Shown here: in pieces, positions 1 to 64,000 of the stretch
Numbering within the stretch: position 1 is the stretch's first letter
Layout of the letters: each line of letters opens with the position of its first letter
From: Rhodococcus sp. P1Y
Lineage (GTDB): Bacteria; Actinomycetota; Actinomycetes; Mycobacteriales; Mycobacteriaceae
Reading direction: 5' to 3'
NCBI RefSeq assembly: GCF_003641205.1
Contig: NZ_CP032762.1
Coordinates: forward strand, 4,670,001 to 4,734,000
Length of the DNA: 64,000 nucleotides
Program-made: the position numbers and the translations under genes
Notes under the pieces: model-generated
What the model was told of the DNA's origin: nothing
Databases searched by the model: none
What the model saw: the letters and a program-made list of their open reading frames with translations, nothing else

Positions 1-194
1 CATTGTTCGGGGCGGCCAGGCGGACCGCGTCTCACCGGTTCTCCATCACCTTGCGGTGTTGGCCGGTGTCCGTGTCGCTCTGACTCGACAAAAGTTACGC
101 CAAGAAGAACTCCTGCGCAAATCGCCTGGTCAGTGCGCTGCGCCAGTTAACAACAGACGCTGCATCCCGCGCGCGCACACCTTACGGTGGATTC
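1..194. other. Left edge, no assignable gene
   Basis: I could not assign a gene here. All three forward frames are stopped or run only as a shadow into the next gene, and short leftward frames stop quickly. The last bases hold a GGTGGA ribosome-binding motif ahead of the ATG at 195. Confidence 0.4.
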
Positions 195-1346
195 ATGCTG
201 CTTACGCCGCGCTACGGAACCGGCTCACTGTCCGATGTGCTCCCCTCGGTTCTGTCGTATCTGGGCGTCCCGTCCGAGACAGACCGACTCGGTTTGAACC
301 TGGACGGTGTCCGACGACTCTGTGTACTGATGATCGACGGTTTGGGGAGCGAGCAGTTGGCCGCACATCCGGACGAAGCACCGTTCTTGTTTGCGCGCTC
401 GACAGCACCGATCACTGCGGGTTTTCCAAGCACTACGGCGACCAGCCTCAGTTCACTCGGTACCGGGCTACCTCCGGGAGAGCATGGAATTGTGGGGTAT
501 TCGGTTGCAATCCCCGGCCACAAGACGTTGATGAACAGTCTTCGTTGGAGACTTCATGGAAGTAGCGATGCCGCGGATCTGCCCTTCGACCTGGTCCCCG
601 AACGATTTCAGCCCACGCCGACGGCATTCGAACGTGCCAGGGAATTCGGAGTCGCGGTCGTTCACATCGGGCCGTCTATGCAAAACGGCTCGGGCTTGAC
701 CCGCGGATCTCTCCGCGGCGCGCAGTTTCGTACGTCGGTGTCGCTGGCCGACCTCGCCGCTGAGACTTCTCGGGCGCTCGAACCTGCCGGACCGACCCTT
801 GTCTACGCCTACCACGGCGATCTCGACCTGGTCGGACACGTCCGAGGTCCGAAGTCCCTCGCCTGGCGCCTGCATCTGAAACACGTCGACCTCGTCGTCG
901 AGTCCATCGCGGCACGACTTCCCGACGATGGGGCTCTCGTCGTCGTCGCGGATCACGGAATGGTGCAACTGGAGCGGCGGTTCGACTACGACGCTATCCC
1001 CGAGATGCGTCGCGGAGTCCGGCTACTCGGCGGCGAGCCGCGGATGCGTTACATCTACACCCGAGAAGGGAGCACCGACGATGTCGAGTCGGCCTGGCGT
1101 GAATCGTTGAACGACCACTTCGTTGTTGTCGTCAAGGACGACGCGATCGCACGAGGATGGTTCGGTCCGACGGTCACCGCCGACGCATATGCCCGGATCG
1201 GCGACATCCTGGCGCTCGCCGATGACTCCTCCGCCGTAATCAGAAGCCAGGCCGAGGCGAACGCATCGCGACTCGAGGGACATCACGGATCGCTCACCTC
1301 GGCGGAGCTACTGGTTCCCGCCGTGGTCATTCGACCGGATCGCTGA
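195..1346 (+). CDS. Alkaline phosphatase superfamily / nucleotide pyrophosphatase-type phosphodiesterase
   Basis: A 383-residue protein of the type I phosphodiesterase/nucleotide pyrophosphatase branch of the alkaline phosphatase superfamily, which hydrolyses phosphate mono- or diesters with two metal ions. The first metal-ligand aspartate lies in LMIDGLG (about residue 48), the nucleophile Thr in GFPSTTATSL (about residue 80), followed by the typical GxxxGxHGIVGY stretch (LPPGEHGIVGY). Further metal ligands are visible in YHGDLDLVGH, VVADHGM and, near the C-terminus, EGHHGS. I see no signal peptide, so it is probably cytoplasmic. The start follows a GGTGGA motif. The substrate cannot be told from sequence. 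Family membership is firm, specificity unknown. Confidence 0.88.
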   Translation: MLLTPRYGTGSLSDVLPSVLSYLGVPSETDRLGLNLDGVRRLCVLMIDGLGSEQLAAHPDEAPFLFARSTAPITAGFPSTTATSLSSLGTGLPPGEHGIVGYSVAIPGHKTLMNSLRWRLHGSSDAADLPFDLVPERFQPTPTAFERAREFGVAVVHIGPSMQNGSGLTRGSLRGAQFRTSVSLADLAAETSRALEPAGPTLVYAYHGDLDLVGHVRGPKSLAWRLHLKHVDLVVESIAARLPDDGALVVVADHGMVQLERRFDYDAIPEMRRGVRLLGGEPRMRYIYTREGSTDDVESAWRESLNDHFVVVVKDDAIARGWFGPTVTADAYARIGDILALADDSSAVIRSQAEANASRLEGHHGSLTSAELLVPAVVIRPDR

Positions 1347-1361
1347 CAAGTAGTTCTTGTC
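1345..1361. repeat. Short inverted repeat after the phosphodiesterase gene
   Basis: GACAAG and CTTGTC flank a 5-base loop and overlap the TGA stop of the upstream gene. It could be a weak transcript end, but has no T-run. Confidence 0.3.
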
Positions 1362-1422
1362 GGTGCCTCGCGCTAGCTTCTTCTCGATCGCATGTTCGAA
1401 TCAGTAGTGGAACGGGGAAGCA

Positions 1423-2592
1423 ATGGCGATGTTCGAGGGATCGAGCCTGGACGACGTTACCGACCGTGCTTGGACGGCGTTCGCCGTCGAATTGGCGGAT
1501 CGTATTGCGTCCGTCGAGACGGGCACCGAAGTCCCCGTCACGCCCGGGCCGAGTGGAGAAAGCACGTCAAAGGCCGCGATGATCGTCCGCAAGACCACTC
1601 GTGGCACGGTGCTGTGCGAATCGGTCGGAACGAGTTCGCCTCCCCCGCCATGGAAGCAAGCGGGAGACGTGCACACGCTCGAAGACGAGGAAGCGTGGGT
1701 CGACAGGTTCGTCTCGACGATCGTGACCCACATTCGAACGATGTGGAACGTGCCGCATCCTTCGTTCCTGGCGCAGAACGCAGGCGGCGATATCGCAACT
1801 CACAGCGATGTGCAGGCCGATGTCAGGATCGATGTTGTACCGCACACCGAGGCTGAACTGGCGAACTCCGTCGACTCGGCCGTGCGTTCGATACCCGGTG
1901 CCGACGTTCGCACGTCCGGCGACGGCAGCTATTGCGTCACGATTGGCACGATCGCCGCGTACGTCTACGTTGCCAGCAGCGAGGAAGTCAGAGTCCACGT
2001 CCCTGTTGTCGAGCGGATAGCCGGTCGAACGCGGGCCGCCGAAGTGGTATCCGATCTCAACCGTCGACACCCACGCTTGAAGTTCCTGCTGGTAGAGGAC
2101 CGCGTTCACACCGCGTCGAGCATCGATGCGCATCCCTTCGTCGCGCAACATGCGGTCAATGCCGTACTTCGAGTAATCGCGTTCGCGGCCAGCGTCGACG
2201 ACTCCTTCGCAGGCAATCTCGGCGGCGTCGTCGCAGCCATTCACTCCAGCGAAGTCGACTCCGAAGAGCATGACCCTGTTCACGAACAGGGCGGTGACGA
2301 TGACGTGCCGGCGCCGCTGATGACGTTGTTGGAGATCGACGCACAGTCCGGAGGCGCAGTAGCAGCCGACGACGTCGTTGCAGTGTGCGGGGCGGATCGC
2401 GCGAAGATCGCGTGCTACGAATCGTTCTGTTCGGAGCAAGCACTCTCGTGGCGCGAGTTCGCACGTGATGCGATTGGGCGCGGCGAGTCCGAAACTGCAG
2501 CCGAATACGAAGCAGAGGCAGTGCCGTGGGATCGAATAGTCGGCGCACTGCAAAGCGCATTGCGCACTGTCGGATACTTCGACAACGCTTGA
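1423..2592 (+). CDS. TY-Chap (YbjN/CesT-like) domain protein, copy 1
   Basis: A 389-residue acidic protein. Its N-terminal part has the pattern DxAWxxFxxxLADRIA with a hallmark WNVPHPSFL segment near residue 110, which recurs almost unchanged in the protein at 23286-24128. This layout matches the actinobacterial TY-Chap domains (relatives of type III secretion chaperones and YbjN). The middle (about 130-280) looks like a YbjN-type alpha/beta domain, and the C-terminal third is helical. The proposed role is binding of peptides or partner proteins, but no function is established for this family member. The ATG follows GGGGAAG. No membrane segments or signal peptide are visible. The domain assignment is from memory of family motifs and should be treated as moderate. 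Confidence 0.7.
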   Translation: MAMFEGSSLDDVTDRAWTAFAVELADRIASVETGTEVPVTPGPSGESTSKAAMIVRKTTRGTVLCESVGTSSPPPPWKQAGDVHTLEDEEAWVDRFVSTIVTHIRTMWNVPHPSFLAQNAGGDIATHSDVQADVRIDVVPHTEAELANSVDSAVRSIPGADVRTSGDGSYCVTIGTIAAYVYVASSEEVRVHVPVVERIAGRTRAAEVVSDLNRRHPRLKFLLVEDRVHTASSIDAHPFVAQHAVNAVLRVIAFAASVDDSFAGNLGGVVAAIHSSEVDSEEHDPVHEQGGDDDVPAPLMTLLEIDAQSGGAVAADDVVAVCGADRAKIACYESFCSEQALSWREFARDAIGRGESETAAEYEAEAVPWDRIVGALQSALRTVGYFDNA

Positions 2593-2593
2593 T

Positions 2594-2608
2594 ACGGCAA
2601 CGCCGTTT
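2594..2608. terminator. Candidate weak bidirectional terminator
   Basis: A 5-bp hairpin (ACGGC-AAC-GCCGT) followed by TTT lies between the converging ends of the TY-Chap gene and the RidA gene. The stem is short, so function is uncertain. Confidence 0.35.
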
Positions 2609-2665
2609 GGGCAGCACGCGATCCGAATGACCGCGCGCTGCCCTGTCTCAGGCCAGCACAGCCGG

Positions 2666-3067
2666 TCAGACTATTGCAACAGCGTCGATCTCCACGAGCA
2701 TCTCTTCGCGCGGAAGACCTGTGAACACGGTTGTGCGGCTGGGCAATACGTCACCATGGGTGTGCTTGTTCACGAACTCGCCGTAAGCATCGTTCATGAC
2801 AGCAAAGTCTTCTCGTTTGGTGAGGTACACGCGCAGCATCACGACATCGTCGAACGATGCACCACTTGCTTCGATGATCGCGCGGACGTTCTCCAGCGTC
2901 CGGGTGGTTTGCGCCGCGACGTCACCTGGAAACAGATACTCGTTGGTCGCCGGGTCTACAGGACCTTGCCCGGATACCTGCACGAACGGGCCCTTGCGCA
3001 CACCCTGCGAGAACGTGTGGGCGGGCGCTGGGGCCCCTTCGGTTCGAACTGCGATTTTTTCGCTCAT
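2666..3067 (-). CDS. RidA/YjgF family enamine/imine deaminase
   Basis: A 133-residue RidA (YjgF/YER057c) family protein. The family hydrolyses reactive enamine/imine intermediates released by PLP-dependent dehydratases. Visible motifs are VQVSGQGPVDP, the QTTRTLENVRAIIEASGASFDDVV core and the C-terminal PSRTTVFTGLP followed by VEIDAVA, with the conserved Arg in PSRTT. The start was set at the ATG at 3067, which has AAAGGAAG just upstream; a longer reading frame lacks a ribosome-binding site. It is the last gene of the leftward kinase-IclR-RidA unit, opposite a PLP-dependent deaminase gene, which fits a role in clearing that enzyme's enamine product. Confidence 0.9.
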   Translation of the reverse strand: MSEKIAVRTEGAPAPAHTFSQGVRKGPFVQVSGQGPVDPATNEYLFPGDVAAQTTRTLENVRAIIEASGASFDDVVMLRVYLTKREDFAVMNDAYGEFVNKHTHGDVLPSRTTVFTGLPREEMLVEIDAVAIV

Positions 3068-3087
3068 GATCTTCCTTTCTACGAAAC

Positions 3088-3837
3088 TCATAAAACCGGT
3101 TTCCATCCGAGATCGGCCGAAATCGCGTCGGCAACGGCCAAGATCTCCGGGAGCGTCCCGAGAACCTGTGCATGGTCGAGGAGCATGTCCGGAACCGACA
3201 TCGACACAGCGGCAACGGTCTCCCCAGTACCGTTTCGTACCGGGACGCCGACACAGTTCACGAACGTCTCGTGCTCCTCGTGGTCCTCGGCGAATCCCTG
3301 TTCGGCGACGAGCTCCAACTCGGCCAGATATCTTTCGGGCGTATCGATCGTGCGATCCGTGAATCGCACATACTCGATGCGCGACGCGATCTCGACCTGC
3401 TCGGCGCGAGGTCTTCCCGATACCAGCACCTTGCCCACAGCCGTGCAGTGAAGGGGTGCCGGTCTACCGACCCGCGAATACATCCGAACACTTTGCTTCG
3501 CATCGAACTTGTCGATGTACACCGCTTCCCCGGACTCGAATGTAGCGAGGTGAATTGTCTGACCGGTGGAAATGTTGAGCGCAGCCAGATGTCGCCTGGC
3601 TACCGTCCTGATGTCTCGCTGCTCGAGCGCACGGTTTGCCAACTCGAAAAACCGCGAACCGAGCACGTACCTGTGGTCGGCGTCGTGCTGAACGAACCTG
3701 TCGGCCTCCATGGTCCGCAGCAGACGCAGCACGGTCGTCTTGTGCACATCGAGTGCGCCTGCGAGTTGGTCGAGTGACCGCGTTTCCTCACCGAGCAGAC
3801 CGAGGATTGTAAGAGCACGAGACAGGCTTTGACTCAC
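3088..3837 (-). CDS. IclR family transcriptional regulator
   Basis: A 249-residue IclR-type regulator. Residues about 1-65 form the winged helix-turn-helix (SLSRALTILGLL, then LAGALDVHKTTVLRLLRTM), and residues about 75-245 form the effector-binding domain (TGQTIHLATFESGEAVYIDK, GRPAPLHCTAVGKVLVS, VNCVGVPVRNGTGETVAAVS). The GTG start at 3837 overlaps the stop of the upstream kinase gene as GTGA, showing translational coupling. It probably controls the divergent cluster through the palindromic sequences at 4901-4925. The effector is likely a pathway sugar acid such as 2-keto-3-deoxygluconate or a phosphorylated form; that is inference. Confidence 0.92.
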   Translation of the reverse strand: MSQSLSRALTILGLLGEETRSLDQLAGALDVHKTTVLRLLRTMEADRFVQHDADHRYVLGSRFFELANRALEQRDIRTVARRHLAALNISTGQTIHLATFESGEAVYIDKFDAKQSVRMYSRVGRPAPLHCTAVGKVLVSGRPRAEQVEIASRIEYVRFTDRTIDTPERYLAELELVAEQGFAEDHEEHETFVNCVGVPVRNGTGETVAAVSMSVPDMLLDHAQVLGTLPEILAVADAISADLGWKPVL

Positions 3838-4832
3838 CCCGACACCAGATCCGTGAACACGGCAGAACTCCATCGAGCGTCGGAAAGACTCAACGCCGCA
3901 GCAAGATCCGAGGTGGTTGGAACAGTCGCAACATCACCGTGAGCAGTCAAGGCGCCCGCCGCACAGAGATGCCCGAGCCGCACACGCTCCACCGCCGATA
4001 CCTTCGTCAACAACCCCGCGAGGAATCCTCCCGCGAAAGCGTCACCGGCGCCGATCTTCTCGACGACGTCGAGCGTCAGGGCCGGGACGTCGACGCGTGA
4101 GGAACCGTCGAATGCGGTCACGACGTGGGCGTCGTTCTTGACGATCAAGTGCCGTGGCTCGGGAAATTCGGCTCGTAACGCTGCGGGGTCACAGATACCG
4201 AACACGAGCTCGGCCTCGTCCGCCCCCATCAAGACGATGTCGCTAGCGCGAACGTGGTCGGCAAGAATCGTCGGAGCTCGATCGATCCTGCTCCCCCACA
4301 GTGCAGGACGGAAGTTCAGATCGAAGCTCACGGAGGATGGGGATGCGAGGAGCGCACGGGTCATCGATTCAGCGGACTCCGACAGAGCAACCGTGATGCC
4401 CGAGAAATGTACGACCTCCGCAGCGTCGATCAACTCGGCGGACAGATCTTCGACCGACAATGCACTGGCCGCGGAACCTGTTCTGAAATAGGTCATCCGG
4501 CTCTCGCCCGACCCGAGATCGCCCCCGATGCCCGTTCCGGATCCGCGTTCTTTGACGTACATGCCGGTGGGCCGGCTCGCGTCGACTGCGACACCCGAGA
4601 CGTCAACACCGGATTCGTCCAGCTGACGCACAAGATATCGCCCGAACCCGTCGTCACCTACCCGGGAAATCCACGAAGTCGACACACCGAGCTGCACCAG
4701 CACACGGGCAACGTTCGATTCGGCACCGCCCGCCGTTCGCGAGAACGTCGCGGAGTCTTCCAGGGCGCCGGGCTCGGCCACGAGAACCACGAGACCTTCT
4801 CCCACGCATACCGCGCGAGGCGATGAGTACAA
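3834..4832 (-). CDS. PfkB family sugar kinase, probable 2-keto-3-deoxygluconate kinase
   Basis: A 332-residue ribokinase-like (PfkB) kinase. Signatures are the N-terminal GGAESNVARVLVQLG substrate-binding stretch, an RTGSAAS motif typical of KDG kinases, and the C-terminal DVVEKIGAGDAFAGGF with the anion hole and catalytic Asp. It would phosphorylate 2-keto-3-deoxy-D-gluconate to KDPG, the substrate of the aldolase encoded on the opposite arm (7827-8492). The start is a TTG at 4832 with a clear GAAGGAG seven bases upstream; upstream in-frame ATGs have no such site and would run through the operator region. First gene of the leftward operon, coupled to the IclR gene. Confidence 0.85.
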   Translation of the reverse strand: MYSSPRAVCVGEGLVVLVAEPGALEDSATFSRTAGGAESNVARVLVQLGVSTSWISRVGDDGFGRYLVRQLDESGVDVSGVAVDASRPTGMYVKERGSGTGIGGDLGSGESRMTYFRTGSAASALSVEDLSAELIDAAEVVHFSGITVALSESAESMTRALLASPSSVSFDLNFRPALWGSRIDRAPTILADHVRASDIVLMGADEAELVFGICDPAALRAEFPEPRHLIVKNDAHVVTAFDGSSRVDVPALTLDVVEKIGAGDAFAGGFLAGLLTKVSAVERVRLGHLCAAGALTAHGDVATVPTTSDLAAALSLSDARWSSAVFTDLVSG

Positions 4833-4900
4833 GAGATCTCCTTCGAATGCTTGCGGCCGTGACCCTGTTGCATGCACACTACAAACCATAAACATTCTAC

Positions 4901-4925
4901 GCAACCAGCGTTGCAAAATACGCAA
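4901..4925. promoter_or_regulatory. Candidate IclR operator in the divergent promoter region
   Basis: Two overlapping palindromic arrangements are visible: GCAAC-CAGC-GTTGC at 4901-4914, and TTGC-AAAATAC-GCAA at 4911-4925. They lie between the two divergently transcribed arms of the sugar-acid cluster, the expected place for an IclR site. The assignment rests on position and symmetry only. Confidence 0.5.
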
Positions 4926-4958
4926 CGCACACGCTGCATGAGCTCGGAGGTCACCACC

Positions 4959-6227
4959 TTGATCGACTCGGACGCCGTCTGCGCACTACGAGCACTCGCG
5001 ATCGGACCCGAACACAAATCGCTGCCGCCGCGGGCATGGGGACTATCGGTCGAGGACTTCGTCGCCGAAAATCCCTCCGTGAGCCTGTTCCAAACGCCTT
5101 TGCTGACGCTGGACAACCGCCGTATCGACCACAATATCGGCGTCATGGCCGCGTGGGCGGCGGAGGCCGGCGTCGAGCTCGCACCCCATGGCAAGACCAC
5201 GATGGCGCCGGCTCTGTGGAAACGTCAGCTCGATTCCGGTTCGTGGGCAATAACGTTGGCGACGATCTGGCAAGTGCAGCTGGCGCGCACCTTCGGTGTC
5301 GAGCGAATCATGTTGGCGAATGCTCTCGTCGACCCCGTCGGATTGCGCTGGCTTGCAGCAGAACTCGACGAGCATCCCCAGTTCGATTTCTACTGTTGGG
5401 CAGACGGACTCGACACCGTTGCGGCAATGAATGCAACTCTGAGCGAGATCGGGGCGGCGAGAAAGGTGAACGTCGTCGTCGAGCTGGGTGGCGATCACGG
5501 CCGAACGGGAGCACGCACGGTCGCGCAGGCCCGCGCGGTTGCCGACGCAATTGCCGCTTCGCCTCATCTCGCACTTGCCGGGGTCGGCGGATACGAGGGC
5601 GCGCTCAGCCACGACCGGTCCGAGGCAGGTTTGACCGCCGTGGCGAACTATCTGGATACCGTCGCGACCCTTCACGCCGAACTCGACGCTGCTGGTCTCT
5701 ACGGTGATCACGCTGTCGTAACCGCAGGTGGGAGCGCCTATCAGGACCTCGTCGTCCGGCACTTGGCCCATCTCGCCGACCAGAACGGTACGCGTGGCGT
5801 CGCAACATCGGTCGTCGTGCGCTCCGGTGCGTACATCATCCACGACGACGGCTTCTACTCTCAGATATCACCGATGATTCCGAGTCGATCGGACCGCCCG
5901 CTCGAAGCTGCGATGCACGGCTGGGCCCGCGTTGTGTCCCGGCCGGAACCGGGGCTCGCACTCCTCGATGCAGGCAAACGTGACCTCCCGTACGACGAGG
6001 GCCTGCCGAAGCCACAATCCGTCGAGGGTGAGATCACCGCCCTCAACGACCAGCACGCTTTCCTTAGATTCGATCCCGACCCATCGAAGGCTCCGATAGG
6101 AAGCATTGTTCGCCTTGGCCTTTCGCACCCGTGCACTGCATTCGACAAATGGCGCCTCGTTCCCATCGTCGACGACGCCGATTCCGACGATCCTCGTGTG
6201 GTGGATCTCGTCCACACCTTCTTCTAG
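4959..6227 (+). CDS. PLP-dependent D-amino-acid deaminase/dehydratase (DSD1/D-threonine aldolase-like)
   Basis: A 422-residue fold-type III PLP enzyme of the D-serine dehydratase/D-threonine aldolase family. The Schiff-base lysine lies in LAPHGKTTMAP; the C-terminal beta domain carries the metal-ligand pair in LSHPCTAFDKW (His and Cys, as in eukaryotic D-serine dehydratase). Such enzymes act on D-amino acids with a hydroxyl on C3 and release ammonia via an enamine. The best-supported start is TTG at 4959 with GGAGG eight bases upstream; an ATG at 4938 is possible. It heads a rightward operon with a D-aminoacylase, KDPG aldolase and GntP permease. From the context, a 2-amino-2-deoxy sugar acid such as D-glucosaminate is a more likely substrate than D-serine; this is inference. 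Confidence 0.85.
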   Translation: MIDSDAVCALRALAIGPEHKSLPPRAWGLSVEDFVAENPSVSLFQTPLLTLDNRRIDHNIGVMAAWAAEAGVELAPHGKTTMAPALWKRQLDSGSWAITLATIWQVQLARTFGVERIMLANALVDPVGLRWLAAELDEHPQFDFYCWADGLDTVAAMNATLSEIGAARKVNVVVELGGDHGRTGARTVAQARAVADAIAASPHLALAGVGGYEGALSHDRSEAGLTAVANYLDTVATLHAELDAAGLYGDHAVVTAGGSAYQDLVVRHLAHLADQNGTRGVATSVVVRSGAYIIHDDGFYSQISPMIPSRSDRPLEAAMHGWARVVSRPEPGLALLDAGKRDLPYDEGLPKPQSVEGEITALNDQHAFLRFDPDPSKAPIGSIVRLGLSHPCTAFDKWRLVPIVDDADSDDPRVVDLVHTFF

Positions 6228-6237
6228 GAGCGAGAAA

Positions 6238-7830
6238 ATGAAGCTACTTGTTCGCGGCGCCGACGTCGTCGACGGCACAGGATCGTCGCGGATCCGACGT
6301 GATGTTCTCGTCGACGGCGGCCGCATCGCAGCCGTCACCGAACCGGGAGTTCTCGTCGGGGCCGACCGTGTGATCGACGCATCGCCCGGGCATGTTCTGT
6401 GCCCCGGTTTCATCGATATGCACGCACACTCGGATCTCCGACTACTCACCGATCCCGGGCATTTCCCGAAGATCAGTCAAGGCGTCACAACCGAGGTGAT
6501 CGGCCAGGACGGCATTGCGTACGCCCCCATCGACGACGCGACACTCGACGTAGTTCGGCGTCAGATCGCCGGGTGGAACGGCAACCCGTCCGATCTCGAC
6601 TTTTCGTGGCGCTCCGTCGCCGAGTACTTGGCGCGTCTGGATCAGGGCATCACGCCCAACGCGGCCTACCTGGTTCCCCAGGGAACGCTCCGGTACCTGG
6701 CCGTCGGAGGAGATCAACGGCCCGCGACACCTCGCGAAATCTCCCGTATGCAAGAGCTTCTCGCCGAAGGTCTCAGTGAGGGCGCAGTCGGAATGTCGAG
6801 CGGTTTGACGTACACGCCGGGGATGTACGCCGACACAAGCGAACTGCGCGCACTATGCGAGGTAGTCGCCGACTTCGGTGGCTTCTACGCTCCACACACC
6901 CGCTCGTACGGCGCAGGAGCGCTGGAGGCATATCAAGAGATGCTCGACCTGGCTCGTGATACCGGCTGTGCACTGCATCTGACGCACGCGACGATGAACT
7001 TCGGCGTGAACCGTGGCCGCGCAGCGGAATTCCTCGACGAGGTCGACTCCGCCATCGCAGACGGGTGCGATGTCACGCTCGATACCTACCCGTACCTACC
7101 CGGCGCAACGACACTTTCGGCGTTGTTGCCGAGTTGGGCAATGTCGGGCGGACCCGATCAAGCTCTCGCCAGAATGGACTCTCCCGAGATGCGTACTCGA
7201 ATCACCGAGGACGTGAACGTGAACGGGTCCGATGGATGCCACGGCGTCACGGTCGAGTGGGAGACCATTCAGATCAGCGGTGTCGCACACTCCGACCTGG
7301 ACTCCTACGTAGGAAAGACGATGATCGAAATCGCAGCCGAACGCGGTGAATCCCCCGTCGACTCGTTCTTCGACATCCTGCGGCGCGATCAACTGGCGAC
7401 GACGATTCTGCAGCACGTCGGGCACGAGGAGAACGTCCGCGCCATCATGGCTCACCCGCATCACATGGGTGGTAGCGACGCCATCCTCGTCGGCGAACGG
7501 CCACACCCTCGTGCGTGGGGCACATTCCCGCGCTATCTCGGGCACTACGTGCGCGAGGAGAAACTTCTCGGTTTGGAGGACTGCATCAATCATCTGACAG
7601 GGCGGCCTGCGCAGCGTCTGGGACTGACGGACAGAGGCACCATCGCCGAAGGAAATGCCGCTGATCTGGTTCTGTTCGACCCCGACACCGTCAAAGACAA
7701 AGCCACATTCGAGAATCCGAAGCAACAGGCCCTCGGCATCAGCCATGTAATGGTCAACGGCTCCCTTGCCATCGACGAGGGCGCACCTACCGGCAATCTT
7801 GCCGGCCACTCACTGCGTGCTGCCCGATGA
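6238..7830 (+). CDS. N-acyl-D-amino-acid deacylase (D-aminoacylase family amidohydrolase)
   Basis: A 530-residue amidohydrolase with the D-aminoacylase layout. It has the metal-binding HAHSDL motif after FIDM (about residue 60), VGMSSGLTYTPG, the APHTRSYGAGALEAY segment, LTHATMNFGVN, DTYPYLPGATTL and the late GGSDAILVG with the catalytic Asp. The family removes acyl groups from N-acyl-D-amino acids. The ATG at 6238 lies 10 bases after the preceding stop, with AGGAG overlapping that stop, so the genes are co-transcribed. N-acetyl-D-glucosaminate has the D configuration at its amino carbon and would be a fitting substrate given the neighbouring KDG kinase and KDPG aldolase, but that is inference. 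Confidence 0.9.
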   Translation: MKLLVRGADVVDGTGSSRIRRDVLVDGGRIAAVTEPGVLVGADRVIDASPGHVLCPGFIDMHAHSDLRLLTDPGHFPKISQGVTTEVIGQDGIAYAPIDDATLDVVRRQIAGWNGNPSDLDFSWRSVAEYLARLDQGITPNAAYLVPQGTLRYLAVGGDQRPATPREISRMQELLAEGLSEGAVGMSSGLTYTPGMYADTSELRALCEVVADFGGFYAPHTRSYGAGALEAYQEMLDLARDTGCALHLTHATMNFGVNRGRAAEFLDEVDSAIADGCDVTLDTYPYLPGATTLSALLPSWAMSGGPDQALARMDSPEMRTRITEDVNVNGSDGCHGVTVEWETIQISGVAHSDLDSYVGKTMIEIAAERGESPVDSFFDILRRDQLATTILQHVGHEENVRAIMAHPHHMGGSDAILVGERPHPRAWGTFPRYLGHYVREEKLLGLEDCINHLTGRPAQRLGLTDRGTIAEGNAADLVLFDPDTVKDKATFENPKQQALGISHVMVNGSLAIDEGAPTGNLAGHSLRAAR

Positions 7831-8492
7831 GCGCCCTAGAGACGATTCTCGACGATCGCGCGCTCGCTGTCGTTCGGGCACCGTCGATCTCCGATCCCGT
7901 TGCGCTGGCCGACGCCTTGGCCCGCGGCGGCATCAGGGCCGTCGAACTGACCTTCACGACGCCAGGGGTGCTCGAACTCCTGCGCGCCGCCGCCGACGCC
8001 GGAGCCGTGATCGGCGCAGGAACGGTGTTGACCGCCGAGCAGGCACGCGCCGCGATCGACTCCGGTGCGCAGTTCCTCGTCACGCCGGGGCTTCGGCGTC
8101 ACGTTGCGGAGATCGCCGCCGATCGCGGGATTCCCGTCATGATGGGCGCTCTGACACCCACCGAGGTTCTGGACGCTATGGACCTCGGGGCAGCAGCCGT
8201 GAAGATCTTCCCGGCACGGGCACTCGGTCCAGCCCACTTCAAGGATCTACTGGGGCCGCTTCCGGACGCCAAACTGGTCCCCTCGGGCGGCGTCAACGCA
8301 TCGAATGCCCCCGATTTCCTCGCTCACGGCGCGGTTGCCGTGACGGCAGGCACCGACGTCGTCTCACCGGCGGCTGTCGAAGCAGGCGACTGGGAAGGTA
8401 TCGCCTCACGCGCAAGAGCATTCATCGAATCACTGGGCCCCGTTTCCCAGTCATCTCCGGGCTCCGCGCCCACATCGAAAGGTAACCAATGA
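7827..8492 (+). CDS. eda: KDPG/KHG aldolase (2-keto-3-deoxy-6-phosphogluconate aldolase)
   Basis: A 221-residue class I aldolase of the KDPG/KHG family that splits 2-keto-3-deoxy-6-phosphogluconate into pyruvate and glyceraldehyde-3-phosphate. The catalytic Glu sits in RAVELTFTTPG, followed by VIGAGTVLT, the Schiff-base Lys in AAAVKIFPA and the phosphate-binding VPSGGVN. The start overlaps the stop of the D-aminoacylase gene as ATGA. It would use the product of the KDG kinase encoded on the opposite arm, closing the pathway. Confidence 0.9.
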   Translation: MSALETILDDRALAVVRAPSISDPVALADALARGGIRAVELTFTTPGVLELLRAAADAGAVIGAGTVLTAEQARAAIDSGAQFLVTPGLRRHVAEIAADRGIPVMMGALTPTEVLDAMDLGAAAVKIFPARALGPAHFKDLLGPLPDAKLVPSGGVNASNAPDFLAHGAVAVTAGTDVVSPAAVEAGDWEGIASRARAFIESLGPVSQSSPGSAPTSKGNQ

Positions 8493-9925
8493 GCACCGCT
8501 GTCGACTGGCTCAGGACATCGACCCCTGGCCTTCTCGTTCTGTGTGGCCTCGCCATCGCAGTACTTCTCGTCGTCATCATCAAGGTCAAACTCGAGCCGT
8601 TCGTCGCGCTTCTGATCGTCGGGCTCGGCCTGGCACTGGCTGCAGGTCTGCCGGTGTCCGAGATCGTCGGGACCGCGATCAAGAGCAACGAGTCTCTCCT
8701 CGAGACCGGATTCGGCGGGATTCTCGGCCACATCGCCGTGATCATCGGACTCGGCACCGTGCTCGGCGCCATCCTGGAACGATCAGGCGGCGCACAAGCG
8801 TTGACATCGAAGCTGCTCGGAGTGTTCGGCGACCGCGGGGCTCCGATTGCGATGGGACTGCTCGGCTTGATCTTCGGCATACCGGTCTTCTTCGACATCG
8901 GCATTTTCGTGCTCGCGCCGCTGGTCTACGTCGCCGCGCGGCAAGGCGGAAAGTCCCTCGTGCTGTACGCACTACCGATGCTCGCGGGCCTGTCCATGAC
9001 ACACGCATTCCTGCCGCCGCATCCCGGACCGGTTGCGCTCGGCGGACTCCTCGAAGTCAATCTCGGATGGCTGATCCTGATGGGATTCGTGTGCGGAATA
9101 CCAGGATTCATCGCAGCAGGCTTGGCGTGGGGCAGTTGGATCGGCAAGCGCGTCATCGTGGAAGTACCGGAGGACTTCATCAACGAAGCCGACGACGACG
9201 TCGAGCCGACCGGCGGCACCGCCGTCACGACCAAGCGTCCGGTCGTCACCACTCCCCCGTCGGTCGGGCTCATCGGTGCAATCATTGCGGTCCCGCTGGT
9301 CCTCATCCTCGGCGCAACCTTTGGAAGCATCCTCCTCGATCCAGGCAACCTGCTCGAGGTGTTGACCTTCCTCGGCACGCCCGCCGTCGCGCTACTCATC
9401 GCCGTTCTGATCGCGTTCTATGTGCTCGGGATCAGGCGTGGATCGACCGTTCAGCAGCTGAGCACGCTGACCGGTGAATCGCTGCGTCCGGTCGGCATGT
9501 TGCTGTTGGTCGTCGGTGCAGGCGCGTTCTTCGGAAAGGTCATCTCTGCCACCGGAATCGGAACCGCGCTCGCCGACGCCATGGCCGCAGCCGGACTACC
9601 GATCATCGTGCTCGCCTACGTCATCAGCTGTGCGCTGCGCATCGCCCAAGGTTCGGCGACGGTAGCAATCGTGACAACAGGCGGAATCGTCGGGCCGCTC
9701 GTTGCGGCACAGGACTACTCACCGATGGCAACGGCACTGGTCGCAATGTCGATCGCCGCTGGTTCGATCATCCTGAGCCACGTCAACGACGGTGGGTTCT
9801 GGATCATCGCAAAGTTCTTCAACATGACCGTCAAGCAAACGCTGCAGACGTGGACGGTGCTCGAGACGATCTTGTCGGTGGTCAGTTTCGCCGTGGCGGC
9901 GGTGCTGTTCGCGATCGTCGCCTAG
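8489..9925 (+). CDS. GntP family sugar-acid permease
   Basis: A 478-residue membrane protein of the GntP gluconate:H+ symporter family with about 12-14 hydrophobic segments. Family features include GFGGILGHIAVIIGLGTVLG, GIPVFFDIGIFVL, the HAFLPPHPGPVAL motif and, near the C-terminus, RIAQGSATVAIVTTGG and SHVNDGGFWI. It starts inside the stop of the aldolase gene (ATGA). GntP proteins import gluconate and related sugar acids or hydroxy acids. Here it is the probable uptake system for the substrate of the cluster. A terminator-like palindrome follows at 9931. Confidence 0.92.
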   Translation: MSTAVDWLRTSTPGLLVLCGLAIAVLLVVIIKVKLEPFVALLIVGLGLALAAGLPVSEIVGTAIKSNESLLETGFGGILGHIAVIIGLGTVLGAILERSGGAQALTSKLLGVFGDRGAPIAMGLLGLIFGIPVFFDIGIFVLAPLVYVAARQGGKSLVLYALPMLAGLSMTHAFLPPHPGPVALGGLLEVNLGWLILMGFVCGIPGFIAAGLAWGSWIGKRVIVEVPEDFINEADDDVEPTGGTAVTTKRPVVTTPPSVGLIGAIIAVPLVLILGATFGSILLDPGNLLEVLTFLGTPAVALLIAVLIAFYVLGIRRGSTVQQLSTLTGESLRPVGMLLLVVGAGAFFGKVISATGIGTALADAMAAAGLPIIVLAYVISCALRIAQGSATVAIVTTGGIVGPLVAAQDYSPMATALVAMSIAAGSIILSHVNDGGFWIIAKFFNMTVKQTLQTWTVLETILSVVSFAVAAVLFAIVA

Positions 9926-9930
9926 CCATC

Positions 9931-9978
9931 CCATGTGAACGCAAATACATAGCAGCCTAAGTATTTTCGTTCACATGG
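9931..9978. terminator. Repeated palindrome, copy A (bidirectional terminator candidate)
   Basis: The left arm begins CCATGTGAACGCAAATAC and the right arm is GTATTTTCGTTCACATGG: an 18-bp stem with one mismatch and a 12-base centre that can extend the stem with TAG/CTA. It separates two converging genes, and the TCA in its right arm (9971-9973) is the TGA stop of the leftward gene. Close relatives lie at 43333 and 50490. Confidence 0.75.
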
Positions 9979-11071
9979 GGCCGAGCTGGTCACCGACGAA
10001 ATGAGTATTGTCCGCGGACAACTCACGGTGACCGGCCCGCGCGACGAGATCGTCGATTCGGCCATCCAAGCTGTGCGCCTTCTGCATTACGTCCATGGTC
10101 TTCAGATCACCCTCCGCGCGGGTGACGAGATCCGCCACGCGAACCAGCGCGGCGACGCGATCGATCAACTGTGCCCACACCGTGTCCAGAGCAGCCCGCC
10201 GACTGCCGACCTGCGCGCGGGTGGCGTCGTCGAACATCATTGCGGCGATTCCGTCGAGCTCGTCGTCGATGTCGCGCAACGAATTCACGTCGACCGCGAC
10301 CTGGGTGAGCTCCTCGACGAGGTCCAGCTGCGTACGTTGAACCACGAAATGTTCAGACCGCCATGCAGGCGAGGACTGCACCTGATCGAACGCCGATCCC
10401 GCGAGGAAGAGCATTGTCTCGTAGCGGTCCGAGAACGCGTCGTGCTGCTGGTCCGCGAACTCCGCCATCACGACCGCGGCGCGATCGCCGAGCTCCTCGA
10501 AACGAGTGTTTTTCGAGACCTCGGCGACGCGAACGGCTGCGGAATCCAGGAGAGACAGACCCGCCCGTTCCACCACCGTTCCCGATTCCCGCTTCGGAAC
10601 CGGAGTGTGGGTCAGGGCATCGAAAAGCGCGTCACGCTCGTCGAGATCGAGATGTAGACCTTCGCGCCGGTCCTTCCGCACTGCCCGAACGCCACTAGCG
10701 TAGTGACGAGGGGACATGACCACAGAGGTCCGTAGGTGATCGAGTCGCTTGGCCAGCTCGGCAGCACGAAGTCGATACACGAGCGCGGACCCTGGCTTGT
10801 TCTTCGTCTCTTTCGCGAGCCACCTGCGACGCTCGTCCTCGAGAACGCGAATGGCGCTGAACCCGCCGATCGACGGCATGGTCTTACCCGCGCGACGCCT
10901 CGCCGCTAGTACAGTCCTGACCGGCTCGTCGAGCCGGCCGGCGGCGATGGCGAGAGCCGCGGCATCGGACAAGAGGGGACGTCGCCCATCGAGACGTGTT
11001 TGTTCACACCAACGGCGCACACGTTCTTCGACGCGTTCGCGGTCGGAACCGATCTCGAGGTGTTCTGGCAT
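9971..11071 (-). CDS. Hypothetical helical protein
   Basis: A 366-residue charged, mostly helical protein that I do not recognise. It has no membrane segment and no signal peptide. Notable stretches are an arginine-rich N-terminal third (RERVEERVRRW, TVLAARRRAGKTMP, DERRRWLAKETKNK) and a long central-to-C-terminal helical part resembling coiled coil (DLVEELTQVAVDVNSLRDIDDEL). The start at 11071 (MPEHLEIG) is preceded by AAGGAG and GTGGAG. It ends inside palindrome copy A. The size and composition resemble uncharacterised actinobacterial proteins. No function is proposed. Confidence 0.6.
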   Translation of the reverse strand: MPEHLEIGSDRERVEERVRRWCEQTRLDGRRPLLSDAAALAIAAGRLDEPVRTVLAARRRAGKTMPSIGGFSAIRVLEDERRRWLAKETKNKPGSALVYRLRAAELAKRLDHLRTSVVMSPRHYASGVRAVRKDRREGLHLDLDERDALFDALTHTPVPKRESGTVVERAGLSLLDSAAVRVAEVSKNTRFEELGDRAAVVMAEFADQQHDAFSDRYETMLFLAGSAFDQVQSSPAWRSEHFVVQRTQLDLVEELTQVAVDVNSLRDIDDELDGIAAMMFDDATRAQVGSRRAALDTVWAQLIDRVAALVRVADLVTRAEGDLKTMDVMQKAHSLDGRIDDLVARAGHRELSADNTHFVGDQLGPM

Positions 11072-11470
11072 CTCCACGCTCCTTGGCTGTGTTCCGAACT
11101 CCACTGTTCCAGAACTTGCGACGTCGCGGCGGAGACAGGTCACGCCGCGATTCGGCCGATCGCCGTCAAAAGGTTAGCCACGGCCAGTACCTGTTGCACT
11201 CGGCTCCGAATACTCGATATGGAAAGCAACGCAGCGGTCGACCAGGCAGGTTGTCACTCGCCTGGTCGCCGTTCGCGATGGCTCGATGATTCACTTCGGA
11301 TTCCGAACCACGATTGTTGGCAGCATCACAGCACCAAATGGTTGGCGCAGGCCACATCACTGGGCATGTTGGTAAGGGCTACGAAACATCGTTGACACAT
11401 ATGGCGACCGTGTAACAGTTCTGAGAGGCGAAACGACTCACTCCTCAGGACGCGAACAAAAGGAGACGAT
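11072..11470. other. Divergent intergenic region with one promoter candidate
   Basis: About 400 bases separate the hypothetical gene and the chorismate-mutase-like gene. The only structure I see is TTGACA at 11392-11397 followed 15 bases later by TAACAG, a possible -35/-10 pair for the rightward gene, and AGGAG just before the GTG at 11471. The spacing is short, so the promoter call is weak. Confidence 0.35.
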
Positions 11471-11737
11471 GTGACTTTGCAGATTGATTCACTCGCTATC
11501 ACCGCCGACGAAGCACGCACGCACGACACGCAGATCGACCAGCTCGATGAGCAGGTTGCCGCCTTGGACGCCGATATCCTCGGCGCCATCGAACTTCGCA
11601 CCGAGCTGGTGCGCAAGCTTGCTGCCGCCACGAGCGACGCAGCTATCACGGCTGAGACATCAGCGTACGAAGACCTCGGTTCCGACGGCTCGGCATTCTC
11701 GCGAATGCTCGCTCGCATTGCCTCGGTAGCCCGCTAG
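11471..11737 (+). CDS. Chorismate-mutase-like small protein, probably catalytically dead
   Basis: An 88-residue helical protein starting at a GTG with AGGAG upstream. The helix THDTQIDQLDEQVAALDADI and following AIELRTELVRKLA match the first helix of AroQ-type chorismate mutases, and YEDLGSDGSAFSRMLARI matches the last helix of the short actinobacterial enzymes. In true enzymes the long helix continues with an IGK-type catalytic Lys and then an Arg-Glu pair. Here those positions read AAATSDAA and ITAETSAY, so the catalytic Lys and the Arg-Glu pair are missing. It may be a regulatory or structural relic. The fold assignment is moderately sure; loss of activity is inferred from the missing residues. 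Confidence 0.7.
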   Translation: MTLQIDSLAITADEARTHDTQIDQLDEQVAALDADILGAIELRTELVRKLAAATSDAAITAETSAYEDLGSDGSAFSRMLARIASVAR

Positions 11738-11766
11738 GTCGTTACGTCCCCCTCCTTCGTTTGCAA

Positions 11767-11807
11767 CGAGGCCCCGATCGGTTCAACCGGTCGGGGCCTC
11801 GTCGTTT
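11767..11807. terminator. Strong bidirectional terminator
   Basis: A 15-bp stem (CGAGGCCCCGATCGG with its complement, one G/T wobble) with the loop TTCAA, followed by a T-rich stretch. It lies between the converging chorismate-mutase-like and SDR genes. Confidence 0.8.
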
Positions 11808-11819
11808 TCGAAGAAGCTC

Positions 11820-12557
11820 TCAGAGAGCGCGCGTCGCACCGCCGTCGACGGTGACCGTCGAACCCGTGATGTAGGACGCTGCGGGTGAGGCCAGGAATGC
11901 GACGGTACGTCCCAGTTCCTCCGGTTCGCCGATTCTCCCCAGAGGAATGCGAGCGAGCGCGTCGTCCGACAACTGTCCTCCCCTGGCCGTGTCGAAACGC
12001 CCAGGAAGCACGCTGACCACACGGATACCGCGTGGCCCCACCTCGTCGGCAATGTCTTTTCCGACCATGGCCAGACCGGGACGCAGACCGTTCGAGATAC
12101 CTAGACCTGTCAGTGGAGATTTCACCGACGTCGACAGGACGAGCACAATTGCACCTCCCTCGGTCATCGCGGCGGACGCTGCTCGAGCGAGTCGGACCGC
12201 TCCGAGGAAGACCGACGTGAACGCGCTCTCCCAGTCCTCGTCGGAGGCGCCCAATGCAGTGCTCGGCGGCGGTCCGCCGACGCTGACGACAAGACCGTCG
12301 AGCTTCCCCCAGTGCGCCAGAGCCGACTCCACCAGCAGTTCGGCGCTGGCGGGATGGCCGTTGTCGGCGACCATGCCGTGGACAGCGTTTGGACGATGTG
12401 CACCGAGATCGGTGACGGCGTCGTCGACCTTGGTCTGCGACCGAGACGACACGGTCACCTTCGCGCCTTCACGAAGCAGTTCTCGTGCACTGGCGAGACC
12501 AAGCCCCTCGGTTCCTCCTGTGACCACGAACGCTTTGCCCGACAGACCCAAATCCAT
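11820..12557 (-). CDS. SDR family oxidoreductase with non-canonical active site
   Basis: A 245-residue short-chain dehydrogenase/reductase. The NAD(P)-binding [12 protein letters not shown] is near residue 13, and the C-terminal [16 protein letters not shown] is typical of FabG-like SDRs. The usual YxxxK catalytic pair is replaced: after the Ser region (LSTSVKSP) the sequence reads [17 protein letters not shown], so the Tyr and its Lys are absent and an SNxLR pattern is present. This pattern occurs in a subgroup of annotated 3-oxoacyl reductase-like SDRs whose chemistry is unclear. The ATG at 12557 is preceded by GAGGAG. Substrate unknown. Confidence 0.85.
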
Positions 12558-12763
12558 GAACTCTCCTCTTCGACGAAAAACCTAGAACACAGCTCTTCGC
12601 TCGTTCCCGCTGCCCCATCTTGCTACAGGGCGCAGATCAAAATCGAATGCCGCGGGAACCGTTCCGACGAATCAGCGATGAGTTTGCGATTCGTTCGGTG
12701 TCCATACCTGTGAGACCCACACCGAGGTCGCCCACAGCCACCGATGCCAAATGGAGAGCCCCT

Positions 12764-13171
12764 ATGTCCCGAATGCTGTTCGCCAACATGCCCGTCGAGA
12801 ACGTCGATGCCACCCGCACATTCTTCGCAGGGCTCGGATTCGAGTTCAACGACATGTTCAGCGACGAGAACTGCGTGTCGATGATCATCAGTGACCACGC
12901 CACGGTGATGTTCCTGTCGGAGAGCCGCTTCAAGGACTTCATTTCCGACAGCATCACCGACACCACTCAGTCCCGCGAAGTACTGATGTGCATCAGCGCC
13001 GACAGCCGCGACGAAGTCGACTCGCTCGTCGACTCGGCGATCGCAGCAGGCGGATCTAGCTGGATGGAACCCCAGGATCACGGGTTCATGTACGGCCGCG
13101 CCTTTCGCGACCTCGACAATCACGTGTGGGAAGTGATGTGGATGGATCCGAGCGCCGTATCGCCGGAGTAG
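12764..13171 (+). CDS. VOC/glyoxalase superfamily protein
   Basis: A 135-residue vicinal-oxygen-chelate fold protein. Recognisable elements are the opening LFANMPVENVDATRTFFAGLGFEFN beta-alpha unit in two parts, DHATVMFLSE and the closing GRAFRDLDNHVWEVMWMD, where Asp-x-x-Asn-His and the final Glu sit at the usual metal-site positions. The start MSRMLFANM at 12764 follows GGAGAG. It resembles the PhnB/lactoylglutathione lyase-like class of unknown substrate. A strong terminator follows. Confidence 0.85.
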   Translation: MSRMLFANMPVENVDATRTFFAGLGFEFNDMFSDENCVSMIISDHATVMFLSESRFKDFISDSITDTTQSREVLMCISADSRDEVDSLVDSAIAAGGSSWMEPQDHGFMYGRAFRDLDNHVWEVMWMDPSAVSPE

Positions 13172-13178
13172 GGCTGAC

Positions 13179-13207
13179 TCCCGGGCGGCGGCGGCCGCCC
13201 GGGTTTT
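13179..13207 (+). terminator. Intrinsic terminator
   Basis: A GC-rich stem CCCGGGCGGC/GCCGCCCGGG followed by TTTT, directly after the VOC gene and facing the converging sigma-factor gene. Confidence 0.8.
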
Positions 13208-13245
13208 GCCGACCTCCAAACCCGCGATAGCCGAATCCGTGGCCG

Positions 13246-14220
13246 CTACAACCGTTCGGGAAGTCCGAACCGTTCGAACAACCGAAGATCGAAGAAGCAC
13301 GCCACGTGTGCTACGCCGCCGGCGGTGACGTCCACCACGTGCAGCTGGAACGCCTCGTGTACGCCTGCCTCGTTGCGCATGTACAGGCCATAGGCGGGCT
13401 GCCCATTGGCCGATGTCGCGACCATTCGCATGTCGCCTGCCTTCTGCGCAGGGCAGTTGCCGCGGATGAGGTTTCCGATGTTCTCCCCGCCCTGGTACCA
13501 CCCGACGAAAGGCGGCATCTCCCACACCGCGTCGTCGGTGAACAGCTGCACGAGCTGGTCGATGTCGTAGCGTTCGAAACTGTCCACGTATTTCGCGAGC
13601 AATTCGCGCGTTTCCGCTGCCGCCGGCTCGACGACCGTGTCCTCGGTCGGCGTGATCTCGTCGAGCTGCGCTCGTGCGCGCTGAAGCAGACTGTTGACGG
13701 CGGTTGTCGTCGTCGCCAGCGCTTCGGCTACCTCGGAAGCCTTCCACTGCAGTACCTCGCGCATCAGCAGAGCGGCCCGCTGTCGCGGAGAGAGATGCTG
13801 CAGGGCAGCCACGAAGGCCAGGCGAATCGATTCCTTTTCGACGACGATGGCGGCGGGGTCATCGGAGTTGTCGAACTCGGAGTCGGCGATGGGCTCGAGC
13901 CAGCTGATCTCGTGCTGGGCAACCAATTCGTCGGTCGGATCCGAGCTGGGTGCGCCCAATCCCGTGGGCAACGGGCGCTTCGACTTACCGTCGAGCGCCG
14001 TCAGACACGTGTTGGTGGCGATACGGTAGAGCCACGTCCGCATCGAGGATCGGCCCTCGAACTTGCTGTATCCCCTCCACGCACGGATGTAGGTCTCCTG
14101 GACCAGGTCTTCGGCGTCGTGAATCGACCCCGTCATGCGGTAGCAGTGAGCGAGAAGCTCACGTCGGTATGGATCGAACTGCGCTACGAATGCGTCGCCC
14201 TCTGCGACCGTGGCCGTCAT
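13246..14220 (-). CDS. ECF RNA polymerase sigma factor with C-terminal SnoaL-like domain (SigG type)
   Basis: A 324-residue ECF sigma factor. Region 2 (about residues 10-80) holds LAHCYRMTGSIHDAEDLVQE and SSMRTWLYRIATNTCL; region 4 (about 135-190) holds LSPRQRAALLMREVL and ASEVAEALATTTTAVNSLLQ. Residues about 205-324 form a SnoaL/NTF2-like domain (LLAKYVDSFERYDIDQLVQLF, VWEMPPFVGWYQG) that in related sigma factors modulates activity in place of an anti-sigma factor. Length and layout match the SigG (TIGR02960-type) group. No anti-sigma gene is adjacent, which agrees with regulation through the attached domain. Confidence 0.92.
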   Translation of the reverse strand: MTATVAEGDAFVAQFDPYRRELLAHCYRMTGSIHDAEDLVQETYIRAWRGYSKFEGRSSMRTWLYRIATNTCLTALDGKSKRPLPTGLGAPSSDPTDELVAQHEISWLEPIADSEFDNSDDPAAIVVEKESIRLAFVAALQHLSPRQRAALLMREVLQWKASEVAEALATTTTAVNSLLQRARAQLDEITPTEDTVVEPAAAETRELLAKYVDSFERYDIDQLVQLFTDDAVWEMPPFVGWYQGGENIGNLIRGNCPAQKAGDMRMVATSANGQPAYGLYMRNEAGVHEAFQLHVVDVTAGGVAHVACFFDLRLFERFGLPERL

Positions 14221-14362
14221 GAATCAAGAGACTAATCCCACAGTGCGACAGATGTGAGATTGTTCAGCGCAGTGGTGTCCAGGGTTCGGTTCACGAAGAT
14301 CGTGAGTGCACTGCGCTAGCCTCGTCGGTGGACGAACGGACTTTCGATCGGAGGCTAGGTTC

Positions 14363-15337
14363 ATGACTGCCCCGACCGCCATCGACGATCTCGTCGACGA
14401 GGCCTACTCGGTGCGTCGGCGCGCATGGCAGGCGGCCTTGGTCACTGCCCAGAACTTTCTCGAGACCATCGCCGACGAAATTCTCGACAACGTCGATCGC
14501 GACCGCCTGAACGCTCAGAGCGCCCGCATCAAGGATCCGGCGCGGGCTGCGGACAAGCTTCGTCGCAAGATCGCCGAAGGCCGCATTCCCGAGCCTTCGA
14601 CCGTGTCCGATGTGGTGGACGCACTCGGCGACCTGATCGGGATCAAAGTCCTGTGCAAGAGCCCACGAGACCTGCACGCGTTCGTCGACGCCCTGGAACG
14701 GGCGTGCCGCGACCCGGAGTGTTCGGTACGGTTCGCGAAGGACCCGATGGACTACGTCGCGTATCCAAAACCTAGCGGGTATCGCGCTTATCACGCCGTG
14801 CTGCTGGTGCGAGTCGCAACGCATCAGGGCGATCTCGATGTCAAGGTCGAGGTTCAAGTCAAGACGCGACTTCAGGACGCATGGGGCGAGCTGACGCACG
14901 AGGACATGTACAAGCCGGGCGAGGCGTTGAAACCCACCGAGGCGCACAACGGCTATGCGCGCCGGATGGCCGACCTTCTGCTTCAGGTCGACCTGATGGC
15001 CGACGACCTGGCCGCCCAGCTCGATTCGCAGACAGCGGTGTCGAAAGATGCTGTAGCGCAGCCGAGCTTGGTACCCAAGGACTCCGCGATAATCTCGGCC
15101 CGGGTCACCCGTACCGGCCCGCGGTACGCATTGGCTGTCGGCCCGGACGGACGAAGAGGTCTGATCCCAGCGCGTTCGGTCAAGGCGGTCATAGGCGCGA
15201 AGGATCGCATCGCAGTCGACGACTACCTCGAAGTGGGCGACGTCGTGCAGGTAGTCGTCGAGGACGCGGAAGATGCTCTTTACTATCACCTCTCGTCGCA
15301 GCCGCCCTCGAAGAGGTCTCGAAAGCGACGCAGCTGA
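14363..15337 (+). CDS. RelA/SpoT synthetase-domain protein with C-terminal S1-like domain
   Basis: A 324-residue protein. Residues about 45-205 form a (p)ppGpp synthetase domain: ARIKDPARAADKLRRK, DLIGIKVLCKS, MDYVAYPKPSGYRAYHAVL and VEVQVKTRLQDAWGELTHE followed by YK, matching all main motifs of RelA/SpoT synthetases. There is no HD hydrolase domain. Residues about 245-312 (SARVTRTGPRYALAVG, GRRGLIPARSV, YLEVGDVVQVVVED) look like an S1/OB-fold RNA-binding domain. The ATG at 14363 follows GGAGGCTAGG. It may synthesise ppGpp or pyrophosphorylate another nucleotide or RNA. The OB-fold assignment is my reading of the pattern. Confidence 0.82.
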   Translation: MTAPTAIDDLVDEAYSVRRRAWQAALVTAQNFLETIADEILDNVDRDRLNAQSARIKDPARAADKLRRKIAEGRIPEPSTVSDVVDALGDLIGIKVLCKSPRDLHAFVDALERACRDPECSVRFAKDPMDYVAYPKPSGYRAYHAVLLVRVATHQGDLDVKVEVQVKTRLQDAWGELTHEDMYKPGEALKPTEAHNGYARRMADLLLQVDLMADDLAAQLDSQTAVSKDAVAQPSLVPKDSAIISARVTRTGPRYALAVGPDGRRGLIPARSVKAVIGAKDRIAVDDYLEVGDVVQVVVEDAEDALYYHLSSQPPSKRSRKRRS

Positions 15338-15341
15338 TCGC

Positions 15342-15569
15342 TCAGGTCAGTTCCCGCCTAGAGGTCCTACGAGTCGGAACCCTGCCATCGAAGTAGCGCA
15401 GTAGAGACTCGTCGTGCGCGTCCGGGTACCAACCCGGAGCGATTCGGACCTTCGAGCGCCGTGCGGGCGCGCGCCGCTCGCTACTGATGAGCATCACCAC
15501 GAGTCCGAAAACCACGGCAACCGATGCGAGTGCGAGCACCGCAATAACGACAATTTCGAACAGATTCAT
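15342..15569 (-). CDS. Small membrane protein with DUF2510 motif
   Basis: A 75-residue protein with one membrane helix at residues about 5-30 (EIVVIAVLALASVAVVFGLV) and a short cytoplasmic tail carrying APGWYPDAHDESLLRYFDG, the DUF2510 motif common in actinobacterial membrane proteins. The ATG at 15569 has GGGTGG upstream; a TTG nine bases earlier is possible. Its stop is 4 bases from that of the converging RelA/SpoT-domain gene. Confidence 0.7.
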   Translation of the reverse strand: MNLFEIVVIAVLALASVAVVFGLVVMLISSERRAPARRSKVRIAPGWYPDAHDESLLRYFDGRVPTRRTSRRELT

Positions 15570-15939
15570 GCCACCCAAGTCCCGCCCCTGCCAAATCCCG
15601 ACGATTCAAGCCTGTGTATTCGATCCCCCCGGACCGAGTGTTGCGTGTCGTTCGATACTGGCACATTTTTGTCGGTTACGAATACCGACCGGTTTCGAAC
15701 CGGGCCTGCGCCGGGGCCGATCAGCCCCCCATCCAGCGCGTCTCGGCTTCATCGGGTAAGGCCGACGTGCAGCACCGAACCCAGCGAATTGACAAAGGCA
15801 AGGCTAATCTTAGTAGTCTGACACTTCCGGGTGCCGCTTCACCGAAGCAGCGACGCCCTGCCGTGACGGTATTCGCCGTCGATATTGCGTGCGACGGCCT
15901 CGATTGCCGCGCATGCCCGGACAGGGAAGAGGTCGAGAC
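15570..15939. other. Intergenic region ahead of the glutamate-synthase-like gene
   Basis: About 370 bases between two divergent genes. It contains a 15-base palindrome at 15689-15703 (CCGGTTTCGAACCGG) of unknown meaning and the promoter/iron-box candidate at 15789-15817. The rest shows nothing I can assign. Confidence 0.5.
15789..15817 (+). promoter_or_regulatory. Promoter candidate overlapped by a DtxR/IdeR-like iron box
   Basis: TTGACA at 15789-15794 is a perfect -35 box, and a weak -10 (TAGTAG) begins at 15811. The 19 bases at 15794-15812, AAAGGCAAGGCTAATCTTA, match the DtxR/IdeR consensus TTAGGTTAGGCTAACCTAA at 13 of 19 positions, including the central AGGCTAA. Placement over the promoter suggests repression in iron-replete cells. 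Binding is not demonstrated. Confidence 0.55.
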
Positions 15940-18900
15940 GTGCACTCTTCGGTCGGTTTGTACGACCCGTCGCTGGACTCCGACAGCTGCGGCGTCGGCT
16001 TCATCACGCGGAAGGACGGCGTCCAGTCGCACGACGTCTTGATCAAAGCCAGTGAGGCGCTGTGCTCGGTACCCCACCGCGGCGGGATGTCGGCCGAAGG
16101 CGTCGGAGACGGCGGGGGCGTCTCGCTCGATCTGTCGCTGAACTTCTTTCGCGGTATCACCGGTCGTCCAACACTCGAACTCGGCCGCTTCTGCGTCGGC
16201 AACTTCTTTCTGCCGGAGGACGAATCGCAGCACGGCCACGCTGTCCAATTGATTCATCGCGCAATGATCGATCGTGGATTCACTCCCCTTGTGGTCCGCG
16301 ACGTTCCCGTCGACAACACGGCGATTCGGCCAGCGGCAGTGAAATTCCAACGGACCATTCGTCAGTGGATCTGGGAAGTACCGCGGCCACGTCCGGAGCC
16401 TGCCGCAGTGGACCGCCTGATCCACGAAGCGCTCTTGCACATCGAATCGATCGCCTACACCACCCCGGCGCTCGCGGGCCTGTATCCGCTGTCGATGAGT
16501 GCACGCACACAGGTGCTCAAGGGACGCTTGAACTCCGACGAAGTCGTGCCGTACTTCCGCGACCTGCTCGATCCCGATCACTGCGTCCACACGATCTTCT
16601 TTCACACGCGGTTCTCCACCAACACCGATCCGCACCCGACCATGGCTCAGCCGTTCCGATTCATGGCACACAACGGGGAACTGAACACCGACAAGAAGAA
16701 TCGACTGGCCGAGGCTGCGGTCGCAAGCGCCAAGCGCCGCGCCATCGTCCGGCCGCCCGGCCAATCGGACAGTTGTCGACTCGATCAGACGGTGCAGGCA
16801 CGCGTAATCGAGGACAACGTCGATCTGGTCACCGCCGTCGTCTCGATGATGCCTCCGGCGTGGGAGAACGATTACACACTCTCACCGCAGGTACGCGCGA
16901 TGTTCGAGTACTTCTCGCTGTACGAGGAGAAGAACGACGGTCCTGCTGCCCTGGTGTTCGGCGACGGCACCGTCATCGGCGCACGGCTCGACCGACTCGG
17001 GCTGCGGCCCTTGCGCACTGTGGAAACCAACGACTACCTCTGCGCGTTCTCCGAGGCAGGCCAGGTTCGCTTCGCGCCCGAGACCATCACCCATCGCGGG
17101 CGCGTCGAGGCGGGTGGAATGATCTACTTCGATCATCGCGATCGACACACCTACACCACGCGCGAGGCATTCGAGAAGCTTGCCGCGGAACGCGATTACG
17201 CAGCGCTACTGAAGAATTCGCGCCTCGTACTCGATGACATCCCCGAGGCTCTCGAGGACGTGTCCGACACTTACTCCGGCGATCTGGATCTTCATCAGCG
17301 ATACGTCGCCTACTCCCTCGATCAGGAGAGCTTCAAATTTCTGATGGACCCGATGTTGGCCAACGGAGTCGAGCGTGTCTCAGCGATGGGCTACGGCAAC
17401 GCCATCAACGCGCTCACCGACCGTGAAGGCGGTCTTGCCAAGTACTTCTCGCAGCGCTTCGCGCAGGTTACCAACCCGCCGTTGGACAGCATTCGCGAGG
17501 GCGACGGTATGACACTGCGAGTCTCGCTCGGGTCGAAGCCGAACGTGGGTGGTCCGAGCTCCCGTCAAATCGTGATTCCGACGCCACTGCTCAGCCGAGA
17601 GGATCTTCGCCGTATCGGCGAGCAGTCCGAAACCCCGGTCGCGCGGTTCGCGATGGTGTACCGGGCGACCGACGGCGACAGGGCAGCGAACGAACGCGAC
17701 TTGATCGACGCTGTCGGCAGCCTTGCGGACGACGTTGTTCGCTTCGCCCGGGGTGGCGGAATTGCCATCCTCAGCGACCGCGACATCACCCGCGAACTCG
17801 CCGCACTACCTGCCATTGCCGTGGTGTCGTACGTCAACCAGCGACTCATCGATGCAGGCGTTCGGCTGCGGGTGTCTCTTGTCGTCGAAAGCGGACAGAT
17901 CTCGTCCTCGCACCACGTCGCCTTGGCACTCGGCTTCGGCGCCGCCGCGGTCCATCCGCTCACGGTGCAGTTGCGGGCCGAGGACAAATTCGGCACCGAC
18001 CCCGATCTCGCGTTCGCCAAATTCGTCAAGGCAGCCGAGAAGTCGTTGATGAAAACCATGGGCCGTGTCGGACTCTGCACGGTCGAGAGTTACATCGGCG
18101 GTGAGTTCTTCGAGCCGAACTTTCTTGACACCTCTGATCCTGTTCTGGCCCAATGGTTCCCGAATATGGTCTCTCCTGTCGGCGGCGTCGACTTCGGCGC
18201 GATCGCAGCATCGGTCGCGGACTGGCACGCGAATGCGTGTGCTTCCGCAAGCGAAGCCGATCTGCCGAACCTCGGCTTGTTCAAGGAACGCGCAGACGGC
18301 GCGGGCCACTCGTTCGGGGCGACCTCAGTGCGTGGATTCGTGGACATGACGAAGGAGAAAATCAGTTTTGCCGCCGCGGGAGCCGAGACCGACATCGCCC
18401 ACACCGACGCGCTTCGGCTTCTGACGATCACGAAACTGGCTGATTCCTTCGGGCTCGGTGCCGACGCCTACAACTCCACAAGTTTCTCCAGGCTCACCGA
18501 CGCGCAGATCGACGCGTTCGACATCACGTCCGATTACCGCGCCTTCGTACGATCGATGAACGAGGAGCGATCCCGGCGGCCCGCGGCGCTGCGTGACGTG
18601 TTGACGCTTCCAGCGGACGTATCGCAGTGCACCTCGGCCGAGGATTTCGCCATCGAACTCGGCCGACTCGACATCGAGGGAAACACGAGCATTCGCGTTC
18701 GCGGTCTCCGCGTGCGAGCGCTGTCCGACGGTGATTTCGAGCTGTCACTCGGCGGCGACCCGGGCAGAGCCGACGCGTTGGCAGACGCACTCGCACTCCT
18801 GTTCGGCAGCGACGTCGAGTGCGAGAACCGCAGCGGCACCGTGTTCGTCACCGCGCGCGGCCGCGCACGGCACTTGCTCGCCAAGACCGACACTGCGCCC

Positions 18901-21399
18901 CACGCCCTGCCACTGGTCGAAGTTCAAAAGGCAAGCACGATCACCCCGCTGCTGGCGTCGGGCGCCATGAGCCATGGGGCCCTCAACGCGAACGCACACG
19001 AGGCAGTAGCGCACGGCACCAACATGGTCGGCGCCATGTCCAACAGCGGCGAAGGTGGAGAACACATCTCGCGCTACGGCACTGTCCGTGCCTCCCGCAT
19101 CAAGCAGTTCGCGTCGGGACGGTTCGGCATCTGGGCCGGCTACCTCGCCGACCCGATGCTCGAGGAGATCGAGATCAAGATCGGTCAGGGAGCGAAACCG
19201 GGTGAGGGCGGCCAGCTTCCGGCACCGAAGGTGACCGTGGATATCGCAGCCGCCCGAAGCGGCACCCCCGGCGTCGAACTCGTCTCTCCCCCACCGCACC
19301 ACGACACGTACTCGATCGAGGACCTGGCTCAGCTGATCCACGACTGCAAGGCGGCTCGTGTTCGGGTCGTCGTCAAGCTGGTGTCTTCCGAGGGCATCGG
19401 CACCATCGCGGTCGGCGTCGCCAAGGCCGGCGCCGACGTCATCAACGTCGCCGGAAACACCGGCGGCACCGGAGCAGCGTCGGTGACGAGCCTGAAGTAC
19501 GCAGGCCGCGCCGCCGAAATCGGACTGTCCGAAGTCCACCAGGCACTGTGCGCCAACGGATTACGACAGAAGGTTGTACTCCGATGTTCGGGTGCACATC
19601 AGACCGGACGTGACGTGATCACCTCGGCGCTGCTCGGCGGAGACAGCTTCGAATTCGGGACGACGGCGCTGATGATGATGGGCTGCGTCATGGCGAAGAA
19701 CTGCAACGTCAAGTGTCCGGCCGGGCTGACCACCAACCCCGAGGTCTTCGACGGCGATCCGCGTTCGATGGCGCAGTATCTGCTCAACATCGCCCACGAG
19801 GTCCGCGAACACCTCGCCGATCTCGGCCTACGTTCGCTGCGCGAGGCACGCGGCCGCACCGACTTGCTGCATCTCCTCGATCATCCGGCCACGGTCGGGG
19901 CCCTCGACGTGCACGCGATGCTGACGGTCGTACCGGAGACGGTCGTCGTCGATCCTGTTTATCTCGAACGGGAGTACGACATCGACGACATGCTGCTCGC
20001 GGAGGTACGGACCGCGTTGGTCGACGGCCGCGCCGAATCGGTTGTGCCTGGCGAGCGGACGCATCTGGGCAACCTGAACAAGAGCGTCGGTGGACAGTTG
20101 GGCATCGACATCGAACGGATGCTCAACTACGAACTACCCCGCGGCGTCACCGACGCGATGCCCTCGGTGTTCACCGACGACAGGGGCCGCCGGTACCTCG
20201 CGCCGAGTGCCGTCGACGTGCGGACCTACGGGGCGGCCGGGCTTTCGTTCGCGGCATTCTGCAACGACGGAATGGTCATGGACCACACCGGAACCTGCAA
20301 CGACGGCGTCGGAAAGTCGATGAGCGGCGGAACAGTCGTCGTGCGCTCCCCTGGCGGCGGGTCACCCGAGGCCGGAGGCAACGTGCTGATCGGTAACTTC
20401 GCGTTGTTCGGAGCCACCGGCGGTCGCGCATTCGTCGAGGGTGAGTCGGGTGACCGGTTCGGCGTCAGAAATTCGGGCACCACCGCTGTCGTGGAGGGCG
20501 TGGGCGATTTCGCCTGCGAGTACATGACCGGCGGCGCTGTGCTCAACCTCGGTGGATTCGGCAAAGGTGTCTGCAACGGTATGAGCGGCGGGTTCTTCTA
20601 CCAGTACGACCCCAACCGGCTACTTCCGCTTCGCGCCAGCGCCGACTCGGTGATTCTCGGTTCGATTACGGCGCACGACGACCAAGCCGAGATCCACAAC
20701 CTGGCAGTGCGCATGCTGCTCGAATGGCACGCCGAAGCTACCGGTTCCGCCGCTGCAACCCGCCTGCTGCAGAACTGGGAGGTCGAGCAACACAGATTCG
20801 TCTACGCGATGCCGCGCGCTCTGCTGCTGTACCAGGACAGCGACGCGATCCTGGCAGCCAAGACGCGCAAGGAGCTGCTCGACGAGCTGGCGAGCTCTCT
20901 CGCGGTACAGCAGGTGCGTTCGTACAAACTCAGCCTTCGCGACCGAAGCCCCGTGCTCGGCGGATCCGTACCCGGATACGGCGAGACCGACACCGACGCC
21001 GTCTACGCGCTGCTCAACCACTACACCGTGCTGCACTACGCCCACGAGGTCGCACTGTTGCGGGTTCCTGGAGCGAGTACCCACGACGATCCCGCCGTGC
21101 ACAAGGCAGCGCGCAACCTGGTGCTGACCGAGGACTTCGCACTGGTCCAGCGCCTGAGCAGCTATGCGAAGGACGTCCTGGCCGGTTACGAGGACGACCA
21201 GCTCGCCGCGCTGATCGGTACGAAGCGAGTCGCCGACTACAAGCACGCCCTTACTGCACGCAACGTTCGTTCCACCGACAGCCCGGCCACCTACGGCTGG
21301 ATCATCTACCAGGACGCCAAGAACCGCGCAAAGCTCGGTTCGCTGCCGAGTTTCGACCAGTTGTTCGCTGCGCGATCCGTCCCCGACCTCGTGTCCTGA
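15940..21399 (+). CDS. gltB: Glutamate-synthase-like large subunit (divergent GltB)
   Basis: A 1819-residue protein with the domain order of glutamate synthase large subunits. It has an N-terminal type II glutamine amidotransferase with the presumptive N-terminal Cys exposed after a short propeptide (DSDSCGVGF; Cys17), a central domain, an FMN-binding synthase domain (NSGEGGEHISRYG, GQGAKPGEGGQLPAPKV, AGNTGGTGAASVTSLKYAG), an iron-sulphur motif with Cys at about 1249, 1255 and 1259, and a C-terminal GXGXG helix (GGTVVVRSPGGG, GNFALFGATGGRAFVEGESG). It is some 300 residues longer than typical GltB, with about 150 extra C-terminal residues. The GTG at 15940 follows GGGAAGAGG. No gltD is present; a diflavin reductase gene follows after 21 bases. 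Orthodox GOGAT activity is therefore uncertain. Confidence 0.88.
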   Translation: MHSSVGLYDPSLDSDSCGVGFITRKDGVQSHDVLIKASEALCSVPHRGGMSAEGVGDGGGVSLDLSLNFFRGITGRPTLELGRFCVGNFFLPEDESQHGHAVQLIHRAMIDRGFTPLVVRDVPVDNTAIRPAAVKFQRTIRQWIWEVPRPRPEPAAVDRLIHEALLHIESIAYTTPALAGLYPLSMSARTQVLKGRLNSDEVVPYFRDLLDPDHCVHTIFFHTRFSTNTDPHPTMAQPFRFMAHNGELNTDKKNRLAEAAVASAKRRAIVRPPGQSDSCRLDQTVQARVIEDNVDLVTAVVSMMPPAWENDYTLSPQVRAMFEYFSLYEEKNDGPAALVFGDGTVIGARLDRLGLRPLRTVETNDYLCAFSEAGQVRFAPETITHRGRVEAGGMIYFDHRDRHTYTTREAFEKLAAERDYAALLKNSRLVLDDIPEALEDVSDTYSGDLDLHQRYVAYSLDQESFKFLMDPMLANGVERVSAMGYGNAINALTDREGGLAKYFSQRFAQVTNPPLDSIREGDGMTLRVSLGSKPNVGGPSSRQIVIPTPLLSREDLRRIGEQSETPVARFAMVYRATDGDRAANERDLIDAVGSLADDVVRFARGGGIAILSDRDITRELAALPAIAVVSYVNQRLIDAGVRLRVSLVVESGQISSSHHVALALGFGAAAVHPLTVQLRAEDKFGTDPDLAFAKFVKAAEKSLMKTMGRVGLCTVESYIGGEFFEPNFLDTSDPVLAQWFPNMVSPVGGVDFGAIAASVADWHANACASASEADLPNLGLFKERADGAGHSFGATSVRGFVDMTKEKISFAAAGAETDIAHTDALRLLTITKLADSFGLGADAYNSTSFSRLTDAQIDAFDITSDYRAFVRSMNEERSRRPAALRDVLTLPADVSQCTSAEDFAIELGRLDIEGNTSIRVRGLRVRALSDGDFELSLGGDPGRADALADALALLFGSDVECENRSGTVFVTARGRARHLLAKTDTAPHALPLVEVQKASTITPLLASGAMSHGALNANAHEAVAHGTNMVGAMSNSGEGGEHISRYGTVRASRIKQFASGRFGIWAGYLADPMLEEIEIKIGQGAKPGEGGQLPAPKVTVDIAAARSGTPGVELVSPPPHHDTYSIEDLAQLIHDCKAARVRVVVKLVSSEGIGTIAVGVAKAGADVINVAGNTGGTGAASVTSLKYAGRAAEIGLSEVHQALCANGLRQKVVLRCSGAHQTGRDVITSALLGGDSFEFGTTALMMMGCVMAKNCNVKCPAGLTTNPEVFDGDPRSMAQYLLNIAHEVREHLADLGLRSLREARGRTDLLHLLDHPATVGALDVHAMLTVVPETVVVDPVYLEREYDIDDMLLAEVRTALVDGRAESVVPGERTHLGNLNKSVGGQLGIDIERMLNYELPRGVTDAMPSVFTDDRGRRYLAPSAVDVRTYGAAGLSFAAFCNDGMVMDHTGTCNDGVGKSMSGGTVVVRSPGGGSPEAGGNVLIGNFALFGATGGRAFVEGESGDRFGVRNSGTTAVVEGVGDFACEYMTGGAVLNLGGFGKGVCNGMSGGFFYQYDPNRLLPLRASADSVILGSITAHDDQAEIHNLAVRMLLEWHAEATGSAAATRLLQNWEVEQHRFVYAMPRALLLYQDSDAILAAKTRKELLDELASSLAVQQVRSYKLSLRDRSPVLGGSVPGYGETDTDAVYALLNHYTVLHYAHEVALLRVPGASTHDDPAVHKAARNLVLTEDFALVQRLSSYAKDVLAGYEDDQLAALIGTKRVADYKHALTARNVRSTDSPATYGWIIYQDAKNRAKLGSLPSFDQLFAARSVPDLVS

Positions 21400-21420
21400 C
21401 AAAGAGAAGCGACCACTGAC

Positions 21421-23205
21421 GTGCTCATTCCTTACATTCCAGACGATGCGCCGTTCTCCGGCGACCAGCGTGCCTGGCTGTCCGGCTTCCTAGCCGGGCT
21501 TCACTCGCGGATGGCCATGCCGACCGCGCCCGGCGCGCAGGCCGACGCGTCGGCGATCTCGGCGTCGGTTCCTCTCCAGATCCTCTACGGCAGCCAGACC
21601 GGAAACGCCGAAAGCCTTGCGCAGGACGCCGCCGACCTGGCGAGGCAACACGGACTCGACCCGCACGTCTCCTCTCTCGACGCCGTCGACATGAACGCCT
21701 TGTCCGCTATGCGGCGACTGATCGTTGTGACCTCCACCTACGGCCAGGGCGAGATGCCGGACAATGCCCAACTGTTCTGGGATGCTGTTGCCGCCGACTC
21801 TGCGCCGAGACTCGAGGGCTTATACTTTGCGGTCATGGCGCTGGGCGACACCAGCTACGACGGATACTGCAAAGCGGGGAAAGACATCGACGCACGACTG
21901 GAAGCACTCGGGGCAACTCGCAGCGCAGATCGTCTGGACTGCGACGTCGAGTACGAGGACGCCGCAGCAGCGTGGTTGTCGTCCACGGTGCCTGCCATAG
22001 CCGCCGTCGATGGTGGTGGTGGTGGTGGTGGTGCGCCTGCCGCAGCTGCAACCAAACCCGCGAAGGCTGCATCCAAGCGTTCACCGTGGAACCGCAAGAA
22101 CCCCTACCGCGCGACGGTTCTGGCCAACCGCGTTCTGTCCGGACCCGAGTCGTCGAAGGAAGTCCGCCACTTCGCCTTTGCTCTGGGAGACAGCGGTCTC
22201 GCCTACGAGGCGGGGGACGGCCTCGGCGTCAAGCCGGTCAACAATCCCGAACTGGTCGACGCCCTGATCGGCAGGCTGCGGGTGGTTCCGGACACGACTG
22301 TCACCGTCAAGGGCTCCGAGCAGCGACTCGACGAACTGCTGACGCACTCGTACGAAATCGGCGTGCCGTCGATGGACCTCATCGAAGCTGTTGCCGAACG
22401 AACGGGCGACGAGGAACTGGCGCATGTCCTCGCCACCGGCGACCGAGAAGCACTCGACGCATGGACATGGGGCAAGGACGTCCTCGACGTCCTTGCGCTG
22501 GACGAGACCCTTGCATTCGACCCGGCCGAGCTGTTGGAGCTGCTGAGGCCGCTTCAGCATCGGGTGTACTCGATCTCCTCCTCACCTCTCGCGCACGAGG
22601 GCACCGTTCACCTGACGGTCGCGAGCGTGCGGTACCGCTCAGCCGAGCGGGACCGAGGTGGCGTCTGCTCGACGTTCCTAGCGGACCGCGTCGCCGAGGG
22701 CGAATCCGCCGGAGTCTTCCTGTCTGCCAACAAGTCCTTCCGACTTCCCACGGACGACGACGCACCGGTCATCATGGTCGGGCCAGGCACCGGTATCGCG
22801 CCGTTCCGCGCGTTCCTGCACGAACGGCGTGCTCGCAATGCGTCGGGACGGAACTGGTTGTTCTTCGGCGACCAACATCGCGCGCACGACTACATCTACG
22901 AGGACGAGCTGAACAGCCTGTCTCGCGACGGGATCCTGACTCGTCTCGACCTCGCCTTCTCGCGGGACCACACCGAAAAGGTCTACGTCCAGCACCGGAT
23001 GCGTGAGAGCGGCAGGGAGCTCTACGCCTGGCTCGAAGAGGGCGGGCACTTCTACGTGTGCGGCGACGCTACGCGAATGGCCAAAGACGTCGAATCCGCA
23101 CTGCACGACGTCATCGTCGAGCACGGTGGTCGCACCGCGGACCAAGCCGAGGACTATCTCGCCGAACTCAAGCGCTCCAAGCGTTACCTGCGCGACGTCT
23201 ACTGA
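21421..23205 (+). CDS. CysJ-like diflavin reductase (FMN/FAD, NADPH)
   Basis: A 594-residue diflavin reductase. Residues about 55-195 form a flavodoxin domain (LYGSQTGNAESLAQ, TSTYGQGEMPDNA, ALGDTSYDGYCKAG). A linker with seven glycines follows at about 198-204, then the FAD domain (RVYSISSSPLAHEG, GGVCSTFLAD) and the NADPH domain (VGPGTGIAPFRAFLHER, YVCGDATRMAKDV, ending LKRSKRYLRDVY as in CysJ). It transfers electrons from NADPH through FAD and FMN to a partner. No sulfite reductase hemoprotein gene is nearby; the gene sits 21 bases after the glutamate-synthase-like gene, so it is the probable electron donor to that protein. The start is a GTG at 21421. Confidence 0.9.
   Translation: MLIPYIPDDAPFSGDQRAWLSGFLAGLHSRMAMPTAPGAQADASAISASVPLQILYGSQTGNAESLAQDAADLARQHGLDPHVSSLDAVDMNALSAMRRLIVVTSTYGQGEMPDNAQLFWDAVAADSAPRLEGLYFAVMALGDTSYDGYCKAGKDIDARLEALGATRSADRLDCDVEYEDAAAAWLSSTVPAIAAVDGGGGGGGAPAAAATKPAKAASKRSPWNRKNPYRATVLANRVLSGPESSKEVRHFAFALGDSGLAYEAGDGLGVKPVNNPELVDALIGRLRVVPDTTVTVKGSEQRLDELLTHSYEIGVPSMDLIEAVAERTGDEELAHVLATGDREALDAWTWGKDVLDVLALDETLAFDPAELLELLRPLQHRVYSISSSPLAHEGTVHLTVASVRYRSAERDRGGVCSTFLADRVAEGESAGVFLSANKSFRLPTDDDAPVIMVGPGTGIAPFRAFLHERRARNASGRNWLFFGDQHRAHDYIYEDELNSLSRDGILTRLDLAFSRDHTEKVYVQHRMRESGRELYAWLEEGGHFYVCGDATRMAKDVESALHDVIVEHGGRTADQAEDYLAELKRSKRYLRDVY
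22012..22032 (+). repeat. (GGT)7 microsatellite in the diflavin reductase linker
   Basis: Seven consecutive GGT triplets encode the glycine hinge between the flavodoxin and FAD domains. Length changes would stay in frame and only alter hinge length. Confidence 0.9.
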
Positions 23206-23285
23206 CGCCTCGGCAACTTTGTCGGACCCACCCGCTATCTTTCGATTCGTAGATGGATGAGCCGGGAATCGACGAAGGAGCGCGC

Positions 23286-24128
23286 GTGAGAACTGGACGT
23301 GAAGACCGGTCCGATGGCGGCGTCTTCGATACCGTCGTCGCGGATGCGTGGGAGCAGTTCGAGACGAACCTGGCATCGAAGGTCGCCGCGCTGACCGTCG
23401 GGACGTACATCACGATCACGTCGGCGCAGGCGTCCCACGGTCAGCGAGGTCAGCGTCCGTACGTGGACGTGGTCGCCGTCGATGCGGACCAGACTCTCGG
23501 CGTCGCCTCGCTACCGTCGTACCTGTACCCGGATGCACCGGCCATCGAGATGGTCGACCGCCGATTCCACGGACTCGGATGGTCGGAACCGGGCAGACCG
23601 ACCGTCGACGGCACGGTGATGGACTACGTGCTCGACGTCGCACCCGATGAATCCGATCTCCTAGTCACCTTGACGGTGGCCACGTTCCGCGAGGTGTGGA
23701 ACGTTCCGCATCCGTCGTTCCTCAGCGCGTGGAGGGTCGGGCAGAACGGCGAACAGGACGGTCCGGTCTCACTCGCACATCCCACCGTCCCGCCGACCCC
23801 CGCACGCGACGCCGAACCGCCGGTCGGTCTGCGCTCACTACACGCCTGGTGCGAGGTCGTCGGTGCGCGCGTCGATGCAGCCACTGTCCTAGCGGTCTGC
23901 GGTGAGGACGATCTCGACGAACTGGCCCGCCGCGCCCTTGTTCACGCCGACAACTGCGCCGCTCGATCCGCACACTTCTCGCGCAACGGTGAACGCACCG
24001 CGTCGCGGGTGTGGTGCAAGCTAGCTCGATCCTGGAACGACACTGCCATCAGCCTCCGCGGTGCCGTCACCCAATCCGGAAGTGCACTGTCACGGGAGGA
24101 TCGTCCGGCGAAGTCCACTGGCTCGTAG
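23286..24128 (+). CDS. TY-Chap domain protein, copy 2
   Basis: A 280-residue protein related to the one at 1423-2592. Shared features are the opening DAWEQFETNLASKVAAL and FREVWNVPHPSFLSAW. It keeps the N-terminal TY-Chap-like domain (about 15-150) and a C-terminal helical part similar to that of copy 1 (TVLAVCGEDDLDELARRALV), but lacks the central YbjN-like part. The GTG at 23286 follows GAAGGAG; an ATG 33 bases upstream has no ribosome-binding site. Its 3' end overlaps that of the converging recD by 39 bases. Function unknown. Confidence 0.65.
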   Translation: MRTGREDRSDGGVFDTVVADAWEQFETNLASKVAALTVGTYITITSAQASHGQRGQRPYVDVVAVDADQTLGVASLPSYLYPDAPAIEMVDRRFHGLGWSEPGRPTVDGTVMDYVLDVAPDESDLLVTLTVATFREVWNVPHPSFLSAWRVGQNGEQDGPVSLAHPTVPPTPARDAEPPVGLRSLHAWCEVVGARVDAATVLAVCGEDDLDELARRALVHADNCAARSAHFSRNGERTASRVWCKLARSWNDTAISLRGAVTQSGSALSREDRPAKSTGS

Positions 24129-25955
24129 AACCTGCCGATCAACTCCTGCACGCACGGCGTCCTCGGTTCCGATGATCCGCACGTGCCGCCGCGCCCTGGT
24201 GATGGCGGTGTAGAGAAGTTCCCGGGTCAGCAGCGACGATGCTTGTTCGGGCAGCATGACCGATACGGTGTCGTACTGGCTGCCCTGGCTGCGGTGGATG
24301 GTCATCGCGTACACCGTCTGCACCGAGGACAACACGTTGGGATGGACGAGTAACGGCTGGGCTCCACGCTGGAATGCTGCCATGAGCGCCCCGTCTCCGA
24401 CGTCGACGATCACTCCGGTGTCGCCGTTGTAGATGCGAGCTTCATGGTCGTTCGCGGTGACGAGCAGCGGCTGGCCCGGGTACCACTGAGCCGGATCCAG
24501 AAACGCCCCCGACGACTCGCCCACCCATTCCATCGCCCGTCGCGCCCAGGCCTGAACTCCGTATGGCCCCTGCCTGTGCGCACACAGCAACCGATGCGTT
24601 TCGAGCCCGGCGAGCGCTTCTGCAGCCAGCCCTGCACGAGCTGCAGACGTCACGGTCGACGCAGCGCTGAGGATGTCGGAGTGGAGCGCATCGAGATCGG
24701 TGGGCGCGTGAAAAGACAGTTCTTCGGTATCGGCACGAAGCAGCTGCATCGCTCGATCCGGATCACCGTCGCGGACCGAGACGGCCAATTCGGCAATGGC
24801 TCCCCCGAACCTCCTGCCACGGCTCAGTCGTACGACTCCGCCCCCGAGCCTGGATTGCTCCTTCGGCGACAGTGCAGTCTCGTTCGGGTCGTCGCGTGCG
24901 TCCAGGTCGCCGCCGACCAGCGTGACGAGGTCGGGGCTCACGGTACTGCGTACAGGTCGCGCAACAAGATCGGCCAGCACTGCACCCGCGTCGACCGAGG
25001 TCAACTGATCAGGATCGCCGACGAGAATCAATCTCGTATCCGCGCGGACCGCTTCGAGAAGCCGACACATCATCGTCAGGGACACCATGGACGTCTCGTC
25101 GACGACGATCACGTCGTAGGGCAACCGGTTCGACGCGTTGTGCCGGAACCGGCTCTTGCTGCCTCGCTGCCAGCCCAGCAGCCGATGCAGCGTCATCGCA
25201 GTAAGGTTCGAGGGTAAACCGAGTTCCGCTGACTGGTCTGTCACCGACTCCTGCAGCCGCGCAGCGGCTTTACCAGTCGGCGCGGCCAGCCCGATCCTGA
25301 TGGACGGACCCAGTTGCTCGACGAACATTGCCAGTACGCGAGCGACCGTGTGCGTCTTACCTGTTCCCGGACCGCCCGCGATGACGGTCGTCCATTGCGT
25401 GGCCGCCAGCGCCGCCGCTATGCGCTGACGGTCCGGAACAGCCGTCGGTCGATTGGAGCCATCCACGAACAGGGAATCCAACAATGCCCGAACCGCTGCC
25501 GTATCGACCTCGGGTCGGGTGCCCTCGCGCGTATCCAACACCGTGCGGATGGTTCGTTCCTGCAGGAAATACCGGTCGAGGTAGAGCAACTCGCCTTCGT
25601 CGGTGTCGACCAGCCGAAGCGGCCTGAGTGGACCGCGCTGTCCGCCGACGACGAGCGGACTGGCGCGCAACGCTGCCAGCACGTCGGCGAGTTCCGGCCA
25701 AGGAAGAGCGTCTACGTCGACATCGGATTCCTCGTCGACCGTCACATCTCGAAGGCGCCGCAGATCCAGGCATACCGAGCCCGACCTGACTGCTCGCACG
25801 GCCAGAGCGGCGGCAAAGAGCACATCCTCGTCCGTCTCGCCACCGAGGGCGCCGAGCCTGAGCGCGACATGCACATCGGCAGCGGCGAGAATTCCTGCAC
25901 CGTTGAAGACCCCGAGGCGACCCCGAGCACGCTGAACCAACTGCGCGTCGATCAT
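24090..25955 (-). CDS. recD: Exodeoxyribonuclease V subunit alpha (RecD)
   Basis: A 621-residue SF1B 5'-3' helicase, the fast motor of RecBCD. Walker A is TVIAGGPGTGKTHTVAR (about residue 165), followed by DETSMVSLTMM (Walker B region), VGDPDQLTSVDAGAVL and the C-terminal VYAMTIHRSQGSQYD and LYTAITRARRHV motifs. The ATG at 25955 overlaps the recB stop as ATGA, so recB and recD are translationally coupled. It acts in repair of double-strand breaks in the cytoplasm. Length is near the usual 600-620. Confidence 0.95.
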   Translation of the reverse strand: MIDAQLVQRARGRLGVFNGAGILAAADVHVALRLGALGGETDEDVLFAAALAVRAVRSGSVCLDLRRLRDVTVDEESDVDVDALPWPELADVLAALRASPLVVGGQRGPLRPLRLVDTDEGELLYLDRYFLQERTIRTVLDTREGTRPEVDTAAVRALLDSLFVDGSNRPTAVPDRQRIAAALAATQWTTVIAGGPGTGKTHTVARVLAMFVEQLGPSIRIGLAAPTGKAAARLQESVTDQSAELGLPSNLTAMTLHRLLGWQRGSKSRFRHNASNRLPYDVIVVDETSMVSLTMMCRLLEAVRADTRLILVGDPDQLTSVDAGAVLADLVARPVRSTVSPDLVTLVGGDLDARDDPNETALSPKEQSRLGGGVVRLSRGRRFGGAIAELAVSVRDGDPDRAMQLLRADTEELSFHAPTDLDALHSDILSAASTVTSAARAGLAAEALAGLETHRLLCAHRQGPYGVQAWARRAMEWVGESSGAFLDPAQWYPGQPLLVTANDHEARIYNGDTGVIVDVGDGALMAAFQRGAQPLLVHPNVLSSVQTVYAMTIHRSQGSQYDTVSVMLPEQASSLLTRELLYTAITRARRHVRIIGTEDAVRAGVDRQVLRASGLRRTILP

Positions 25956-28900
25956 GCAGGCTCCACTCCGGCTAAGAGGTCGGATACGTCGGCCACCAGT
26001 TTCGCCGGCGGGTACCAATCGAAAACTCCGCAGCCCGAAGGTGTTTCAGGACCGACCATACCGCGCACGAAATGGTACTGAACGCCACCGAGATGGTGCT
26101 CGGGGTCGTAACCGGGCTGGCGCCACCGCAAGTAGCGATGCAGTGCCACCGCGTACAGCAATGCCTGCAGCGGGTAGTGCGAGCGCAACATTTCCTGCGC
26201 CATGCGTTCGCGAGTGAAGTGCATGACGGTGAGGTCTCCCCTGGACAATCTGTTGGTCTTGTAGTCGACAATGACGTACTTCGAGGTTCCGTTGCCGGTG
26301 ATGTCGTCATCCGTGGTGTCGCTGTCTGTGGTGTCGCTACTAGGGCTTCCACTGATGGGAATGCGCAGTACGGAGTCGATGCTGCCGGTGAGATACCCAC
26401 GCAGTGGCTGAGATTCGAGGTTCTCCAGTTGGTCTGCGTACGACCGCAGAGAATCGTCGGCCGGTAGATGCTCGCGCAGAAGTCGCGCGATTCCGGTGAG
26501 CATGACGGCGTGCGCGACAGGGTGTTCTCCACCGGCGAGCGGTAGCTCGAAGTCCAGTTCGGCCAGGTGATCGTTCGGTGAGATGTCGGCGAGCGTTCCG
26601 AAACCCAAGGGCGTCTTCAGCACTGGCATCAACGCATCCGCCAGCGCCTGGGGTTCGATGTCGGCCAGTCGTTCCTCGATCGCCTCGGTGCATCGTGCGA
26701 GCAACTCCGCGCCCAGATTCTCCGCCGCGGTGTCGAGATGCTCGAGTACTTCGTGCACGAGAGTTCCGAACGCGGCCCCGGCGGGAAGGCCGTTCATCGG
26801 TGACGGTATGCCCGCCAGCACATCGTCGACAGGAGGTGCCTCCTTCGGTTCGTCGTCCTTCTCGGGACGCTCGGGTTCACTGGTGACGCCGGGCCCGTCG
26901 TGTGCGGAGGCGGTCAGCGCCGAATACGACGTCCGACGCCACAGCATGTCGAGGGATCTGCCGAACGTTGCGGCTTCCAGCTTCGCCCCCGCGTTGTGAA
27001 CGTGCTCGGGTATCGGTCGCGGACGCACAGCGCCGCCGGGTTCGACCGAGATCAGGCCACCTGCCGGGGACGCCCATGCCTCGAGCTGCCGGAGGGATAC
27101 CGCGTCCTCGGGTACTTTGATCTTGTCCTCGGGCGCTGCGGACCCCAGTGCACGTCCGAAGAGCAACCGATGCAGTGGTGATACAGCAGTCGAGTACGAC
27201 GGGGCCCACCACAAGACCACCTGGCACTGAGCACGGGTCAGCGCGACATACAGCAACCGAAGTTCTTCGCCTGCTTCTTCTGCATCTCGGACAATCTTTC
27301 GCGCAGCGTATCCGTGGCCGGTCCGACCGCCGACGTCGAGAACTCGCCTGCCGTCCTCGTCGTGCAGCAGCAGCGTGCTCGGATACGGGTTTTTCGACGC
27401 GTCCCACGCGAACGGCACGTAGACGACGGGAAATTCCAGGCCCTTGCTCGCGTGAACCGTAGCGATCTGCACGGCAGCGGCATCGCTGTCGAGGCGCCGG
27501 CTCCGATCGGCGACGCTGCCCGAGGCAGGATCCTCGACGCGATCAGCCAACCATCTCGTCAACGCGCTCGGCCCGAACGACTCCTCGACGGACGCACGAT
27601 TGAGCAGTTGTGCGAGATGGCGTAGGTCGGTCAATTGGCGCTCGCCCGAGCGGTATCCGAGCAGTCGAGCTTCGAGGCGGGAATGCGCAGCCACCTTTTC
27701 GAACACTGCAGCGAAACCGGCCTGCGCGAACAACACGGCGTACTCGCGAAAGAGGGTACTGACTTCGGCTACAGCGTCGTCGCCTCGCTCGTCGAGAGAT
27801 TCCGCCGTGAACCCGAGCAACGGGGTCAGTGCCGCAAGCCGTATGCGGTCGCCTCGGTGAGGTTGCTCGAGCGCTTGCAGGAACCAGAGCCACTGCAGCG
27901 CACTTGGCGTCTCGAACACGCTCGAACCGCCTGCGAGGACCGAGGGAACGCCTGCTCGATCGAGCGCTTCGCGAACGAGTGCGATCTGCGCACGGGTGCG
28001 CACGAGCACGGCTACGTCACCCGGTGTCACCGCGGAATCACGGGCTGGCAGAGCAAGTCTCGTGTCGGACTCCAAGAGATCGACGATGTCTGCGGCGAGA
28101 TCGTCGGCGACTCGATCCCGCAGCGGCCCCACTGCGGGAAATCCGGATTTGTTCAGGGGTCCTGCCCCGGTTCGGGGCAGAACCCTCAGGCGAAGCGGCG
28201 GTCTTTCGGACATTCGTGAGCCGTCGTGCGTGGATCCCACCGGGTGCGCCACGATCTCGTCGTGACCCAATGCTGCACCGGCGTATACGCTTTCGAGTGC
28301 CCTCAGAAGTCCGGCGTCACTGCGCCAATTGGTGGTCAGCTCGAGGTGTCTGTCGGCGAGCGCGACAGCGTCGAGGTAGCTGAGGACCTCGGCGCCGCGG
28401 AAAGCGTAGATCGCTTGCTTGGGGTCACCCACCAGCAACAGTGTCGATGTTCCGTGAAACGCTCGGCGCAGAATGTCCCACTGCAGTGGGTCTGTGTCCT
28501 GGAATTCGTCGACGAGGACGACCTTGAAACGGTCCCGCACGCGAACACAGGCGGCTGCGCCGTGCACTGGGTCGGTCAGAACTCCGTGCAACAAACTCAA
28601 CAGATCGTCGAAATCGCGCACACCCGAGGATCGCTTGCGGCGCTGCACCTCCTCGCGCGCCTCGGTAGCGAAGAGCACGCGGTGTCCGGCTTCGGTCTCC
28701 TCGCTGGGCTCGGGCACGAGTTGCGCTTGGCGATCGCGCACCGCTTCACGCGCCACCTGCCTGGCATCGGCCGGTCCGATCGGCGCTCCGAATTCCGAAC
28801 GTCCGTACCGGCGCAGGTAAATATCGTCGGCGACTTCGTTGGTCACGTCGTCGACGGCTTCGACGAGAGTTACTTCGGGTTCGCGCTCGCCCGCGATGCC

Positions 28901-29293
28901 GAGGCCGTCGAGCATGCGTTGACAGAAACTATGCGTGGTGGCGATGGTTCCGGAGTCGAACTCCGACAGCGCACGGGCCAACCGAGCACGCCGCAGAGCC
29001 ACCTCGCTCTCGGACGCGGCAGACAAATATGCGACCAATGGATCGGAGCTACGGATTGTCGGGTTTCCCAGCGCGGCTTCGACTTCGGCGAATCTACTTC
29101 GAGTGCGCTCACGAAGTTCCTGGGTCGCGGCACGGGAGAAGGTGACAAGCAGCAACTGCGACACCTCGGCGATTCCCTCGGCCACATACCGAGTTGCCAG
29201 GCCCACGATGGCGTAGGTCTTGCCCGTTCCCGCGCTGGCTTCGAGCACGGTGGTACCGGCCGGCAGCGGACCGAGAAGGTCGAAGTCCGTCAC
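25952..29293 (-). CDS. recB: Exodeoxyribonuclease V subunit beta (RecB)
   Basis: A 1113-residue UvrD-like 3'-5' helicase with a C-terminal nuclease domain. Walker A is VLEASAGTGKTYAI (about residue 16). Other motifs are DEFQDTDPLQWDIL, LVGDPKQAIYAFRGAEV, TVHASKGLEFPVVYVPFAW and YVALTRAQCQ. The RecB-family nuclease motif is near residue 1000: VIVDYKTNRLS, containing the catalytic Asp and Lys (DYK), with an upstream Asp in SIDSVLR. The start overlaps the recC stop by ATGA. Middle gene of the recC-recB-recD operon. Confidence 0.95.
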   Translation of the reverse strand: MTDFDLLGPLPAGTTVLEASAGTGKTYAIVGLATRYVAEGIAEVSQLLLVTFSRAATQELRERTRSRFAEVEAALGNPTIRSSDPLVAYLSAASESEVALRRARLARALSEFDSGTIATTHSFCQRMLDGLGIAGEREPEVTLVEAVDDVTNEVADDIYLRRYGRSEFGAPIGPADARQVAREAVRDRQAQLVPEPSEETEAGHRVLFATEAREEVQRRKRSSGVRDFDDLLSLLHGVLTDPVHGAAACVRVRDRFKVVLVDEFQDTDPLQWDILRRAFHGTSTLLLVGDPKQAIYAFRGAEVLSYLDAVALADRHLELTTNWRSDAGLLRALESVYAGAALGHDEIVAHPVGSTHDGSRMSERPPLRLRVLPRTGAGPLNKSGFPAVGPLRDRVADDLAADIVDLLESDTRLALPARDSAVTPGDVAVLVRTRAQIALVREALDRAGVPSVLAGGSSVFETPSALQWLWFLQALEQPHRGDRIRLAALTPLLGFTAESLDERGDDAVAEVSTLFREYAVLFAQAGFAAVFEKVAAHSRLEARLLGYRSGERQLTDLRHLAQLLNRASVEESFGPSALTRWLADRVEDPASGSVADRSRRLDSDAAAVQIATVHASKGLEFPVVYVPFAWDASKNPYPSTLLLHDEDGRRVLDVGGRTGHGYAARKIVRDAEEAGEELRLLYVALTRAQCQVVLWWAPSYSTAVSPLHRLLFGRALGSAAPEDKIKVPEDAVSLRQLEAWASPAGGLISVEPGGAVRPRPIPEHVHNAGAKLEAATFGRSLDMLWRRTSYSALTASAHDGPGVTSEPERPEKDDEPKEAPPVDDVLAGIPSPMNGLPAGAAFGTLVHEVLEHLDTAAENLGAELLARCTEAIEERLADIEPQALADALMPVLKTPLGFGTLADISPNDHLAELDFELPLAGGEHPVAHAVMLTGIARLLREHLPADDSLRSYADQLENLESQPLRGYLTGSIDSVLRIPISGSPSSDTTDSDTTDDDITGNGTSKYVIVDYKTNRLSRGDLTVMHFTRERMAQEMLRSHYPLQALLYAVALHRYLRWRQPGYDPEHHLGGVQYHFVRGMVGPETPSGCGVFDWYPPAKLVADVSDLLAGVEPA

Positions 29294-32200
29294 GGTTGCC
29301 CCTCGGTCTCAGCGTCCAGCAGCGGCACCCAGAGGGTGCGTGCAACGGTTCCGAACATCGTGCTCTCGTCTGACCATCTCGGGAAATGTTCGGGGACGTC
29401 GATGCCGGAGACAGCGGCGAACGGTGCGCCCTTTCCGTGAACGTAGACGATGCTTCGGTCGTGAACGTCGCCGAACTTGTCGGACCACTGTTTCTCAGCG
29501 GCTTCCATCGACTCCTTCACCGGTGTACCTCGGTAACGTCGCTCTGCGTATACCGCCGACGCGGTCGGTCCGACAGGCAAGAGAGAAGCCAATCCTCGAT
29601 CGCGGAGTTCGACCAGCCGCTCGAGCTGAGCCAAGGCGTCGACGGGAGCAGTGATGGTGGACCGCCACGCCGCGCGACGCCCCGAACCACGCCCCGTGGT
29701 GACCGCGCGCCACACGCGCGAATCATCCTGGCACTGTGCGGCCAGGAGGCGCACCCAGGCCGCCAGACGATGTTTCGGTGCAAGCCGCGAGTACGAGGTT
29801 CGAGCGATCGTCGCGCCGTGCACGCCGGTCACAGACCCGGTGACGCGGCGACCCGACGGCAACAGAACCGAGATGTCGAGCACGTCCGCTTGTCCTGCGT
29901 GCACGTCTCGAGATACCTCCACGAGCGCGTCGACGGCCCTCGTGATGTCCTGCAACTGCACCTCACCTAGCTTGAAGGGCGGCAGAGTCCCACGTCGCCA
30001 TTCGGCTGCCCGGAAATCTGCAACCGGGGTTCCGCCCAACCTTTCGGCGAGCATGCGGTCGCCGATGTCCCATTTCTGCAGGCCGTCCAGCTCGACGGTC
30101 AGCGAATCCGAGACGTCGTCGCCTGCCTCGGGGATACGGACACCGAGGCGCTGTCTGAGGAACGCCGAGATCGGATGCTCGACGAACGCGATCAGATCGT
30201 TCAATTCGACGTCGTCATGCGCCGCCGGGGGCAGGGGCGAGGCGAGAAGGGCCGGCATCGGAGCAAGTTCTCGCTCGGTTGCGCGCGCCCCCGCGAGAGC
30301 GGCGCGGTCGTAGCTGAACGGCTCCGCTGGATCGAAATTTCGAGCGTCGAACGGCTGCAACGCATGTCGTGTGACGATGTCGGCGTCGGCCGTGGTGCGG
30401 ACGACGTCGAGCAGTTCACTCAGCGGGATGGCCGGGGGCTTGACGGCACCGCTCACCGGGTCTGCCCCCGTGTAGAACAGCAGCAGCTTCTCGCCGGCCG
30501 ACATGACGGCGTCGAGCAGCAGTTGTCGGTCCTCGCTTCGCACGTCCCGCTCCCCCGGTGCCGGATCACGGCTCAAGACGTTGTCACCGTCCTCCGAACC
30601 TGCGCGGGGAAACACCTCGTCGTCCAGTCCGAGAAGAACGACGATCCGATGCGGCACCGAGCGCATCGGCACCATTGTGCATACCGTCAGCTCACCGGTT
30701 CTGAAGTTTGCTCGGGACGGGCGGCCGGCCAGCGCTTGCGTGAGCATCGCACGGACGTCGGCCAGTTTCAGTTCCGATCTGCCGCCGTGACGAGTCGCCT
30801 GCTCGATTTCCCGAAGTGCCTGCGCCCGCTGCCATGCATCGGCCGTACTGGTGTCGGTCAAGAGATCGAGTGCACGCACAAGTGCGGTTCGCCATTGCTC
30901 GACAGTCTGCGGGCCTTGCAGATCGCGGACGACCACGGCCAGACGATCGACGAGCTCTGCGAGACGTCCGGTGAGGTCGATGTCGTTGCTGTCGACGTCG
31001 TCGACCGGCAGCGCGAGATCGAGCCATTCATGGGCTGTTTCGTCCGCGGCGACACCGAGCAGCAATCGATCCATAGCAAAATTGAACGTGTTCTGCGCAA
31101 AGTCCCCGAGACCGAATCGACTCCGCTGCCGTGAGTTGATTCCCCACCGGGCGCCGGACACCTGAGTCCATTCTCGAAGGCGTTCGAGATCGTCGTCACC
31201 GAATGCGAAGTGAAGCCGGACCGGTTCGGACGCAGCGAGATCCAGGACCTGGCTTGCGGTCACGCGCCCCACGGCGAGTTCGAGGACTGTCGCCACTACC
31301 GCGAGGAGCGGATTGGTTCGCCTGAGCCCCCGATCGGCAAGTCGGACCCTCAGCTCGTGACCCGGGTGCCCGAGTCCGCGCTGACCGAAGGCCGCGCGAA
31401 TCAGAGGTGCGTACGTCTCTACATCCGGGCACATAACGAGGACATCCCGCGGTTCGAGCGTTGCATCGTCGTCGAACAGGTGAAGCAGGCACTCACGCAG
31501 CACCTCGACCTGCCGCGCCGGGCCGTGGCAGGCGTGTACAGCGATCGTTCCGTCCGGCTCTGCGGATCGGATCGGCGTTCTGGCCTGCGCTATATCCGAC
31601 TGGATGTGTCCCAGCAGCGTCGAGGGGCGCGTGGTCTCGGGCGCCACCGTGTAGACGGTGTCGACGGGCAGGCCCAAGATTCGAGTCTGGAGTTCGCGTA
31701 CGTCGCGGGCAAGACTGGACAACAGCGGATGCTCCAGCAGGACCGCAGACTGATCGTCGTGACGTCGGACAGCAGGCGTGCGGCCGGCCAGTAGGTCCCA
31801 CATCGGTTCACTGGGGTGCGGGATCCACATATGTACTTCTCGGTGGACGGCGAGCGCCGAGACGACACGCAACTGATCGGTGGTCATCCTCGTGGCGCCG
31901 AATATCGACAGCCGCTCGGGCAGGTCCGCGAGGATACCCGGATCCCCCTCCAACGCAGCGCAACTCGCATCCAACCTCTCCGCTGGACTCGGGTGTGCGA
32001 TGCGCATCCGAAGTGCGCGCCACAGGTCCGCCTGCCACAGTAGGTCGTCCGCAAGTGCGCCACCCAGGCCGTCGGTGTTTCGCCCGTCGGCCCAGTCGAC
32101 CAGCATGCCCGGCCGGTCCGCACCGTACGCTCGGAAGAGATCGGCGAGATGCGCTGCGGTGGACCATCGTCGACCTGCGCGGTGGTCGTCTTCACCGTGC

Positions 32201-32568
32201 CCGAGATGTGCTGCGAGCACGGAGCACCACGGTTCGTTCATCGATTCGTCGACCAGAACGAGAATCGTCCACAACATCCGCCCGCGAGACCAGGGGTCGT
32301 CGGCGGGTTCGACCCCTTCGACGGCAGACAGGGCACGGTCGACGAGTGCTGCGGGCGAGGGAAATTCGATGTTGGCCGAGATGCCGTCGGTTCGGTCACC
32401 GTCGGCACCGAGCGACATCGACAAACGCTGCGTCAGCCACCGTTCCACGCCGCGTGCAGGAACAGAAACCACTTCGGAAGCGAACGGGTCCGTCAAAGGC
32501 GTCGCCAACACCTGCGACAATCCCGACGCCAGTGCATCCGCACGTGCGGCGCGATGAACCCTCAGCAC
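29290..32568 (-). CDS. recC: Exodeoxyribonuclease V subunit gamma (RecC)
   Basis: A 1092-residue RecC, the inactivated helicase/nuclease-fold subunit that holds RecB and RecD and scans for recognition sequences. Typical stretches are SEVVSVPARGVERWLTQRLS near the N-terminus, VLVMCPDVETYAPLI, and RIVVLLGLDDEVFPR followed by DRQLLLDAVMSAGEKLLLFYTG. The GTG at 32568 follows a GGGGGAG box; longer upstream frames would run into the divergent promoter region. First gene of recCBD, with ATGA coupling to recB. Confidence 0.93.
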   Translation of the reverse strand: MLRVHRAARADALASGLSQVLATPLTDPFASEVVSVPARGVERWLTQRLSMSLGADGDRTDGISANIEFPSPAALVDRALSAVEGVEPADDPWSRGRMLWTILVLVDESMNEPWCSVLAAHLGHGEDDHRAGRRWSTAAHLADLFRAYGADRPGMLVDWADGRNTDGLGGALADDLLWQADLWRALRMRIAHPSPAERLDASCAALEGDPGILADLPERLSIFGATRMTTDQLRVVSALAVHREVHMWIPHPSEPMWDLLAGRTPAVRRHDDQSAVLLEHPLLSSLARDVRELQTRILGLPVDTVYTVAPETTRPSTLLGHIQSDIAQARTPIRSAEPDGTIAVHACHGPARQVEVLRECLLHLFDDDATLEPRDVLVMCPDVETYAPLIRAAFGQRGLGHPGHELRVRLADRGLRRTNPLLAVVATVLELAVGRVTASQVLDLAASEPVRLHFAFGDDDLERLREWTQVSGARWGINSRQRSRFGLGDFAQNTFNFAMDRLLLGVAADETAHEWLDLALPVDDVDSNDIDLTGRLAELVDRLAVVVRDLQGPQTVEQWRTALVRALDLLTDTSTADAWQRAQALREIEQATRHGGRSELKLADVRAMLTQALAGRPSRANFRTGELTVCTMVPMRSVPHRIVVLLGLDDEVFPRAGSEDGDNVLSRDPAPGERDVRSEDRQLLLDAVMSAGEKLLLFYTGADPVSGAVKPPAIPLSELLDVVRTTADADIVTRHALQPFDARNFDPAEPFSYDRAALAGARATERELAPMPALLASPLPPAAHDDVELNDLIAFVEHPISAFLRQRLGVRIPEAGDDVSDSLTVELDGLQKWDIGDRMLAERLGGTPVADFRAAEWRRGTLPPFKLGEVQLQDITRAVDALVEVSRDVHAGQADVLDISVLLPSGRRVTGSVTGVHGATIARTSYSRLAPKHRLAAWVRLLAAQCQDDSRVWRAVTTGRGSGRRAAWRSTITAPVDALAQLERLVELRDRGLASLLPVGPTASAVYAERRYRGTPVKESMEAAEKQWSDKFGDVHDRSIVYVHGKGAPFAAVSGIDVPEHFPRWSDESTMFGTVARTLWVPLLDAETEGQP

Positions 32569-32813
32569 CTTTGCGTCTCCCCCTGCATAGCTCACACGAC
32601 CGACCGAACCACTTGACCCTACTCGAGCCACCGACAAATTCTCGGTGCGAGGCTCGGCACCGCATGTACGACGCAGTGGAGTCGGCAACGTGCTCGACCC
32701 ATCGTGGGTCACCTCTCACCGACCCCGTGTTCACCCGTAAAGCATGAAATCGGTCCACGCGCGCCTGTGGTCGGTTTGTCCGGCTCATACTCGTCTGCAG
32801 TCGAGCGAGGACG

Positions 32814-34403
32814 GTGGACACGTTGAGTGCAGATGTATTGATTGCTGGTGCTGGACCGATTGGACTGACGGCCGCGATCGAACTTCGACGCCGAGGAATC
32901 GGCTGCCGGATCGTCGATCCGTTGACCGAGCCGCCCCAGTACGCCAAAGCGGTTGGGATACAGCCGCGCACGCTCGAAGTCTTCGAGAACATGGGCGTCG
33001 TGAAGACCGTTCTCGACGCGTCGATCATGATGCGAGGTCAAATCGCGTACGACGGCAGTACAGAAATCGGTCGAATGGACCTGAGCCTGCCATCCGATGT
33101 TCCGTACTGGTTCGCCATGCTCCCTCAGTACGAGACGGAACGAATACTCGCGCAGCGGCTGGCCGAATTCGGAACCACCGTCGAACGAGGCGTCGGCTTG
33201 GTCTCGTTCGAGCAGGACGACAGCGGCGTGTCGGCAACGTTGAGCGACGGATCGATCGCCCAGGTGCAGTACCTGCTGGGTTGCGACGGCGCCCACAGCG
33301 TCGTCCGCAAGTCGTTGGGGCTCACGTTCGAGGGCGGGGCATTCGCCGAGGGATACATGCTCGGCGACGTCGAGGTCGACTGGTCGTTGCCCGCCGGATA
33401 CGGCATCCGGAGCAACCACAAGGCTGCCGACGGCACGGTCGACGACCTACTCGTCGCCATTCCCCTTCCCGGCCACGGCCGCTATCGATTGTCGATGCTC
33501 GTCCCTCCTGAATTGACCGCACCTCCCAGCGGTGGAGATGGCATCGTGCATGGATTCACGGGCGGGCCGGCGCCGGAACTCCACCACATCCAGGCTGTAC
33601 TCGATCGGCTCGCACCCGAGCCGACGACGGCGTCGAATCTGCGATGGTCGTCGGTGTTCAAGATCAGTCACCGCATCGTCGACGCCTACGGCCGCGGTCG
33701 GGTGTTCGTCGCGGGCGACGCTGCCCACATTCACCCCCCGACCGGCGCGCAAGGCATGAACACCGGCATCCAGGACGCGCACAACCTCGCATGGAAGGTC
33801 GCGCTGGCAGTTCGAGGCGTCGCCGCGGCGGGCTTGACGGACACGTACGACGCCGAGCGCAGGCCGGTCGGCGAGGAAGTGGTCGGGAGGACCGTCGTCG
33901 ATGCCCGCGAGGGAGTCGGTGCGCACGAAAGTTCGTTCGAGACGGCGATGCGACGTCAAGCGCAACTCCTGATCGCCTACCAGGAGGGACCGCTGGTATC
34001 CGCCGTCGACACGGCGTCGGGGACCGTTCAGCCGGGCGAGCGGGCACCGGACGCACGGGGGCTACGCCGCGACATCGTGGCTTTTCCATTTCGTTTGTTC
34101 GACCTGTTTGCCGGCGTGAACCACACACTCCTGCTGTGGTCGGACGGCTCGGTCGCCGAGTACGAGGAGTTGGCCGCCCAGGCAGTCCAGGCTGCACACG
34201 ACCTGCTCGATGTGTATCTGGTGACATCCGAGCGGGCCGAGTCGACGCTGCCTTCGATCGTCGACGCCGACGGCGAGTTCCGTGCGGCGTACGGAATCGA
34301 TGGTCCGTCGGCAATCATCGTGCGGCCCGACGGGTATATCGGTCACCGAGGGCTTCCCGTGTCGGCCGAGGTTCTTGCATATTTGAAGGGGACGTTCGCG
34401 TAG
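32814..34403 (+). CDS. FAD-dependent aromatic-ring monooxygenase (PheA/TfdB/MhpA type)
   Basis: A 529-residue class A flavoprotein monooxygenase. Features are the dinucleotide-binding VLIAGAGPIGLTAAIELRRR at the N-terminus, the DG motif LLGCDGAHSVVRKSLG (about residue 160), and the FAD ribityl motif GRVFVAGDAAHIHPPTGAQG followed by MNTGIQDAHNLAWK. The C-terminal ~110 residues resemble the thioredoxin-like domain of phenol hydroxylases (IIVRPDGYIGHRG). It hydroxylates a phenolic or similar substrate using NAD(P)H and O2; substrate unknown. The start could be GTG 32814 or, with GGTGG spaced better, TTG 32823. No degradation genes adjoin it. Confidence 0.88.
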   Translation: MDTLSADVLIAGAGPIGLTAAIELRRRGIGCRIVDPLTEPPQYAKAVGIQPRTLEVFENMGVVKTVLDASIMMRGQIAYDGSTEIGRMDLSLPSDVPYWFAMLPQYETERILAQRLAEFGTTVERGVGLVSFEQDDSGVSATLSDGSIAQVQYLLGCDGAHSVVRKSLGLTFEGGAFAEGYMLGDVEVDWSLPAGYGIRSNHKAADGTVDDLLVAIPLPGHGRYRLSMLVPPELTAPPSGGDGIVHGFTGGPAPELHHIQAVLDRLAPEPTTASNLRWSSVFKISHRIVDAYGRGRVFVAGDAAHIHPPTGAQGMNTGIQDAHNLAWKVALAVRGVAAAGLTDTYDAERRPVGEEVVGRTVVDAREGVGAHESSFETAMRRQAQLLIAYQEGPLVSAVDTASGTVQPGERAPDARGLRRDIVAFPFRLFDLFAGVNHTLLLWSDGSVAEYEELAAQAVQAAHDLLDVYLVTSERAESTLPSIVDADGEFRAAYGIDGPSAIIVRPDGYIGHRGLPVSAEVLAYLKGTFA

Positions 34404-34536
34404 ATCTACCCCCGCGTTGTACGGCTTCTTGGTCGAAGTACACACAACCAGGGAGTGAATTCACGGTGAGTTCGGCCGTTCCGCCAGGTCATCATCTGTG
34501 TAAGAAGCACTGCCTTCTCGTGAACTGGAGACGCTC

Positions 34537-34890
34537 ATGGCCCTCGAACACGTACTCGCCGTCGTACCGGTGACGGACATCGACACGGCGAACGCTTGGT
34601 ACGAAGCATTCTTCGGCATGCCCGCCACCAACAACCCGATGCCAGTACTCGTCGAGTGGAAGGTTGCGGATTTCGGTTGGGTGCAGGTGACCGTCGACGA
34701 AGCACGAGCCGGCTCCACGTTGCTCAATTTCGCCACCGACGACCTCGACGCTCAGGTCACCGAACTCGCCTCGCGCGGCATCGTCGCTGGCGAGATCGTC
34801 GACGCCAACAAGGGAGTGCGCTTGTCGACGACCACCGATCCCGACGGCAACACCATCACCCTCATCGGCGGATTTCGGGTCGACTACTGA
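34537..34890 (+). CDS. VOC/glyoxalase superfamily protein
   Basis: A 117-residue single-domain vicinal-oxygen-chelate protein: VLAVVPVTDIDTANAWYEAF, the central LLNFATDDLDAQVTELASRG and the end STTTDPDGNTITLIGGF. The ATG follows GGAG. Such proteins include bleomycin-resistance-like binders and dioxygenases; no specific role can be assigned. It lies 133 bases after the monooxygenase gene on the same strand, so co-transcription is possible but not evident. Confidence 0.82.
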   Translation: MALEHVLAVVPVTDIDTANAWYEAFFGMPATNNPMPVLVEWKVADFGWVQVTVDEARAGSTLLNFATDDLDAQVTELASRGIVAGEIVDANKGVRLSTTTDPDGNTITLIGGFRVDY

Positions 34891-35116
34891 CCCCGTGGTC
34901 CGTCCGTCTCACGGACACGCGCTTTCGGCCCATGGAGCCAGGCCGAAGATCCGAAATCAGCTGGGGGTAATCTCCAGTAAGTGACTCCGCTCCTGACCTC
35001 TCGACGCTACGTCGACCTCCGTCTGCAGGCGAGTTCTCTCTGTCGCTGACCGATTCGTCTCGGCGACACATTCTCTGATTCGGGGACTTCCTCGGCTTAT
35101 CTTCTTTTCGAAAGGC

Positions 35117-36535
35117 ATGTCCATGTCTGCGCCCAGCGCTACCCGCACGTCCCGCATACCCACGTGGGCCAAGTCGTTCGGGCCCCAGATCGTCGCCGGG
35201 TTGATCCTCGGCGTCGTTCTGGGCCTCATCGCTCGATCGATGCCCGACGCCGCCGACGGCAACGAGAACTGGCTGGTCGGCACCGTCGCAACCATCGGCT
35301 CGAGCTACGTCAAGCTCCTCACCGTCGCGGTGGTGCCCCTCGTGTTCACCGCGATCGTCTCCTCGATCGCCAACCTCCGCCAGGTTGCGAACGCAGCCCG
35401 GCTGGCGGTCCAGACCCTGCTGTGGTTCGCCATCACGGCCTTCATCGCGGTGATCATCGGCATCGTCATCGGCCTCGTGACGCAACCCGGCTCGCGAACC
35501 GGTGTCGACGCAACAGCCGCCAAGGATCCGAGCAGTGTCGGATCGTGGTGGTCGTTCCTGACCGGCCTCGTACCCAACAACTTCTTCGCGCTCGGCTCGA
35601 AGACGTCTGTCACGACACAGGCTGCCGGTGACGGATTCGCCAGCACCGCAACATCTTCGCTGAGCTTCAACATTCTTCAGCTCCTCGTTATCGCCGCTGC
35701 CATCGGTATCGCAGCGCTGAAGATCGGCGACAAGGCGGAGCCGTTCCTCGCCTTCAACGCATCGCTTCTCGCCATCGTCCAGAAGGTCCTGTGGTGGATC
35801 ATTCGGTTGGCACCCATCGGCACTGCAGCTCTGATTGCCAACGCTGTGGCGACCTACGGCTGGGATGCGATCGGCTCACTCGGAGTGTTCACGGTCGCGA
35901 TCTATGTCGGACTGGCGATCGTGTTCTTCGTGGTCTACCCCATTATCGTTCGAGCGCATGGCCTTTCGGTCCGGCAGTTCTTCTCGGGTGTGTGGCCGGC
36001 GACCCAGCTCGGGTTCGTGTCGCGCTCGTCCATCGGTACGCTTCCGCTCACCGAACGGGTCACCGAGCGCAACCTCGGCGTTCCCCGCGAATACGCGTCG
36101 TTCGCAGTTCCCCTCGGCGCGACGACCAAGATGGATGGCTGCGCTGCAATCTATCCCGCGATCGCAGCGATCTTCGTCGCCCAGTTCTACGGTGTCTCGC
36201 TGACGTTCACCGACTACCTGTTGATCATCGTCGTCTCGGTCATCGGTTCGGCTGCTACCGCCGGAACCACCGGCGCCACCGTGATGCTCACGCTGACTCT
36301 GTCCACTCTCGGTCTTCCGCTCGCGGGCGTCGGACTGCTCCTCGCCGTCGAGCCGATCGTCGACATGGGCCGCACCGCCGTCAACGTTACCGGTCAAGCA
36401 CTCGTGCCCACCATCGTTGCCAAGCGCGAAGGGATCCTCGACGAGGAAAGGTACAACGCTCCCCGAAACGGCGATCCTTTCAGCGACGACGAAGTCGAAC
36501 CGACGGCTGCCAAAGAGGCTCAATTGTCCAGCTAG
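35117..36535 (+). CDS. Dicarboxylate/amino acid:cation symporter (DAACS/SLC1 family)
   Basis: A 472-residue transporter with about eight membrane helices and two re-entrant loops. Helical hairpin 1 has the serine-rich FVSRSSIGTLPLT. Helix 7 carries VPLGATTKMDGCAAIYPA in place of the usual NMDGT, so the Asn and Thr that help bind Na+ in archaeal homologues are Lys and Cys here. Hairpin 2 follows (GSAATAGTTGATVML). Helix 8 has PIVDMGRTAVNVTGQAL, containing the D-x3-T-x2-N-x2-G substrate/cation motif. It would import C4-dicarboxylates or acidic/neutral amino acids. An AAAGG motif precedes the start and a hairpin terminator follows. Confidence 0.9.
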   Translation: MSMSAPSATRTSRIPTWAKSFGPQIVAGLILGVVLGLIARSMPDAADGNENWLVGTVATIGSSYVKLLTVAVVPLVFTAIVSSIANLRQVANAARLAVQTLLWFAITAFIAVIIGIVIGLVTQPGSRTGVDATAAKDPSSVGSWWSFLTGLVPNNFFALGSKTSVTTQAAGDGFASTATSSLSFNILQLLVIAAAIGIAALKIGDKAEPFLAFNASLLAIVQKVLWWIIRLAPIGTAALIANAVATYGWDAIGSLGVFTVAIYVGLAIVFFVVYPIIVRAHGLSVRQFFSGVWPATQLGFVSRSSIGTLPLTERVTERNLGVPREYASFAVPLGATTKMDGCAAIYPAIAAIFVAQFYGVSLTFTDYLLIIVVSVIGSAATAGTTGATVMLTLTLSTLGLPLAGVGLLLAVEPIVDMGRTAVNVTGQALVPTIVAKREGILDEERYNAPRNGDPFSDDEVEPTAAKEAQLSS

Positions 36536-36572
36536 AGAGCATCTTTGCGCGCTTTGCGGCGTAGTCCACGAC

Positions 36573-36615
36573 CTGAACCCCCTACACGAACGCAGTGCGT
36601 TCGAGTAGGGGTTCA
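36573..36615. terminator. Hairpin terminator after the symporter gene
   Basis: The arms CTGAACCCC...GGGGTTCAG enclose an inner near-palindrome ACGAACGCA/GTGCGTTCG, giving a long imperfect stem in the gap before the next gene. Confidence 0.65.
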
Positions 36616-36661
36616 GTGCCACGTGAGCATTGCGGCAATCACAGCCATTAGTCTGTCCACC

Positions 36662-37774
36662 ATGGGATCCAAGGGACCGGCAAGTCGAGGACAGAAGCGC
36701 GCGGCCAAGACGAAGGCACGTCAGCGACGTCAGCAATCCACTCCGTCCTCACATCAACTCCCCACATTCCCGGCCGGCGTTCTCGAACATTTCGCCGAGT
36801 GGCTCGCCGATCGCGACATGGGCGAACATGCCGAGCGCGTCGTCGGTCTCGTACGCACTACCCTGACCCAGATCGACCGGGCCAATCCCGGATTCTCGGT
36901 GACGTCGTGGACCCCGAACGACGCGCATTTCATCGTCGACGCCGTGGAGCGCATCGAGGAATCCGACGAAGAGAACGGCGCGGCCGCAGCGACCAACATC
37001 GTCATCACGCTGCTCGAGTTCCTGACGTTTCTGGACGAGACCGATACCTGGACCGGCACCGACGAGGACTTCGCACACTGCATGGAAGACCTCACCGACT
37101 TCATCGACAACGACCCCGACGTCCTGGATCCCGAGGACATCGAATTGCCGGTCGTCACCGAGCAGGACGAGCTGGCCGCGCTCTCGGCCCTGCCGCTCGT
37201 ACCTGGCGTCGAGGCCATCGTCGCGCGTGTCGGGACCGGGTCGAAGGTAGCCGACGTACCCGAACTCTCCTCGGCTCTCGCCGAGGACCACGACCACGAC
37301 GCCTCGCCCGAGAACATCGTCCTCTTGGATCACTGGGCGGCTGCCATAGCCGCGGACGTGCTCGAAGTAGATGCCACTGACGTCGCCCCGGGACCTGCGC
37401 TCGACGGGTTCGGTACGCGCTCCGCCGAGGTCCTGCGTTCACTTCTCACCCATCACATCAGGCATCAACTCAGCCTGAGCGAGGTCGACGTGTCGATGGC
37501 GCTGTCCAATACGTTCGCTATCCAGACACTGCTCGCCGCAATGACCGAAGATCTACCCCTCGACAACGCCGAGGAGAACTACGACGGGCTCGAAGGCGAG
37601 GATCTGCGAACGGCTCAGCTGATCGACTATCGCATCAGGTCCCTTCAGGAGCAGGGCGTTCTGGTGCCGGTCGGCGACGCATTGTCGGTCCCGGACCCGT
37701 TGCGAGCAGCCGTGTTGGCCGGCATCGAGCTCGCCGAACCGTTCGGCGAACACGATCCCGAGGAATCGTTCTAG
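36662..37774 (+). CDS. Acidic hypothetical protein with basic N-terminal tail
   Basis: A 370-residue protein I do not recognise. The first ~30 residues are strongly basic (KRAAKTKARQRRQQ) and could bind nucleic acid. The rest is rich in Asp and Glu and predicted mostly helical (HFAEWLADRDMGEHAERVV, NIVITLLEFLTFLDETDTW, DDLTDFI-like acidic runs). No membrane segment or enzyme motif is visible. The ATG at 36662 was preferred over a longer frame that would start inside the upstream terminator hairpin. Function unknown. Confidence 0.6.
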   Translation: MGSKGPASRGQKRAAKTKARQRRQQSTPSSHQLPTFPAGVLEHFAEWLADRDMGEHAERVVGLVRTTLTQIDRANPGFSVTSWTPNDAHFIVDAVERIEESDEENGAAAATNIVITLLEFLTFLDETDTWTGTDEDFAHCMEDLTDFIDNDPDVLDPEDIELPVVTEQDELAALSALPLVPGVEAIVARVGTGSKVADVPELSSALAEDHDHDASPENIVLLDHWAAAIAADVLEVDATDVAPGPALDGFGTRSAEVLRSLLTHHIRHQLSLSEVDVSMALSNTFAIQTLLAAMTEDLPLDNAEENYDGLEGEDLRTAQLIDYRIRSLQEQGVLVPVGDALSVPDPLRAAVLAGIELAEPFGEHDPEESF

Positions 37775-37948
37775 TCGGTTTGTAACGGCGGGGCCGTCGC
37801 CGCCGACATGGTGCTCGGATAACAGCAACGACCGTGGTGAACCAGTCCGCGACGGTCGATTCCCGCTTCGAGCCCCTCGGTCGATCTGCAGCAATCACCT
37901 GCGGTGCTCATGCGTCGCAATCGCAAGCCGATCCCGAGGAATGCCACT

Positions 37949-38656
37949 ATGACCGACCCCTTCGCTCAGCCCTACGTCTTCCCCGGCGCCAAGCGCCCCG
38001 AACCTGCCCGACCCGTGCTCGCAAAGATTGCCGGTTGGGTCGGCCTTGTGCTCGGTCTTCTGATCCTGCTCTCGTCACTGATCACCTTTTCGATCGCGGG
38101 CATCGTGCTGGGGCTCTGTGCCGCTGCGGCTGGTGCGCTCTACTTGTTCGGCAAGCCGTCGCAGGGCCGGTTGATCTGGGCGACCCCAGCGGTCGCGACC
38201 ATCCCTGCACTCATTGCTTTCGGGATCGCAAGTCCAACCCCCGAACCCGAGAGGCCCGCCCCTGCCGCATTCGCGGCGCCCGCGATCGCCGAGGTGACGA
38301 CGTCGACGGCACGTCCCACGACGACCTCTGCTCGACCGACGACGACGCCTGCACCGACCACCACCGTCGCTCCAGCTCCCGAGACCGTCACCGTCTACGC
38401 ACCGCCTCCGACCACCACGTCGCAGTACGTCCCGGCACCCGCTCCCGCCTACATTGCCGAGCCGGAGCCGGTGTACGTGCCGGAGCCGGTGTACGTGCCG
38501 CCTGCGCCGGTGGCTGTCGCCGAAGTTCCGTCGTCCGTGTCCTACGCGAACTGCACTGCTGTCAAAGCCGCGGGTGCAGCACCGATCTATGCCGGCGAGC
38601 CGGGGTACAGCTCCAAGCTCGACCGAGATGGTGACGGAGTCGCCTGCGAGAAGTAA
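37949..38656 (+). CDS. Membrane-anchored excalibur-domain protein
   Basis: A 235-residue protein. Residues about 20-100 hold three hydrophobic segments (WVGLVLGLLILLSSLITFSI, IVLGLCAAAAGALYLFG, ATPAVATIPALIAFGIA). A long Pro/Thr/Ala-rich stalk follows, with two copies of EPVYVP. The end is an excalibur calcium-binding domain (SYANCTAVKAAG, SSKLDRDGDGVACEK) with two Cys and the DxDxDG motif. It is likely anchored in the membrane with the domain outside. The ATG at 37949 has GAGGA eight bases upstream. Function is not established. Confidence 0.8.
   Translation: MTDPFAQPYVFPGAKRPEPARPVLAKIAGWVGLVLGLLILLSSLITFSIAGIVLGLCAAAAGALYLFGKPSQGRLIWATPAVATIPALIAFGIASPTPEPERPAPAAFAAPAIAEVTTSTARPTTTSARPTTTPAPTTTVAPAPETVTVYAPPPTTTSQYVPAPAPAYIAEPEPVYVPEPVYVPPAPVAVAEVPSSVSYANCTAVKAAGAAPIYAGEPGYSSKLDRDGDGVACEK
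38465..38500 (+). repeat. 18-bp tandem duplication in the stalk region
   Basis: Two identical copies of an 18-base unit (GAGCCGGTGTACGTGCCG) encode the repeated EPVYVP in the excalibur protein stalk. Confidence 0.9.
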
Positions 38657-38667
38657 GTGCGGCCCCC

Positions 38668-38707
38668 GTGCGTGCGTAATGACAGAGGGACGTAATTACG
38701 CACGCAC
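38668..38707 (+). terminator. Hairpin terminator after the excalibur gene
   Basis: The 13-base arms GTGCGTGCGTAAT and ATTACGCACGCAC are perfectly complementary around a 14-base loop, just after the excalibur stop codon. Confidence 0.7.
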
Positions 38708-38810
38708 CGCGTAAAGGGATCGGGAGCGGACGGTCAGCGCGTTTCGCGCCCGAACAGGGAGCTGCGGGCGAGCCTGCCCTGTTCGACGCCCGACCCCCTT
38801 TACTCAACAC

Positions 38811-38819
38811 TGCGCTAAG
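38811..38819 (+). promoter_or_regulatory. Half-site shared with the ADP-ribosylglycohydrolase promoter
   Basis: TGCGCTAAG nine bases before the nrtR-like start also occurs (as the reverse complement) in the 40497-40514 palindrome ahead of the ADP-ribosylglycohydrolase gene. It is a candidate NrtR recognition half-site. Confidence 0.4.
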
Positions 38820-38827
38820 CTCCGTTC

Positions 38828-39508
38828 GTGGCCGAGCACGCAAAGACCGAGACGGCACTGACGGACTACCCGAGGCCGTCGGTTGCAGTGGACGTGGCCG
38901 TGCTGACGGTTCGACATGACGCGCTTCGTGTAGTTGCTGTCCAATCCCCCAGGGGGCTTTCACTTCCCGGAACATTCCTTCACCCGGGAGAACGACTCGC
39001 GGAAGCTGCAAGACGTGCGCTCTCGTCGAAGGCCGGCCTTCAGGCCCTCGACTTTCACCAGATCGGGATGTTCGACGCACCGGACCGCGACGACCGCGGT
39101 TGGGTTCTGTCGATGGCCCACGGGTCGGTCGTACCGCACGAGTCACTCGCGAATTCGAACGACATCGTCGAGGTCGAGATCGAAGATGGCTCTGCCACCT
39201 CGCCGTTGGCGTTCGACCATGCCGAAATGGTGACCTTGTCGGTCGAGGACATGCGGCGACGATATGCAGCAAGCATCGACCCCGGGCGGTTGCTCGGGGA
39301 TGCGTTCACCTTGCTCGAGCTACGCAAGCTGTACGAGGTCGTTTACGACCGGGAACTACCCAAGGACACGTTCCGTAGGCATGTGTCCAGCGCGCTCGAA
39401 GGAACTGGAGACACGTCCACGGCAGGCGGCGGCCGCCCGGCAGAAATGTACCGGCGAAAGACCGAAATATCCCTACCAGAGTCGGCCGCAGTACTCTTCA
39501 GAGCCTAA
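38828..39508 (+). CDS. nrtR: NrtR-type NUDIX transcriptional regulator
   Basis: A 226-residue protein with an N-terminal NUDIX-like domain (about 15-150: VDVAVLTVRHDALRVVAVQ, LSLPGTFLHPGERLAEAARR) and a C-terminal winged helix (about 160-215: FTLLELRKLYEVVYDRELPK, DTFRRHV, GRPAEMYRRK), the NrtR layout. NrtR regulators bind ADP-ribose through a NUDIX domain and repress NAD-related genes. The NUDIX-box Glu residues are degenerate here (the usual REXXEE is AEAARRAL), which fits sensing rather than hydrolysis. It faces an ADP-ribosylglycohydrolase gene. The start is a GTG at 38828. Confidence 0.82.
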   Translation: MAEHAKTETALTDYPRPSVAVDVAVLTVRHDALRVVAVQSPRGLSLPGTFLHPGERLAEAARRALSSKAGLQALDFHQIGMFDAPDRDDRGWVLSMAHGSVVPHESLANSNDIVEVEIEDGSATSPLAFDHAEMVTLSVEDMRRRYAASIDPGRLLGDAFTLLELRKLYEVVYDRELPKDTFRRHVSSALEGTGDTSTAGGGRPAEMYRRKTEISLPESAAVLFRA

Positions 39509-39539
39509 GTCAACAGTCTGGCAGTCGCGTCGACGATGG

Positions 39540-40475
39540 TCATGCGCGTTCTCCCGTGATGTCGGCGGCCAATGCGACCAGATCGTTTCCGTCCAGTGTC
39601 GGATAGCCATGGAGCTTCGCGCGCCAGCGGTCCGGTACGGCCGATGCTCCCCAACGTGCGCCGACCAACCCGCCCGCTATTGCTGCAGTGGTATCAGTAT
39701 CGCCGCCCGCGAGCACACAGCGCTCGAGAGCCAAGACCACGTGGTCCGGTCCGTCCTGACCGGCCCCGAAGATCGCCCACCACGCAGTCTGCAGCGCGTG
39801 CACCACCCAGCCGTTGTTGGCGAAGTCCGACGGCGTTCCCTGCTCGGCTTGGTCGATCAGTGGAGCCCAGAAATCTCTGGACTCCGCCGTGTCCAGCCAG
39901 AGACGAACTCCGTCGAAAGTTCCACACAGGACAGCGTGTCTGATTGCATATGACCACAATTGGCAGGCTTGACCTGCACGAGGATCCGAGTGGGTCAGTT
40001 CACTGATCACCAGCGCAGCGTCCATACACCGGTTGACATCGTCCAGGTAGGCGAGCGCAACGGGCGCCGTGCGCATGAGTGATCCATTTCCTCCGGTGCG
40101 TCCGGTAAGGCCCGCCGCCCGCCGCGTCATCTCCGCAGCCGATCGACTCCGGTAGCCCAGCACTGCCCGTGTCTGATTGCCGATATCGGCAGGTTTCGTG
40201 TCGTACCAGGAAACGAAGTTCGCTGCGACCGCATCGAGCCCGGTACCGGAGCCGATGTCGACACCGCCTCGCGCAGCCAATGCAACTGCCGCCGCCATCG
40301 ACGTGTCGTCCGTCCACTCTCCCGGAGCCCAATCGAAGGGTCCTCCCCCGATCATGTCGACGACGGTGTCCGCCGACGGATGAGTGAACTCGTAACCGGC
40401 GCCCAGGGCGTCACCTGCTGCGGTACCGAGCAGTACTCCAGCGGCACGGTCGATCTGTTCGTTGCTCAAGTTCAT
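39540..40475 (-). CDS. ADP-ribosylglycohydrolase (DraG family)
   Basis: A 311-residue DraG/ARH-type hydrolase that removes ADP-ribose from proteins or small molecules with two Mg2+ ions. Metal ligands are visible in GEWTDDTSMA (about residue 55) and in the C-terminal LAGGDTDTTAAIAGGLVGA (about 250). GLLGTAAGDALG-type opening (GVLLGTAAGDALGAGYEF) and TGGNGSLMRTAPVAL are also typical. The ATG at 40475 follows AAGGAG. The 18-base palindrome at 40497-40514 lies just upstream, and the converging neighbour is an NrtR-type ADP-ribose-responsive regulator. Confidence 0.93.
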   Translation of the reverse strand: MNLSNEQIDRAAGVLLGTAAGDALGAGYEFTHPSADTVVDMIGGGPFDWAPGEWTDDTSMAAAVALAARGGVDIGSGTGLDAVAANFVSWYDTKPADIGNQTRAVLGYRSRSAAEMTRRAAGLTGRTGGNGSLMRTAPVALAYLDDVNRCMDAALVISELTHSDPRAGQACQLWSYAIRHAVLCGTFDGVRLWLDTAESRDFWAPLIDQAEQGTPSDFANNGWVVHALQTAWWAIFGAGQDGPDHVVLALERCVLAGGDTDTTAAIAGGLVGARWGASAVPDRWRAKLHGYPTLDGNDLVALAADITGERA

Positions 40476-40496
40476 GGAACTCCTTAGCTCGTTTCT

Positions 40497-40514
40497 GCGC
40501 TTACCTTAGCGCAC
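40497..40514 (-). promoter_or_regulatory. Palindromic operator upstream of the ADP-ribosylglycohydrolase gene
   Basis: TGCGCT-TACCTT-AGCGCA, a 6-6-6 inverted repeat, 21 bases before the start codon. Its half TGCGCTAAG is repeated ahead of the nrtR-like gene, so NrtR is the likely binder. This is inference from shared sequence and gene content. Confidence 0.5.
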
Positions 40515-40620
40515 ATTCGAGCAATGGTCGAAATCGCAACTCCTCTCTGGTCGACATGGGCGCAGGCGACCGATTGCCCCGCCCAGATCCGACAGACCGC
40601 CCGAGGCAGAGGAGTTGAAT

Positions 40621-40636
40621 TCAGGAAAATTCCTGA
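40621..40636 (+). promoter_or_regulatory. Perfect palindrome upstream of the diiron oxygenase gene
   Basis: TCAGGAAAATTCCTGA: 7-base arms around AA, 66 bases before the start codon. A dyad of this form is a candidate repressor site; the regulator is unknown and is not encoded next to it. Confidence 0.5.
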
Positions 40637-40660
40637 TTGGCTTCCATTTGGTGATACTTC

Positions 40661-40675
40661 GAGTTACATTAACTC
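40661..40675 (+). promoter_or_regulatory. Second palindrome near the diiron oxygenase start
   Basis: GAGTTA-CAT-TAACTC, a perfect 6-3-6 dyad 27 bases before the start codon, probably overlapping the promoter -10 region. The form resembles TetR-type operators. Confidence 0.5.
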
Positions 40676-40702
40676 TATGTTCGCACCACGTAGGGAGAAG
40701 CG

Positions 40703-41740
40703 ATGACAACGACGTCAGTAGCCAAGGCGCGCGGGATCGACACCGACGCGGAGACCGAGCAGTACGACGCGGAGACCGAGCAGTACAACGAGACTCTGCG
40801 GCTTCTGTCCGAGGGATCGGTGCACAAGCATTTCGATCCTTATGTGGACATCGACTGGGAATCCCCGGAGTTCGAGGTCACCCCGAACGATCGACGCTGG
40901 ATTCTTCCGTCGAAGACCGATCCGATCGGCAGCCACTCCTGGTATCAGGCGCTGCCCGAGGACAAGCAGATCGCAATCGGCATGTGGCGCCAGGCCAACG
41001 TGGCGAAGGTCGGCCTGCAGTTCGAGAACATCCTCATTCGCGGAATGATGCAGTACGTCTTCTCCCTGCCCAACGGCGATCCGGAGGCGCGCTACTGCAC
41101 CCACGAATCGGTCGAGGAGTGCAACCACACTCTGATGTTCCAGGAGATGGTCAACCGCGTCGGCGCTGATGCACCCGGGATGAGCCGCCCGATGAAGATG
41201 CTCTCCCCCATCATTCCACTGTTCGCGACGCTGACGCCCGAACTGTTCTTCGTGGGAGTCCTTGCCGGCGAGGAGCCCATCGACCACATCCAGAAGTCGG
41301 TGCTGCGGTCCGGCGAAGAGATTCACCCGATCATGCAGGGCGTCATGGCTATTCACGTTGCCGAGGAAGCACGCCACATTTCATTCGCGCACCAGCTGCT
41401 GCGTCGACGCGTCCCCAAGATGTCCAAGGTCGGTCGGTTCTTCCTCTCGCTTCTCTTTCCGATCACCATGCGAATCCTGTGCGACGCCATCGTCATTCCG
41501 CCGAAGAAGTTCTGGCAGACATTCGACATCCCGAAGTCTGTCAAGGACGACTTGTTCTGGGGTTCAGAGGAAGCGCAGCACACCTTGCAGGACTACTTCG
41601 GTGACGTGCGCATGCTTGCCACCGAAACCGGAATGATGAACCGCGCGGCGAAGCTCGTGTGGAAATTGTGCGGAATCGACGGCAAGGCATCACGTTTCCG
41701 CAGCGAGCCCGACCGCAGCTCCGCCCAGTTCGCTGCCTGA
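40703..41740 (+). CDS. AurF-like diiron oxygenase
   Basis: A 345-residue ferritin-like diiron oxygenase of the AurF (p-aminobenzoate N-oxygenase) family. Iron ligands are expected in the helices with LQFENILIRG, THESVEECNHTLMFQEM and IHVAEEARHISFAHQL (E...ExxH and ExxxH patterns). AurF itself oxidises arylamines to nitro compounds; homologues in mycolic-acid bacteria are common and mostly uncharacterised. The N-terminus carries a 21-base in-frame duplication (AETEQYD/AETEQYN). The start follows GTAGGGAGAAGCG. The fprB gene lies 59 bases downstream and would supply electrons. Two palindromes precede the gene. Confidence 0.85.
   Translation: MTTTSVAKARGIDTDAETEQYDAETEQYNETLRLLSEGSVHKHFDPYVDIDWESPEFEVTPNDRRWILPSKTDPIGSHSWYQALPEDKQIAIGMWRQANVAKVGLQFENILIRGMMQYVFSLPNGDPEARYCTHESVEECNHTLMFQEMVNRVGADAPGMSRPMKMLSPIIPLFATLTPELFFVGVLAGEEPIDHIQKSVLRSGEEIHPIMQGVMAIHVAEEARHISFAHQLLRRRVPKMSKVGRFFLSLLFPITMRILCDAIVIPPKKFWQTFDIPKSVKDDLFWGSEEAQHTLQDYFGDVRMLATETGMMNRAAKLVWKLCGIDGKASRFRSEPDRSSAQFAA
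40745..40786 (+). repeat. 21-bp in-frame tandem duplication
   Basis: Two identical 21-base copies encode DAETEQY twice at the N-terminus of the AurF-like protein. The duplicated part is outside the iron-binding helices. Confidence 0.88.
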
Positions 41741-41799
41741 TCTCCCTCCCTCACAGCGCCAGTTATCACCACAGCAGCGCCTGCCGTCAGGAATCCGTC

Positions 41800-43341
41800 A
41801 TGCCCCACGTAGTCACTCAATCTTGTTGCAGCGACGCGTCATGTGTCTACGCGTGCCCCGTCAACTGCATCCACCCGACTCCGGACGAACCGGACTTCCT
41901 GACGGCAGAAATGCTGCACATCGACCCGGCGTCGTGTGTCGACTGCGGCGCTTGCGTCTCGGCGTGCCCAGTCGATGCCATCGTCCCGAAGTCCAAACTG
42001 ACCGAGTCACAGCTTCCGTTTCTCACGATCAACGCCGACTTCTACAAGCAGGAACGACCGAAACGACCTCTCCTGGCGCCGGTGTCACCTGCACCCACCG
42101 TCACCAAAGAACGTCAGCCGCTTCGAGTCGCAATAGTCGGATCCGGTCCATCAGCCATGTACGCAGCGGACGAGTTGCTCACTCAGCCCGGTGTGAAGGT
42201 CGACGTCTACGACAAGCTCCCTCAGCCACATGGCTTGGCGCGACTGGGTGTCGCCCCCGATCACGAAAAGACCCGTCAGGTCTCGCGCTTGTTCGACCAG
42301 ATCTCCGCGCAGGCCGGATTCGAGTTCCACCTCGGAGTGGAAGTCGGTAAAGACGTCACCCACGAACAGTTGCTCGAGAATCATCACGCCGTGATCTACG
42401 CCGTCGGCGCATCTCGCGATCGTGAACTGACGATCCCCGGAGCAGACCTCCCCGGCCGTTCCTCCGCAACGGATTTCGTCGCGTGGTACAACGGCCATCC
42501 GGACCACGCGCACCGTCGCTACGACCTCTCCCACAAGCGAGCGGTCGTCATCGGTAACGGCAACGTCGCGCTCGACGTCGCCCGGATCCTTACCATCGAT
42601 CCAGATCGTCTCGTTGGCACGAATGTTCCCCCGCACGCGCTGAAAGCGTTGCGAGAGTCGAACATCGAGGAAGTGCTTGTCGTCGGTCGCCGCGGTGTTG
42701 CACAGTCGGCGTTCACCGTTCCCGAGTTCGCCGGATTGCTGGCAACACCCGGTATCGACGTTTCGATCCTCCGCGACGAAATCGTTCTGGACGCGGCAAC
42801 CGTCGCGCTTGCAGAGACGAACGATCTGCCTCACGCCGTCGCTCAGAAACTTCAGCTGTTGCGTCGCGTCGACAATGTCCCGGGGACCGATCACAAGCGA
42901 ATAGTTCTACGTTATTTGCTGTCTCCCACGCGAGTACTCGGCGAGACTGCTACGACGGGTATCGAATTCGCCAGAATGTCGCTCGACACAGCCGCTGACG
43001 GGTCGATACTGAGCGTCCCCACTGGCGAGACAGAGACTGTCGAGACCGGGCTTGTCCTGACATCGATCGGCTACAAGGGCGTAGCACTCGCGGGCGTTCC
43101 GTTCGACGACCGACGCGGCATCATTCCCAATCGCGACGGTCGTGTTCTCGACGCCGCCGGTGGCGAACCGGTTCGCGGGACGTACGTCACGGGCTGGATC
43201 AAGCGCGGACCGTCGGGGTACATCGGCACCAACAAGTCGTGTGCGCAGGGCACCGTGCTCAACCTCGTCAGCGACTTCAACAAGGGCGTGTTGCCGGACA
43301 TCGAACTCGCGCCCGAGCGTAGGCGCCGCTGGCGCATGTGA
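41800..43341 (+). CDS. fprB: Ferredoxin/ferredoxin-NADP reductase fusion (FprB type)
   Basis: A 513-residue fusion. Residues 1-60 form a bacterial ferredoxin (SCCSDASCVYACPVNCIHP and CVDCGACVSACPVDAI, two iron-sulphur cluster motifs). Residues about 105-510 form an adrenodoxin-reductase-type FAD/NADP module (VAIVGSGPSAMYAADELL, GVAPDH, VIGNGNVALDVARIL, VVGRRGVAQSAFT, TGWIKRGPSGYIGTNK). The opening MPHVVTQSCCSD is close to mycobacterial FprB as I remember it. It shuttles electrons between NADPH and an acceptor, here probably the AurF-like oxygenase encoded just upstream. The ATG at 41800 follows CAGGAA. Its stop codon lies inside palindrome copy B. Confidence 0.93.
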   Translation: MPHVVTQSCCSDASCVYACPVNCIHPTPDEPDFLTAEMLHIDPASCVDCGACVSACPVDAIVPKSKLTESQLPFLTINADFYKQERPKRPLLAPVSPAPTVTKERQPLRVAIVGSGPSAMYAADELLTQPGVKVDVYDKLPQPHGLARLGVAPDHEKTRQVSRLFDQISAQAGFEFHLGVEVGKDVTHEQLLENHHAVIYAVGASRDRELTIPGADLPGRSSATDFVAWYNGHPDHAHRRYDLSHKRAVVIGNGNVALDVARILTIDPDRLVGTNVPPHALKALRESNIEEVLVVGRRGVAQSAFTVPEFAGLLATPGIDVSILRDEIVLDAATVALAETNDLPHAVAQKLQLLRRVDNVPGTDHKRIVLRYLLSPTRVLGETATTGIEFARMSLDTAADGSILSVPTGETETVETGLVLTSIGYKGVALAGVPFDDRRGIIPNRDGRVLDAAGGEPVRGTYVTGWIKRGPSGYIGTNKSCAQGTVLNLVSDFNKGVLPDIELAPERRRRWRM

Positions 43342-43382
43342 ACGAAAATACATAGGGCACTATGTATTTTCGTTCACATGCG
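43333..43382. terminator. Repeated palindrome, copy B (bidirectional terminator candidate)
   Basis: A perfect 23-bp dyad with loop GGCA; arms contain CATGTGAACGAAAATACATAG and its complement. The TGA in the left arm (43339-43341) is the fprB stop codon, and the converging aldo/keto reductase gene ends 12 bases beyond. Near-identical to the elements at 9931 and 50490. Confidence 0.8.
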
Positions 43383-43393
43383 GTGGAGCAATT

Positions 43394-44254
43394 TCAGTCC
43401 GGAATCATGTCGAACGTGTCGGGATTCGGGCCGGTCCGGCCTTCCTCGCCCTTGTCCAGCGCCGTGATTGCATCTATGTCGGATGCGCTGAGTTCGAAGT
43501 CGAAGATGTCGAAGTTGGCCTTGACTCGGTCCGGCGTGACGGACTTCGGGAAGATGATGTCACCGCGCTGCAGATGCCAGCGCAACACGACCTGAGCAGT
43601 CGACTTTCCTGCAGCCGACGCAATCTTCTCGATCGCCGGATCGTCGAGCACCTTGCCCTGAGCAATCGGCGACCACGCTTCGACCGCGATGGCGTTGTTC
43701 CTGCTGTAACTCCGGGCTTCTTCGTTGACCAGGTACGGATGGACCTCGATCTGGTTCACCGCAGGAACCGTGTCGGTCTCCTTGGCCAATCGCTCCAGAT
43801 GAGCGGGCTGGAAGTTCGACACACCGATGCTGCGGGCACGCCCGTCCTTCGCGAATTCTTCGAGCGTCTTCCACGTCGAGACGAAATCACCGTCGTAGCG
43901 AGTCGGCAGCGGCCAGTGAATGAGAAACAGATCCACGTAGTCGGTGCCGAGGTCCTTCAGGGTCTGCTCGAACGCCTGGCGAGCCTTGTCCGGCTCGTGA
44001 AACCCATTGTTGAGCTTGCTTGTGACGAACACGTCGGCGCGGTCGACCCCGGCGTCGCGGATGCCCTGGCCAACTTCCTTCTCGTTGCCGTACATCTCGG
44101 CGGTGTCGATGTGCCGGTAGCCGATGTCGAGGGCGGTCTTCACAGCATCGGCGGTCTTGTCCGGGTCGATCTGAAAAACGCCGAATCCGAGCTGCGGAAT
44201 CGTCTGACCATTGTTCAAAGTGATGGTGGGTACAACGCTCACGAGTGTTGTCAT
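43394..44254 (-). CDS. Aldo/keto reductase (2,5-diketo-D-gluconate reductase-like)
   Basis: A 286-residue (beta/alpha)8 NADPH-dependent reductase. Signatures are GYRHIDTAEMYGNEKEVGQG (catalytic Asp and Tyr), FVTSKLNN with the catalytic Lys, DLFLIHWPLPT with the His, SIGVSNFQPAHLERL, VNQIEVHPYL and the NADP-binding IIFPKSVTPDRVKAN. It reduces aldehydes or ketones; physiological substrate unknown. The ATG at 44254 has CGGAG immediately before it, too close for ideal initiation; GTG at 44242, ten bases after GGAG, is an alternative. Stands alone, divergent from the DUF2786 gene. Confidence 0.92.
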   Translation of the reverse strand: MTTLVSVVPTITLNNGQTIPQLGFGVFQIDPDKTADAVKTALDIGYRHIDTAEMYGNEKEVGQGIRDAGVDRADVFVTSKLNNGFHEPDKARQAFEQTLKDLGTDYVDLFLIHWPLPTRYDGDFVSTWKTLEEFAKDGRARSIGVSNFQPAHLERLAKETDTVPAVNQIEVHPYLVNEEARSYSRNNAIAVEAWSPIAQGKVLDDPAIEKIASAAGKSTAQVVLRWHLQRGDIIFPKSVTPDRVKANFDIFDFELSASDIDAITALDKGEEGRTGPNPDTFDMIPD

Positions 44255-44411
44255 CTCCGTTCGGTAATCGAGTAGTCGCTCTCGGGTACCCGCGGCACGG
44301 AGATCTACACGTCGGGCGAACGTGTCGGTGCCTCTTGGTACAAATTCCCGGACACCGATGCTCCAGCACCCCCTCACTGGTCGTCGAACCGAAACTTGGA
44401 CGAGGGGACCC

Positions 44412-45644
44412 ATGAACGTTCACCAGTTGAACCGAACCATCGACGCCGAATCACTGATGCGCGCTGCAATGGCGCTGGCAGCCGATCCCGCAACCTCGCG
44501 TGGCGCACTCGGCAGAGTGGTCGACCAGATTCTGCAGCTGGAGTCGAGTGGGTCGTCGCTCGGTCTGGACAGCAAGTGCGTCGACTACGCGGACTCCGTT
44601 CTATCGGACACCTTCGAACGCGGATGGCAGCCAGCCGAGCTGGTTCACGTAGTCACCCGGCGCGTCGACAAGACCGCAGTCCCGATGCTCGAAGCCATGA
44701 TCGGCTCGCACTCGCGAAGAACGCTTGCCCTGTCGAGCGCACCGCCCGAATGGCGCTGCCAGTTACGTTCACTCGCAATCGATCCCAGCACCGATCTCAT
44801 TCGACATCGCCGAACCAGTAGGATTCATCCCCGGACATTTTGGACGTCGCTGTTTCGCCTGTTGGTACAGCTCAGGTACATGGGGTCGATGACGATCATC
44901 GCTCCCCCACCATCCAGGTGGGTGACCGGCGCAACCAAGACCACCGGTCAACGTCCGGATCCGAAGGTACTGACCAAGATTCGCGGCCTGTTGGCGAAAG
45001 CCGAGTCGACCACGTTCACCGAGGAATCCGACTCGCTGTCGGCCAAGGCTCAGGAATTGATGACGCGATATGCGATCGACAGCGTAGTCCTCGACGCGAC
45101 CGAGAGCTCGAAGTTCGACGAACACGTCGTGACGAGGCGAATCGTGGTCGACAATCCCTACGCCGATGCGAAGATGCAGTTGATGTCGAGTGTGGCGCAC
45201 TCCAACGGCGCTCGAACAGTGCGATACCGGAAGCTTGGTCTCTACAGCATCACCGGTCTGCCGATCGACCTCGATTTGTGCGAACTTCTGTACACCTCAC
45301 TGCTCGTGCAATCGGCGCAGGCACTCGCCCACGCTGGTGTCGACTCTGCCACTCGGAGCAGGGGTTTCAGACGCGCCTTCCTCTTCGGGTATGCATGGAG
45401 GATCGGCGAGCGTCTCACCGAGGCGCGCGCACGAGCGGATCGAGCGGCAGGCGAGTCGTACGGACCCTCGCTGGTACCGATACTTGCCGAACGGGACCGC
45501 GCGGTCACCTCGGTGTTCGATGACCTTTTCCCGGACCTCGTCTCGAGCACGATCTCGGTATCCAACCGAGGTGGGGTCGCTCAGGGCAGGTTGGCTGCGG
45601 AGCGCGCAGATCTGACCGGTGGGCGCGAGACGATCGAGGATTGA
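44412..45644 (+). CDS. DUF2786 domain protein
   Basis: A 410-residue protein. The DUF2786 domain is at about 190-235 (KVLTKIRGLLAKAESTTFTE, SLSAKAQELMTRYAID), a short helical module also found with restriction- or phage-related proteins. The rest is helical with no catalytic motif I recognise; QLMSSVAHSNGARTVRYRK and the following part resemble the region that usually follows DUF2786. The ATG at 44412 follows GAGGGG. The gene converges on the oxygenase gene with only two bases between stops. Function unknown. Confidence 0.78.
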   Translation: MNVHQLNRTIDAESLMRAAMALAADPATSRGALGRVVDQILQLESSGSSLGLDSKCVDYADSVLSDTFERGWQPAELVHVVTRRVDKTAVPMLEAMIGSHSRRTLALSSAPPEWRCQLRSLAIDPSTDLIRHRRTSRIHPRTFWTSLFRLLVQLRYMGSMTIIAPPPSRWVTGATKTTGQRPDPKVLTKIRGLLAKAESTTFTEESDSLSAKAQELMTRYAIDSVVLDATESSKFDEHVVTRRIVVDNPYADAKMQLMSSVAHSNGARTVRYRKLGLYSITGLPIDLDLCELLYTSLLVQSAQALAHAGVDSATRSRGFRRAFLFGYAWRIGERLTEARARADRAAGESYGPSLVPILAERDRAVTSVFDDLFPDLVSSTISVSNRGGVAQGRLAAERADLTGGRETIED

Positions 45645-45646
45645 AG

Positions 45647-46639
45647 TCAGTACGCCGACGCCTCTCCTGTTGGAACGATGCCGTGATGGAGCTCGGCGAC
45701 GTCGGGGTGAGCACGTGTCCGCGACTTCCAAGCGTTCTCTCCGTAGGTCGAAAAGATCGGATTGGTCGGATCGGTTTCCACGCCTCGCGACCGCGCGGCG
45801 AGCTCTTCCGGTAGCTCGATGATCGGAATCACCTCGTCCAGAGCAGGATTGAGGAAGAAAGGAATCGACACACGATCGGCGCCGGGTCTGGGAGCAAGGA
45901 CCCGGTGCCGAGTTGCGCGCAGATATCCTTGCGTCGCCACTTCGAGCAGCTCGCCGATGTTGACGATGAAAGCCCCTTCGACGGGAGGTACGTCGATCCA
46001 TTCGTCGGGACCCAGTTCGACTTGCAGCCCCAGCGAACCTGGTTCGACGAGAAGGAGCGTCAAGACACCCGAATCCTTGTGCGCCCCGACTCCCTGAGGG
46101 TTCTCGGCGCTACCGGGATAGCGCACCACTTTCATCAGCGTCGCGGGGTAGTGAGCGAAGGCCTGGTCGAACACGTCCTCGGATGCCCCGAGCGCACGCG
46201 CCCATTGACGCAACAGCCGTAGGCCGACATCGGACAGTTCGTTCTCCCATGCCTCGAATGCTGGTTGCAACCGCGGCAGTGCCGACGGCCACAGATTGGG
46301 ACCTTGGAGGTTCCAGTACCCGTCGGCATCGGCGATGGCTTCACGCTCGGGACCGATGTCGATCTGCTCGCGCCAGTCGACGGCACCGTTGGTCAGTTCG
46401 CCGCCCAGCCGCGAGTAGCCACGAAAGTGACGACTTTTCAGCTGCGAAATCTCGTTCTTGCTTGCGTCGCTCAGCGTGAAGAACTGGCGCGCGAGTCCAA
46501 GTACCTCGGTAATTCGGCCGCTTGGTACCCCATGACCCACCAGGTAGAAGAAGCCGGACTCGTGACCGGCGGCCAAAAGTTCTGCGCGAAAGGTGTGGGG
46601 TTCGGTGTCGGCTCGCGCCAAATCGAGTACCGGAAGCAT
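45647..46639 (-). CDS. Isopenicillin N synthase-like 2-oxoglutarate/Fe(II) oxygenase
   Basis: A 330-residue non-haem iron oxygenase. The N-terminal DIOX_N region has LPVLDLARAD and ESGFFYLVGHGVP. The catalytic 2OG-FeII domain holds the iron-binding HxD in GVGAHKDSGVLTLLL and the distal His in YLRATRHRVLAPRPGADRVS, which also contains the RxS motif for 2-oxoglutarate. Such enzymes hydroxylate or desaturate small molecules; substrate unknown. The ATG at 46639 was preferred; a TTG 18 bases upstream is the alternative. It is divergent from an ArsR gene. Confidence 0.9.
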   Translation of the reverse strand: MLPVLDLARADTEPHTFRAELLAAGHESGFFYLVGHGVPSGRITEVLGLARQFFTLSDASKNEISQLKSRHFRGYSRLGGELTNGAVDWREQIDIGPEREAIADADGYWNLQGPNLWPSALPRLQPAFEAWENELSDVGLRLLRQWARALGASEDVFDQAFAHYPATLMKVVRYPGSAENPQGVGAHKDSGVLTLLLVEPGSLGLQVELGPDEWIDVPPVEGAFIVNIGELLEVATQGYLRATRHRVLAPRPGADRVSIPFFLNPALDEVIPIIELPEELAARSRGVETDPTNPIFSTYGENAWKSRTRAHPDVAELHHGIVPTGEASAY

Positions 46640-46733
46640 GCATTCCAGTATCGGCAACTGGCTACACGAACGCCACCGTTTCCACCATCACTTAGCCCTT
46701 GCGCTAACTGTTCACCGACTGATACTTTGCCTT

Positions 46734-47081
46734 ATGGCTCAGTATTCGAACCTGCTCGACGATGTCTTTCAAGCTCTGTCGGACCCCACACGCAGAGCCG
46801 TCGTCGACCGGCTCGGACGAGGACCGGCCAGCGTGAGCGAGCTGGCCGAACCGTTCGACATGGCGTTACCTTCGTTCATGAAACATGTCCGAATGCTCGA
46901 ATCCGGCGGACTGATCACCACACGCAAAGTGGGACGAGTTCGGACGTGCACCCTGCAGCGATCGCCGCTCACCACCATCGAGGAATGGCTGCATCACCAA
47001 CAACGAGTGTGGGAAGCACACACCGACCGCCTCGAACACTTCGTCACCTCACCCGTCGCACATCAGGAGGATCCCCTATGA
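46734..47081 (+). CDS. ArsR family transcriptional regulator (with SRPBCC partner)
   Basis: A 115-residue winged-helix regulator: LLDDVFQALSDPTRRAVVDR, then SVSELAEPFDMALPSFMKHV as the recognition region, and VRTCTLQRSPLTTIEEWLHH. No metal-binding Cys pair is present, as usual for ArsR proteins paired with SRPBCC proteins, which are probably not metal sensors. Its stop overlaps the next start as ATGA. Confidence 0.9.
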   Translation: MAQYSNLLDDVFQALSDPTRRAVVDRLGRGPASVSELAEPFDMALPSFMKHVRMLESGGLITTRKVGRVRTCTLQRSPLTTIEEWLHHQQRVWEAHTDRLEHFVTSPVAHQEDPL

Positions 47082-47560
47082 CCCAAACGACAGATTCCCA
47101 GCTCGACCTCACCGTCTCGCGCATCATCAAAGCGCCGAGAGCGCGGGTGTGGGCAGCCTGGACGACACCTTCACAGCTCGAGCAGTGGTGGGTACCCGCG
47201 CCTGCGCGTTCCAGAGTCGTCGAACTCGATCTCACCCCCGGTGGTTCGTTCCTCACCGAAATCAGCGAGGGCGGTGGGGAATTCGGTCCACACATCGCTG
47301 GTTGCTTTCTCGCCGTCGATCCGCTGGAGCGGATCGTCTTCACCAATGCGCTCGTGTCCGGTTGGCGTCCAGCCGAAAATCCGTTCATCACCGCGTCCAT
47401 CACGTTCGCCGAGCACCCCGAAGGCACCGAATACACTGCGCTGGTCAAACACAAGGACACGGCGGACGCCGCCCAGCACCGAGATCTCGGCTTCTACGAC
47501 GGATGGGGAACGGTGACCGAACAGCTGGCCGCTCTCACCGAAGCTACTCACAGCGGTTAA
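47078..47560 (+). CDS. SRPBCC / AHSA1-like ligand-binding protein
   Basis: A 160-residue START-fold protein of the AHSA1 type: VSRIIKAPRARVWAAWTTPS, QLEQWWVPAPARS, VVELDLTPGGSF and the C-terminal FYDGWGTVTEQLAALTEAT. These small proteins bind hydrophobic ligands in a deep cavity, and are often co-transcribed with an ArsR regulator as here (ATGA overlap). Ligand and role are unknown. The same gene pair recurs at 49226-50051, there with a broken second gene. Confidence 0.88.
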   Translation: MTQTTDSQLDLTVSRIIKAPRARVWAAWTTPSQLEQWWVPAPARSRVVELDLTPGGSFLTEISEGGGEFGPHIAGCFLAVDPLERIVFTNALVSGWRPAENPFITASITFAEHPEGTEYTALVKHKDTADAAQHRDLGFYDGWGTVTEQLAALTEATHSG

Positions 47561-47658
47561 CGCCTACGTCCACATGCATAGCGGTCATGTCGCACCCACA
47601 CGCTCGATCAGCGCCCTTAAGCTTGCGACGACAGTCCTAACTCTCGACATTCCGGGCC

Positions 47659-47681
47659 CTTTGGCCTAAATTGAGCTAAAG
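47659..47681 (+). promoter_or_regulatory. Candidate HipB operator
   Basis: An imperfect 23-base dyad: CTTTGGC and GCTAAAG arms around an AAATT centre. It ends just before the hipB ribosome-binding region, the usual site for autorepression by HipB. Assigned by symmetry and position. Confidence 0.5.
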
Positions 47682-47709
47682 CATGCCGACGCAAGCCCAG
47701 GAGTCGAAG

Positions 47710-47964
47710 ATGGCATTCCCCCGGCGGCGGACCAAGACGTCACCCAGCCTGTTGGCCGAGGCTTTCACCCAACGCAGGCATCGACTCGGACTGACCCAGG
47801 CCGACTTGGCTGCACTTGCCGGCGTCGGGCGATCTACCGTGCAATCCATCGAATCGGGAAAGGACTCGATTCAACTGGACGGCGTTCGAGCCGTTGCTGA
47901 TGCACTGGGCTGCGACATCACCCTCGTCACGCGCGCGGGGGCACCGATCGCGCCCGGTCCATGA
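47710..47964 (+). CDS. hipB: HipB-like XRE family antitoxin
   Basis: An 84-residue helix-turn-helix protein: LAEAFTQRRHRLGLTQADLA, ALAGVGRSTVQSIESGKD and LDGVRAVADALGCDITLV. It would neutralise HipA and bind the operator upstream. The ATG at 47710 follows AGGAG with six bases of spacing; the ATG at 47683 lacks a ribosome-binding site and would fall within the operator region. It overlaps hipA by ATGA. Confidence 0.88.
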   Translation: MAFPRRRTKTSPSLLAEAFTQRRHRLGLTQADLAALAGVGRSTVQSIESGKDSIQLDGVRAVADALGCDITLVTRAGAPIAPGP

Positions 47965-49184
47965 GCACCACAGACCTGCGCCAGGTGGACGTCGCGGACG
48001 TCTACAAGGCGGACAGATTCGCCGGAACTCTGACGCGCGCAGGCAACAACGTCGAGTTCCGGTACTCGCCCGGATACCTAGACGATCCAGCGTCCGCCGA
48101 TCTGGCCTGGTCCATCCCGAAATCGTCGGTTGCGAGCATCGCGACCGGCGGTAGTGTGCCGCCATTCTTTGCAGGCCTTCTACCGGAGGGGGCGCGATTG
48201 TCCGGCGTGGTCACAGCCGCCAAGACTTCGGAGGACGACCATTTCACAATTCTGCTGGCCGTCGGATCGGACACCGTCGGCGACGTTCGAGTTGTTCCAC
48301 ACGGAGCGCAACTCACCACCACAGTTGCCGCCTTCGACCCACGTGAGCCCAGTCCCGATTTCCGCGCGCTGTTCGACGCTGTAACCGGAGTCGGATCCCT
48401 CGACCTCGACGCAACGGCGCTGCCCGGCGTGCAGGGCAAGGTGTCGGCCCAGATGTACTCGACCCCGATCGCGACGACGACCGGCCCGGCGATCCTGAAA
48501 CTCGCGCCGCCGGCGAGGCTTCCCCTGCTCGTACAGAATGAACACTTCTTCATGAATGCGGCGCGGGCCGCCGGCATCGCCACACCACATACCCGAATCA
48601 TCCACGATGTCAACGGAATAGCAGCGCTCCTCGTCGAAAGGTTCGACCGGAGCGAAAACCTCCGGATTCCGCAGGAAGACGCGTGCCAAGTGAGTTCGGT
48701 CTATCCGGCCGCGAAGTACCGGATGAAGACCGAAGGTGTCGTCCAGACCTTGGCTGGCACCGTCGAACGGGGCGGTGGCTCCGCACGTCAAACAACGCTT
48801 CAGCTTTTGCGGCTCACCGCATACTCGTACCTGATCGGCAACGGCGACCTCCACGGTAAGAACTATTCGATTCACCTGAACGAGCGCGGACTCTGGTCGG
48901 TGACGCCCGGCTACGACCTCCTCTGCACTCAGCCGTACGCAGGATGGAAGGATCCAATGGCACTGAACCTCTTCGGCCGCGCGAACCGATGGAACCGAGC
49001 GCACGTGGTGGAGTCCGCTACTCGACTCGGGCTACCGGAACGAGCTACGCACCGCATGCTCGACGAGGTAATCGGAGGTGTTCGCGCGGCTATGTTGTCG
49101 GTGGAATCGATTGGCTTCGACGACCGCGAGACCACGCGGCTCAGCGACTTCGTCACGACTCGATGCCGCGAACTGTCCTCGTAA
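47961..49184 (+). CDS. hipA: HipA-like serine/threonine kinase toxin
   Basis: A 407-residue HipA kinase. The N-terminal domain includes VPPFFAGLLPEGARLSG. The kinase core has VQGKVSAQMYS, AILKLAPP with the ATP Lys, NEHFFMNAARAAGI, ALLVERFDR, the catalytic loop YLIGNGDLHGKNYSI and the metal Asp in TPGYDLLCT. In E. coli HipA phosphorylates glutamyl-tRNA synthetase and induces dormancy; here only the pair architecture is visible. The N-terminal segment before the kinase is complete, and all catalytic residues appear intact, so the toxin is probably active. Confidence 0.92.
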   Translation: MSTTDLRQVDVADVYKADRFAGTLTRAGNNVEFRYSPGYLDDPASADLAWSIPKSSVASIATGGSVPPFFAGLLPEGARLSGVVTAAKTSEDDHFTILLAVGSDTVGDVRVVPHGAQLTTTVAAFDPREPSPDFRALFDAVTGVGSLDLDATALPGVQGKVSAQMYSTPIATTTGPAILKLAPPARLPLLVQNEHFFMNAARAAGIATPHTRIIHDVNGIAALLVERFDRSENLRIPQEDACQVSSVYPAAKYRMKTEGVVQTLAGTVERGGGSARQTTLQLLRLTAYSYLIGNGDLHGKNYSIHLNERGLWSVTPGYDLLCTQPYAGWKDPMALNLFGRANRWNRAHVVESATRLGLPERATHRMLDEVIGGVRAAMLSVESIGFDDRETTRLSDFVTTRCRELSS

Positions 49185-49214
49185 GCCCTTGACGCCGCAG
49201 ACCTCGCGTCGTAA

Positions 49215-49236
49215 TCTACAACCAAATGGTTGTAGA
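49215..49236 (+). promoter_or_regulatory. Palindromic ArsR operator containing the start codon
   Basis: A perfect 22-base dyad with 10-base arms TCTACAACCA and TGGTTGTAGA around AA. The ATG of the ArsR gene (49226) spans its centre, so a bound repressor would block initiation of transcription or translation directly. There is no ribosome-binding site, suggesting a leaderless transcript. Confidence 0.65.
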
Positions 49237-49573
49237 TGAAGTCAGTGACGCCGACCTCGACCGCCTGTTCCAGGCGTTCGCAGACACCACTCGTCGCGAC
49301 ATCGTGTCGAGGGTTCTCTCCGGAGAGCACTCGGTGTCCGGCCTCGCTGCTCACTACTCCATGAGTTTCGCAGCCGTGCAGAAACACGTTGCGATTTTGG
49401 AGCGCGCTTCGGTCGTGACGAAGGAGAAGCGTGGACGGGAGCAGATCGTGCGAATCCACCTGCTGGGCATAGAAAGAGCGCGATCACTGCTGGCCGAGTA
49501 CGAAAAGATCTGGCGACAGCGCGTCGACCGGATCGCCGACATTCTCGCCGAAGAACAGGGAGACCTTTCATGA
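49226..49573 (+). CDS. ArsR family transcriptional regulator, second copy
   Basis: A 115-residue winged-helix regulator: LDRLFQAFADTTRRDIVSRV, HSVSGLAAHYSMSFAAVQKH and VAILERASVVTKEKRGREQI. No metal-ligand Cys motif is visible. It likely represses itself through the dyad at 49215-49236. Its stop overlaps the start of the frameshifted SRPBCC gene (ATGA), as in the intact pair at 46734-47560. Confidence 0.88.
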   Translation: MVVDEVSDADLDRLFQAFADTTRRDIVSRVLSGEHSVSGLAAHYSMSFAAVQKHVAILERASVVTKEKRGREQIVRIHLLGIERARSLLAEYEKIWRQRVDRIADILAEEQGDLS

Positions 49574-50051
49574 CTGTCATCAGCACCACGCAGAACCCAG
49601 AACAACTGAGTTTCACGATCGTGGCCGAGTTCGACGCGAAAGTCGAACGCGTCTGGCAGATCTGGGAAGACCCCGCCAGCTCGAACGCTGGTGGGGCCCA
49701 CCCACCTGGCCCGCAACGTTCGAGCTGCACGAGTTCACCCCAGGCGGCAAAGCCAACTACTACATGACCGGTCCCGACGGCGAAAAAGCCCGCGGCTGGT
49801 GGGTTTTCACAAAGATCGACGCGACCAACTCACTGGCTTTCAACGACGGTTTCGCCGACGACAACTGGGATCCGGTCGATTCTCTGGGTGTCACACGGGC
49901 CGTCGTCACCCTGGAAGACCTCGGCGGCCGGACCAGGATGACGACGTCGTCGAACTTCGACAGTGCCGAGCAGATGCAGAAAATGATCGAGATGGGCATG
50001 GAAGAGGGCATGAGCCTCGCGATGGGTCAGATCGACGAGATTCTGCGCTGA
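49570..50051 (+). pseudogene. SRPBCC/AHSA1-like protein, frameshifted
   Basis: The first frame (49570-49767) begins VISTTQNPEQLSFTIVAEFD with the normal START-fold opening up to WQIWEDP. The family continuation (ERWWGPPTWPATFELHEF, then TPGGKANYYMTGPDGEKARG) is found only in the next frame, which runs intact to 50051 (FTKIDATNSLAFNDGFADDN). The switch is at the CCCC run 49671-49674; one extra C would restore a full reading frame of about 160 residues. Either a real one-base deletion or a sequencing error in the run. Confidence 0.85.
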
Positions 50052-50059
50052 CGCCACCG

Positions 50060-50123
50060 CACGGGTCATTCCGCAGGCGGCACTCCCGCCCCCACGGGTC
50101 ATTCCGCAGGCTGCACTCCCGCC
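50060..50123. repeat. 33-bp tandem duplication at the end of a VOC gene
   Basis: Two 31-base segments, at 50060-50090 and 50093-50123, repeat with a period of 33 bases and one mismatch. The right copy is the 3' end of the VOC gene including its stop; the left copy is a duplicate outside the gene. Confidence 0.85.
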
Positions 50124-50476
50124 GCACTCCAGATTCCCAGTTCGTTTCCGCTTGGATCAGTGAAATGGAAACGCCGGCCACCAGGGAATTCGTACGGTCC
50201 GTTGGTCACCTCTCCACCGGCAGACGTCACTGAGTCGACAGATGCGTCGAGGTTGTCCGAGTAGAGAAGCACGAAGGGTCCGCCGGACAGTGGCGGTTCA
50301 GTCGAGAAGGCCAAGCCCCCGACCTCCTCGCCGTCGGCGCCCTTGATTCCGGCGTACTCGGGCCCGTACGCATTGAACTCCCATCCGAACGCATCGGCGT
50401 AGAACGCCTGCGCTGCGGCCAGATCGGTGACCGTCAGCTCGATGTAATTCAGTCGATGGTGCTGGTTGGTAGTCAT
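50099..50476 (-). CDS. VOC/glyoxalase family protein
   Basis: A 125-residue vicinal-oxygen-chelate protein: YIELTVTDLAAAQAFYADAF, GWEFNAYGPEYAGIKG, FVLLYSDNLDASVDSVTSAG and the closing GGRRFHFTDPSGNELGIW with the family's metal-site Glu. It resembles lactoylglutathione-lyase-like proteins of unknown substrate. Its last bases are part of a 33-bp tandem duplication. Palindrome copy C lies just upstream of its start. Confidence 0.85.
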   Translation of the reverse strand: MTTNQHHRLNYIELTVTDLAAAQAFYADAFGWEFNAYGPEYAGIKGADGEEVGGLAFSTEPPLSGGPFVLLYSDNLDASVDSVTSAGGEVTNGPYEFPGGRRFHFTDPSGNELGIWSAAGVQPAE

Positions 50477-50489
50477 GCCGAAACCCTAC

Positions 50490-50535
50490 CCACGTGAACG
50501 AAAATACGTAGTGGGCTATGTATTTTCGTTCACGG
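50490..50535. terminator. Repeated palindrome, copy C
   Basis: Arms GTGAACGAAAATACGTAG and CTATGTATTTTCGTTCAC (one G/T wobble) around TGGG. The TCA at 50530-50532 is the TGA stop of the leftward lipoprotein gene. Unlike copies A and B, the genes on both sides run leftwards, so it would end the lipoprotein transcript ahead of the VOC gene. Confidence 0.75.
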
Positions 50536-51582
50536 GCGCGGAGCCCCTATCGAGCTGACGGTGAACGGCTCCACAGGTTCTCCCCCGCGCTTGTCGAACT
50601 GACTGTTGACTACGAGGAGTCGGTCTTCTGTTGCAGCCACGGTGGTCGGGTACGCGAACGACTCGTCGGTGATCTCACCGAGAACACGACCGGTCCGTCC
50701 GTCGTCGGACAGATCGACCCGGGAGATGAGCCCGTCCCGGTTGCGCACGACGTAGAGCGTGTCGTCGTCGAGCTCGAGCCCGTCGGCATTCACGAGCGTC
50801 TCGCCCCCGAGGTCTACCTGCGTGATCTCCTTCGAGCGCGCGTCGACACGGTACAGATTGCCGGTCGAGGACTGCGCGACCACGAGCGCGTCGTCGTCGA
50901 CTTCGACGATCCCGTTGGCGTTGAAACCCTCGCCGTAGACAAACGGCGAACCGGTGAAGTCGACGAACGCTTCGAGCGGTCCCTCTTGAGCGCCGTCACG
51001 CACCTTATCGGCGGGGATACGGAACAAGGCCGGGCTTCTCGAATCGGTGATGAACGCGTCACCGTTGTCGGCGATGACCACGTCGTTCAAGAAGGTGGCG
51101 TCCTCACCGAGTCCGTTGGTGAAGGTTCCGACCAGGGCACCGGAAACGCTGTCGTAGACCCACACCTTTCCGGTCGCGCCGCCTGCGATGACGAGCCGGT
51201 TCACGTCGTCGACGTCGTTGTCATCCCCGTCGTCGTCGCCGTCGGTCACGTCGATGCCGGCCGCACCGATCCGGCCGTCTGCCCCGCCGGGCAGGAACAC
51301 CTGCAGCTCTGGTGTCCCGAGCGTCCCGCGGAACACTGTGCCGTCTCCGGTGGCTGTCACGTAGAACGTCTCGTCGTCGGCGGTGATGCCTTCGGGAAAC
51401 ACGCCCGTGCCGGGCAGCGTGTAGATATCGGCAGTCGACGCCGGGGCGGAGGACGCCTGCGTGCTCGGCGAGCTGCTGGTCGGGGCACCGGTGGTACTGG
51501 ACTCGGAGGAACTGCATGCGCCGACGAGCAGCGCGGCGGTGGCGAGGGCAGGGACGGCGAGGAGTGCGCGATTCACACTCAC
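50530..51582 (-). CDS. Lipoprotein with beta-propeller-like (SMP-30/ScyD-type) domain
   Basis: A 350-residue secreted lipoprotein. The signal peptide ALLAVPALATAALLVGAC has a lipobox ending at Cys, followed by a Ser/Thr-rich linker. From about residue 50 onwards repeats such as GVFPEGITADDETFYVTATG, GEDATFLNDVVIADNGDAFI, NANGIVEVDDDALVVAQSST and VNADGLELDDDTLYVVRNRD form a beta-propeller of the SMP-30/gluconolactonase kind, with an unusual Asp-rich insert (DGDDDGDDNDVDD). It would sit on the outer face of the membrane. The GTG at 51582 was chosen so the signal peptide is of normal length. Enzyme activity cannot be claimed. Confidence 0.75.
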   Translation of the reverse strand: MSVNRALLAVPALATAALLVGACSSSESSTTGAPTSSSPSTQASSAPASTADIYTLPGTGVFPEGITADDETFYVTATGDGTVFRGTLGTPELQVFLPGGADGRIGAAGIDVTDGDDDGDDNDVDDVNRLVIAGGATGKVWVYDSVSGALVGTFTNGLGEDATFLNDVVIADNGDAFITDSRSPALFRIPADKVRDGAQEGPLEAFVDFTGSPFVYGEGFNANGIVEVDDDALVVAQSSTGNLYRVDARSKEITQVDLGGETLVNADGLELDDDTLYVVRNRDGLISRVDLSDDGRTGRVLGEITDESFAYPTTVAATEDRLLVVNSQFDKRGGEPVEPFTVSSIGAPRP

Positions 51583-51644
51583 CAGTGTTCCATATGTCCG
51601 AATATGCTCGGCGGAAGTCGAATCGGCGGGCCTACTGCCGGCCT

Positions 51645-53117
51645 TCAACCCCGAGCGGACGCACCTGCCGTAATCGTCCGTACAGCACCGATGGCACCGT
51701 GATCCTGAAGCGCACGCTTCGCTCGCTGATAGGCACCACGCAGCCGAGGACTCGACGCCATAGCCCCGAACAGCGCGGGATTGTCGAGGAACTGCCCCGG
51801 ATTGTCATGATCGGTCCAGGACAGTCGACGTAAGTGCTCGGCCTCTCCATCGATCATCGCCACATCGCCGCGCTCGTAGACACCACACCAAGCTGCAAGA
51901 GCAAGTGCTGCATGCTCGATCGAATCGTCCCGCGCAAGTCGGTCTCGAACCACCGGTAGTACGAACTTAGGGATTCGGGCCGAGGCGTCGACGATCTGTC
52001 GTTCGAGAGTATCGGCCACCGCGAGGCTGGAAAAGCGCGCGAGTAGCTGATCGATGTACTGCGAGATGTCTATCCCTGGCACCTCCGCCAGCGTGGGCGC
52101 CGCTTCGTTTCGCATGTACGACTCGACGAAGGCTCCCAGGTCTGGGTCGGCCAGAACCTCGTGAACGTAGGTGTACCCGGCGAGAATACCCAGGTAGCTC
52201 ATGACCTGGTGCGACGCATTGAGCAAGCGCAATTTCATGTTCTCGTACGGCACCACATCGGCGACGAGTTGGACTCCGACGTCACCGAAAGGCGGCCGTC
52301 CGAACGAGAAGGTGTCTTCGAGTACCCACTGTGTGAACGATTCGGAGCGTACCGGCCACTGGTCGACGATGCCGACACTGTCGCGAACCGCATCGAGCAC
52401 ATCGGAAGTGGTTGCGGGAGTTATACGGTCGACCATCGAGCTTGGAAACGCAACCTCGGTGTCGATCCAGGCGGCGAGATCGGCGTCATGATGTCTGGCG
52501 AACGCAGTAAGTGCCGTCCGCGCAACAACACCGTTGTGGGAGATGTTGTCGCAGGACATCACCGTGAACGGTGGGATGCCGCGGTTACGCCGCAGTCCGA
52601 GGGCTACGGTCAGAAATCCGAACACGCTCGACGGTACCGACAGATCCAACAGGTCGTGCAGCACTGCTTCGTCTTTCGGCTCGAACGCACCGGTCGCATC
52701 GTTGACGCCGTATCCCGCTTCGGTGATGGTCAGAGACACGATCATCGTCGACGGACAGCTGAGCAACTCCACCACACCTACCGGATCATCGGGGGCGTAG
52801 ACGAAGTCAGCGATCGAACCGACGATTCGCGCATCGCGGTTCCCCTCGGGATCTACGGTCACCACCGTGTAGAGGTGGTCCTGGGCTTCCAACACGTCGG
52901 CGATCCTGCGATCGCCCGGCAGTACGCCTACTCCGCAGATCGCCCAGTCCAGGTTGCCATTGTTCAGTAGCTGCTCGACGTAGACGGCCTGATGCGATCG
53001 ATGGAATGCTCCGACTCCGAAATGAACTATCCCGCAGTGTAGCTCGTCGAATGCGTAAGCAGGTCGCGAGACCTCCGATCCGATCTCACCCAGCGTGCTG
53101 CGTCGCAAATCGAACAT
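51645..53117 (-). CDS. Mannitol 2-dehydrogenase/fructuronate reductase family polyol dehydrogenase
   Basis: A 490-residue polyol-specific long-chain dehydrogenase. The N-terminal NAD domain has IVHFGVGAFHRSHQAVYVEQ; the catalytic domain has the K-x4-N-x2-H signature in NMKLRLLNASHQVMSYLG. Other family stretches are TITEAGYGV and VMSCDNISHNG. It oxidises a hexitol or pentitol (mannitol, arabitol) to the ketose, or works with a uronate. It is the last gene of the leftward kinase-ABC transporter operon, so the transported compound is probably its substrate. The ATG follows AGGAACGG. Confidence 0.93.
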   Translation of the reverse strand: MFDLRRSTLGEIGSEVSRPAYAFDELHCGIVHFGVGAFHRSHQAVYVEQLLNNGNLDWAICGVGVLPGDRRIADVLEAQDHLYTVVTVDPEGNRDARIVGSIADFVYAPDDPVGVVELLSCPSTMIVSLTITEAGYGVNDATGAFEPKDEAVLHDLLDLSVPSSVFGFLTVALGLRRNRGIPPFTVMSCDNISHNGVVARTALTAFARHHDADLAAWIDTEVAFPSSMVDRITPATTSDVLDAVRDSVGIVDQWPVRSESFTQWVLEDTFSFGRPPFGDVGVQLVADVVPYENMKLRLLNASHQVMSYLGILAGYTYVHEVLADPDLGAFVESYMRNEAAPTLAEVPGIDISQYIDQLLARFSSLAVADTLERQIVDASARIPKFVLPVVRDRLARDDSIEHAALALAAWCGVYERGDVAMIDGEAEHLRRLSWTDHDNPGQFLDNPALFGAMASSPRLRGAYQRAKRALQDHGAIGAVRTITAGASARG

Positions 53118-53166
53118 GTCCGTTCCTACCTCGATGGTGGCGCCTCGATGGTGACAGTTGGTGAGC

Positions 53167-53206
53167 GGTGGCGCTCCCGGGCATCACTGCCGCCAGGAGC
53201 ACCACC
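53167..53206 (-). promoter_or_regulatory. Intra-operon hairpin after the binding-protein gene
   Basis: Arms GGTGGTGCTCC and GGAGCGCCACC (read on the leftward RNA, with one G-U wobble) enclose an 18-base loop in the 102-base gap between the binding-protein and dehydrogenase genes. Such hairpins often stabilise upstream binding-protein mRNA or cause partial termination. Confidence 0.5.
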
Positions 53207-53219
53207 GCAGTATCGGGGA

Positions 53220-54185
53220 TCAGCAGGCGGATTTGTAGACGTACTGGGCGCCGTCACCGTCGATGTTCTCGGCGGTGATCACGTGGAAACCGGTCGAGAT
53301 CTCAGCGGTCACAGGCTTGTCGTTCAGGGCAGCCATTGCCTGCTCGACTCCATCGGTGCCGATGGTGTCCGGCTGCTGCGCAATGAGTGCCTGCACTGTG
53401 CCCTCACGGAGCTGCTTGACCTGCGCGGGGCCTGCGTCGAAGCCGACGATCTTGACCTGGTCCTGCTTGCCGGCCTGTCGCACGCCGGTTGCCGTGCCCT
53501 CGGCAGCGAACGTGTTGGTCGCGAAGATTCCGATGATGTCGGGATCCTTCGACAGCGCGGCGGAGACCAGACGAGCGGCTTCGGCCGGATCGTTGTGGCT
53601 GTATTGAACTCCGAGGTATTCGAACGCCGAATTGGCATCCGCAGCTTCCTCGAATCCTGCAACGCGCGCATCTGTGGTGGAGACACCCGGATCGGTCGAG
53701 ATGACGAGAATCTTGCCGCCCGACGGGTTGAGACCCTCGATAGCGTTGAACGCTTCGGCGCCGCCACCCTTGTTGTCCGACGAGATGGCCGAGACAGCAA
53801 TCGACGGATCGTCGATAGTGGTGTCGACGAGGACCACCTTGATACCGGCATTCGCGGCTGCGGCGAGCGGGGCTTGCATGGCGGCCACGTCGGTCGGCGC
53901 GATGAGAATCGCCGAAGGGCGTGACGCCACAACGGAGTCCACGATCGGCTTCTGCAGCGTCGGATCGAACTTCACCGGTCCCTGGACGTCGACGGTGACG
54001 CCGGCTTCCTGAGCGGCGGCTTCGATTCCGCACTGCATGCTGATGTAGAACTCATCGCCGCTGACGCCTTGGATGAACGCGATCTTGTTGCTGTCACCGC
54101 CCGAGTCGGACGAACAACCCGCGAGGAACATTGCAGAGACGGAAGCGACACTCAGTGCAACGACAGTGGTGCGTGATGTGAACAT
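53220..54185 (-). CDS. Sugar ABC transporter substrate-binding lipoprotein (FrcB/RbsB type)
   Basis: A 321-residue periplasmic-binding-protein fold lipoprotein. The signal peptide ends with the lipobox FLAGCSSD. The mature part follows the ribose-binding-protein pattern: KIAFIQGVSGDEFYISMQCG, AILIAPTDVAAMQAPLAAAA, GIKVVLVDTTI, KILVISTDPGVSTTDARVAG, DIIGIFATNTFAAEGTATGV and VKIVGFDAGPAQVKQLREG. It captures the sugar or polyol outside the membrane for the adjacent permease. The order with its neighbours matches frcBCAK. Confidence 0.93.
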   Translation of the reverse strand: MFTSRTTVVALSVASVSAMFLAGCSSDSGGDSNKIAFIQGVSGDEFYISMQCGIEAAAQEAGVTVDVQGPVKFDPTLQKPIVDSVVASRPSAILIAPTDVAAMQAPLAAAANAGIKVVLVDTTIDDPSIAVSAISSDNKGGGAEAFNAIEGLNPSGGKILVISTDPGVSTTDARVAGFEEAADANSAFEYLGVQYSHNDPAEAARLVSAALSKDPDIIGIFATNTFAAEGTATGVRQAGKQDQVKIVGFDAGPAQVKQLREGTVQALIAQQPDTIGTDGVEQAMAALNDKPVTAEISTGFHVITAENIDGDGAQYVYKSAC

Positions 54186-54231
54186 GGTCGACTCTCTTGT
54201 ATGGGATGAGGTGAGCTACGAGGAGGTAGAA

Positions 54232-55326
54232 CTAAGGACTTCGGGACCAGAGTTTTCGGAGGGAGCTCGTCGATTGGCCGCGGCTAGCCGCATCTCGACG
54301 ACGCTGGTCGAAGTAGACGGCTGCGATCAGAACCGCGCCGACTGCGACCTGCTGCCAGAAGGGCTGAACGCCGACGATCACGAAGCCGTTCTGGAGGACG
54401 GCGGGGATGAACAATCCGACCACGGTGCCGAACATGGTGCCGATTCCACCGAAAAGGCTTGTGCCGCCGATGACGACGGCTGCGATCACGTTGAGGTTGG
54501 TCTGCGATTGACCGGCGATGGCTGTGGTTCCGTACTGCGACAGCGACAGGATGCCTGCGAGTCCGGCGAGGGCACCGGAGAGAGCGTAGATCTTGACCAG
54601 GTGCATGTCCACCTTGATTCCGACCCGCCGCGCGGACTGCTCCTTGGAACCCACGGCGAACGTGTACAGGCCGAACTTGGTGCGGTGCAAAATGATTCCG
54701 AAGACGACCACGAGAACAAGAGCGATGCTGGAGATCAGCGGGATCGTCGTGGCGGGTAGGTTGCCGTATCCGATCGTGTCGACCAGCACGGGTGGAACGT
54801 CACGGATATCGACGCCACCGGTGATGACCTGCGACAGTCCGAGCGCACCGCCGAGAGTACCCAAGGTGACGATCAGCGGGGGCACTTTCGCCTTTCCGAT
54901 GAGAAATCCGTTCAGCAATCCCCAAGCGAGACCGCACAATACGGACACGACGATGCCGATCGCTGCAACGCCCCAACCGTCTCCGCCGATGGCGGCCATA
55001 GTCTTGGCGGCAACGACACCGGAGAACACAAGTACCGAACCGACAGAGAGGTCGATACCGCTCGTGACGATCACGAACGTCATCCCGATGCCGAGCACGG
55101 CCAGGATGGAGACGTTCTGGATGATCTGGCGGATGTTGCCCCACTCGGGGAAGCTCCCAGGTGCCATGATCGAGAACACGATGAAGATCGCTGCCAGCAC
55201 CAGCACGATCTGAAATACCTGGATTCGCGCAAGCTTGCCGAGAGATTCGACTAGATCGAACGAGTGTCGTGAGGGCTTCTCGCTCGGCGGCAACGGCTCG
55301 AGGGATGGGGAAATCGTCTGACTCAT
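54232..55326 (-). CDS. Sugar ABC transporter permease (FrcC/RbsC type)
   Basis: A 364-residue permease with about ten membrane segments of the branched-chain/ribose permease family. Visible are FVIVTSGIDLSVGSVLVFSG, GLLNGFLIGKAKVPPLIVTL, GTLGGALGLSQVITGG and NLNVIAAVVIGGTSLFGGIG. The start overlaps the ATPase stop as ATGA. It forms the channel through which the sugar passes. Confidence 0.93.
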   Translation of the reverse strand: MSQTISPSLEPLPPSEKPSRHSFDLVESLGKLARIQVFQIVLVLAAIFIVFSIMAPGSFPEWGNIRQIIQNVSILAVLGIGMTFVIVTSGIDLSVGSVLVFSGVVAAKTMAAIGGDGWGVAAIGIVVSVLCGLAWGLLNGFLIGKAKVPPLIVTLGTLGGALGLSQVITGGVDIRDVPPVLVDTIGYGNLPATTIPLISSIALVLVVVFGIILHRTKFGLYTFAVGSKEQSARRVGIKVDMHLVKIYALSGALAGLAGILSLSQYGTTAIAGQSQTNLNVIAAVVIGGTSLFGGIGTMFGTVVGLFIPAVLQNGFVIVGVQPFWQQVAVGAVLIAAVYFDQRRRDAASRGQSTSSLRKLWSRSP

Positions 55327-56102
55327 CGTGATGCTCCAGTAGTTGCGCCGGTCATCGCACCGACGAGTTCTTCCATGGTGGTGTTCTTGGCGTCCAGGGT
55401 TGCCACTCGTTTGCCCATCCGCAGCACCTGGACTCGGTCGGCAACCTCGATCACATGCGGCATCGAGTGACTGATGAAGACAACAGCCACTCCCCTGTCC
55501 GCAACTCGGCGGATGGTGTCGAGTACGTTACGGGTCTGCACCACCCCAAGCGCTGCAGTCGGTTCATCGAGGAAGACAACGCCTTTCGCCCACGCGACGG
55601 CGCGAGCAATCGCTATGGCCTGTTGCTGGCCACCGGACATCGACCCGACCGGCACCGACAAACTCCGCACGGTTGCACCAAGTTCGTCGAGCGCGTCCTG
55701 GGATTGCTTGCGCATGGTCGCGACATCGAGGAATCCGAGACTCCCCAGCACACCCTTCGCCGGCAGTTCGCGCCCGAGGAACATGTTCTGCTGCGCGTTG
55801 AGGTGAGGCGCAAGTGCCAGATCCTGGAATACGGTTTCGATACCGAGATCTGCTGCAGCGGTGGGGCTGCCCAGGTCGACTTCGGTGCCGTTGAAGAGGA
55901 TCGAACCGCTGTCGAGCGCGAGGGCCCCCGACAGCGCCTTGACCATAGTCGACTTGCCCGCACCGTTGTCTCCGATGAGCGCGACGACCTCACCGGGGAA
56001 GATGTCGAAATCTGCGTCGTCGAGGGCTCGGACGTTTCCGAAGCTACGCGACAACCCCCTCGCTTCGAGGATCGGTGTCGCAGCTGGTGCAACGCTTGTC
56101 AT
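55323..56102 (-). CDS. Sugar ABC transporter ATP-binding protein (FrcA type, single domain)
   Basis: A 259-residue ABC ATPase. Walker A is GDNGAGKSTMVKAL, the ABC signature is SMSGGQQQAIAIARAVAW, Walker B is GVVFLDEPTAALG. It has one nucleotide-binding domain, unlike RbsA with two, and like FrcA of rhizobial fructose transporters. AAGGAG precedes the ATG at 56102. Confidence 0.94.
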   Translation of the reverse strand: MTSVAPAATPILEARGLSRSFGNVRALDDADFDIFPGEVVALIGDNGAGKSTMVKALSGALALDSGSILFNGTEVDLGSPTAAADLGIETVFQDLALAPHLNAQQNMFLGRELPAKGVLGSLGFLDVATMRKQSQDALDELGATVRSLSVPVGSMSGGQQQAIAIARAVAWAKGVVFLDEPTAALGVVQTRNVLDTIRRVADRGVAVVFISHSMPHVIEVADRVQVLRMGKRVATLDAKNTTMEELVGAMTGATTGASR

Positions 56103-56178
56103 GAGTACTCCTTGATTGACCGAGATGATTCGACGTATTGGTGGGGCGATGCAATTGGGCTTCCCAGTCCGGGGAGGG

Positions 56179-56871
56179 TCACTGCGAGTCCCCGTCCGGG
56201 GAGGGCCGATCAGGAACGACGACGATCAGATCGGCGCGTGACCTGGCGCCGAGGCTGAAGTCGGAATTGGGGAGGTCGACCGTCTCGGTCCACCGCTGTG
56301 CGTCGGCAAGCGACTTACCATGTCCACGTTGGCGATCGATCAGTCTCCGCGCCCGTACATCCTCGGCGACGTCGAGGTACCACACCTCATCGAGCGACGG
56401 AACGACGTTCTCCCAACCACCGTCCGGCATCAAGAGGTAGTTGCCCTCGGTGACGACGAGTGGGGTCGTTCGAGAAACGGCGATTGCGGACCCGATCGAC
56501 TGCTCCAGGTCGCGATCGAACCTCGGGGCGTAGATCACATCAGTGCGCTGGTCCCGAAGTCGTTGCAGCAGAGCCGCATACCCGTCGACATCGAAAGTAT
56601 CAGGCGCACCCTTACGATCCCGGCGGGACATCCTGATCAACTCCTCGTTGCTCAGGTGAAATCCATCCATCCCTACCACTACGGAATCGACACCCAGCGC
56701 GTCGTCGAGTGCTGCGCACACCGTGGACTTACCCGATCCGGGAGGGCCCGTAATGCCGAGCAGACGCCTCTGTCCACCGGAGACGATCGTCCGCGCACGA
56801 GCCACGAGATCGGAGATCATCCGATCGAAGGACTCTGGCCGGTACACCGGCCGATCGCTAGTCACTTGCAT
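56179..56871 (-). CDS. FrcK-like P-loop sugar kinase
   Basis: A 230-residue kinase of the uridine-kinase/phosphoribulokinase fold. Walker A is LGITGPPGSGKSTVCAAL, and GMDGFHLSNEEL, APRFDRDLEQSIGSAI, VVTEGNYLLMPDGGWENV and ARRLIDRQRGHGKS are typical of the FrcK/nucleoside-kinase-like family associated with sugar ABC transporters. It probably phosphorylates the imported sugar or the ketose made by the polyol dehydrogenase; the position phosphorylated is unknown. It heads the leftward operon. Three LacI-type operators lie in the divergent region upstream. Confidence 0.85.
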   Translation of the reverse strand: MQVTSDRPVYRPESFDRMISDLVARARTIVSGGQRRLLGITGPPGSGKSTVCAALDDALGVDSVVVGMDGFHLSNEELIRMSRRDRKGAPDTFDVDGYAALLQRLRDQRTDVIYAPRFDRDLEQSIGSAIAVSRTTPLVVTEGNYLLMPDGGWENVVPSLDEVWYLDVAEDVRARRLIDRQRGHGKSLADAQRWTETVDLPNSDFSLGARSRADLIVVVPDRPSPDGDSQ

Positions 56872-57007
56872 GTTCCATCTTTCGCCGACGCCCGCGCACT
56901 GCATCCACGAAAGGTGGGCTGCGGTGCCGCCGATCCCCGTGTCGAGGTTCGCTGTTCTAGCAGTGTGACCCACACAACTCCACTTGTCACGTGTTTCGCC
57001 AGAATTC

Positions 57008-57023
57008 ATGTCACCGGTGACAT
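57008..57023. promoter_or_regulatory. LacI-type operator, polyol set, site 1
   Basis: ATGTCACCGGTGACAT is a perfect 16-base palindrome with the central CG expected for LacI-family sites. It lies nearer the leftward kinase gene. Confidence 0.7.
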
Positions 57024-57156
57024 GACGACGGCGTCGGTTTTCACCGCAATGTCCACCCCAGCCCTGACCCATCCGTTCACAGACCCGTCTTCAGCTGGGC
57101 AAACAACCGGAATCGATCGTTTGCGAGCGCCCGAACAAGTCGCTGCGGTACGGTTC

Positions 57157-57172
57157 ATGACACCGATGACAT
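57157..57172. promoter_or_regulatory. LacI-type operator, polyol set, site 2
   Basis: ATGACACCGATGACAT shares the right half RTGACAT and the central CG with site 1. Confidence 0.65.
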
Positions 57173-57192
57173 CAAGCGATTTCATGCCGCCT

Positions 57193-57208
57193 GTGACATC
57201 GATGACAT
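57193..57208. promoter_or_regulatory. LacI-type operator, polyol set, site 3
   Basis: GTGACATCGATGACAT, 30 bases before the SDR start, probably blocks the rightward promoter. Sites 2 and 3 are 36 bases apart, centre to centre. Confidence 0.65.
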
Positions 57209-57238
57209 GATCAGTACGAACAGAAAAGGCAGACCCTC

Positions 57239-57964
57239 ATGGCACAGTTCGACGGCCGAACGATCTTGGTGACAGGCGCCAGCGGGGGCATCGGCTCCGC
57301 GACGGTACGAAGGCTGGTTGCCGACGGCGCAGACGTGATCGCGGCAGGCCAATCCGTGGACGCGCTCGACAAGTTGGCCGCTGAGACCGGGGTGCGCACA
57401 CTCCCGTTCGACCTCACCTCCGAGGACAGCGTCAAGGCGGCTGTCGAGGGGCTCGAACTGTACGGCGTGGTCAACTGTGCAGGCTTCGGCGGGGAAATCG
57501 CCACACCTCAGGACACCGACATCTCGGTGTTCGACAAAGTCATCAGCATCAACGCCCGCGGCAGCCTACTCGTCATCAAGTACGCCGCACCGGCGATGAT
57601 CGCGGCCGGGACGGGATCCATCGTCAACGTCTCGAGCCAGGCCAGCCTCGTCGCGCTGACCGGCCACATCTCCTACGGCTCGTCCAAGGCTGCGCTCGAC
57701 AACATCACGCGCGTCGCAGCACTCGAACTAGGCCCACACGGAATCCGCGTCAACGGCGTCAACCCGACCGTCGTCATGACGGAGATGTCGGCGTTCTACT
57801 GGGGACGCCCCGAGATCGAAGAACCGTTCCTCCAGCAGATGCCGCTCGGCCGCTGGGCGACCGAGGACGAGATCGCAGCGCCCATTTCGTTCCTGTTGAG
57901 CGATGATGCTTCCATGATCACCGGGGTGTCGTTGCCGGTGGACGGTGGCTACACCAGCCGATGA
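57239..57964 (+). CDS. SDR family polyol/carbonyl reductase (L-xylulose reductase-like)
   Basis: A 241-residue classical SDR: ILVTGASGGIGSATVRRL at the N-terminus, VVNCAGFGG, the catalytic Ser in IVNVSSQASLVALTG and the YxxxK in SYGSSKAALD, then IRVNGVNPTVVMTEM and ITGVSLPVDGGYTSR. The arrangement resembles dicarbonyl/L-xylulose reductases, interconverting polyols and ketoses. It forms a rightward pair with the LacI gene 21 bases downstream and faces the transporter operon. Confidence 0.9.
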   Translation: MAQFDGRTILVTGASGGIGSATVRRLVADGADVIAAGQSVDALDKLAAETGVRTLPFDLTSEDSVKAAVEGLELYGVVNCAGFGGEIATPQDTDISVFDKVISINARGSLLVIKYAAPAMIAAGTGSIVNVSSQASLVALTGHISYGSSKAALDNITRVAALELGPHGIRVNGVNPTVVMTEMSAFYWGRPEIEEPFLQQMPLGRWATEDEIAAPISFLLSDDASMITGVSLPVDGGYTSR

Positions 57965-57985
57965 CGAGCAGACAGGGGTAGGACC

Positions 57986-58993
57986 ATGACCACCATGCAG
58001 GATGTCGCCGCCCTGGCCAAGGTCAGCGCGAAGACCGTCTCACGTGTGTACAACAACGATCCGCACGTGGATCCGGATACTCGCGCGCGCGTCACCGATG
58101 CCCTCGAGTCGCTCAACTACGTTCCGAACACGATGGCGACGTCGTTCCGCACCGGACAGTCCGCTGCGGTCGGCGTCGCCGTGCCCGATATCGACGATCC
58201 GTTCTTCTCTTCCATCGCGCGAGCGGTCGAGGACCGAGCGCGGGTCGACGGCATGGCCGTCCTCGTGACCAGCCTCGGCCACGACGGCAGCCAGGAACAG
58301 GCGCTGGTCGAGTCACTGTTGCGCAGGCAGCTGAGCGGCCTGATCATCGCCCCGACCGGGAACGATCACGGGTATCTGGAACGGTGGATCGACAGAACAC
58401 CGACGGTGTTCGTCGACCGCGCACCGGACGGCCTCAAAACCGACAGCTTCGTCGACGACGATCATGGTGGAGCTGTGCTCGCGGTCGCTCATCTTCTCGA
58501 TCTGGGGCACACGCGTATCGCGATCATCGGCGACAGCGCAGGCATTCCCACGAGCCGGAACCGATTGGACGGCTACCGAGAAGCGCTGGCTTCTCGCGGC
58601 ATCGCGTTCGACGACGCCCTGGTGGCGCTCGGCGTGCAGAATCGCGACGACGCCGGCTCGGCATTGGCTGAGCTGATGGCGCTCGGGACTCCGCCGACAG
58701 CGCTGTTCCTATCGAACGCCCGCGTGTCGATGGCGTGCGTACCGGTACTGCAGCAGATGAACCTCTTGCACCTGGCGTTCGTCGGATTCGGTGATTTTCC
58801 GCTCGCCGACGCTGTGCGGCCCCCGGTGACAGTGATCGATCAGAATCCCGCCGAGCTCGGACGGCTCGCGATCGAAAGACTGCTCGGACGCATCGAGTAT
58901 CCTTCCAAACGCTATCGGCGACGCAATATCCTTGGCGTCGAACTTGTCGTACGCGAATCATGCTCGCCCAAAAGCGATTACACTATTACCTGA
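57986..58993 (+). CDS. LacI family regulator of the polyol transporter cluster
   Basis: A 335-residue LacI-type repressor. The N-terminal helix-turn-helix and hinge are TMQDVAALAKVSAKTVSRVY and LESLNYVPNTMATSFRTG; the sugar-binding core has VGVAVPDIDDPFFSSIARAV, GLIIAPTGNDHGYL and GHTRIAIIGDSAGIPTSRNR. It is the probable binder of the three palindromes at 57008-57208. Its 3' end overlaps the converging P-loop kinase gene by eight bases. Confidence 0.92.
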   Translation: MTTMQDVAALAKVSAKTVSRVYNNDPHVDPDTRARVTDALESLNYVPNTMATSFRTGQSAAVGVAVPDIDDPFFSSIARAVEDRARVDGMAVLVTSLGHDGSQEQALVESLLRRQLSGLIIAPTGNDHGYLERWIDRTPTVFVDRAPDGLKTDSFVDDDHGGAVLAVAHLLDLGHTRIAIIGDSAGIPTSRNRLDGYREALASRGIAFDDALVALGVQNRDDAGSALAELMALGTPPTALFLSNARVSMACVPVLQQMNLLHLAFVGFGDFPLADAVRPPVTVIDQNPAELGRLAIERLLGRIEYPSKRYRRRNILGVELVVRESCSPKSDYTIT

Positions 58994-59552
58994 GCTGCGA
59001 AAGCACGCATTCGACCTGCGTGTCCGTCGACAAGGACGCATCGACGCGCACGTGTGGAACCTTCGGGCGCGGTACAGGCACGTCGATAGGCCGGTGCAGA
59101 TCGCGCGACGCTTGCCGCTGGGCACGCCTACTCGCGAGAAGCTCGGGCGAGCCGTCGACGTAGACCACGAGAGTCTGAGCGGGCGCCAGACCACGCGTCA
59201 GCTCGTCCCATTCCGGTCCTGCCGTAAGTTCACGAGTGAACGGCGCGACAAGCACCGGCCGCTGTCCCAGGCTGACCAAATCTGCTGCAGCCGAACGGAG
59301 TACGCCGTAACGGCCTTCTCTGATCGCCTCCGAGTGCGGACCCGCACTGTTCCAGTGCGGACCGTCGATCAACGGATCGAGTCGATCCAGCAGCGGATTG
59401 GTCAGGGAGTCGAGGTCCAGTAGTGCGACCGAAAATATCTGTGCCAGTTGCTTTCCGAGCGTCGTTTTGCCACTGCCGGCAGCCCCCGCCACGATGAGCA
59501 CGGGCCTGACTTCTCGATCATTTTCGGGAGCGCCTTGACAGGAACGAGTCAT
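58986..59552 (-). CDS. P-loop kinase-like ATPase
   Basis: A 188-residue protein with a Walker A motif in VLIVAGAAGSGKTTLGKQLA and a gluconate/shikimate-kinase-like layout: LLDLDSLTNPLLDRLDPLID with DLDS aligning with the substrate-binding Asp, and the LASRRAQRQASRDL lid-like Arg-rich segment. It could phosphorylate a sugar in the same pathway as the FGGY kinase. The start was set at the ATG at 59552: TATGAT lies seven bases upstream as a -10 box and no ribosome-binding site exists, which suggests a leaderless transcript. The 59568 operator overlaps the promoter. Confidence 0.72.
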   Translation of the reverse strand: MTRSCQGAPENDREVRPVLIVAGAAGSGKTTLGKQLAQIFSVALLDLDSLTNPLLDRLDPLIDGPHWNSAGPHSEAIREGRYGVLRSAAADLVSLGQRPVLVAPFTRELTAGPEWDELTRGLAPAQTLVVYVDGSPELLASRRAQRQASRDLHRPIDVPVPRPKVPHVRVDASLSTDTQVECVLSQLR

Positions 59553-59567
59553 AGTGTGAATCATACA

Positions 59568-59581
59568 AGACAACGTTGTCT
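59568..59581. promoter_or_regulatory. LacI-type operator, kinase-aldolase set, site 1
   Basis: AGACAACGTTGTCT, a perfect palindrome between the divergent P-loop kinase and LacI genes, directly upstream of a TATGAT -10 box of the kinase gene. Identical copies lie at 60925 and 62015. Confidence 0.75.
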
Positions 59582-59625
59582 CACCACCACAGTTCGCCAT
59601 CGAACCGATCCAATCGAGAGTTCCC

Positions 59626-60624
59626 GTGACCGAGCGTGCAAGCATCAAAGACGTCGCCGCATTGGCAGGCGTCAGCTTCAAGACGGTCTCCCGCGTCGTC
59701 AACGGGGTGGACACCGTTCTCCCCGAATTACGCGAGCGCGTCGAAGCTGCGGTGCAGACGCTGAATTACGTGCCCAATTCCGCGGCTCGGTCGCTCAAGT
59801 CCGGGTCGGGCAACACGATCGGCATCGTTGTCGACTCCATCGACGACGTGTTCTTCGCGTCGCTGGTCAGCGCAGTCGAGGACCGCGCACTCGAACACGG
59901 CCTAGCCGTCATCGTGGGTAGCACCGGCTTCGATCCGCAGCGCGAACGGGACCAGCTGGCATTGCTCGCCGGCCAGCACGTCCGCGGAATCATTCTGGCG
60001 CCGGTGGGCGATCACAGCGACTTCCTCGTACCGCGGCGTCGAACGTTGCCGACCGTCACCATCGACCGTTCGATCACCGGTTTCGACTCGGTGATCGTCG
60101 ACGATTACGGCGCCGCCCGACAAGCGGTGGAGAAACTCGTCGAGTCGGGCCACACCTCGATCGCGCTCATCGGGTTCGACGACCGGCTACAGACTGCACG
60201 ACGCAGACGCGAGGCATACCTCGACGTTCTGAAAGACAACGGGGTGAAGTCGACCGCGTCCTTCGTGCCGCAGGTCTCCCACTCCGTCGGTGCAGTGCGG
60301 GCTGTGATCGAGAAGTTGTTGGCCGCCAAACGTCCTCCCACTGCTCTGTTCGTCGCCAATGCCAGGCACGCGACCGCCGTCGTCTCGGTCCTGCACGCCA
60401 TCGGCCGCACCGAAGTCGCGATGGTGTCGTTCGGCAATTTCTCCCTGGCCGACGCCGTGAATCCGGCCGTGACGTGCATCGACCAAGATCCGTACCGCAT
60501 CGGCAATCTTGCCTTCGACCGGCTCGTCCGGCGGTTCGAGGACCCGTACCTCGAACCGGAGGAACAGATCGCGCCGACAGTTCTGAAGGAACGACTCTCT
60601 CACGCACTCCCCCCGACTCCCTAG
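59626..60624 (+). CDS. LacI family regulator of the kinase-aldolase genes
   Basis: A 332-residue LacI-type repressor starting at a GTG. The DNA-binding part is SIKDVAALAGVSFKTVSRVV with the hinge LNYVPNSAARSLKSG; the effector domain includes IGIVVDSIDDVFFASLVSAV, GIILAPVGDHSDFL and TALFVANARHATAVVSVLHA. It is similar to the regulator at 57986 in layout but carries a different recognition segment. It probably binds AGACAACGTTGTCT, which occurs three times around it. Confidence 0.92.
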   Translation: MTERASIKDVAALAGVSFKTVSRVVNGVDTVLPELRERVEAAVQTLNYVPNSAARSLKSGSGNTIGIVVDSIDDVFFASLVSAVEDRALEHGLAVIVGSTGFDPQRERDQLALLAGQHVRGIILAPVGDHSDFLVPRRRTLPTVTIDRSITGFDSVIVDDYGAARQAVEKLVESGHTSIALIGFDDRLQTARRRREAYLDVLKDNGVKSTASFVPQVSHSVGAVRAVIEKLLAAKRPPTALFVANARHATAVVSVLHAIGRTEVAMVSFGNFSLADAVNPAVTCIDQDPYRIGNLAFDRLVRRFEDPYLEPEEQIAPTVLKERLSHALPPTP

Positions 60625-60640
60625 AAAAGAGACCACGTCC

Positions 60641-61996
60641 GTGAATTCCAGACTTGTTGCGGGACTTGACCTCGGGAGCACCGGCGTCAAAATACTCGTG
60701 ACCGACGAGACCGGCGCCGAACTGCTCATCGAGCAACGCCCGACGCCGTGGCGTCACGGCCCGGGCGGGACCACCGACCTCGCGGCTGCGGATCTGCTCG
60801 CGACGATCGAGGACCTGTTCGACGCCGTAGCGCGCCGATTGCCCGAGGAAACAGGTGATTCCGCGGCGCGCATCTCCGCCATAGCCGTCTCGGGCATGGG
60901 TGAAACGGGATTCCTTCTACAGCAAGACAACGTTGTCTCGGTGCCCGCCTTTGCCTGGTTCGATCCTCGGGGTCAGCGGCAGGTCGACGCCCTCCCTCTG
61001 CATCTGCGTGACGAGTTCGCCGGCCGAACCGGACTTCCCGTCGGAGTTCAGGTGTCCGTCGTCAAGATCCTGCACCTACGCGACAACGGACTCGACCTGA
61101 CCGGACTACGGTGGTTCAACCTGCCGGAGTTCGTGGTCCTCTCACTCGGCGGCCGGGCAGTCGCGGACTATTCACTGAGCTCACGCACCGGCCTTCTCGA
61201 TCAGGACACCGGAGAGCCGTGGGCGGAGATGCTCGCCTATCTGGGCGTCGGCGCAGAATTTCTGCCACCGCTGACGGACGCAGGAACCGATCTCGGAACT
61301 GCCTACTCCCCCACGCTTCCCGACGCAATAGCCGGTGCCCGCCTCACCGTCGCAGGTCACGATCATCTGGTCTCCGCAGTGTCCGGTGGAGCGATCGGAC
61401 ACGACCGCTATCACGTGTCGATGGGAACTGCGGAAGTCCTGCTTCGAGTTCTCGACGAACCGCTCTCCCCCGCTGCACGCACTCGTTTGGCAGATCATCT
61501 GATCAATTCCGTGAGACACGTGGTTCCAGGGCAGCACGTCCTCGTGGCCGGGGTGAAAACCGGCCTGTTGATGCGAAGAGCGTTGCAGCTCTGCGACATC
61601 AGTGATCGAACCGGACGCGACTTGCTCGACCGACGCGTCTCGGCGCTCGGTTCGGACGGTTCGGTCAGTGAGGGCGGCATCGAGATTCACGGTGCCCGCA
61701 ACGACGACGGCGTTCTGTCCATCACACTGCGGACCGACGGGGTGGATTCGGCGGAGCTGTTCCGTGCGATTCTCCTGCACGGAAACGACGAAATCGCCCG
61801 GCTGATCGAGGCTCTCGACGCCGAGGTGCCCGCCGCTCGGAGCACGCTGCTCACCGGCGGTTGGGCCGGGATGACGAGCGTTCGAGACGCACGGTCCGAG
61901 GTACTGCCGGACGTCAGCGTGTCGACCAGGTCTCAGGACACTGCATTCGGCGCAGCGCTCTTCGCTGCGCGACTGCTCACGCTCATCGAGATATGA
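60641..61996 (+). CDS. FGGY family carbohydrate kinase
   Basis: A 451-residue sugar kinase of the FGGY (xylulokinase/glycerol kinase) family. Features are the phosphate-binding VAGLDLGSTGVKILVTDE at the N-terminus, AVSGMGETGFLL, WFDPRGQRQVDALP, VAGHDHLVSAVSGGAIG with the catalytic Asp, SMGTAEVLL and LTGGWAGMTSVRDARS near the C-terminus. Shorter than most xylulokinases (480-500 residues). Substrate probably a ketose; the context of a LacD/YihT-like aldolase suggests a hexulose. The start is GTG 60641. A LacI-type operator lies inside the gene at 60925. Confidence 0.9.
   Translation: MNSRLVAGLDLGSTGVKILVTDETGAELLIEQRPTPWRHGPGGTTDLAAADLLATIEDLFDAVARRLPEETGDSAARISAIAVSGMGETGFLLQQDNVVSVPAFAWFDPRGQRQVDALPLHLRDEFAGRTGLPVGVQVSVVKILHLRDNGLDLTGLRWFNLPEFVVLSLGGRAVADYSLSSRTGLLDQDTGEPWAEMLAYLGVGAEFLPPLTDAGTDLGTAYSPTLPDAIAGARLTVAGHDHLVSAVSGGAIGHDRYHVSMGTAEVLLRVLDEPLSPAARTRLADHLINSVRHVVPGQHVLVAGVKTGLLMRRALQLCDISDRTGRDLLDRRVSALGSDGSVSEGGIEIHGARNDDGVLSITLRTDGVDSAELFRAILLHGNDEIARLIEALDAEVPAARSTLLTGGWAGMTSVRDARSEVLPDVSVSTRSQDTAFGAALFAARLLTLIEI
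60925..60938. promoter_or_regulatory. LacI-type operator inside the FGGY kinase gene, site 2
   Basis: AGACAACGTTGTCT, identical to sites 1 and 3, is encoded within the kinase gene (residues QDNVVS), about 285 bases after its start codon. An intragenic roadblock or looping site is possible. Confidence 0.6.
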
Positions 61997-62014
61997 GCCC
62001 ACATTTCTGCACTG

Positions 62015-62028
62015 AGACAACGTTGTCT
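62015..62028 (+). promoter_or_regulatory. LacI-type operator upstream of the aldolase gene, site 3
   Basis: AGACAACGTTGTCT between the FGGY kinase stop and the aldolase start (62067), indicating that the aldolase gene has its own LacI-controlled promoter. Confidence 0.7.
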
Positions 62029-62066
62029 TCGTGCGTTGGAATCCATTACAACAACAGGAGAAGATC

Positions 62067-62951
62067 ATGAACGAGCTCACCACCCTCGAACGCCGCGGAA
62101 TGGCCTCCATCTCCACGCCCGAAGGCAACATGCTCATCGTCGCGGGCGATCAGCGCAACGGCATGAAGGCAGTCATGACCGACGCGCCGGACGGACCGGG
62201 CTCGGTCACGTTCGAGCAGCTCGCCGACGCCAAGGCCGACCTGGTTCGCTATCTCGGCAACTACGCGCCTGCAATCCTGCTCGACCCTGAAGTCGCGCTG
62301 CCGAAGATCGTCGACGACGCCACCCTCTCGCGGAACACAGCGCTCGTCGTCGGCATGGATGCGTCAGGCTTCGAAGAGACCGGCGGCCTGCGCTACACCC
62401 GCTACGTCGACGGCGTGACTCCCCGCGTGGTACGTGACCTCGGTGGCGACGTCGCAAAGATGCTCTTCTACATGCGCCCGGACAAGCAGGGCGCAGATTC
62501 TCGCGTGGCCGAGGAGATCCGCGAAATCGTCAAGGCATGCTCGTCGGAGGGTTTGCTTCTCATCGTCGAGATTCTGACCTACAAGCTCGACGGCGAGTCC
62601 GACGAGGACTACAAAGCTGGTTTCGGCAAGCTGATTGCAGACTCGGCTCGTATCTCGGTCGAGTGCGGCGCCAAGGTTCTCAAGCTCCCGTACCCGGGTT
62701 CGGCGGAAGCCTGCACGGCCGTCACCGGAGCGGCACAGGGCGTTCCGTGGGCAGTGCTGTCCGCGGGCGTCGACCACGAGACGTTCATCGAGCAGGTCCG
62801 CACCGCCGTGGCCAACGGTGCGAGCGGCGCGATGGCGGGTCGCTCACTGTGGAAGGACAGCATGGCTGTCTCCGCCGAGACCCGTGAAGATCTTCTCACC
62901 AACCGGGCATTGCCCCGGCTGAAAGAACTTGCGGTAGCGGTCAATTCCTGA
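62067..62951 (+). CDS. LacD/YihT-like class I aldolase
   Basis: A 294-residue aldolase of the tagatose-1,6-bisphosphate/6-deoxy-6-sulfofructose-1-phosphate aldolase family. Characteristic stretches are MLIVAGDQRNGMKAVMTD, ALVVGMDASGFEETGGLRYT, AKMLFYMRPDKQG, LLLIVEILTYKLDGES, the Schiff-base Lys in AKVLKLPYPGSAE and VPWAVLSAGVDHETFIEQV. It cleaves a phosphorylated ketohexose into two trioses. The ATG at 62067 follows CAGGAG. With the FGGY and P-loop kinases it would finish a ketose pathway. Sulfo-sugar genes are not evident, so tagatose- or related bisphosphate is more likely; inference. Confidence 0.85.
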   Translation: MNELTTLERRGMASISTPEGNMLIVAGDQRNGMKAVMTDAPDGPGSVTFEQLADAKADLVRYLGNYAPAILLDPEVALPKIVDDATLSRNTALVVGMDASGFEETGGLRYTRYVDGVTPRVVRDLGGDVAKMLFYMRPDKQGADSRVAEEIREIVKACSSEGLLLIVEILTYKLDGESDEDYKAGFGKLIADSARISVECGAKVLKLPYPGSAEACTAVTGAAQGVPWAVLSAGVDHETFIEQVRTAVANGASGAMAGRSLWKDSMAVSAETREDLLTNRALPRLKELAVAVNS

Positions 62952-62963
62952 CGCTGCCCCCAG

Positions 62964-62995
62964 GGCCGAGCCCACAGTTCCCGCCGGGCTCGGCC
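62964..62995. terminator. Bidirectional terminator
   Basis: A 10-bp perfect stem GGCCGAGCCC/GGGCTCGGCC with a 12-base loop lies between the converging aldolase and EamA genes. Confidence 0.7.
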
Positions 62996-63001
62996 TCGTG
63001 T

Positions 63002-63946
63002 TCAGACGGTCTTCGGCTCACCCAGCTTCACGAAGATCACTCCACCGAGAATAAGCGCCCCGCCGGCCACCTGGATCAGCCGGGGCGTTTCGCCGAGGAG
63101 TAGCCACGCGAAGAGGAGGGCCGACACCACTTCGGTCAGTCCGACGAACGAGGCGAGGCGCGAACCGAGGCGTCTGATCGCCGCGATGCCGCAGACGTAG
63201 GCCAGCGCCGCGGTCACCACACCGAGCCCGAGGATGGACAGCCACCACGGCATCGTCAGACCCGCGAGCAGCACGTCGTCGGCGTTGGCGACGAACGGAA
63301 CGATCCCGACCACGCCCGCCAGCAGCAAAATAGCTCCGCCGCAGAGCAACCCGGCCGCGGCGAGGGTAAGTGGAGGCAGCCCATTGCCCTCGTCCGCGGA
63401 CATGATCCAGTACACCGCGGCGCCGGCCATCGCGCCGAGTGCCCACAGCACCCCGATCGGATCGATGGATGCGCCTGCGACCAGATCGAGGACGAGAACC
63501 AACCCGACTGCCGCCAGAGCGGTACCCCCAACCGTTTTGCGAGTGGGTCGCTGCTTGTGGCGCAACCACATCCACCCGATCACCGCGACCGGGGACGTGA
63601 ATTCGATGAGGATGGCGACACCGACCGGCATGTATCCGACAGCATTGAAGAACGCCAACTGACATCCGGCGACCGCGATGGCACCGTACGCGAGAATGAT
63701 TCCGGCATTGCGCTTCAGCAGGATCCAGCGTCCGCGCAGCGCCAACGCACCAGGTATCAGAAGAACTGCCGCGGCAATGAGAATCCTGCCCGTGACCGCA
63801 GCCCCCGCCGACCACCCGGCGTCGAGCAGGCTTTTTGCCAATGGCCCCGACAGCCCGAATGCCGCCGACGACGCGACGGCGAGGCCGAGTCCCGACGCGA
63901 TCCGGGACGGCGGGGAGGCGGTGATGTCATCAGTCAACGCGGTCAT
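63002..63946 (-). CDS. EamA/DMT family transporter
   Basis: A 314-residue membrane protein with ten hydrophobic segments arranged as two EamA repeats (LAVASSAAFGLSGPLAKSLL starts repeat 1; GVLWALGAMAGAAVYWIMSA starts repeat 2). PVGVAILIEFTSPVAVIGWM and LTEVVSALLFAWLLLGE are the conserved ends of each repeat. It is a drug/metabolite exporter type like RhtA; substrate unknown. Confidence 0.9.
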   Translation of the reverse strand: MTALTDDITASPPSRIASGLGLAVASSAAFGLSGPLAKSLLDAGWSAGAAVTGRILIAAAVLLIPGALALRGRWILLKRNAGIILAYGAIAVAGCQLAFFNAVGYMPVGVAILIEFTSPVAVIGWMWLRHKQRPTRKTVGGTALAAVGLVLVLDLVAGASIDPIGVLWALGAMAGAAVYWIMSADEGNGLPPLTLAAAGLLCGGAILLLAGVVGIVPFVANADDVLLAGLTMPWWLSILGLGVVTAALAYVCGIAAIRRLGSRLASFVGLTEVVSALLFAWLLLGETPRLIQVAGGALILGGVIFVKLGEPKTV

Positions 63947-63984
63947 GGGTCATTACGATAAACAGAGCGCTGTAAGGTGTCAAC

Positions 63985-64000
63985 ATGGTTTTCACTCATG
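63985..64000 (+). CDS. Start of a divergent gene, cut by the window edge
   Basis: An ATG at 63985 preceded by AAGGTG at good spacing opens a frame (MVFTH...) that runs off the end. The protein cannot be identified. ACAG-AGCG-CTGT at 63962-63973 may be a regulatory dyad for this divergent pair. Confidence 0.35.

What the first reader, a model, noticed from the sequence alone, without database searches (positions are those of the whole stretch)
15940..23205. Glutamate-synthase-like giant coupled to a CysJ-type diflavin reductase instead of GltD
Seen: a 1819-residue GltB-like protein with amidotransferase, FMN and GXGXG domains plus a roughly 150-residue C-terminal extension, followed after 21 bases by a diflavin reductase with no sulfite reductase hemoprotein and no gltD nearby. 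Known: bacterial glutamate synthase normally takes electrons from the GltD subunit, and CysJ normally serves sulfite reductase. Inference: NADPH-FAD-FMN electrons feed the synthase iron-sulphur/FMN centre, making a different glutamate synthase or a related amidotransfer enzyme. This is the strongest candidate for an undescribed system in the window.
Basis: partly seen in the sequence, partly recalled or inferred. Interest (0 to 1): 0.8.

Follow-up and report, generated by a model that had tools for sequence, protein, structure and literature searches.

The report
Low-iron glutamate synthase using diflavin reductase
The two genes appear to make a form of the nitrogen-assimilating enzyme glutamate synthase in which an iron-free flavin protein takes the place of the usual iron-sulphur partner, apparently so that cells can keep making glutamate when iron is scarce.

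Summary
Window 15940-21399 encodes a 1819-aa GltB-type protein; after 21 bases follows a 594-aa CysJ-type FAD/FMN/NADPH reductase. The pair is conserved: in 79 of 80 related loci from Actinomycetota, Proteobacteria and Verrucomicrobiota the reductase lies directly downstream (the 80th ends at a contig edge), and the two proteins' distances track each other (r 0.92). The GltB type has two lineage-specific inserts and an invariant, one residue shorter cluster motif (CX5CX3C, 78 of 78 read). Of 50 genomes searched, 11 lack GltD, and in 10 of those this is the only GltB. In SAR92-type bacteria the pair sits in the gltBD place between aroB and hemE, the diflavin in the gltD slot. Iron boxes are frequent upstream in two groups: IdeR/DtxR-like in actinobacteria (16 of 25; held out 16 of 28) and RirA-type TGA-N9-TCA in Rhizobiaceae and Stappiaceae-type loci (21 of 28), but 0 of 20 in other Alphaproteobacteria. 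I read it as an iron-sparing glutamate synthase: NADPH > FAD > FMN > GltB cluster > FMN. Activity and iron response are inferred, not measured.

The parts
15794..15812 (+). IdeR/DtxR-like iron box AAAGGCAAGGCTAATCTTA (13/19), overlapping the end of a TTGACA -35-like hexamer (15789-15794)
   Evidence: the block is conserved in L008, L054, L009. Weak on its own; supported by stronger boxes upstream of relatives
15940..21399 (+). GltB-type glutamate synthase large subunit, diflavin-linked subtype (1819 aa, GTG start)
15988..17202 (+). class-II glutamine amidotransferase domain with conserved Cys17, R47, N245, G246, D277 (start of the Pfam match; Cys17 lies at 15988-15990)
   Evidence: Pfam GATase_2; same residues in canonical GltB
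17299..18114 (+). Glu_syn_central domain
18337..18894 (+). stretch with the lineage-specific insert (residues about 800-985, roughly 150 extra); its second half is a confidently modelled small alpha/beta domain
18871..19830 (+). FMN / 2-oxoglutarate domain (Glu_synthase)
   Evidence: K1086 and Q1092 conserved
19684..19716 (+). Fe-S cluster motif CVMAKNCNVKC (CX5CX3C; canonical is CX5CX4C)
20137..20685 (+). GXGXG beta-helix domain
20827..21396 (+). C-terminal mostly helical extension (about 190 aa), candidate docking module; no Pfam or PDB sequence relative found beyond the last GltB helix
   Evidence: in the family search 55 of 62 matches lie in frames of 1770 aa or more, 7 in shorter frames not examined
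21421..23205 (+). CysJ-type NADPH diflavin reductase (FMN, FAD, NADPH domains; SRD...K.YVQ and C-terminal KRY.RDVY conserved)

Best explanation
The two genes encode a glutamate synthase (glutamine + 2-oxoglutarate + NADPH -> 2 glutamate) whose reductase is not the iron-sulphur protein GltD but an iron-free diflavin reductase. NADPH reduces the FAD, electrons pass to the reductase's FMN domain, which docks on the GltB-type subunit (perhaps on its helical C-terminal extension or inserted domain) and feeds its cluster and FMN; ammonia released from glutamine in the N-terminal domain is used on 2-oxoglutarate. In most hosts searched, this one included, it stands beside canonical gltBD, and I propose that it is switched on when iron is short (IdeR/DtxR-type repression in actinobacteria, RirA-type in rhizobia). 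In some marine lineages it is the only glutamate synthase found. Shown from sequence: gene pair, conservation, residues, replacement, boxes. Inferred: enzymatic activity, electron path, docking site, iron response.
For: Adjacency in 79 of 80 loci; tight spacing (about -23 to +74 nt); co-variation r 0.915 against a maximum of 0.17 in 500 permutations, n = 77. Catalytic Cys, Gln-binding, FMN/2-oxoglutarate and three cluster Cys retained. 11 of 50 genomes have no GltD at E<=1e-100; in 10 of the 11 this is the only PF01645 match at E<=1e-30. In SAR92-type loci the pair stands between aroB and hemE, where 20 of 20 fetched canonical regions of the same order have gltBD. Not a sulfite reductase part: no full-length CysI in the own genome; G022 and G028 have separate CysJ beside CysI; in 12 of 23 genomes the linked diflavin is the only diflavin match at E<=1e-30. 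Iron: IdeR-like boxes >=13/19 in 16 of 25 actinobacterial upstreams against 6 windows in 510 kb elsewhere, 16 of 28 held-out upstreams against 0.8% in composition shuffles; TGA-N9-TCA in 21 of 28 Rhizobiaceae/Stappiaceae-type upstreams, shuffles mean 1.8, maximum 6 of 200 rounds; no such box before the host's two canonical gltB (small control); HemS/ChuX-like third gene in 25 of 79 loci, one weakly; siderophore uptake genes follow in Ketogulonicigenium. Canonical GOGAT is an iron-sparing target in Caulobacter and B. subtilis.
Against: No activity, expression or structure data. The window's own iron box is only 13/19. 9 of 25 and 12 of 28 actinobacterial upstreams stay below 13/19, among them a whole Rhodococcus lineage (L035, L046, L060, L075, L082 and the like); many boxes come from close relatives and are not independent. 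TGA-N9-TCA is absent in 20 of 20 other alphaproteobacterial upstreams, Rhodobacterales included, though several of these hosts also carry canonical GltBD; no Fur box in the SAR92 group. Ten of the 11 GltD-less genomes are MAGs by title, which may be incomplete; one is an isolate. All 11 have a glutamate dehydrogenase-type match, so the pair need not be the only route to glutamate. G027 has a weaker 166-bit GltD-like protein. The shorter cluster motif could mean an altered cluster.
Confidence: 0.7

Rival explanations
1. It is a diflavin-driven glutamate synthase, but its purpose is not iron sparing: it serves another condition (oxygen or oxidative stress, NADPH balance, low nitrogen).
For: Rhodobacterales and one Rhodococcus lineage keep both enzymes without a recognisable iron box; iron regulators also answer oxidative stress (general knowledge).
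Against: Two unrelated iron-regulator box types in two phyla, HemS-like third gene and siderophore genes nearby.
Confidence: 0.18
2. The GltB-type protein is an amidotransferase or reductive aminase for another acceptor than 2-oxoglutarate, perhaps in siderophore or heme-iron metabolism.
For: Long stem branch, two inserts and 81 class-specific columns, insert columns included; HemS-like and siderophore neighbours.
Against: Lys/Gln of the 2-oxoglutarate site unchanged; it stands in the gltBD place in SAR92-type genomes that have no other GltB.
Confidence: 0.09
3. The diflavin protein is an ordinary CysJ of assimilatory sulfite reductase that happens to lie beside a gltB paralogue.
For: NCBIfam NF004859 'sulfite reductase subunit alpha' is passed (504 against a cut-off of 432) and the four public records opened annotate it as a sulfite reductase subunit.
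Against: No full-length CysI in the own genome; a separate CysJ stands beside CysI in G022 and G028; adjacency to this GltB in 79 of 80 loci with r 0.915 co-variation. TIGR01931 cysJ is not passed (626 against 668).
Confidence: 0.03

Closest known systems
Bacterial NADPH-dependent glutamate synthase GltBD (PDB 1ea0, 6s6s, 7mfm)
   Same: Domain order, catalytic residues, FMN/2-oxoglutarate motifs, three cluster cysteines; 36-42% identity in the FMN + GXGXG half
   Different: No GltD; CysJ-type diflavin partner; insert of roughly 150 and extension of about 190 residues; CX5CX3C instead of CX5CX4C; below the NCBIfam equivalog cut-off (982 against 1047)
Ferredoxin-dependent glutamate synthase (PDB 1ofd, 1llw)
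   Same: A GltB-type subunit fed by a donor other than GltD
   Different: A dedicated NADPH diflavin reductase is encoded by the next gene; sequence scores higher against NADPH-type GltB
CysJ, NADPH sulfite reductase flavoprotein
   Same: Flavodoxin-FAD-NADPH domains; best PDB sequence matches are sulfite reductase flavoproteins
   Different: No CysI partner found in the own genome; linked to GltB
Molybdopterin oxidoreductase fused to a CysJ-type diflavin unit (nitrate reductase type by recall)
   Same: In the same genome: a diflavin unit coupled to another redox enzyme, 44% identical to this diflavin
   Different: Fused rather than separate; different catalytic partner

Membership tests
Glutamate synthase large subunit (GltB) | class-II amidotransferase with N-terminal catalytic Cys | tested here: met
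   GATase_2 match; C17 the same in both sets (only the 9 full-length canonical sequences reach that far)
Glutamate synthase large subunit (GltB) | FMN / 2-oxoglutarate site (GAKPGEGGQ and neighbours; role of Lys and Gln recalled) | tested here: met
   K1086, Q1092, E1038, E1041 the same in both sets
Glutamate synthase large subunit (GltB) | [3Fe-4S] ligand motif CX5CX4C | tested here: inconclusive
   three Cys kept, spacing CX5CX3C in 78 of 78 read; CX5CX4C in 39 of 39 canonical; the cluster itself cannot be tested here
NADPH-GOGAT (GltBD) | GltD beta subunit as partner | tested here: not met
   no gltD at the locus; diflavin downstream in 79 of 80; 11 of 50 genomes without GltD
NADPH-GOGAT (GltBD) | passes NCBIfam equivalog NF008730 | tested here: not met
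   981.6 bits against 1047
Ferredoxin-dependent glutamate synthase | takes electrons from free ferredoxin, no dedicated reductase gene | tested here: inconclusive
   a dedicated NADPH diflavin gene is adjacent; donor preference itself cannot be tested here
NADPH sulfite reductase (CysJI) | CysI hemoprotein partner | tested here: not met
   no full-length CysI in own genome; 2 of 14 genomes pass the cut-off and these have a separate CysJ
Iron-sparing isoenzymes | under control of an iron repressor | tested here: inconclusive
   iron boxes enriched upstream in two groups, absent in others; expression not tested
Glutamate synthase (function) | glutamine- and 2-oxoglutarate-dependent NADPH oxidation to glutamate | not testable with these tools
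   needs protein

The most novel reading that the evidence does not exclude
The enzyme is entirely free of iron in working form: the shortened CX5CX3C motif no longer holds a [3Fe-4S] cluster, and electrons pass from the diflavin's FMN domain directly, or through a cysteine or other centre, to the synthase FMN, giving an iron-free NADPH glutamate synthase.
Probability: 0.12. Interest if true: 0.9.

Novelty: new variant of a known kind. Interest (0 to 1): 0.75.

Why it matters
Glutamate synthase is a main entry of nitrogen into biosynthesis and, in its known NADPH form, an iron-rich enzyme that several bacteria turn down at low iron. A form whose reductase needs no iron would explain how soil actinobacteria and rhizobia keep the GS-GOGAT cycle running in iron starvation, and how some marine bacteria (SAR92/Porticoccaceae, SAR116 MAGs) could lower their iron quota for nitrogen assimilation. 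It would add an electron-donor class to a textbook enzyme, correct the annotation 'sulfite reductase subunit alpha' for the reductase, and it is directly testable.

Tried and rejected
Sulfite reductase pairing: rejected. Fur boxes: scanned in loci with at least 300 bp upstream; nothing beyond shuffles in the SAR92 group; a few low shuffle fractions elsewhere (for example L014, 13/19) were not followed. A first reading that it might be the only route to glutamate in GltD-less genomes was dropped: 8 of 11 have the large NAD-GDH and the other three PF00208 matches of 170-187 bits. Rfam: no leader element at gathering score in six loci (the cobalamin riboswitch in L053 is on the other strand, near its FecCD genes), none credible in the window and L021 leaders. 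Motif in Rhodobacterales upstreams by alignment: nothing convincing. C-terminal extension: no relative in Pfam or PDB sequence beyond the last GltB helix (weak TetR_C_16 matches below the cut-off in 17 of 49 members). Fold comparison of the 1040-residue model: the 50 matches shown are GltB and FMN-barrel enzymes; much of the FMN barrel was poorly modelled, so no docking or cluster geometry was drawn from it. Literature; I saw the listings (titles, abstract starts) and passages of some papers; none of these describes a diflavin-linked glutamate synthase. Most subscription journals are not in the library.

Counting notes: the 80 loci are the best 80 of 167 relatives. 78 proteins (window included) were read for the motif; L065, L087 and L076 were left out because my automatic start ran past a stop or the contig edge. 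Of 29 gltD matches, 20 regions were fetched; left out were the five over the TIGR01317 cut-off (another GltD type) and four others. In one search the row 'X_between' is by mistake the GltB itself. The table wrongly includes L076 and is replaced. TGA-N9-TCA was first counted on 28 loci (24 Rhizobiaceae, 4 Stappiaceae/Cohaesibacter type); the remaining 21 alphaproteobacterial loci were counted later: 1 of 21 (L056, by title Rhizobiaceae), so 22 of 49 in all. Held-out IdeR test: 40 upstreams fetched, 4 without a found start, 8 already seen, 28 counted. Shuffles keep base composition only. The HemS-like profile was built from 17 of the loci it was then counted in; two of the 79 have under 700 bp after the diflavin. 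In one search, 91 of the 113 neighbour frames were scanned; the HemS-like genes, a GltB frame and frames that looked spurious were dropped.
Full report
What is there. ORF 15940-21399 (+) encodes a 1819-residue GltB-type protein and ORF 21421-23205 (+), 21 bases on, a 594-residue diflavin reductase. Pfam finds GATase_2, Glu_syn_central, Glu_synthase and GXGXG in the first, and Flavodoxin_1, FAD_binding_1 and NAD_binding_1 in the second. The first falls below NCBI's equivalog cut-off for GltB (982 against 1047) and the second below that for cysJ (626 against 668), though it passes a model named 'sulfite reductase subunit alpha'. The host genome (5.87 Mb, one contig) has two further full GltB frames, each with a GltD next to it, and no full-length CysI. 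Its one other diflavin match at E<=1e-30 is the C-terminal part of a molybdopterin oxidoreductase fusion.

Is the pair real? A scan of one genome per species gave 167 relatives, the best 80 kept, at 54-87% identity over most or all of the length. In 79 of 80 the diflavin gene follows directly; in the remaining one (L066) the contig ends. Spacing is about -23 to +74 nt, from extrapolated starts. Protein distances of the two partners correlate at r 0.915 over 77 loci (largest of 500 permutations 0.17). Hosts are Rhodococcus, Nocardia, mycobacteria and Microbacteriaceae, Rhizobiaceae and other Alphaproteobacteria, Comamonas, SAR92/Porticoccaceae, SAR116 and an opitutal MAG. Distribution is patchy: 3 of 396 genomes of the phylum and 62 of 301 of the family carry the marker extension. 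Nine plasmid records hold it at 60-80% identity. In a tree of the FMN region (quick method, 325 columns) the 40 sampled members form one side of a branch (SH-aLRT 86, not starred) with a long stem (1.2); the program warns that long branches meet there. Actinobacterial members do not group together, which hints at horizontal transfer but rests on weakly supported branches.

Anatomy. 225 positions carry the same letter in at least 99% of both the new and the canonical set, among them Cys17, R47, N245, G246 and D277 of the amidotransferase and K1086/Q1092 of the 2-oxoglutarate site (roles recalled from the Azospirillum enzyme) (of the 39 canonical sequences 9 are full-length). Three things set the new type apart: an insert of roughly 150 residues within 800-985, whose second half is a confidently modelled small alpha/beta domain; a mostly helical C-terminal extension (about 1630-1819) without relatives found in Pfam or PDB; and the cluster motif CVMAKNCN[VI]KCP, CX5CX3C, in 78 of 78 proteins read, against CX5CX4C in 39 of 39 canonical GltB. 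The diflavin keeps the FMN, FAD and NADPH signatures, including SRD...K.YVQ, which in this superfamily binds the NADPH phosphate (recalled).

Function by replacement. I searched 50 genomes, one per chosen locus. All 50 have a GltB-family match, but 11 have no GltD at E<=1e-100; in 10 of these the only GltB-family match at E<=1e-30 is the diflavin-linked one, and lowering the bar to 1e-20 adds one 166-bit GltD-like protein in G027. Ten of the eleven are MAGs and one (L072, Pseudovibrio hongkongensis) an isolate, judged by record titles. In the SAR92/Porticoccaceae loci L047, L048, L069 and L078 the order is aroK-aroB-new GltB-diflavin-hemE; L076 shows the part its contig holds. In 20 of 20 regions fetched around canonical gltD from the same order (of 29 matches; five of another GltD type and four more were not fetched), aroK, aroB and canonical gltB stand in that order, with hemE further on in the fetched stretch in 18. 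The diflavin thus sits where gltD sits in the relatives. All 11 GltD-less genomes have a glutamate dehydrogenase-type match, the large NAD type in 8 and PF00208 type in the other three, so this is the only glutamate synthase found there, not necessarily the only way to glutamate.

Not a sulfite reductase part. CysI passes its cut-off in 2 of 14 genomes tested (G022, G028; G046 has a 645-bit match below it); both have a separate CysJ beside CysI, 44% and 36% identical to the window's diflavin. In 12 of 23 genomes the GltB-linked diflavin is the only diflavin match at E<=1e-30.

The iron link. The DtxR consensus TTAGGTTAG(G/C)CTAACCTAA, which the paper says IdeR sites resemble, is from PMC1382209 (passages). 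Within 250 bp upstream of the actinobacterial genes, 16 of 25 have a match of at least 13/19, seven of them 15-16/19; elsewhere in the same loci there are 6 such windows in 510,349. On 28 upstreams not used before, from the window's family, 16 reach 13/19; composition shuffles do so in 0.8%. In both sets several boxes come from close relatives and are not independent. The window's own box (15794-15812, 13/19) is weak by itself but overlaps the end of a -35-like hexamer, and its block is conserved in the nearest relatives. One Rhodococcus lineage lacks a box altogether. In Rhizobiaceae and Stappiaceae-type loci, TGA-N9-TCA (the IRO box of RirA, PMC6386902 passages) occurs within 350 bp upstream in 21 of 28, shuffles giving 1.8 on average and 6 at most; 17 of the 21 have the form TTGACT.., a -35-like element. 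Of the other 21 alphaproteobacterial loci only L056 has it: 0 of 20 in Rhodobacterales, Methylopilaceae, Hyphomicrobium, Rhodospirillaceae and SAR116, several of which also have canonical GltBD; what controls the gene there I did not find. The host's two canonical gltB upstreams score 11 and 9 of 19. Of ten GltD-less loci with upstream sequence only L072 has TGA-N9-TCA. A HemS/ChuX-like gene follows the pair in 25 of 79 loci, one weakly; the window lacks it but its neighbours L008 and L054 have it. On a Ketogulonicigenium plasmid the pair is followed by a hypothetical gene, an AraC regulator, a TonB siderophore receptor and siderophore ABC genes. Among 91 neighbours in 12 Rhodobacterales loci, FecCD and TonB receptors (4 each), Peripla_BP_2 (3) and SIP (2) recur (no chance rate measured, and the FecCD set of L053 lies by a cobalamin riboswitch).

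Mechanism proposed. GltD carries two [4Fe-4S] clusters and GltB one [3Fe-4S] (recalled). Exchanging GltD for a reductase with only FAD and FMN would cut the iron need per unit from eleven atoms to three, the same logic as flavodoxin for ferredoxin. The path NADPH > FAD > FMN (reductase) > cluster > FMN (synthase) is inferred. Whether the shortened motif still binds a cluster is open; that is the basis of the most novel reading.

Known or new? The listings of the searches named show no description of such an enzyme in the held library. In the four plasmid records opened the pair is annotated as 'glutamate synthase large subunit' or 'glutamate synthase-related protein' and as a sulfite reductase flavoprotein/alpha subunit. 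I file it as a new variant of glutamate synthase: it keeps the catalytic residues tested, but is not a member of the GltBD type, since the GltD partner is absent.

Noticed in passing
15820-15939 and the same place in L008, L054, L009: A leader block of about 45 bases is conserved between relatives whose proteins are 72-87% identical; the window leader folds somewhat better than shuffles (z -2.4) and matches no Rfam family credibly. Could be a cis-regulatory RNA.
   Followed up: partly
Agrobacterium/Rhizobium loci, e.g. L011, L014, L021, last 130 bases before the gene: Conserved GC-rich leader (AGGTCACCTGCGGCTCCGCCCGCGG-like) with pairing halves near the start codon; no credible Rfam match in L021.
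   Followed up: partly
L008, L009, L054, L025, L027, L028, L029, L038, L079 and others, first gene after the diflavin: A HemS/ChuX-like protein (PF05171) is a recurrent third gene across phyla (25 of 79 loci) but is missing in the window although its nearest relatives have it.
   Followed up: partly
NCBIfam NF004859: The model 'sulfite reductase subunit alpha' is passed by this GltB-linked diflavin (504 against 432); public annotations based on it are probably misleading.
   Followed up: partly
L219 1595-5764 (own genome, about 4.212-4.216 Mb): Molybdopterin oxidoreductase fused to a CysJ-type diflavin unit (1389 aa): another redox enzyme with its own diflavin donor.
   Followed up: partly
plasmid records H1-H9 (Sinorhizobium, Neorhizobium, Shinella, Ketogulonicigenium, Tsukamurella): The GltB type also occurs on large plasmids; four were opened, all with the diflavin next to it, one plasmid predicted conjugative.
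   Followed up: partly
14306-15337 and 23253-24128: Flanking genes: a RelA/SpoT-domain protein upstream and a TY-Chap3-domain protein downstream; no sign that they belong to the system.
   Followed up: no
24090-32712, minus strand: Three overlapping long ORFs that look by eye like RecD, RecB and RecC of a RecBCD set; not tested.
   Followed up: no
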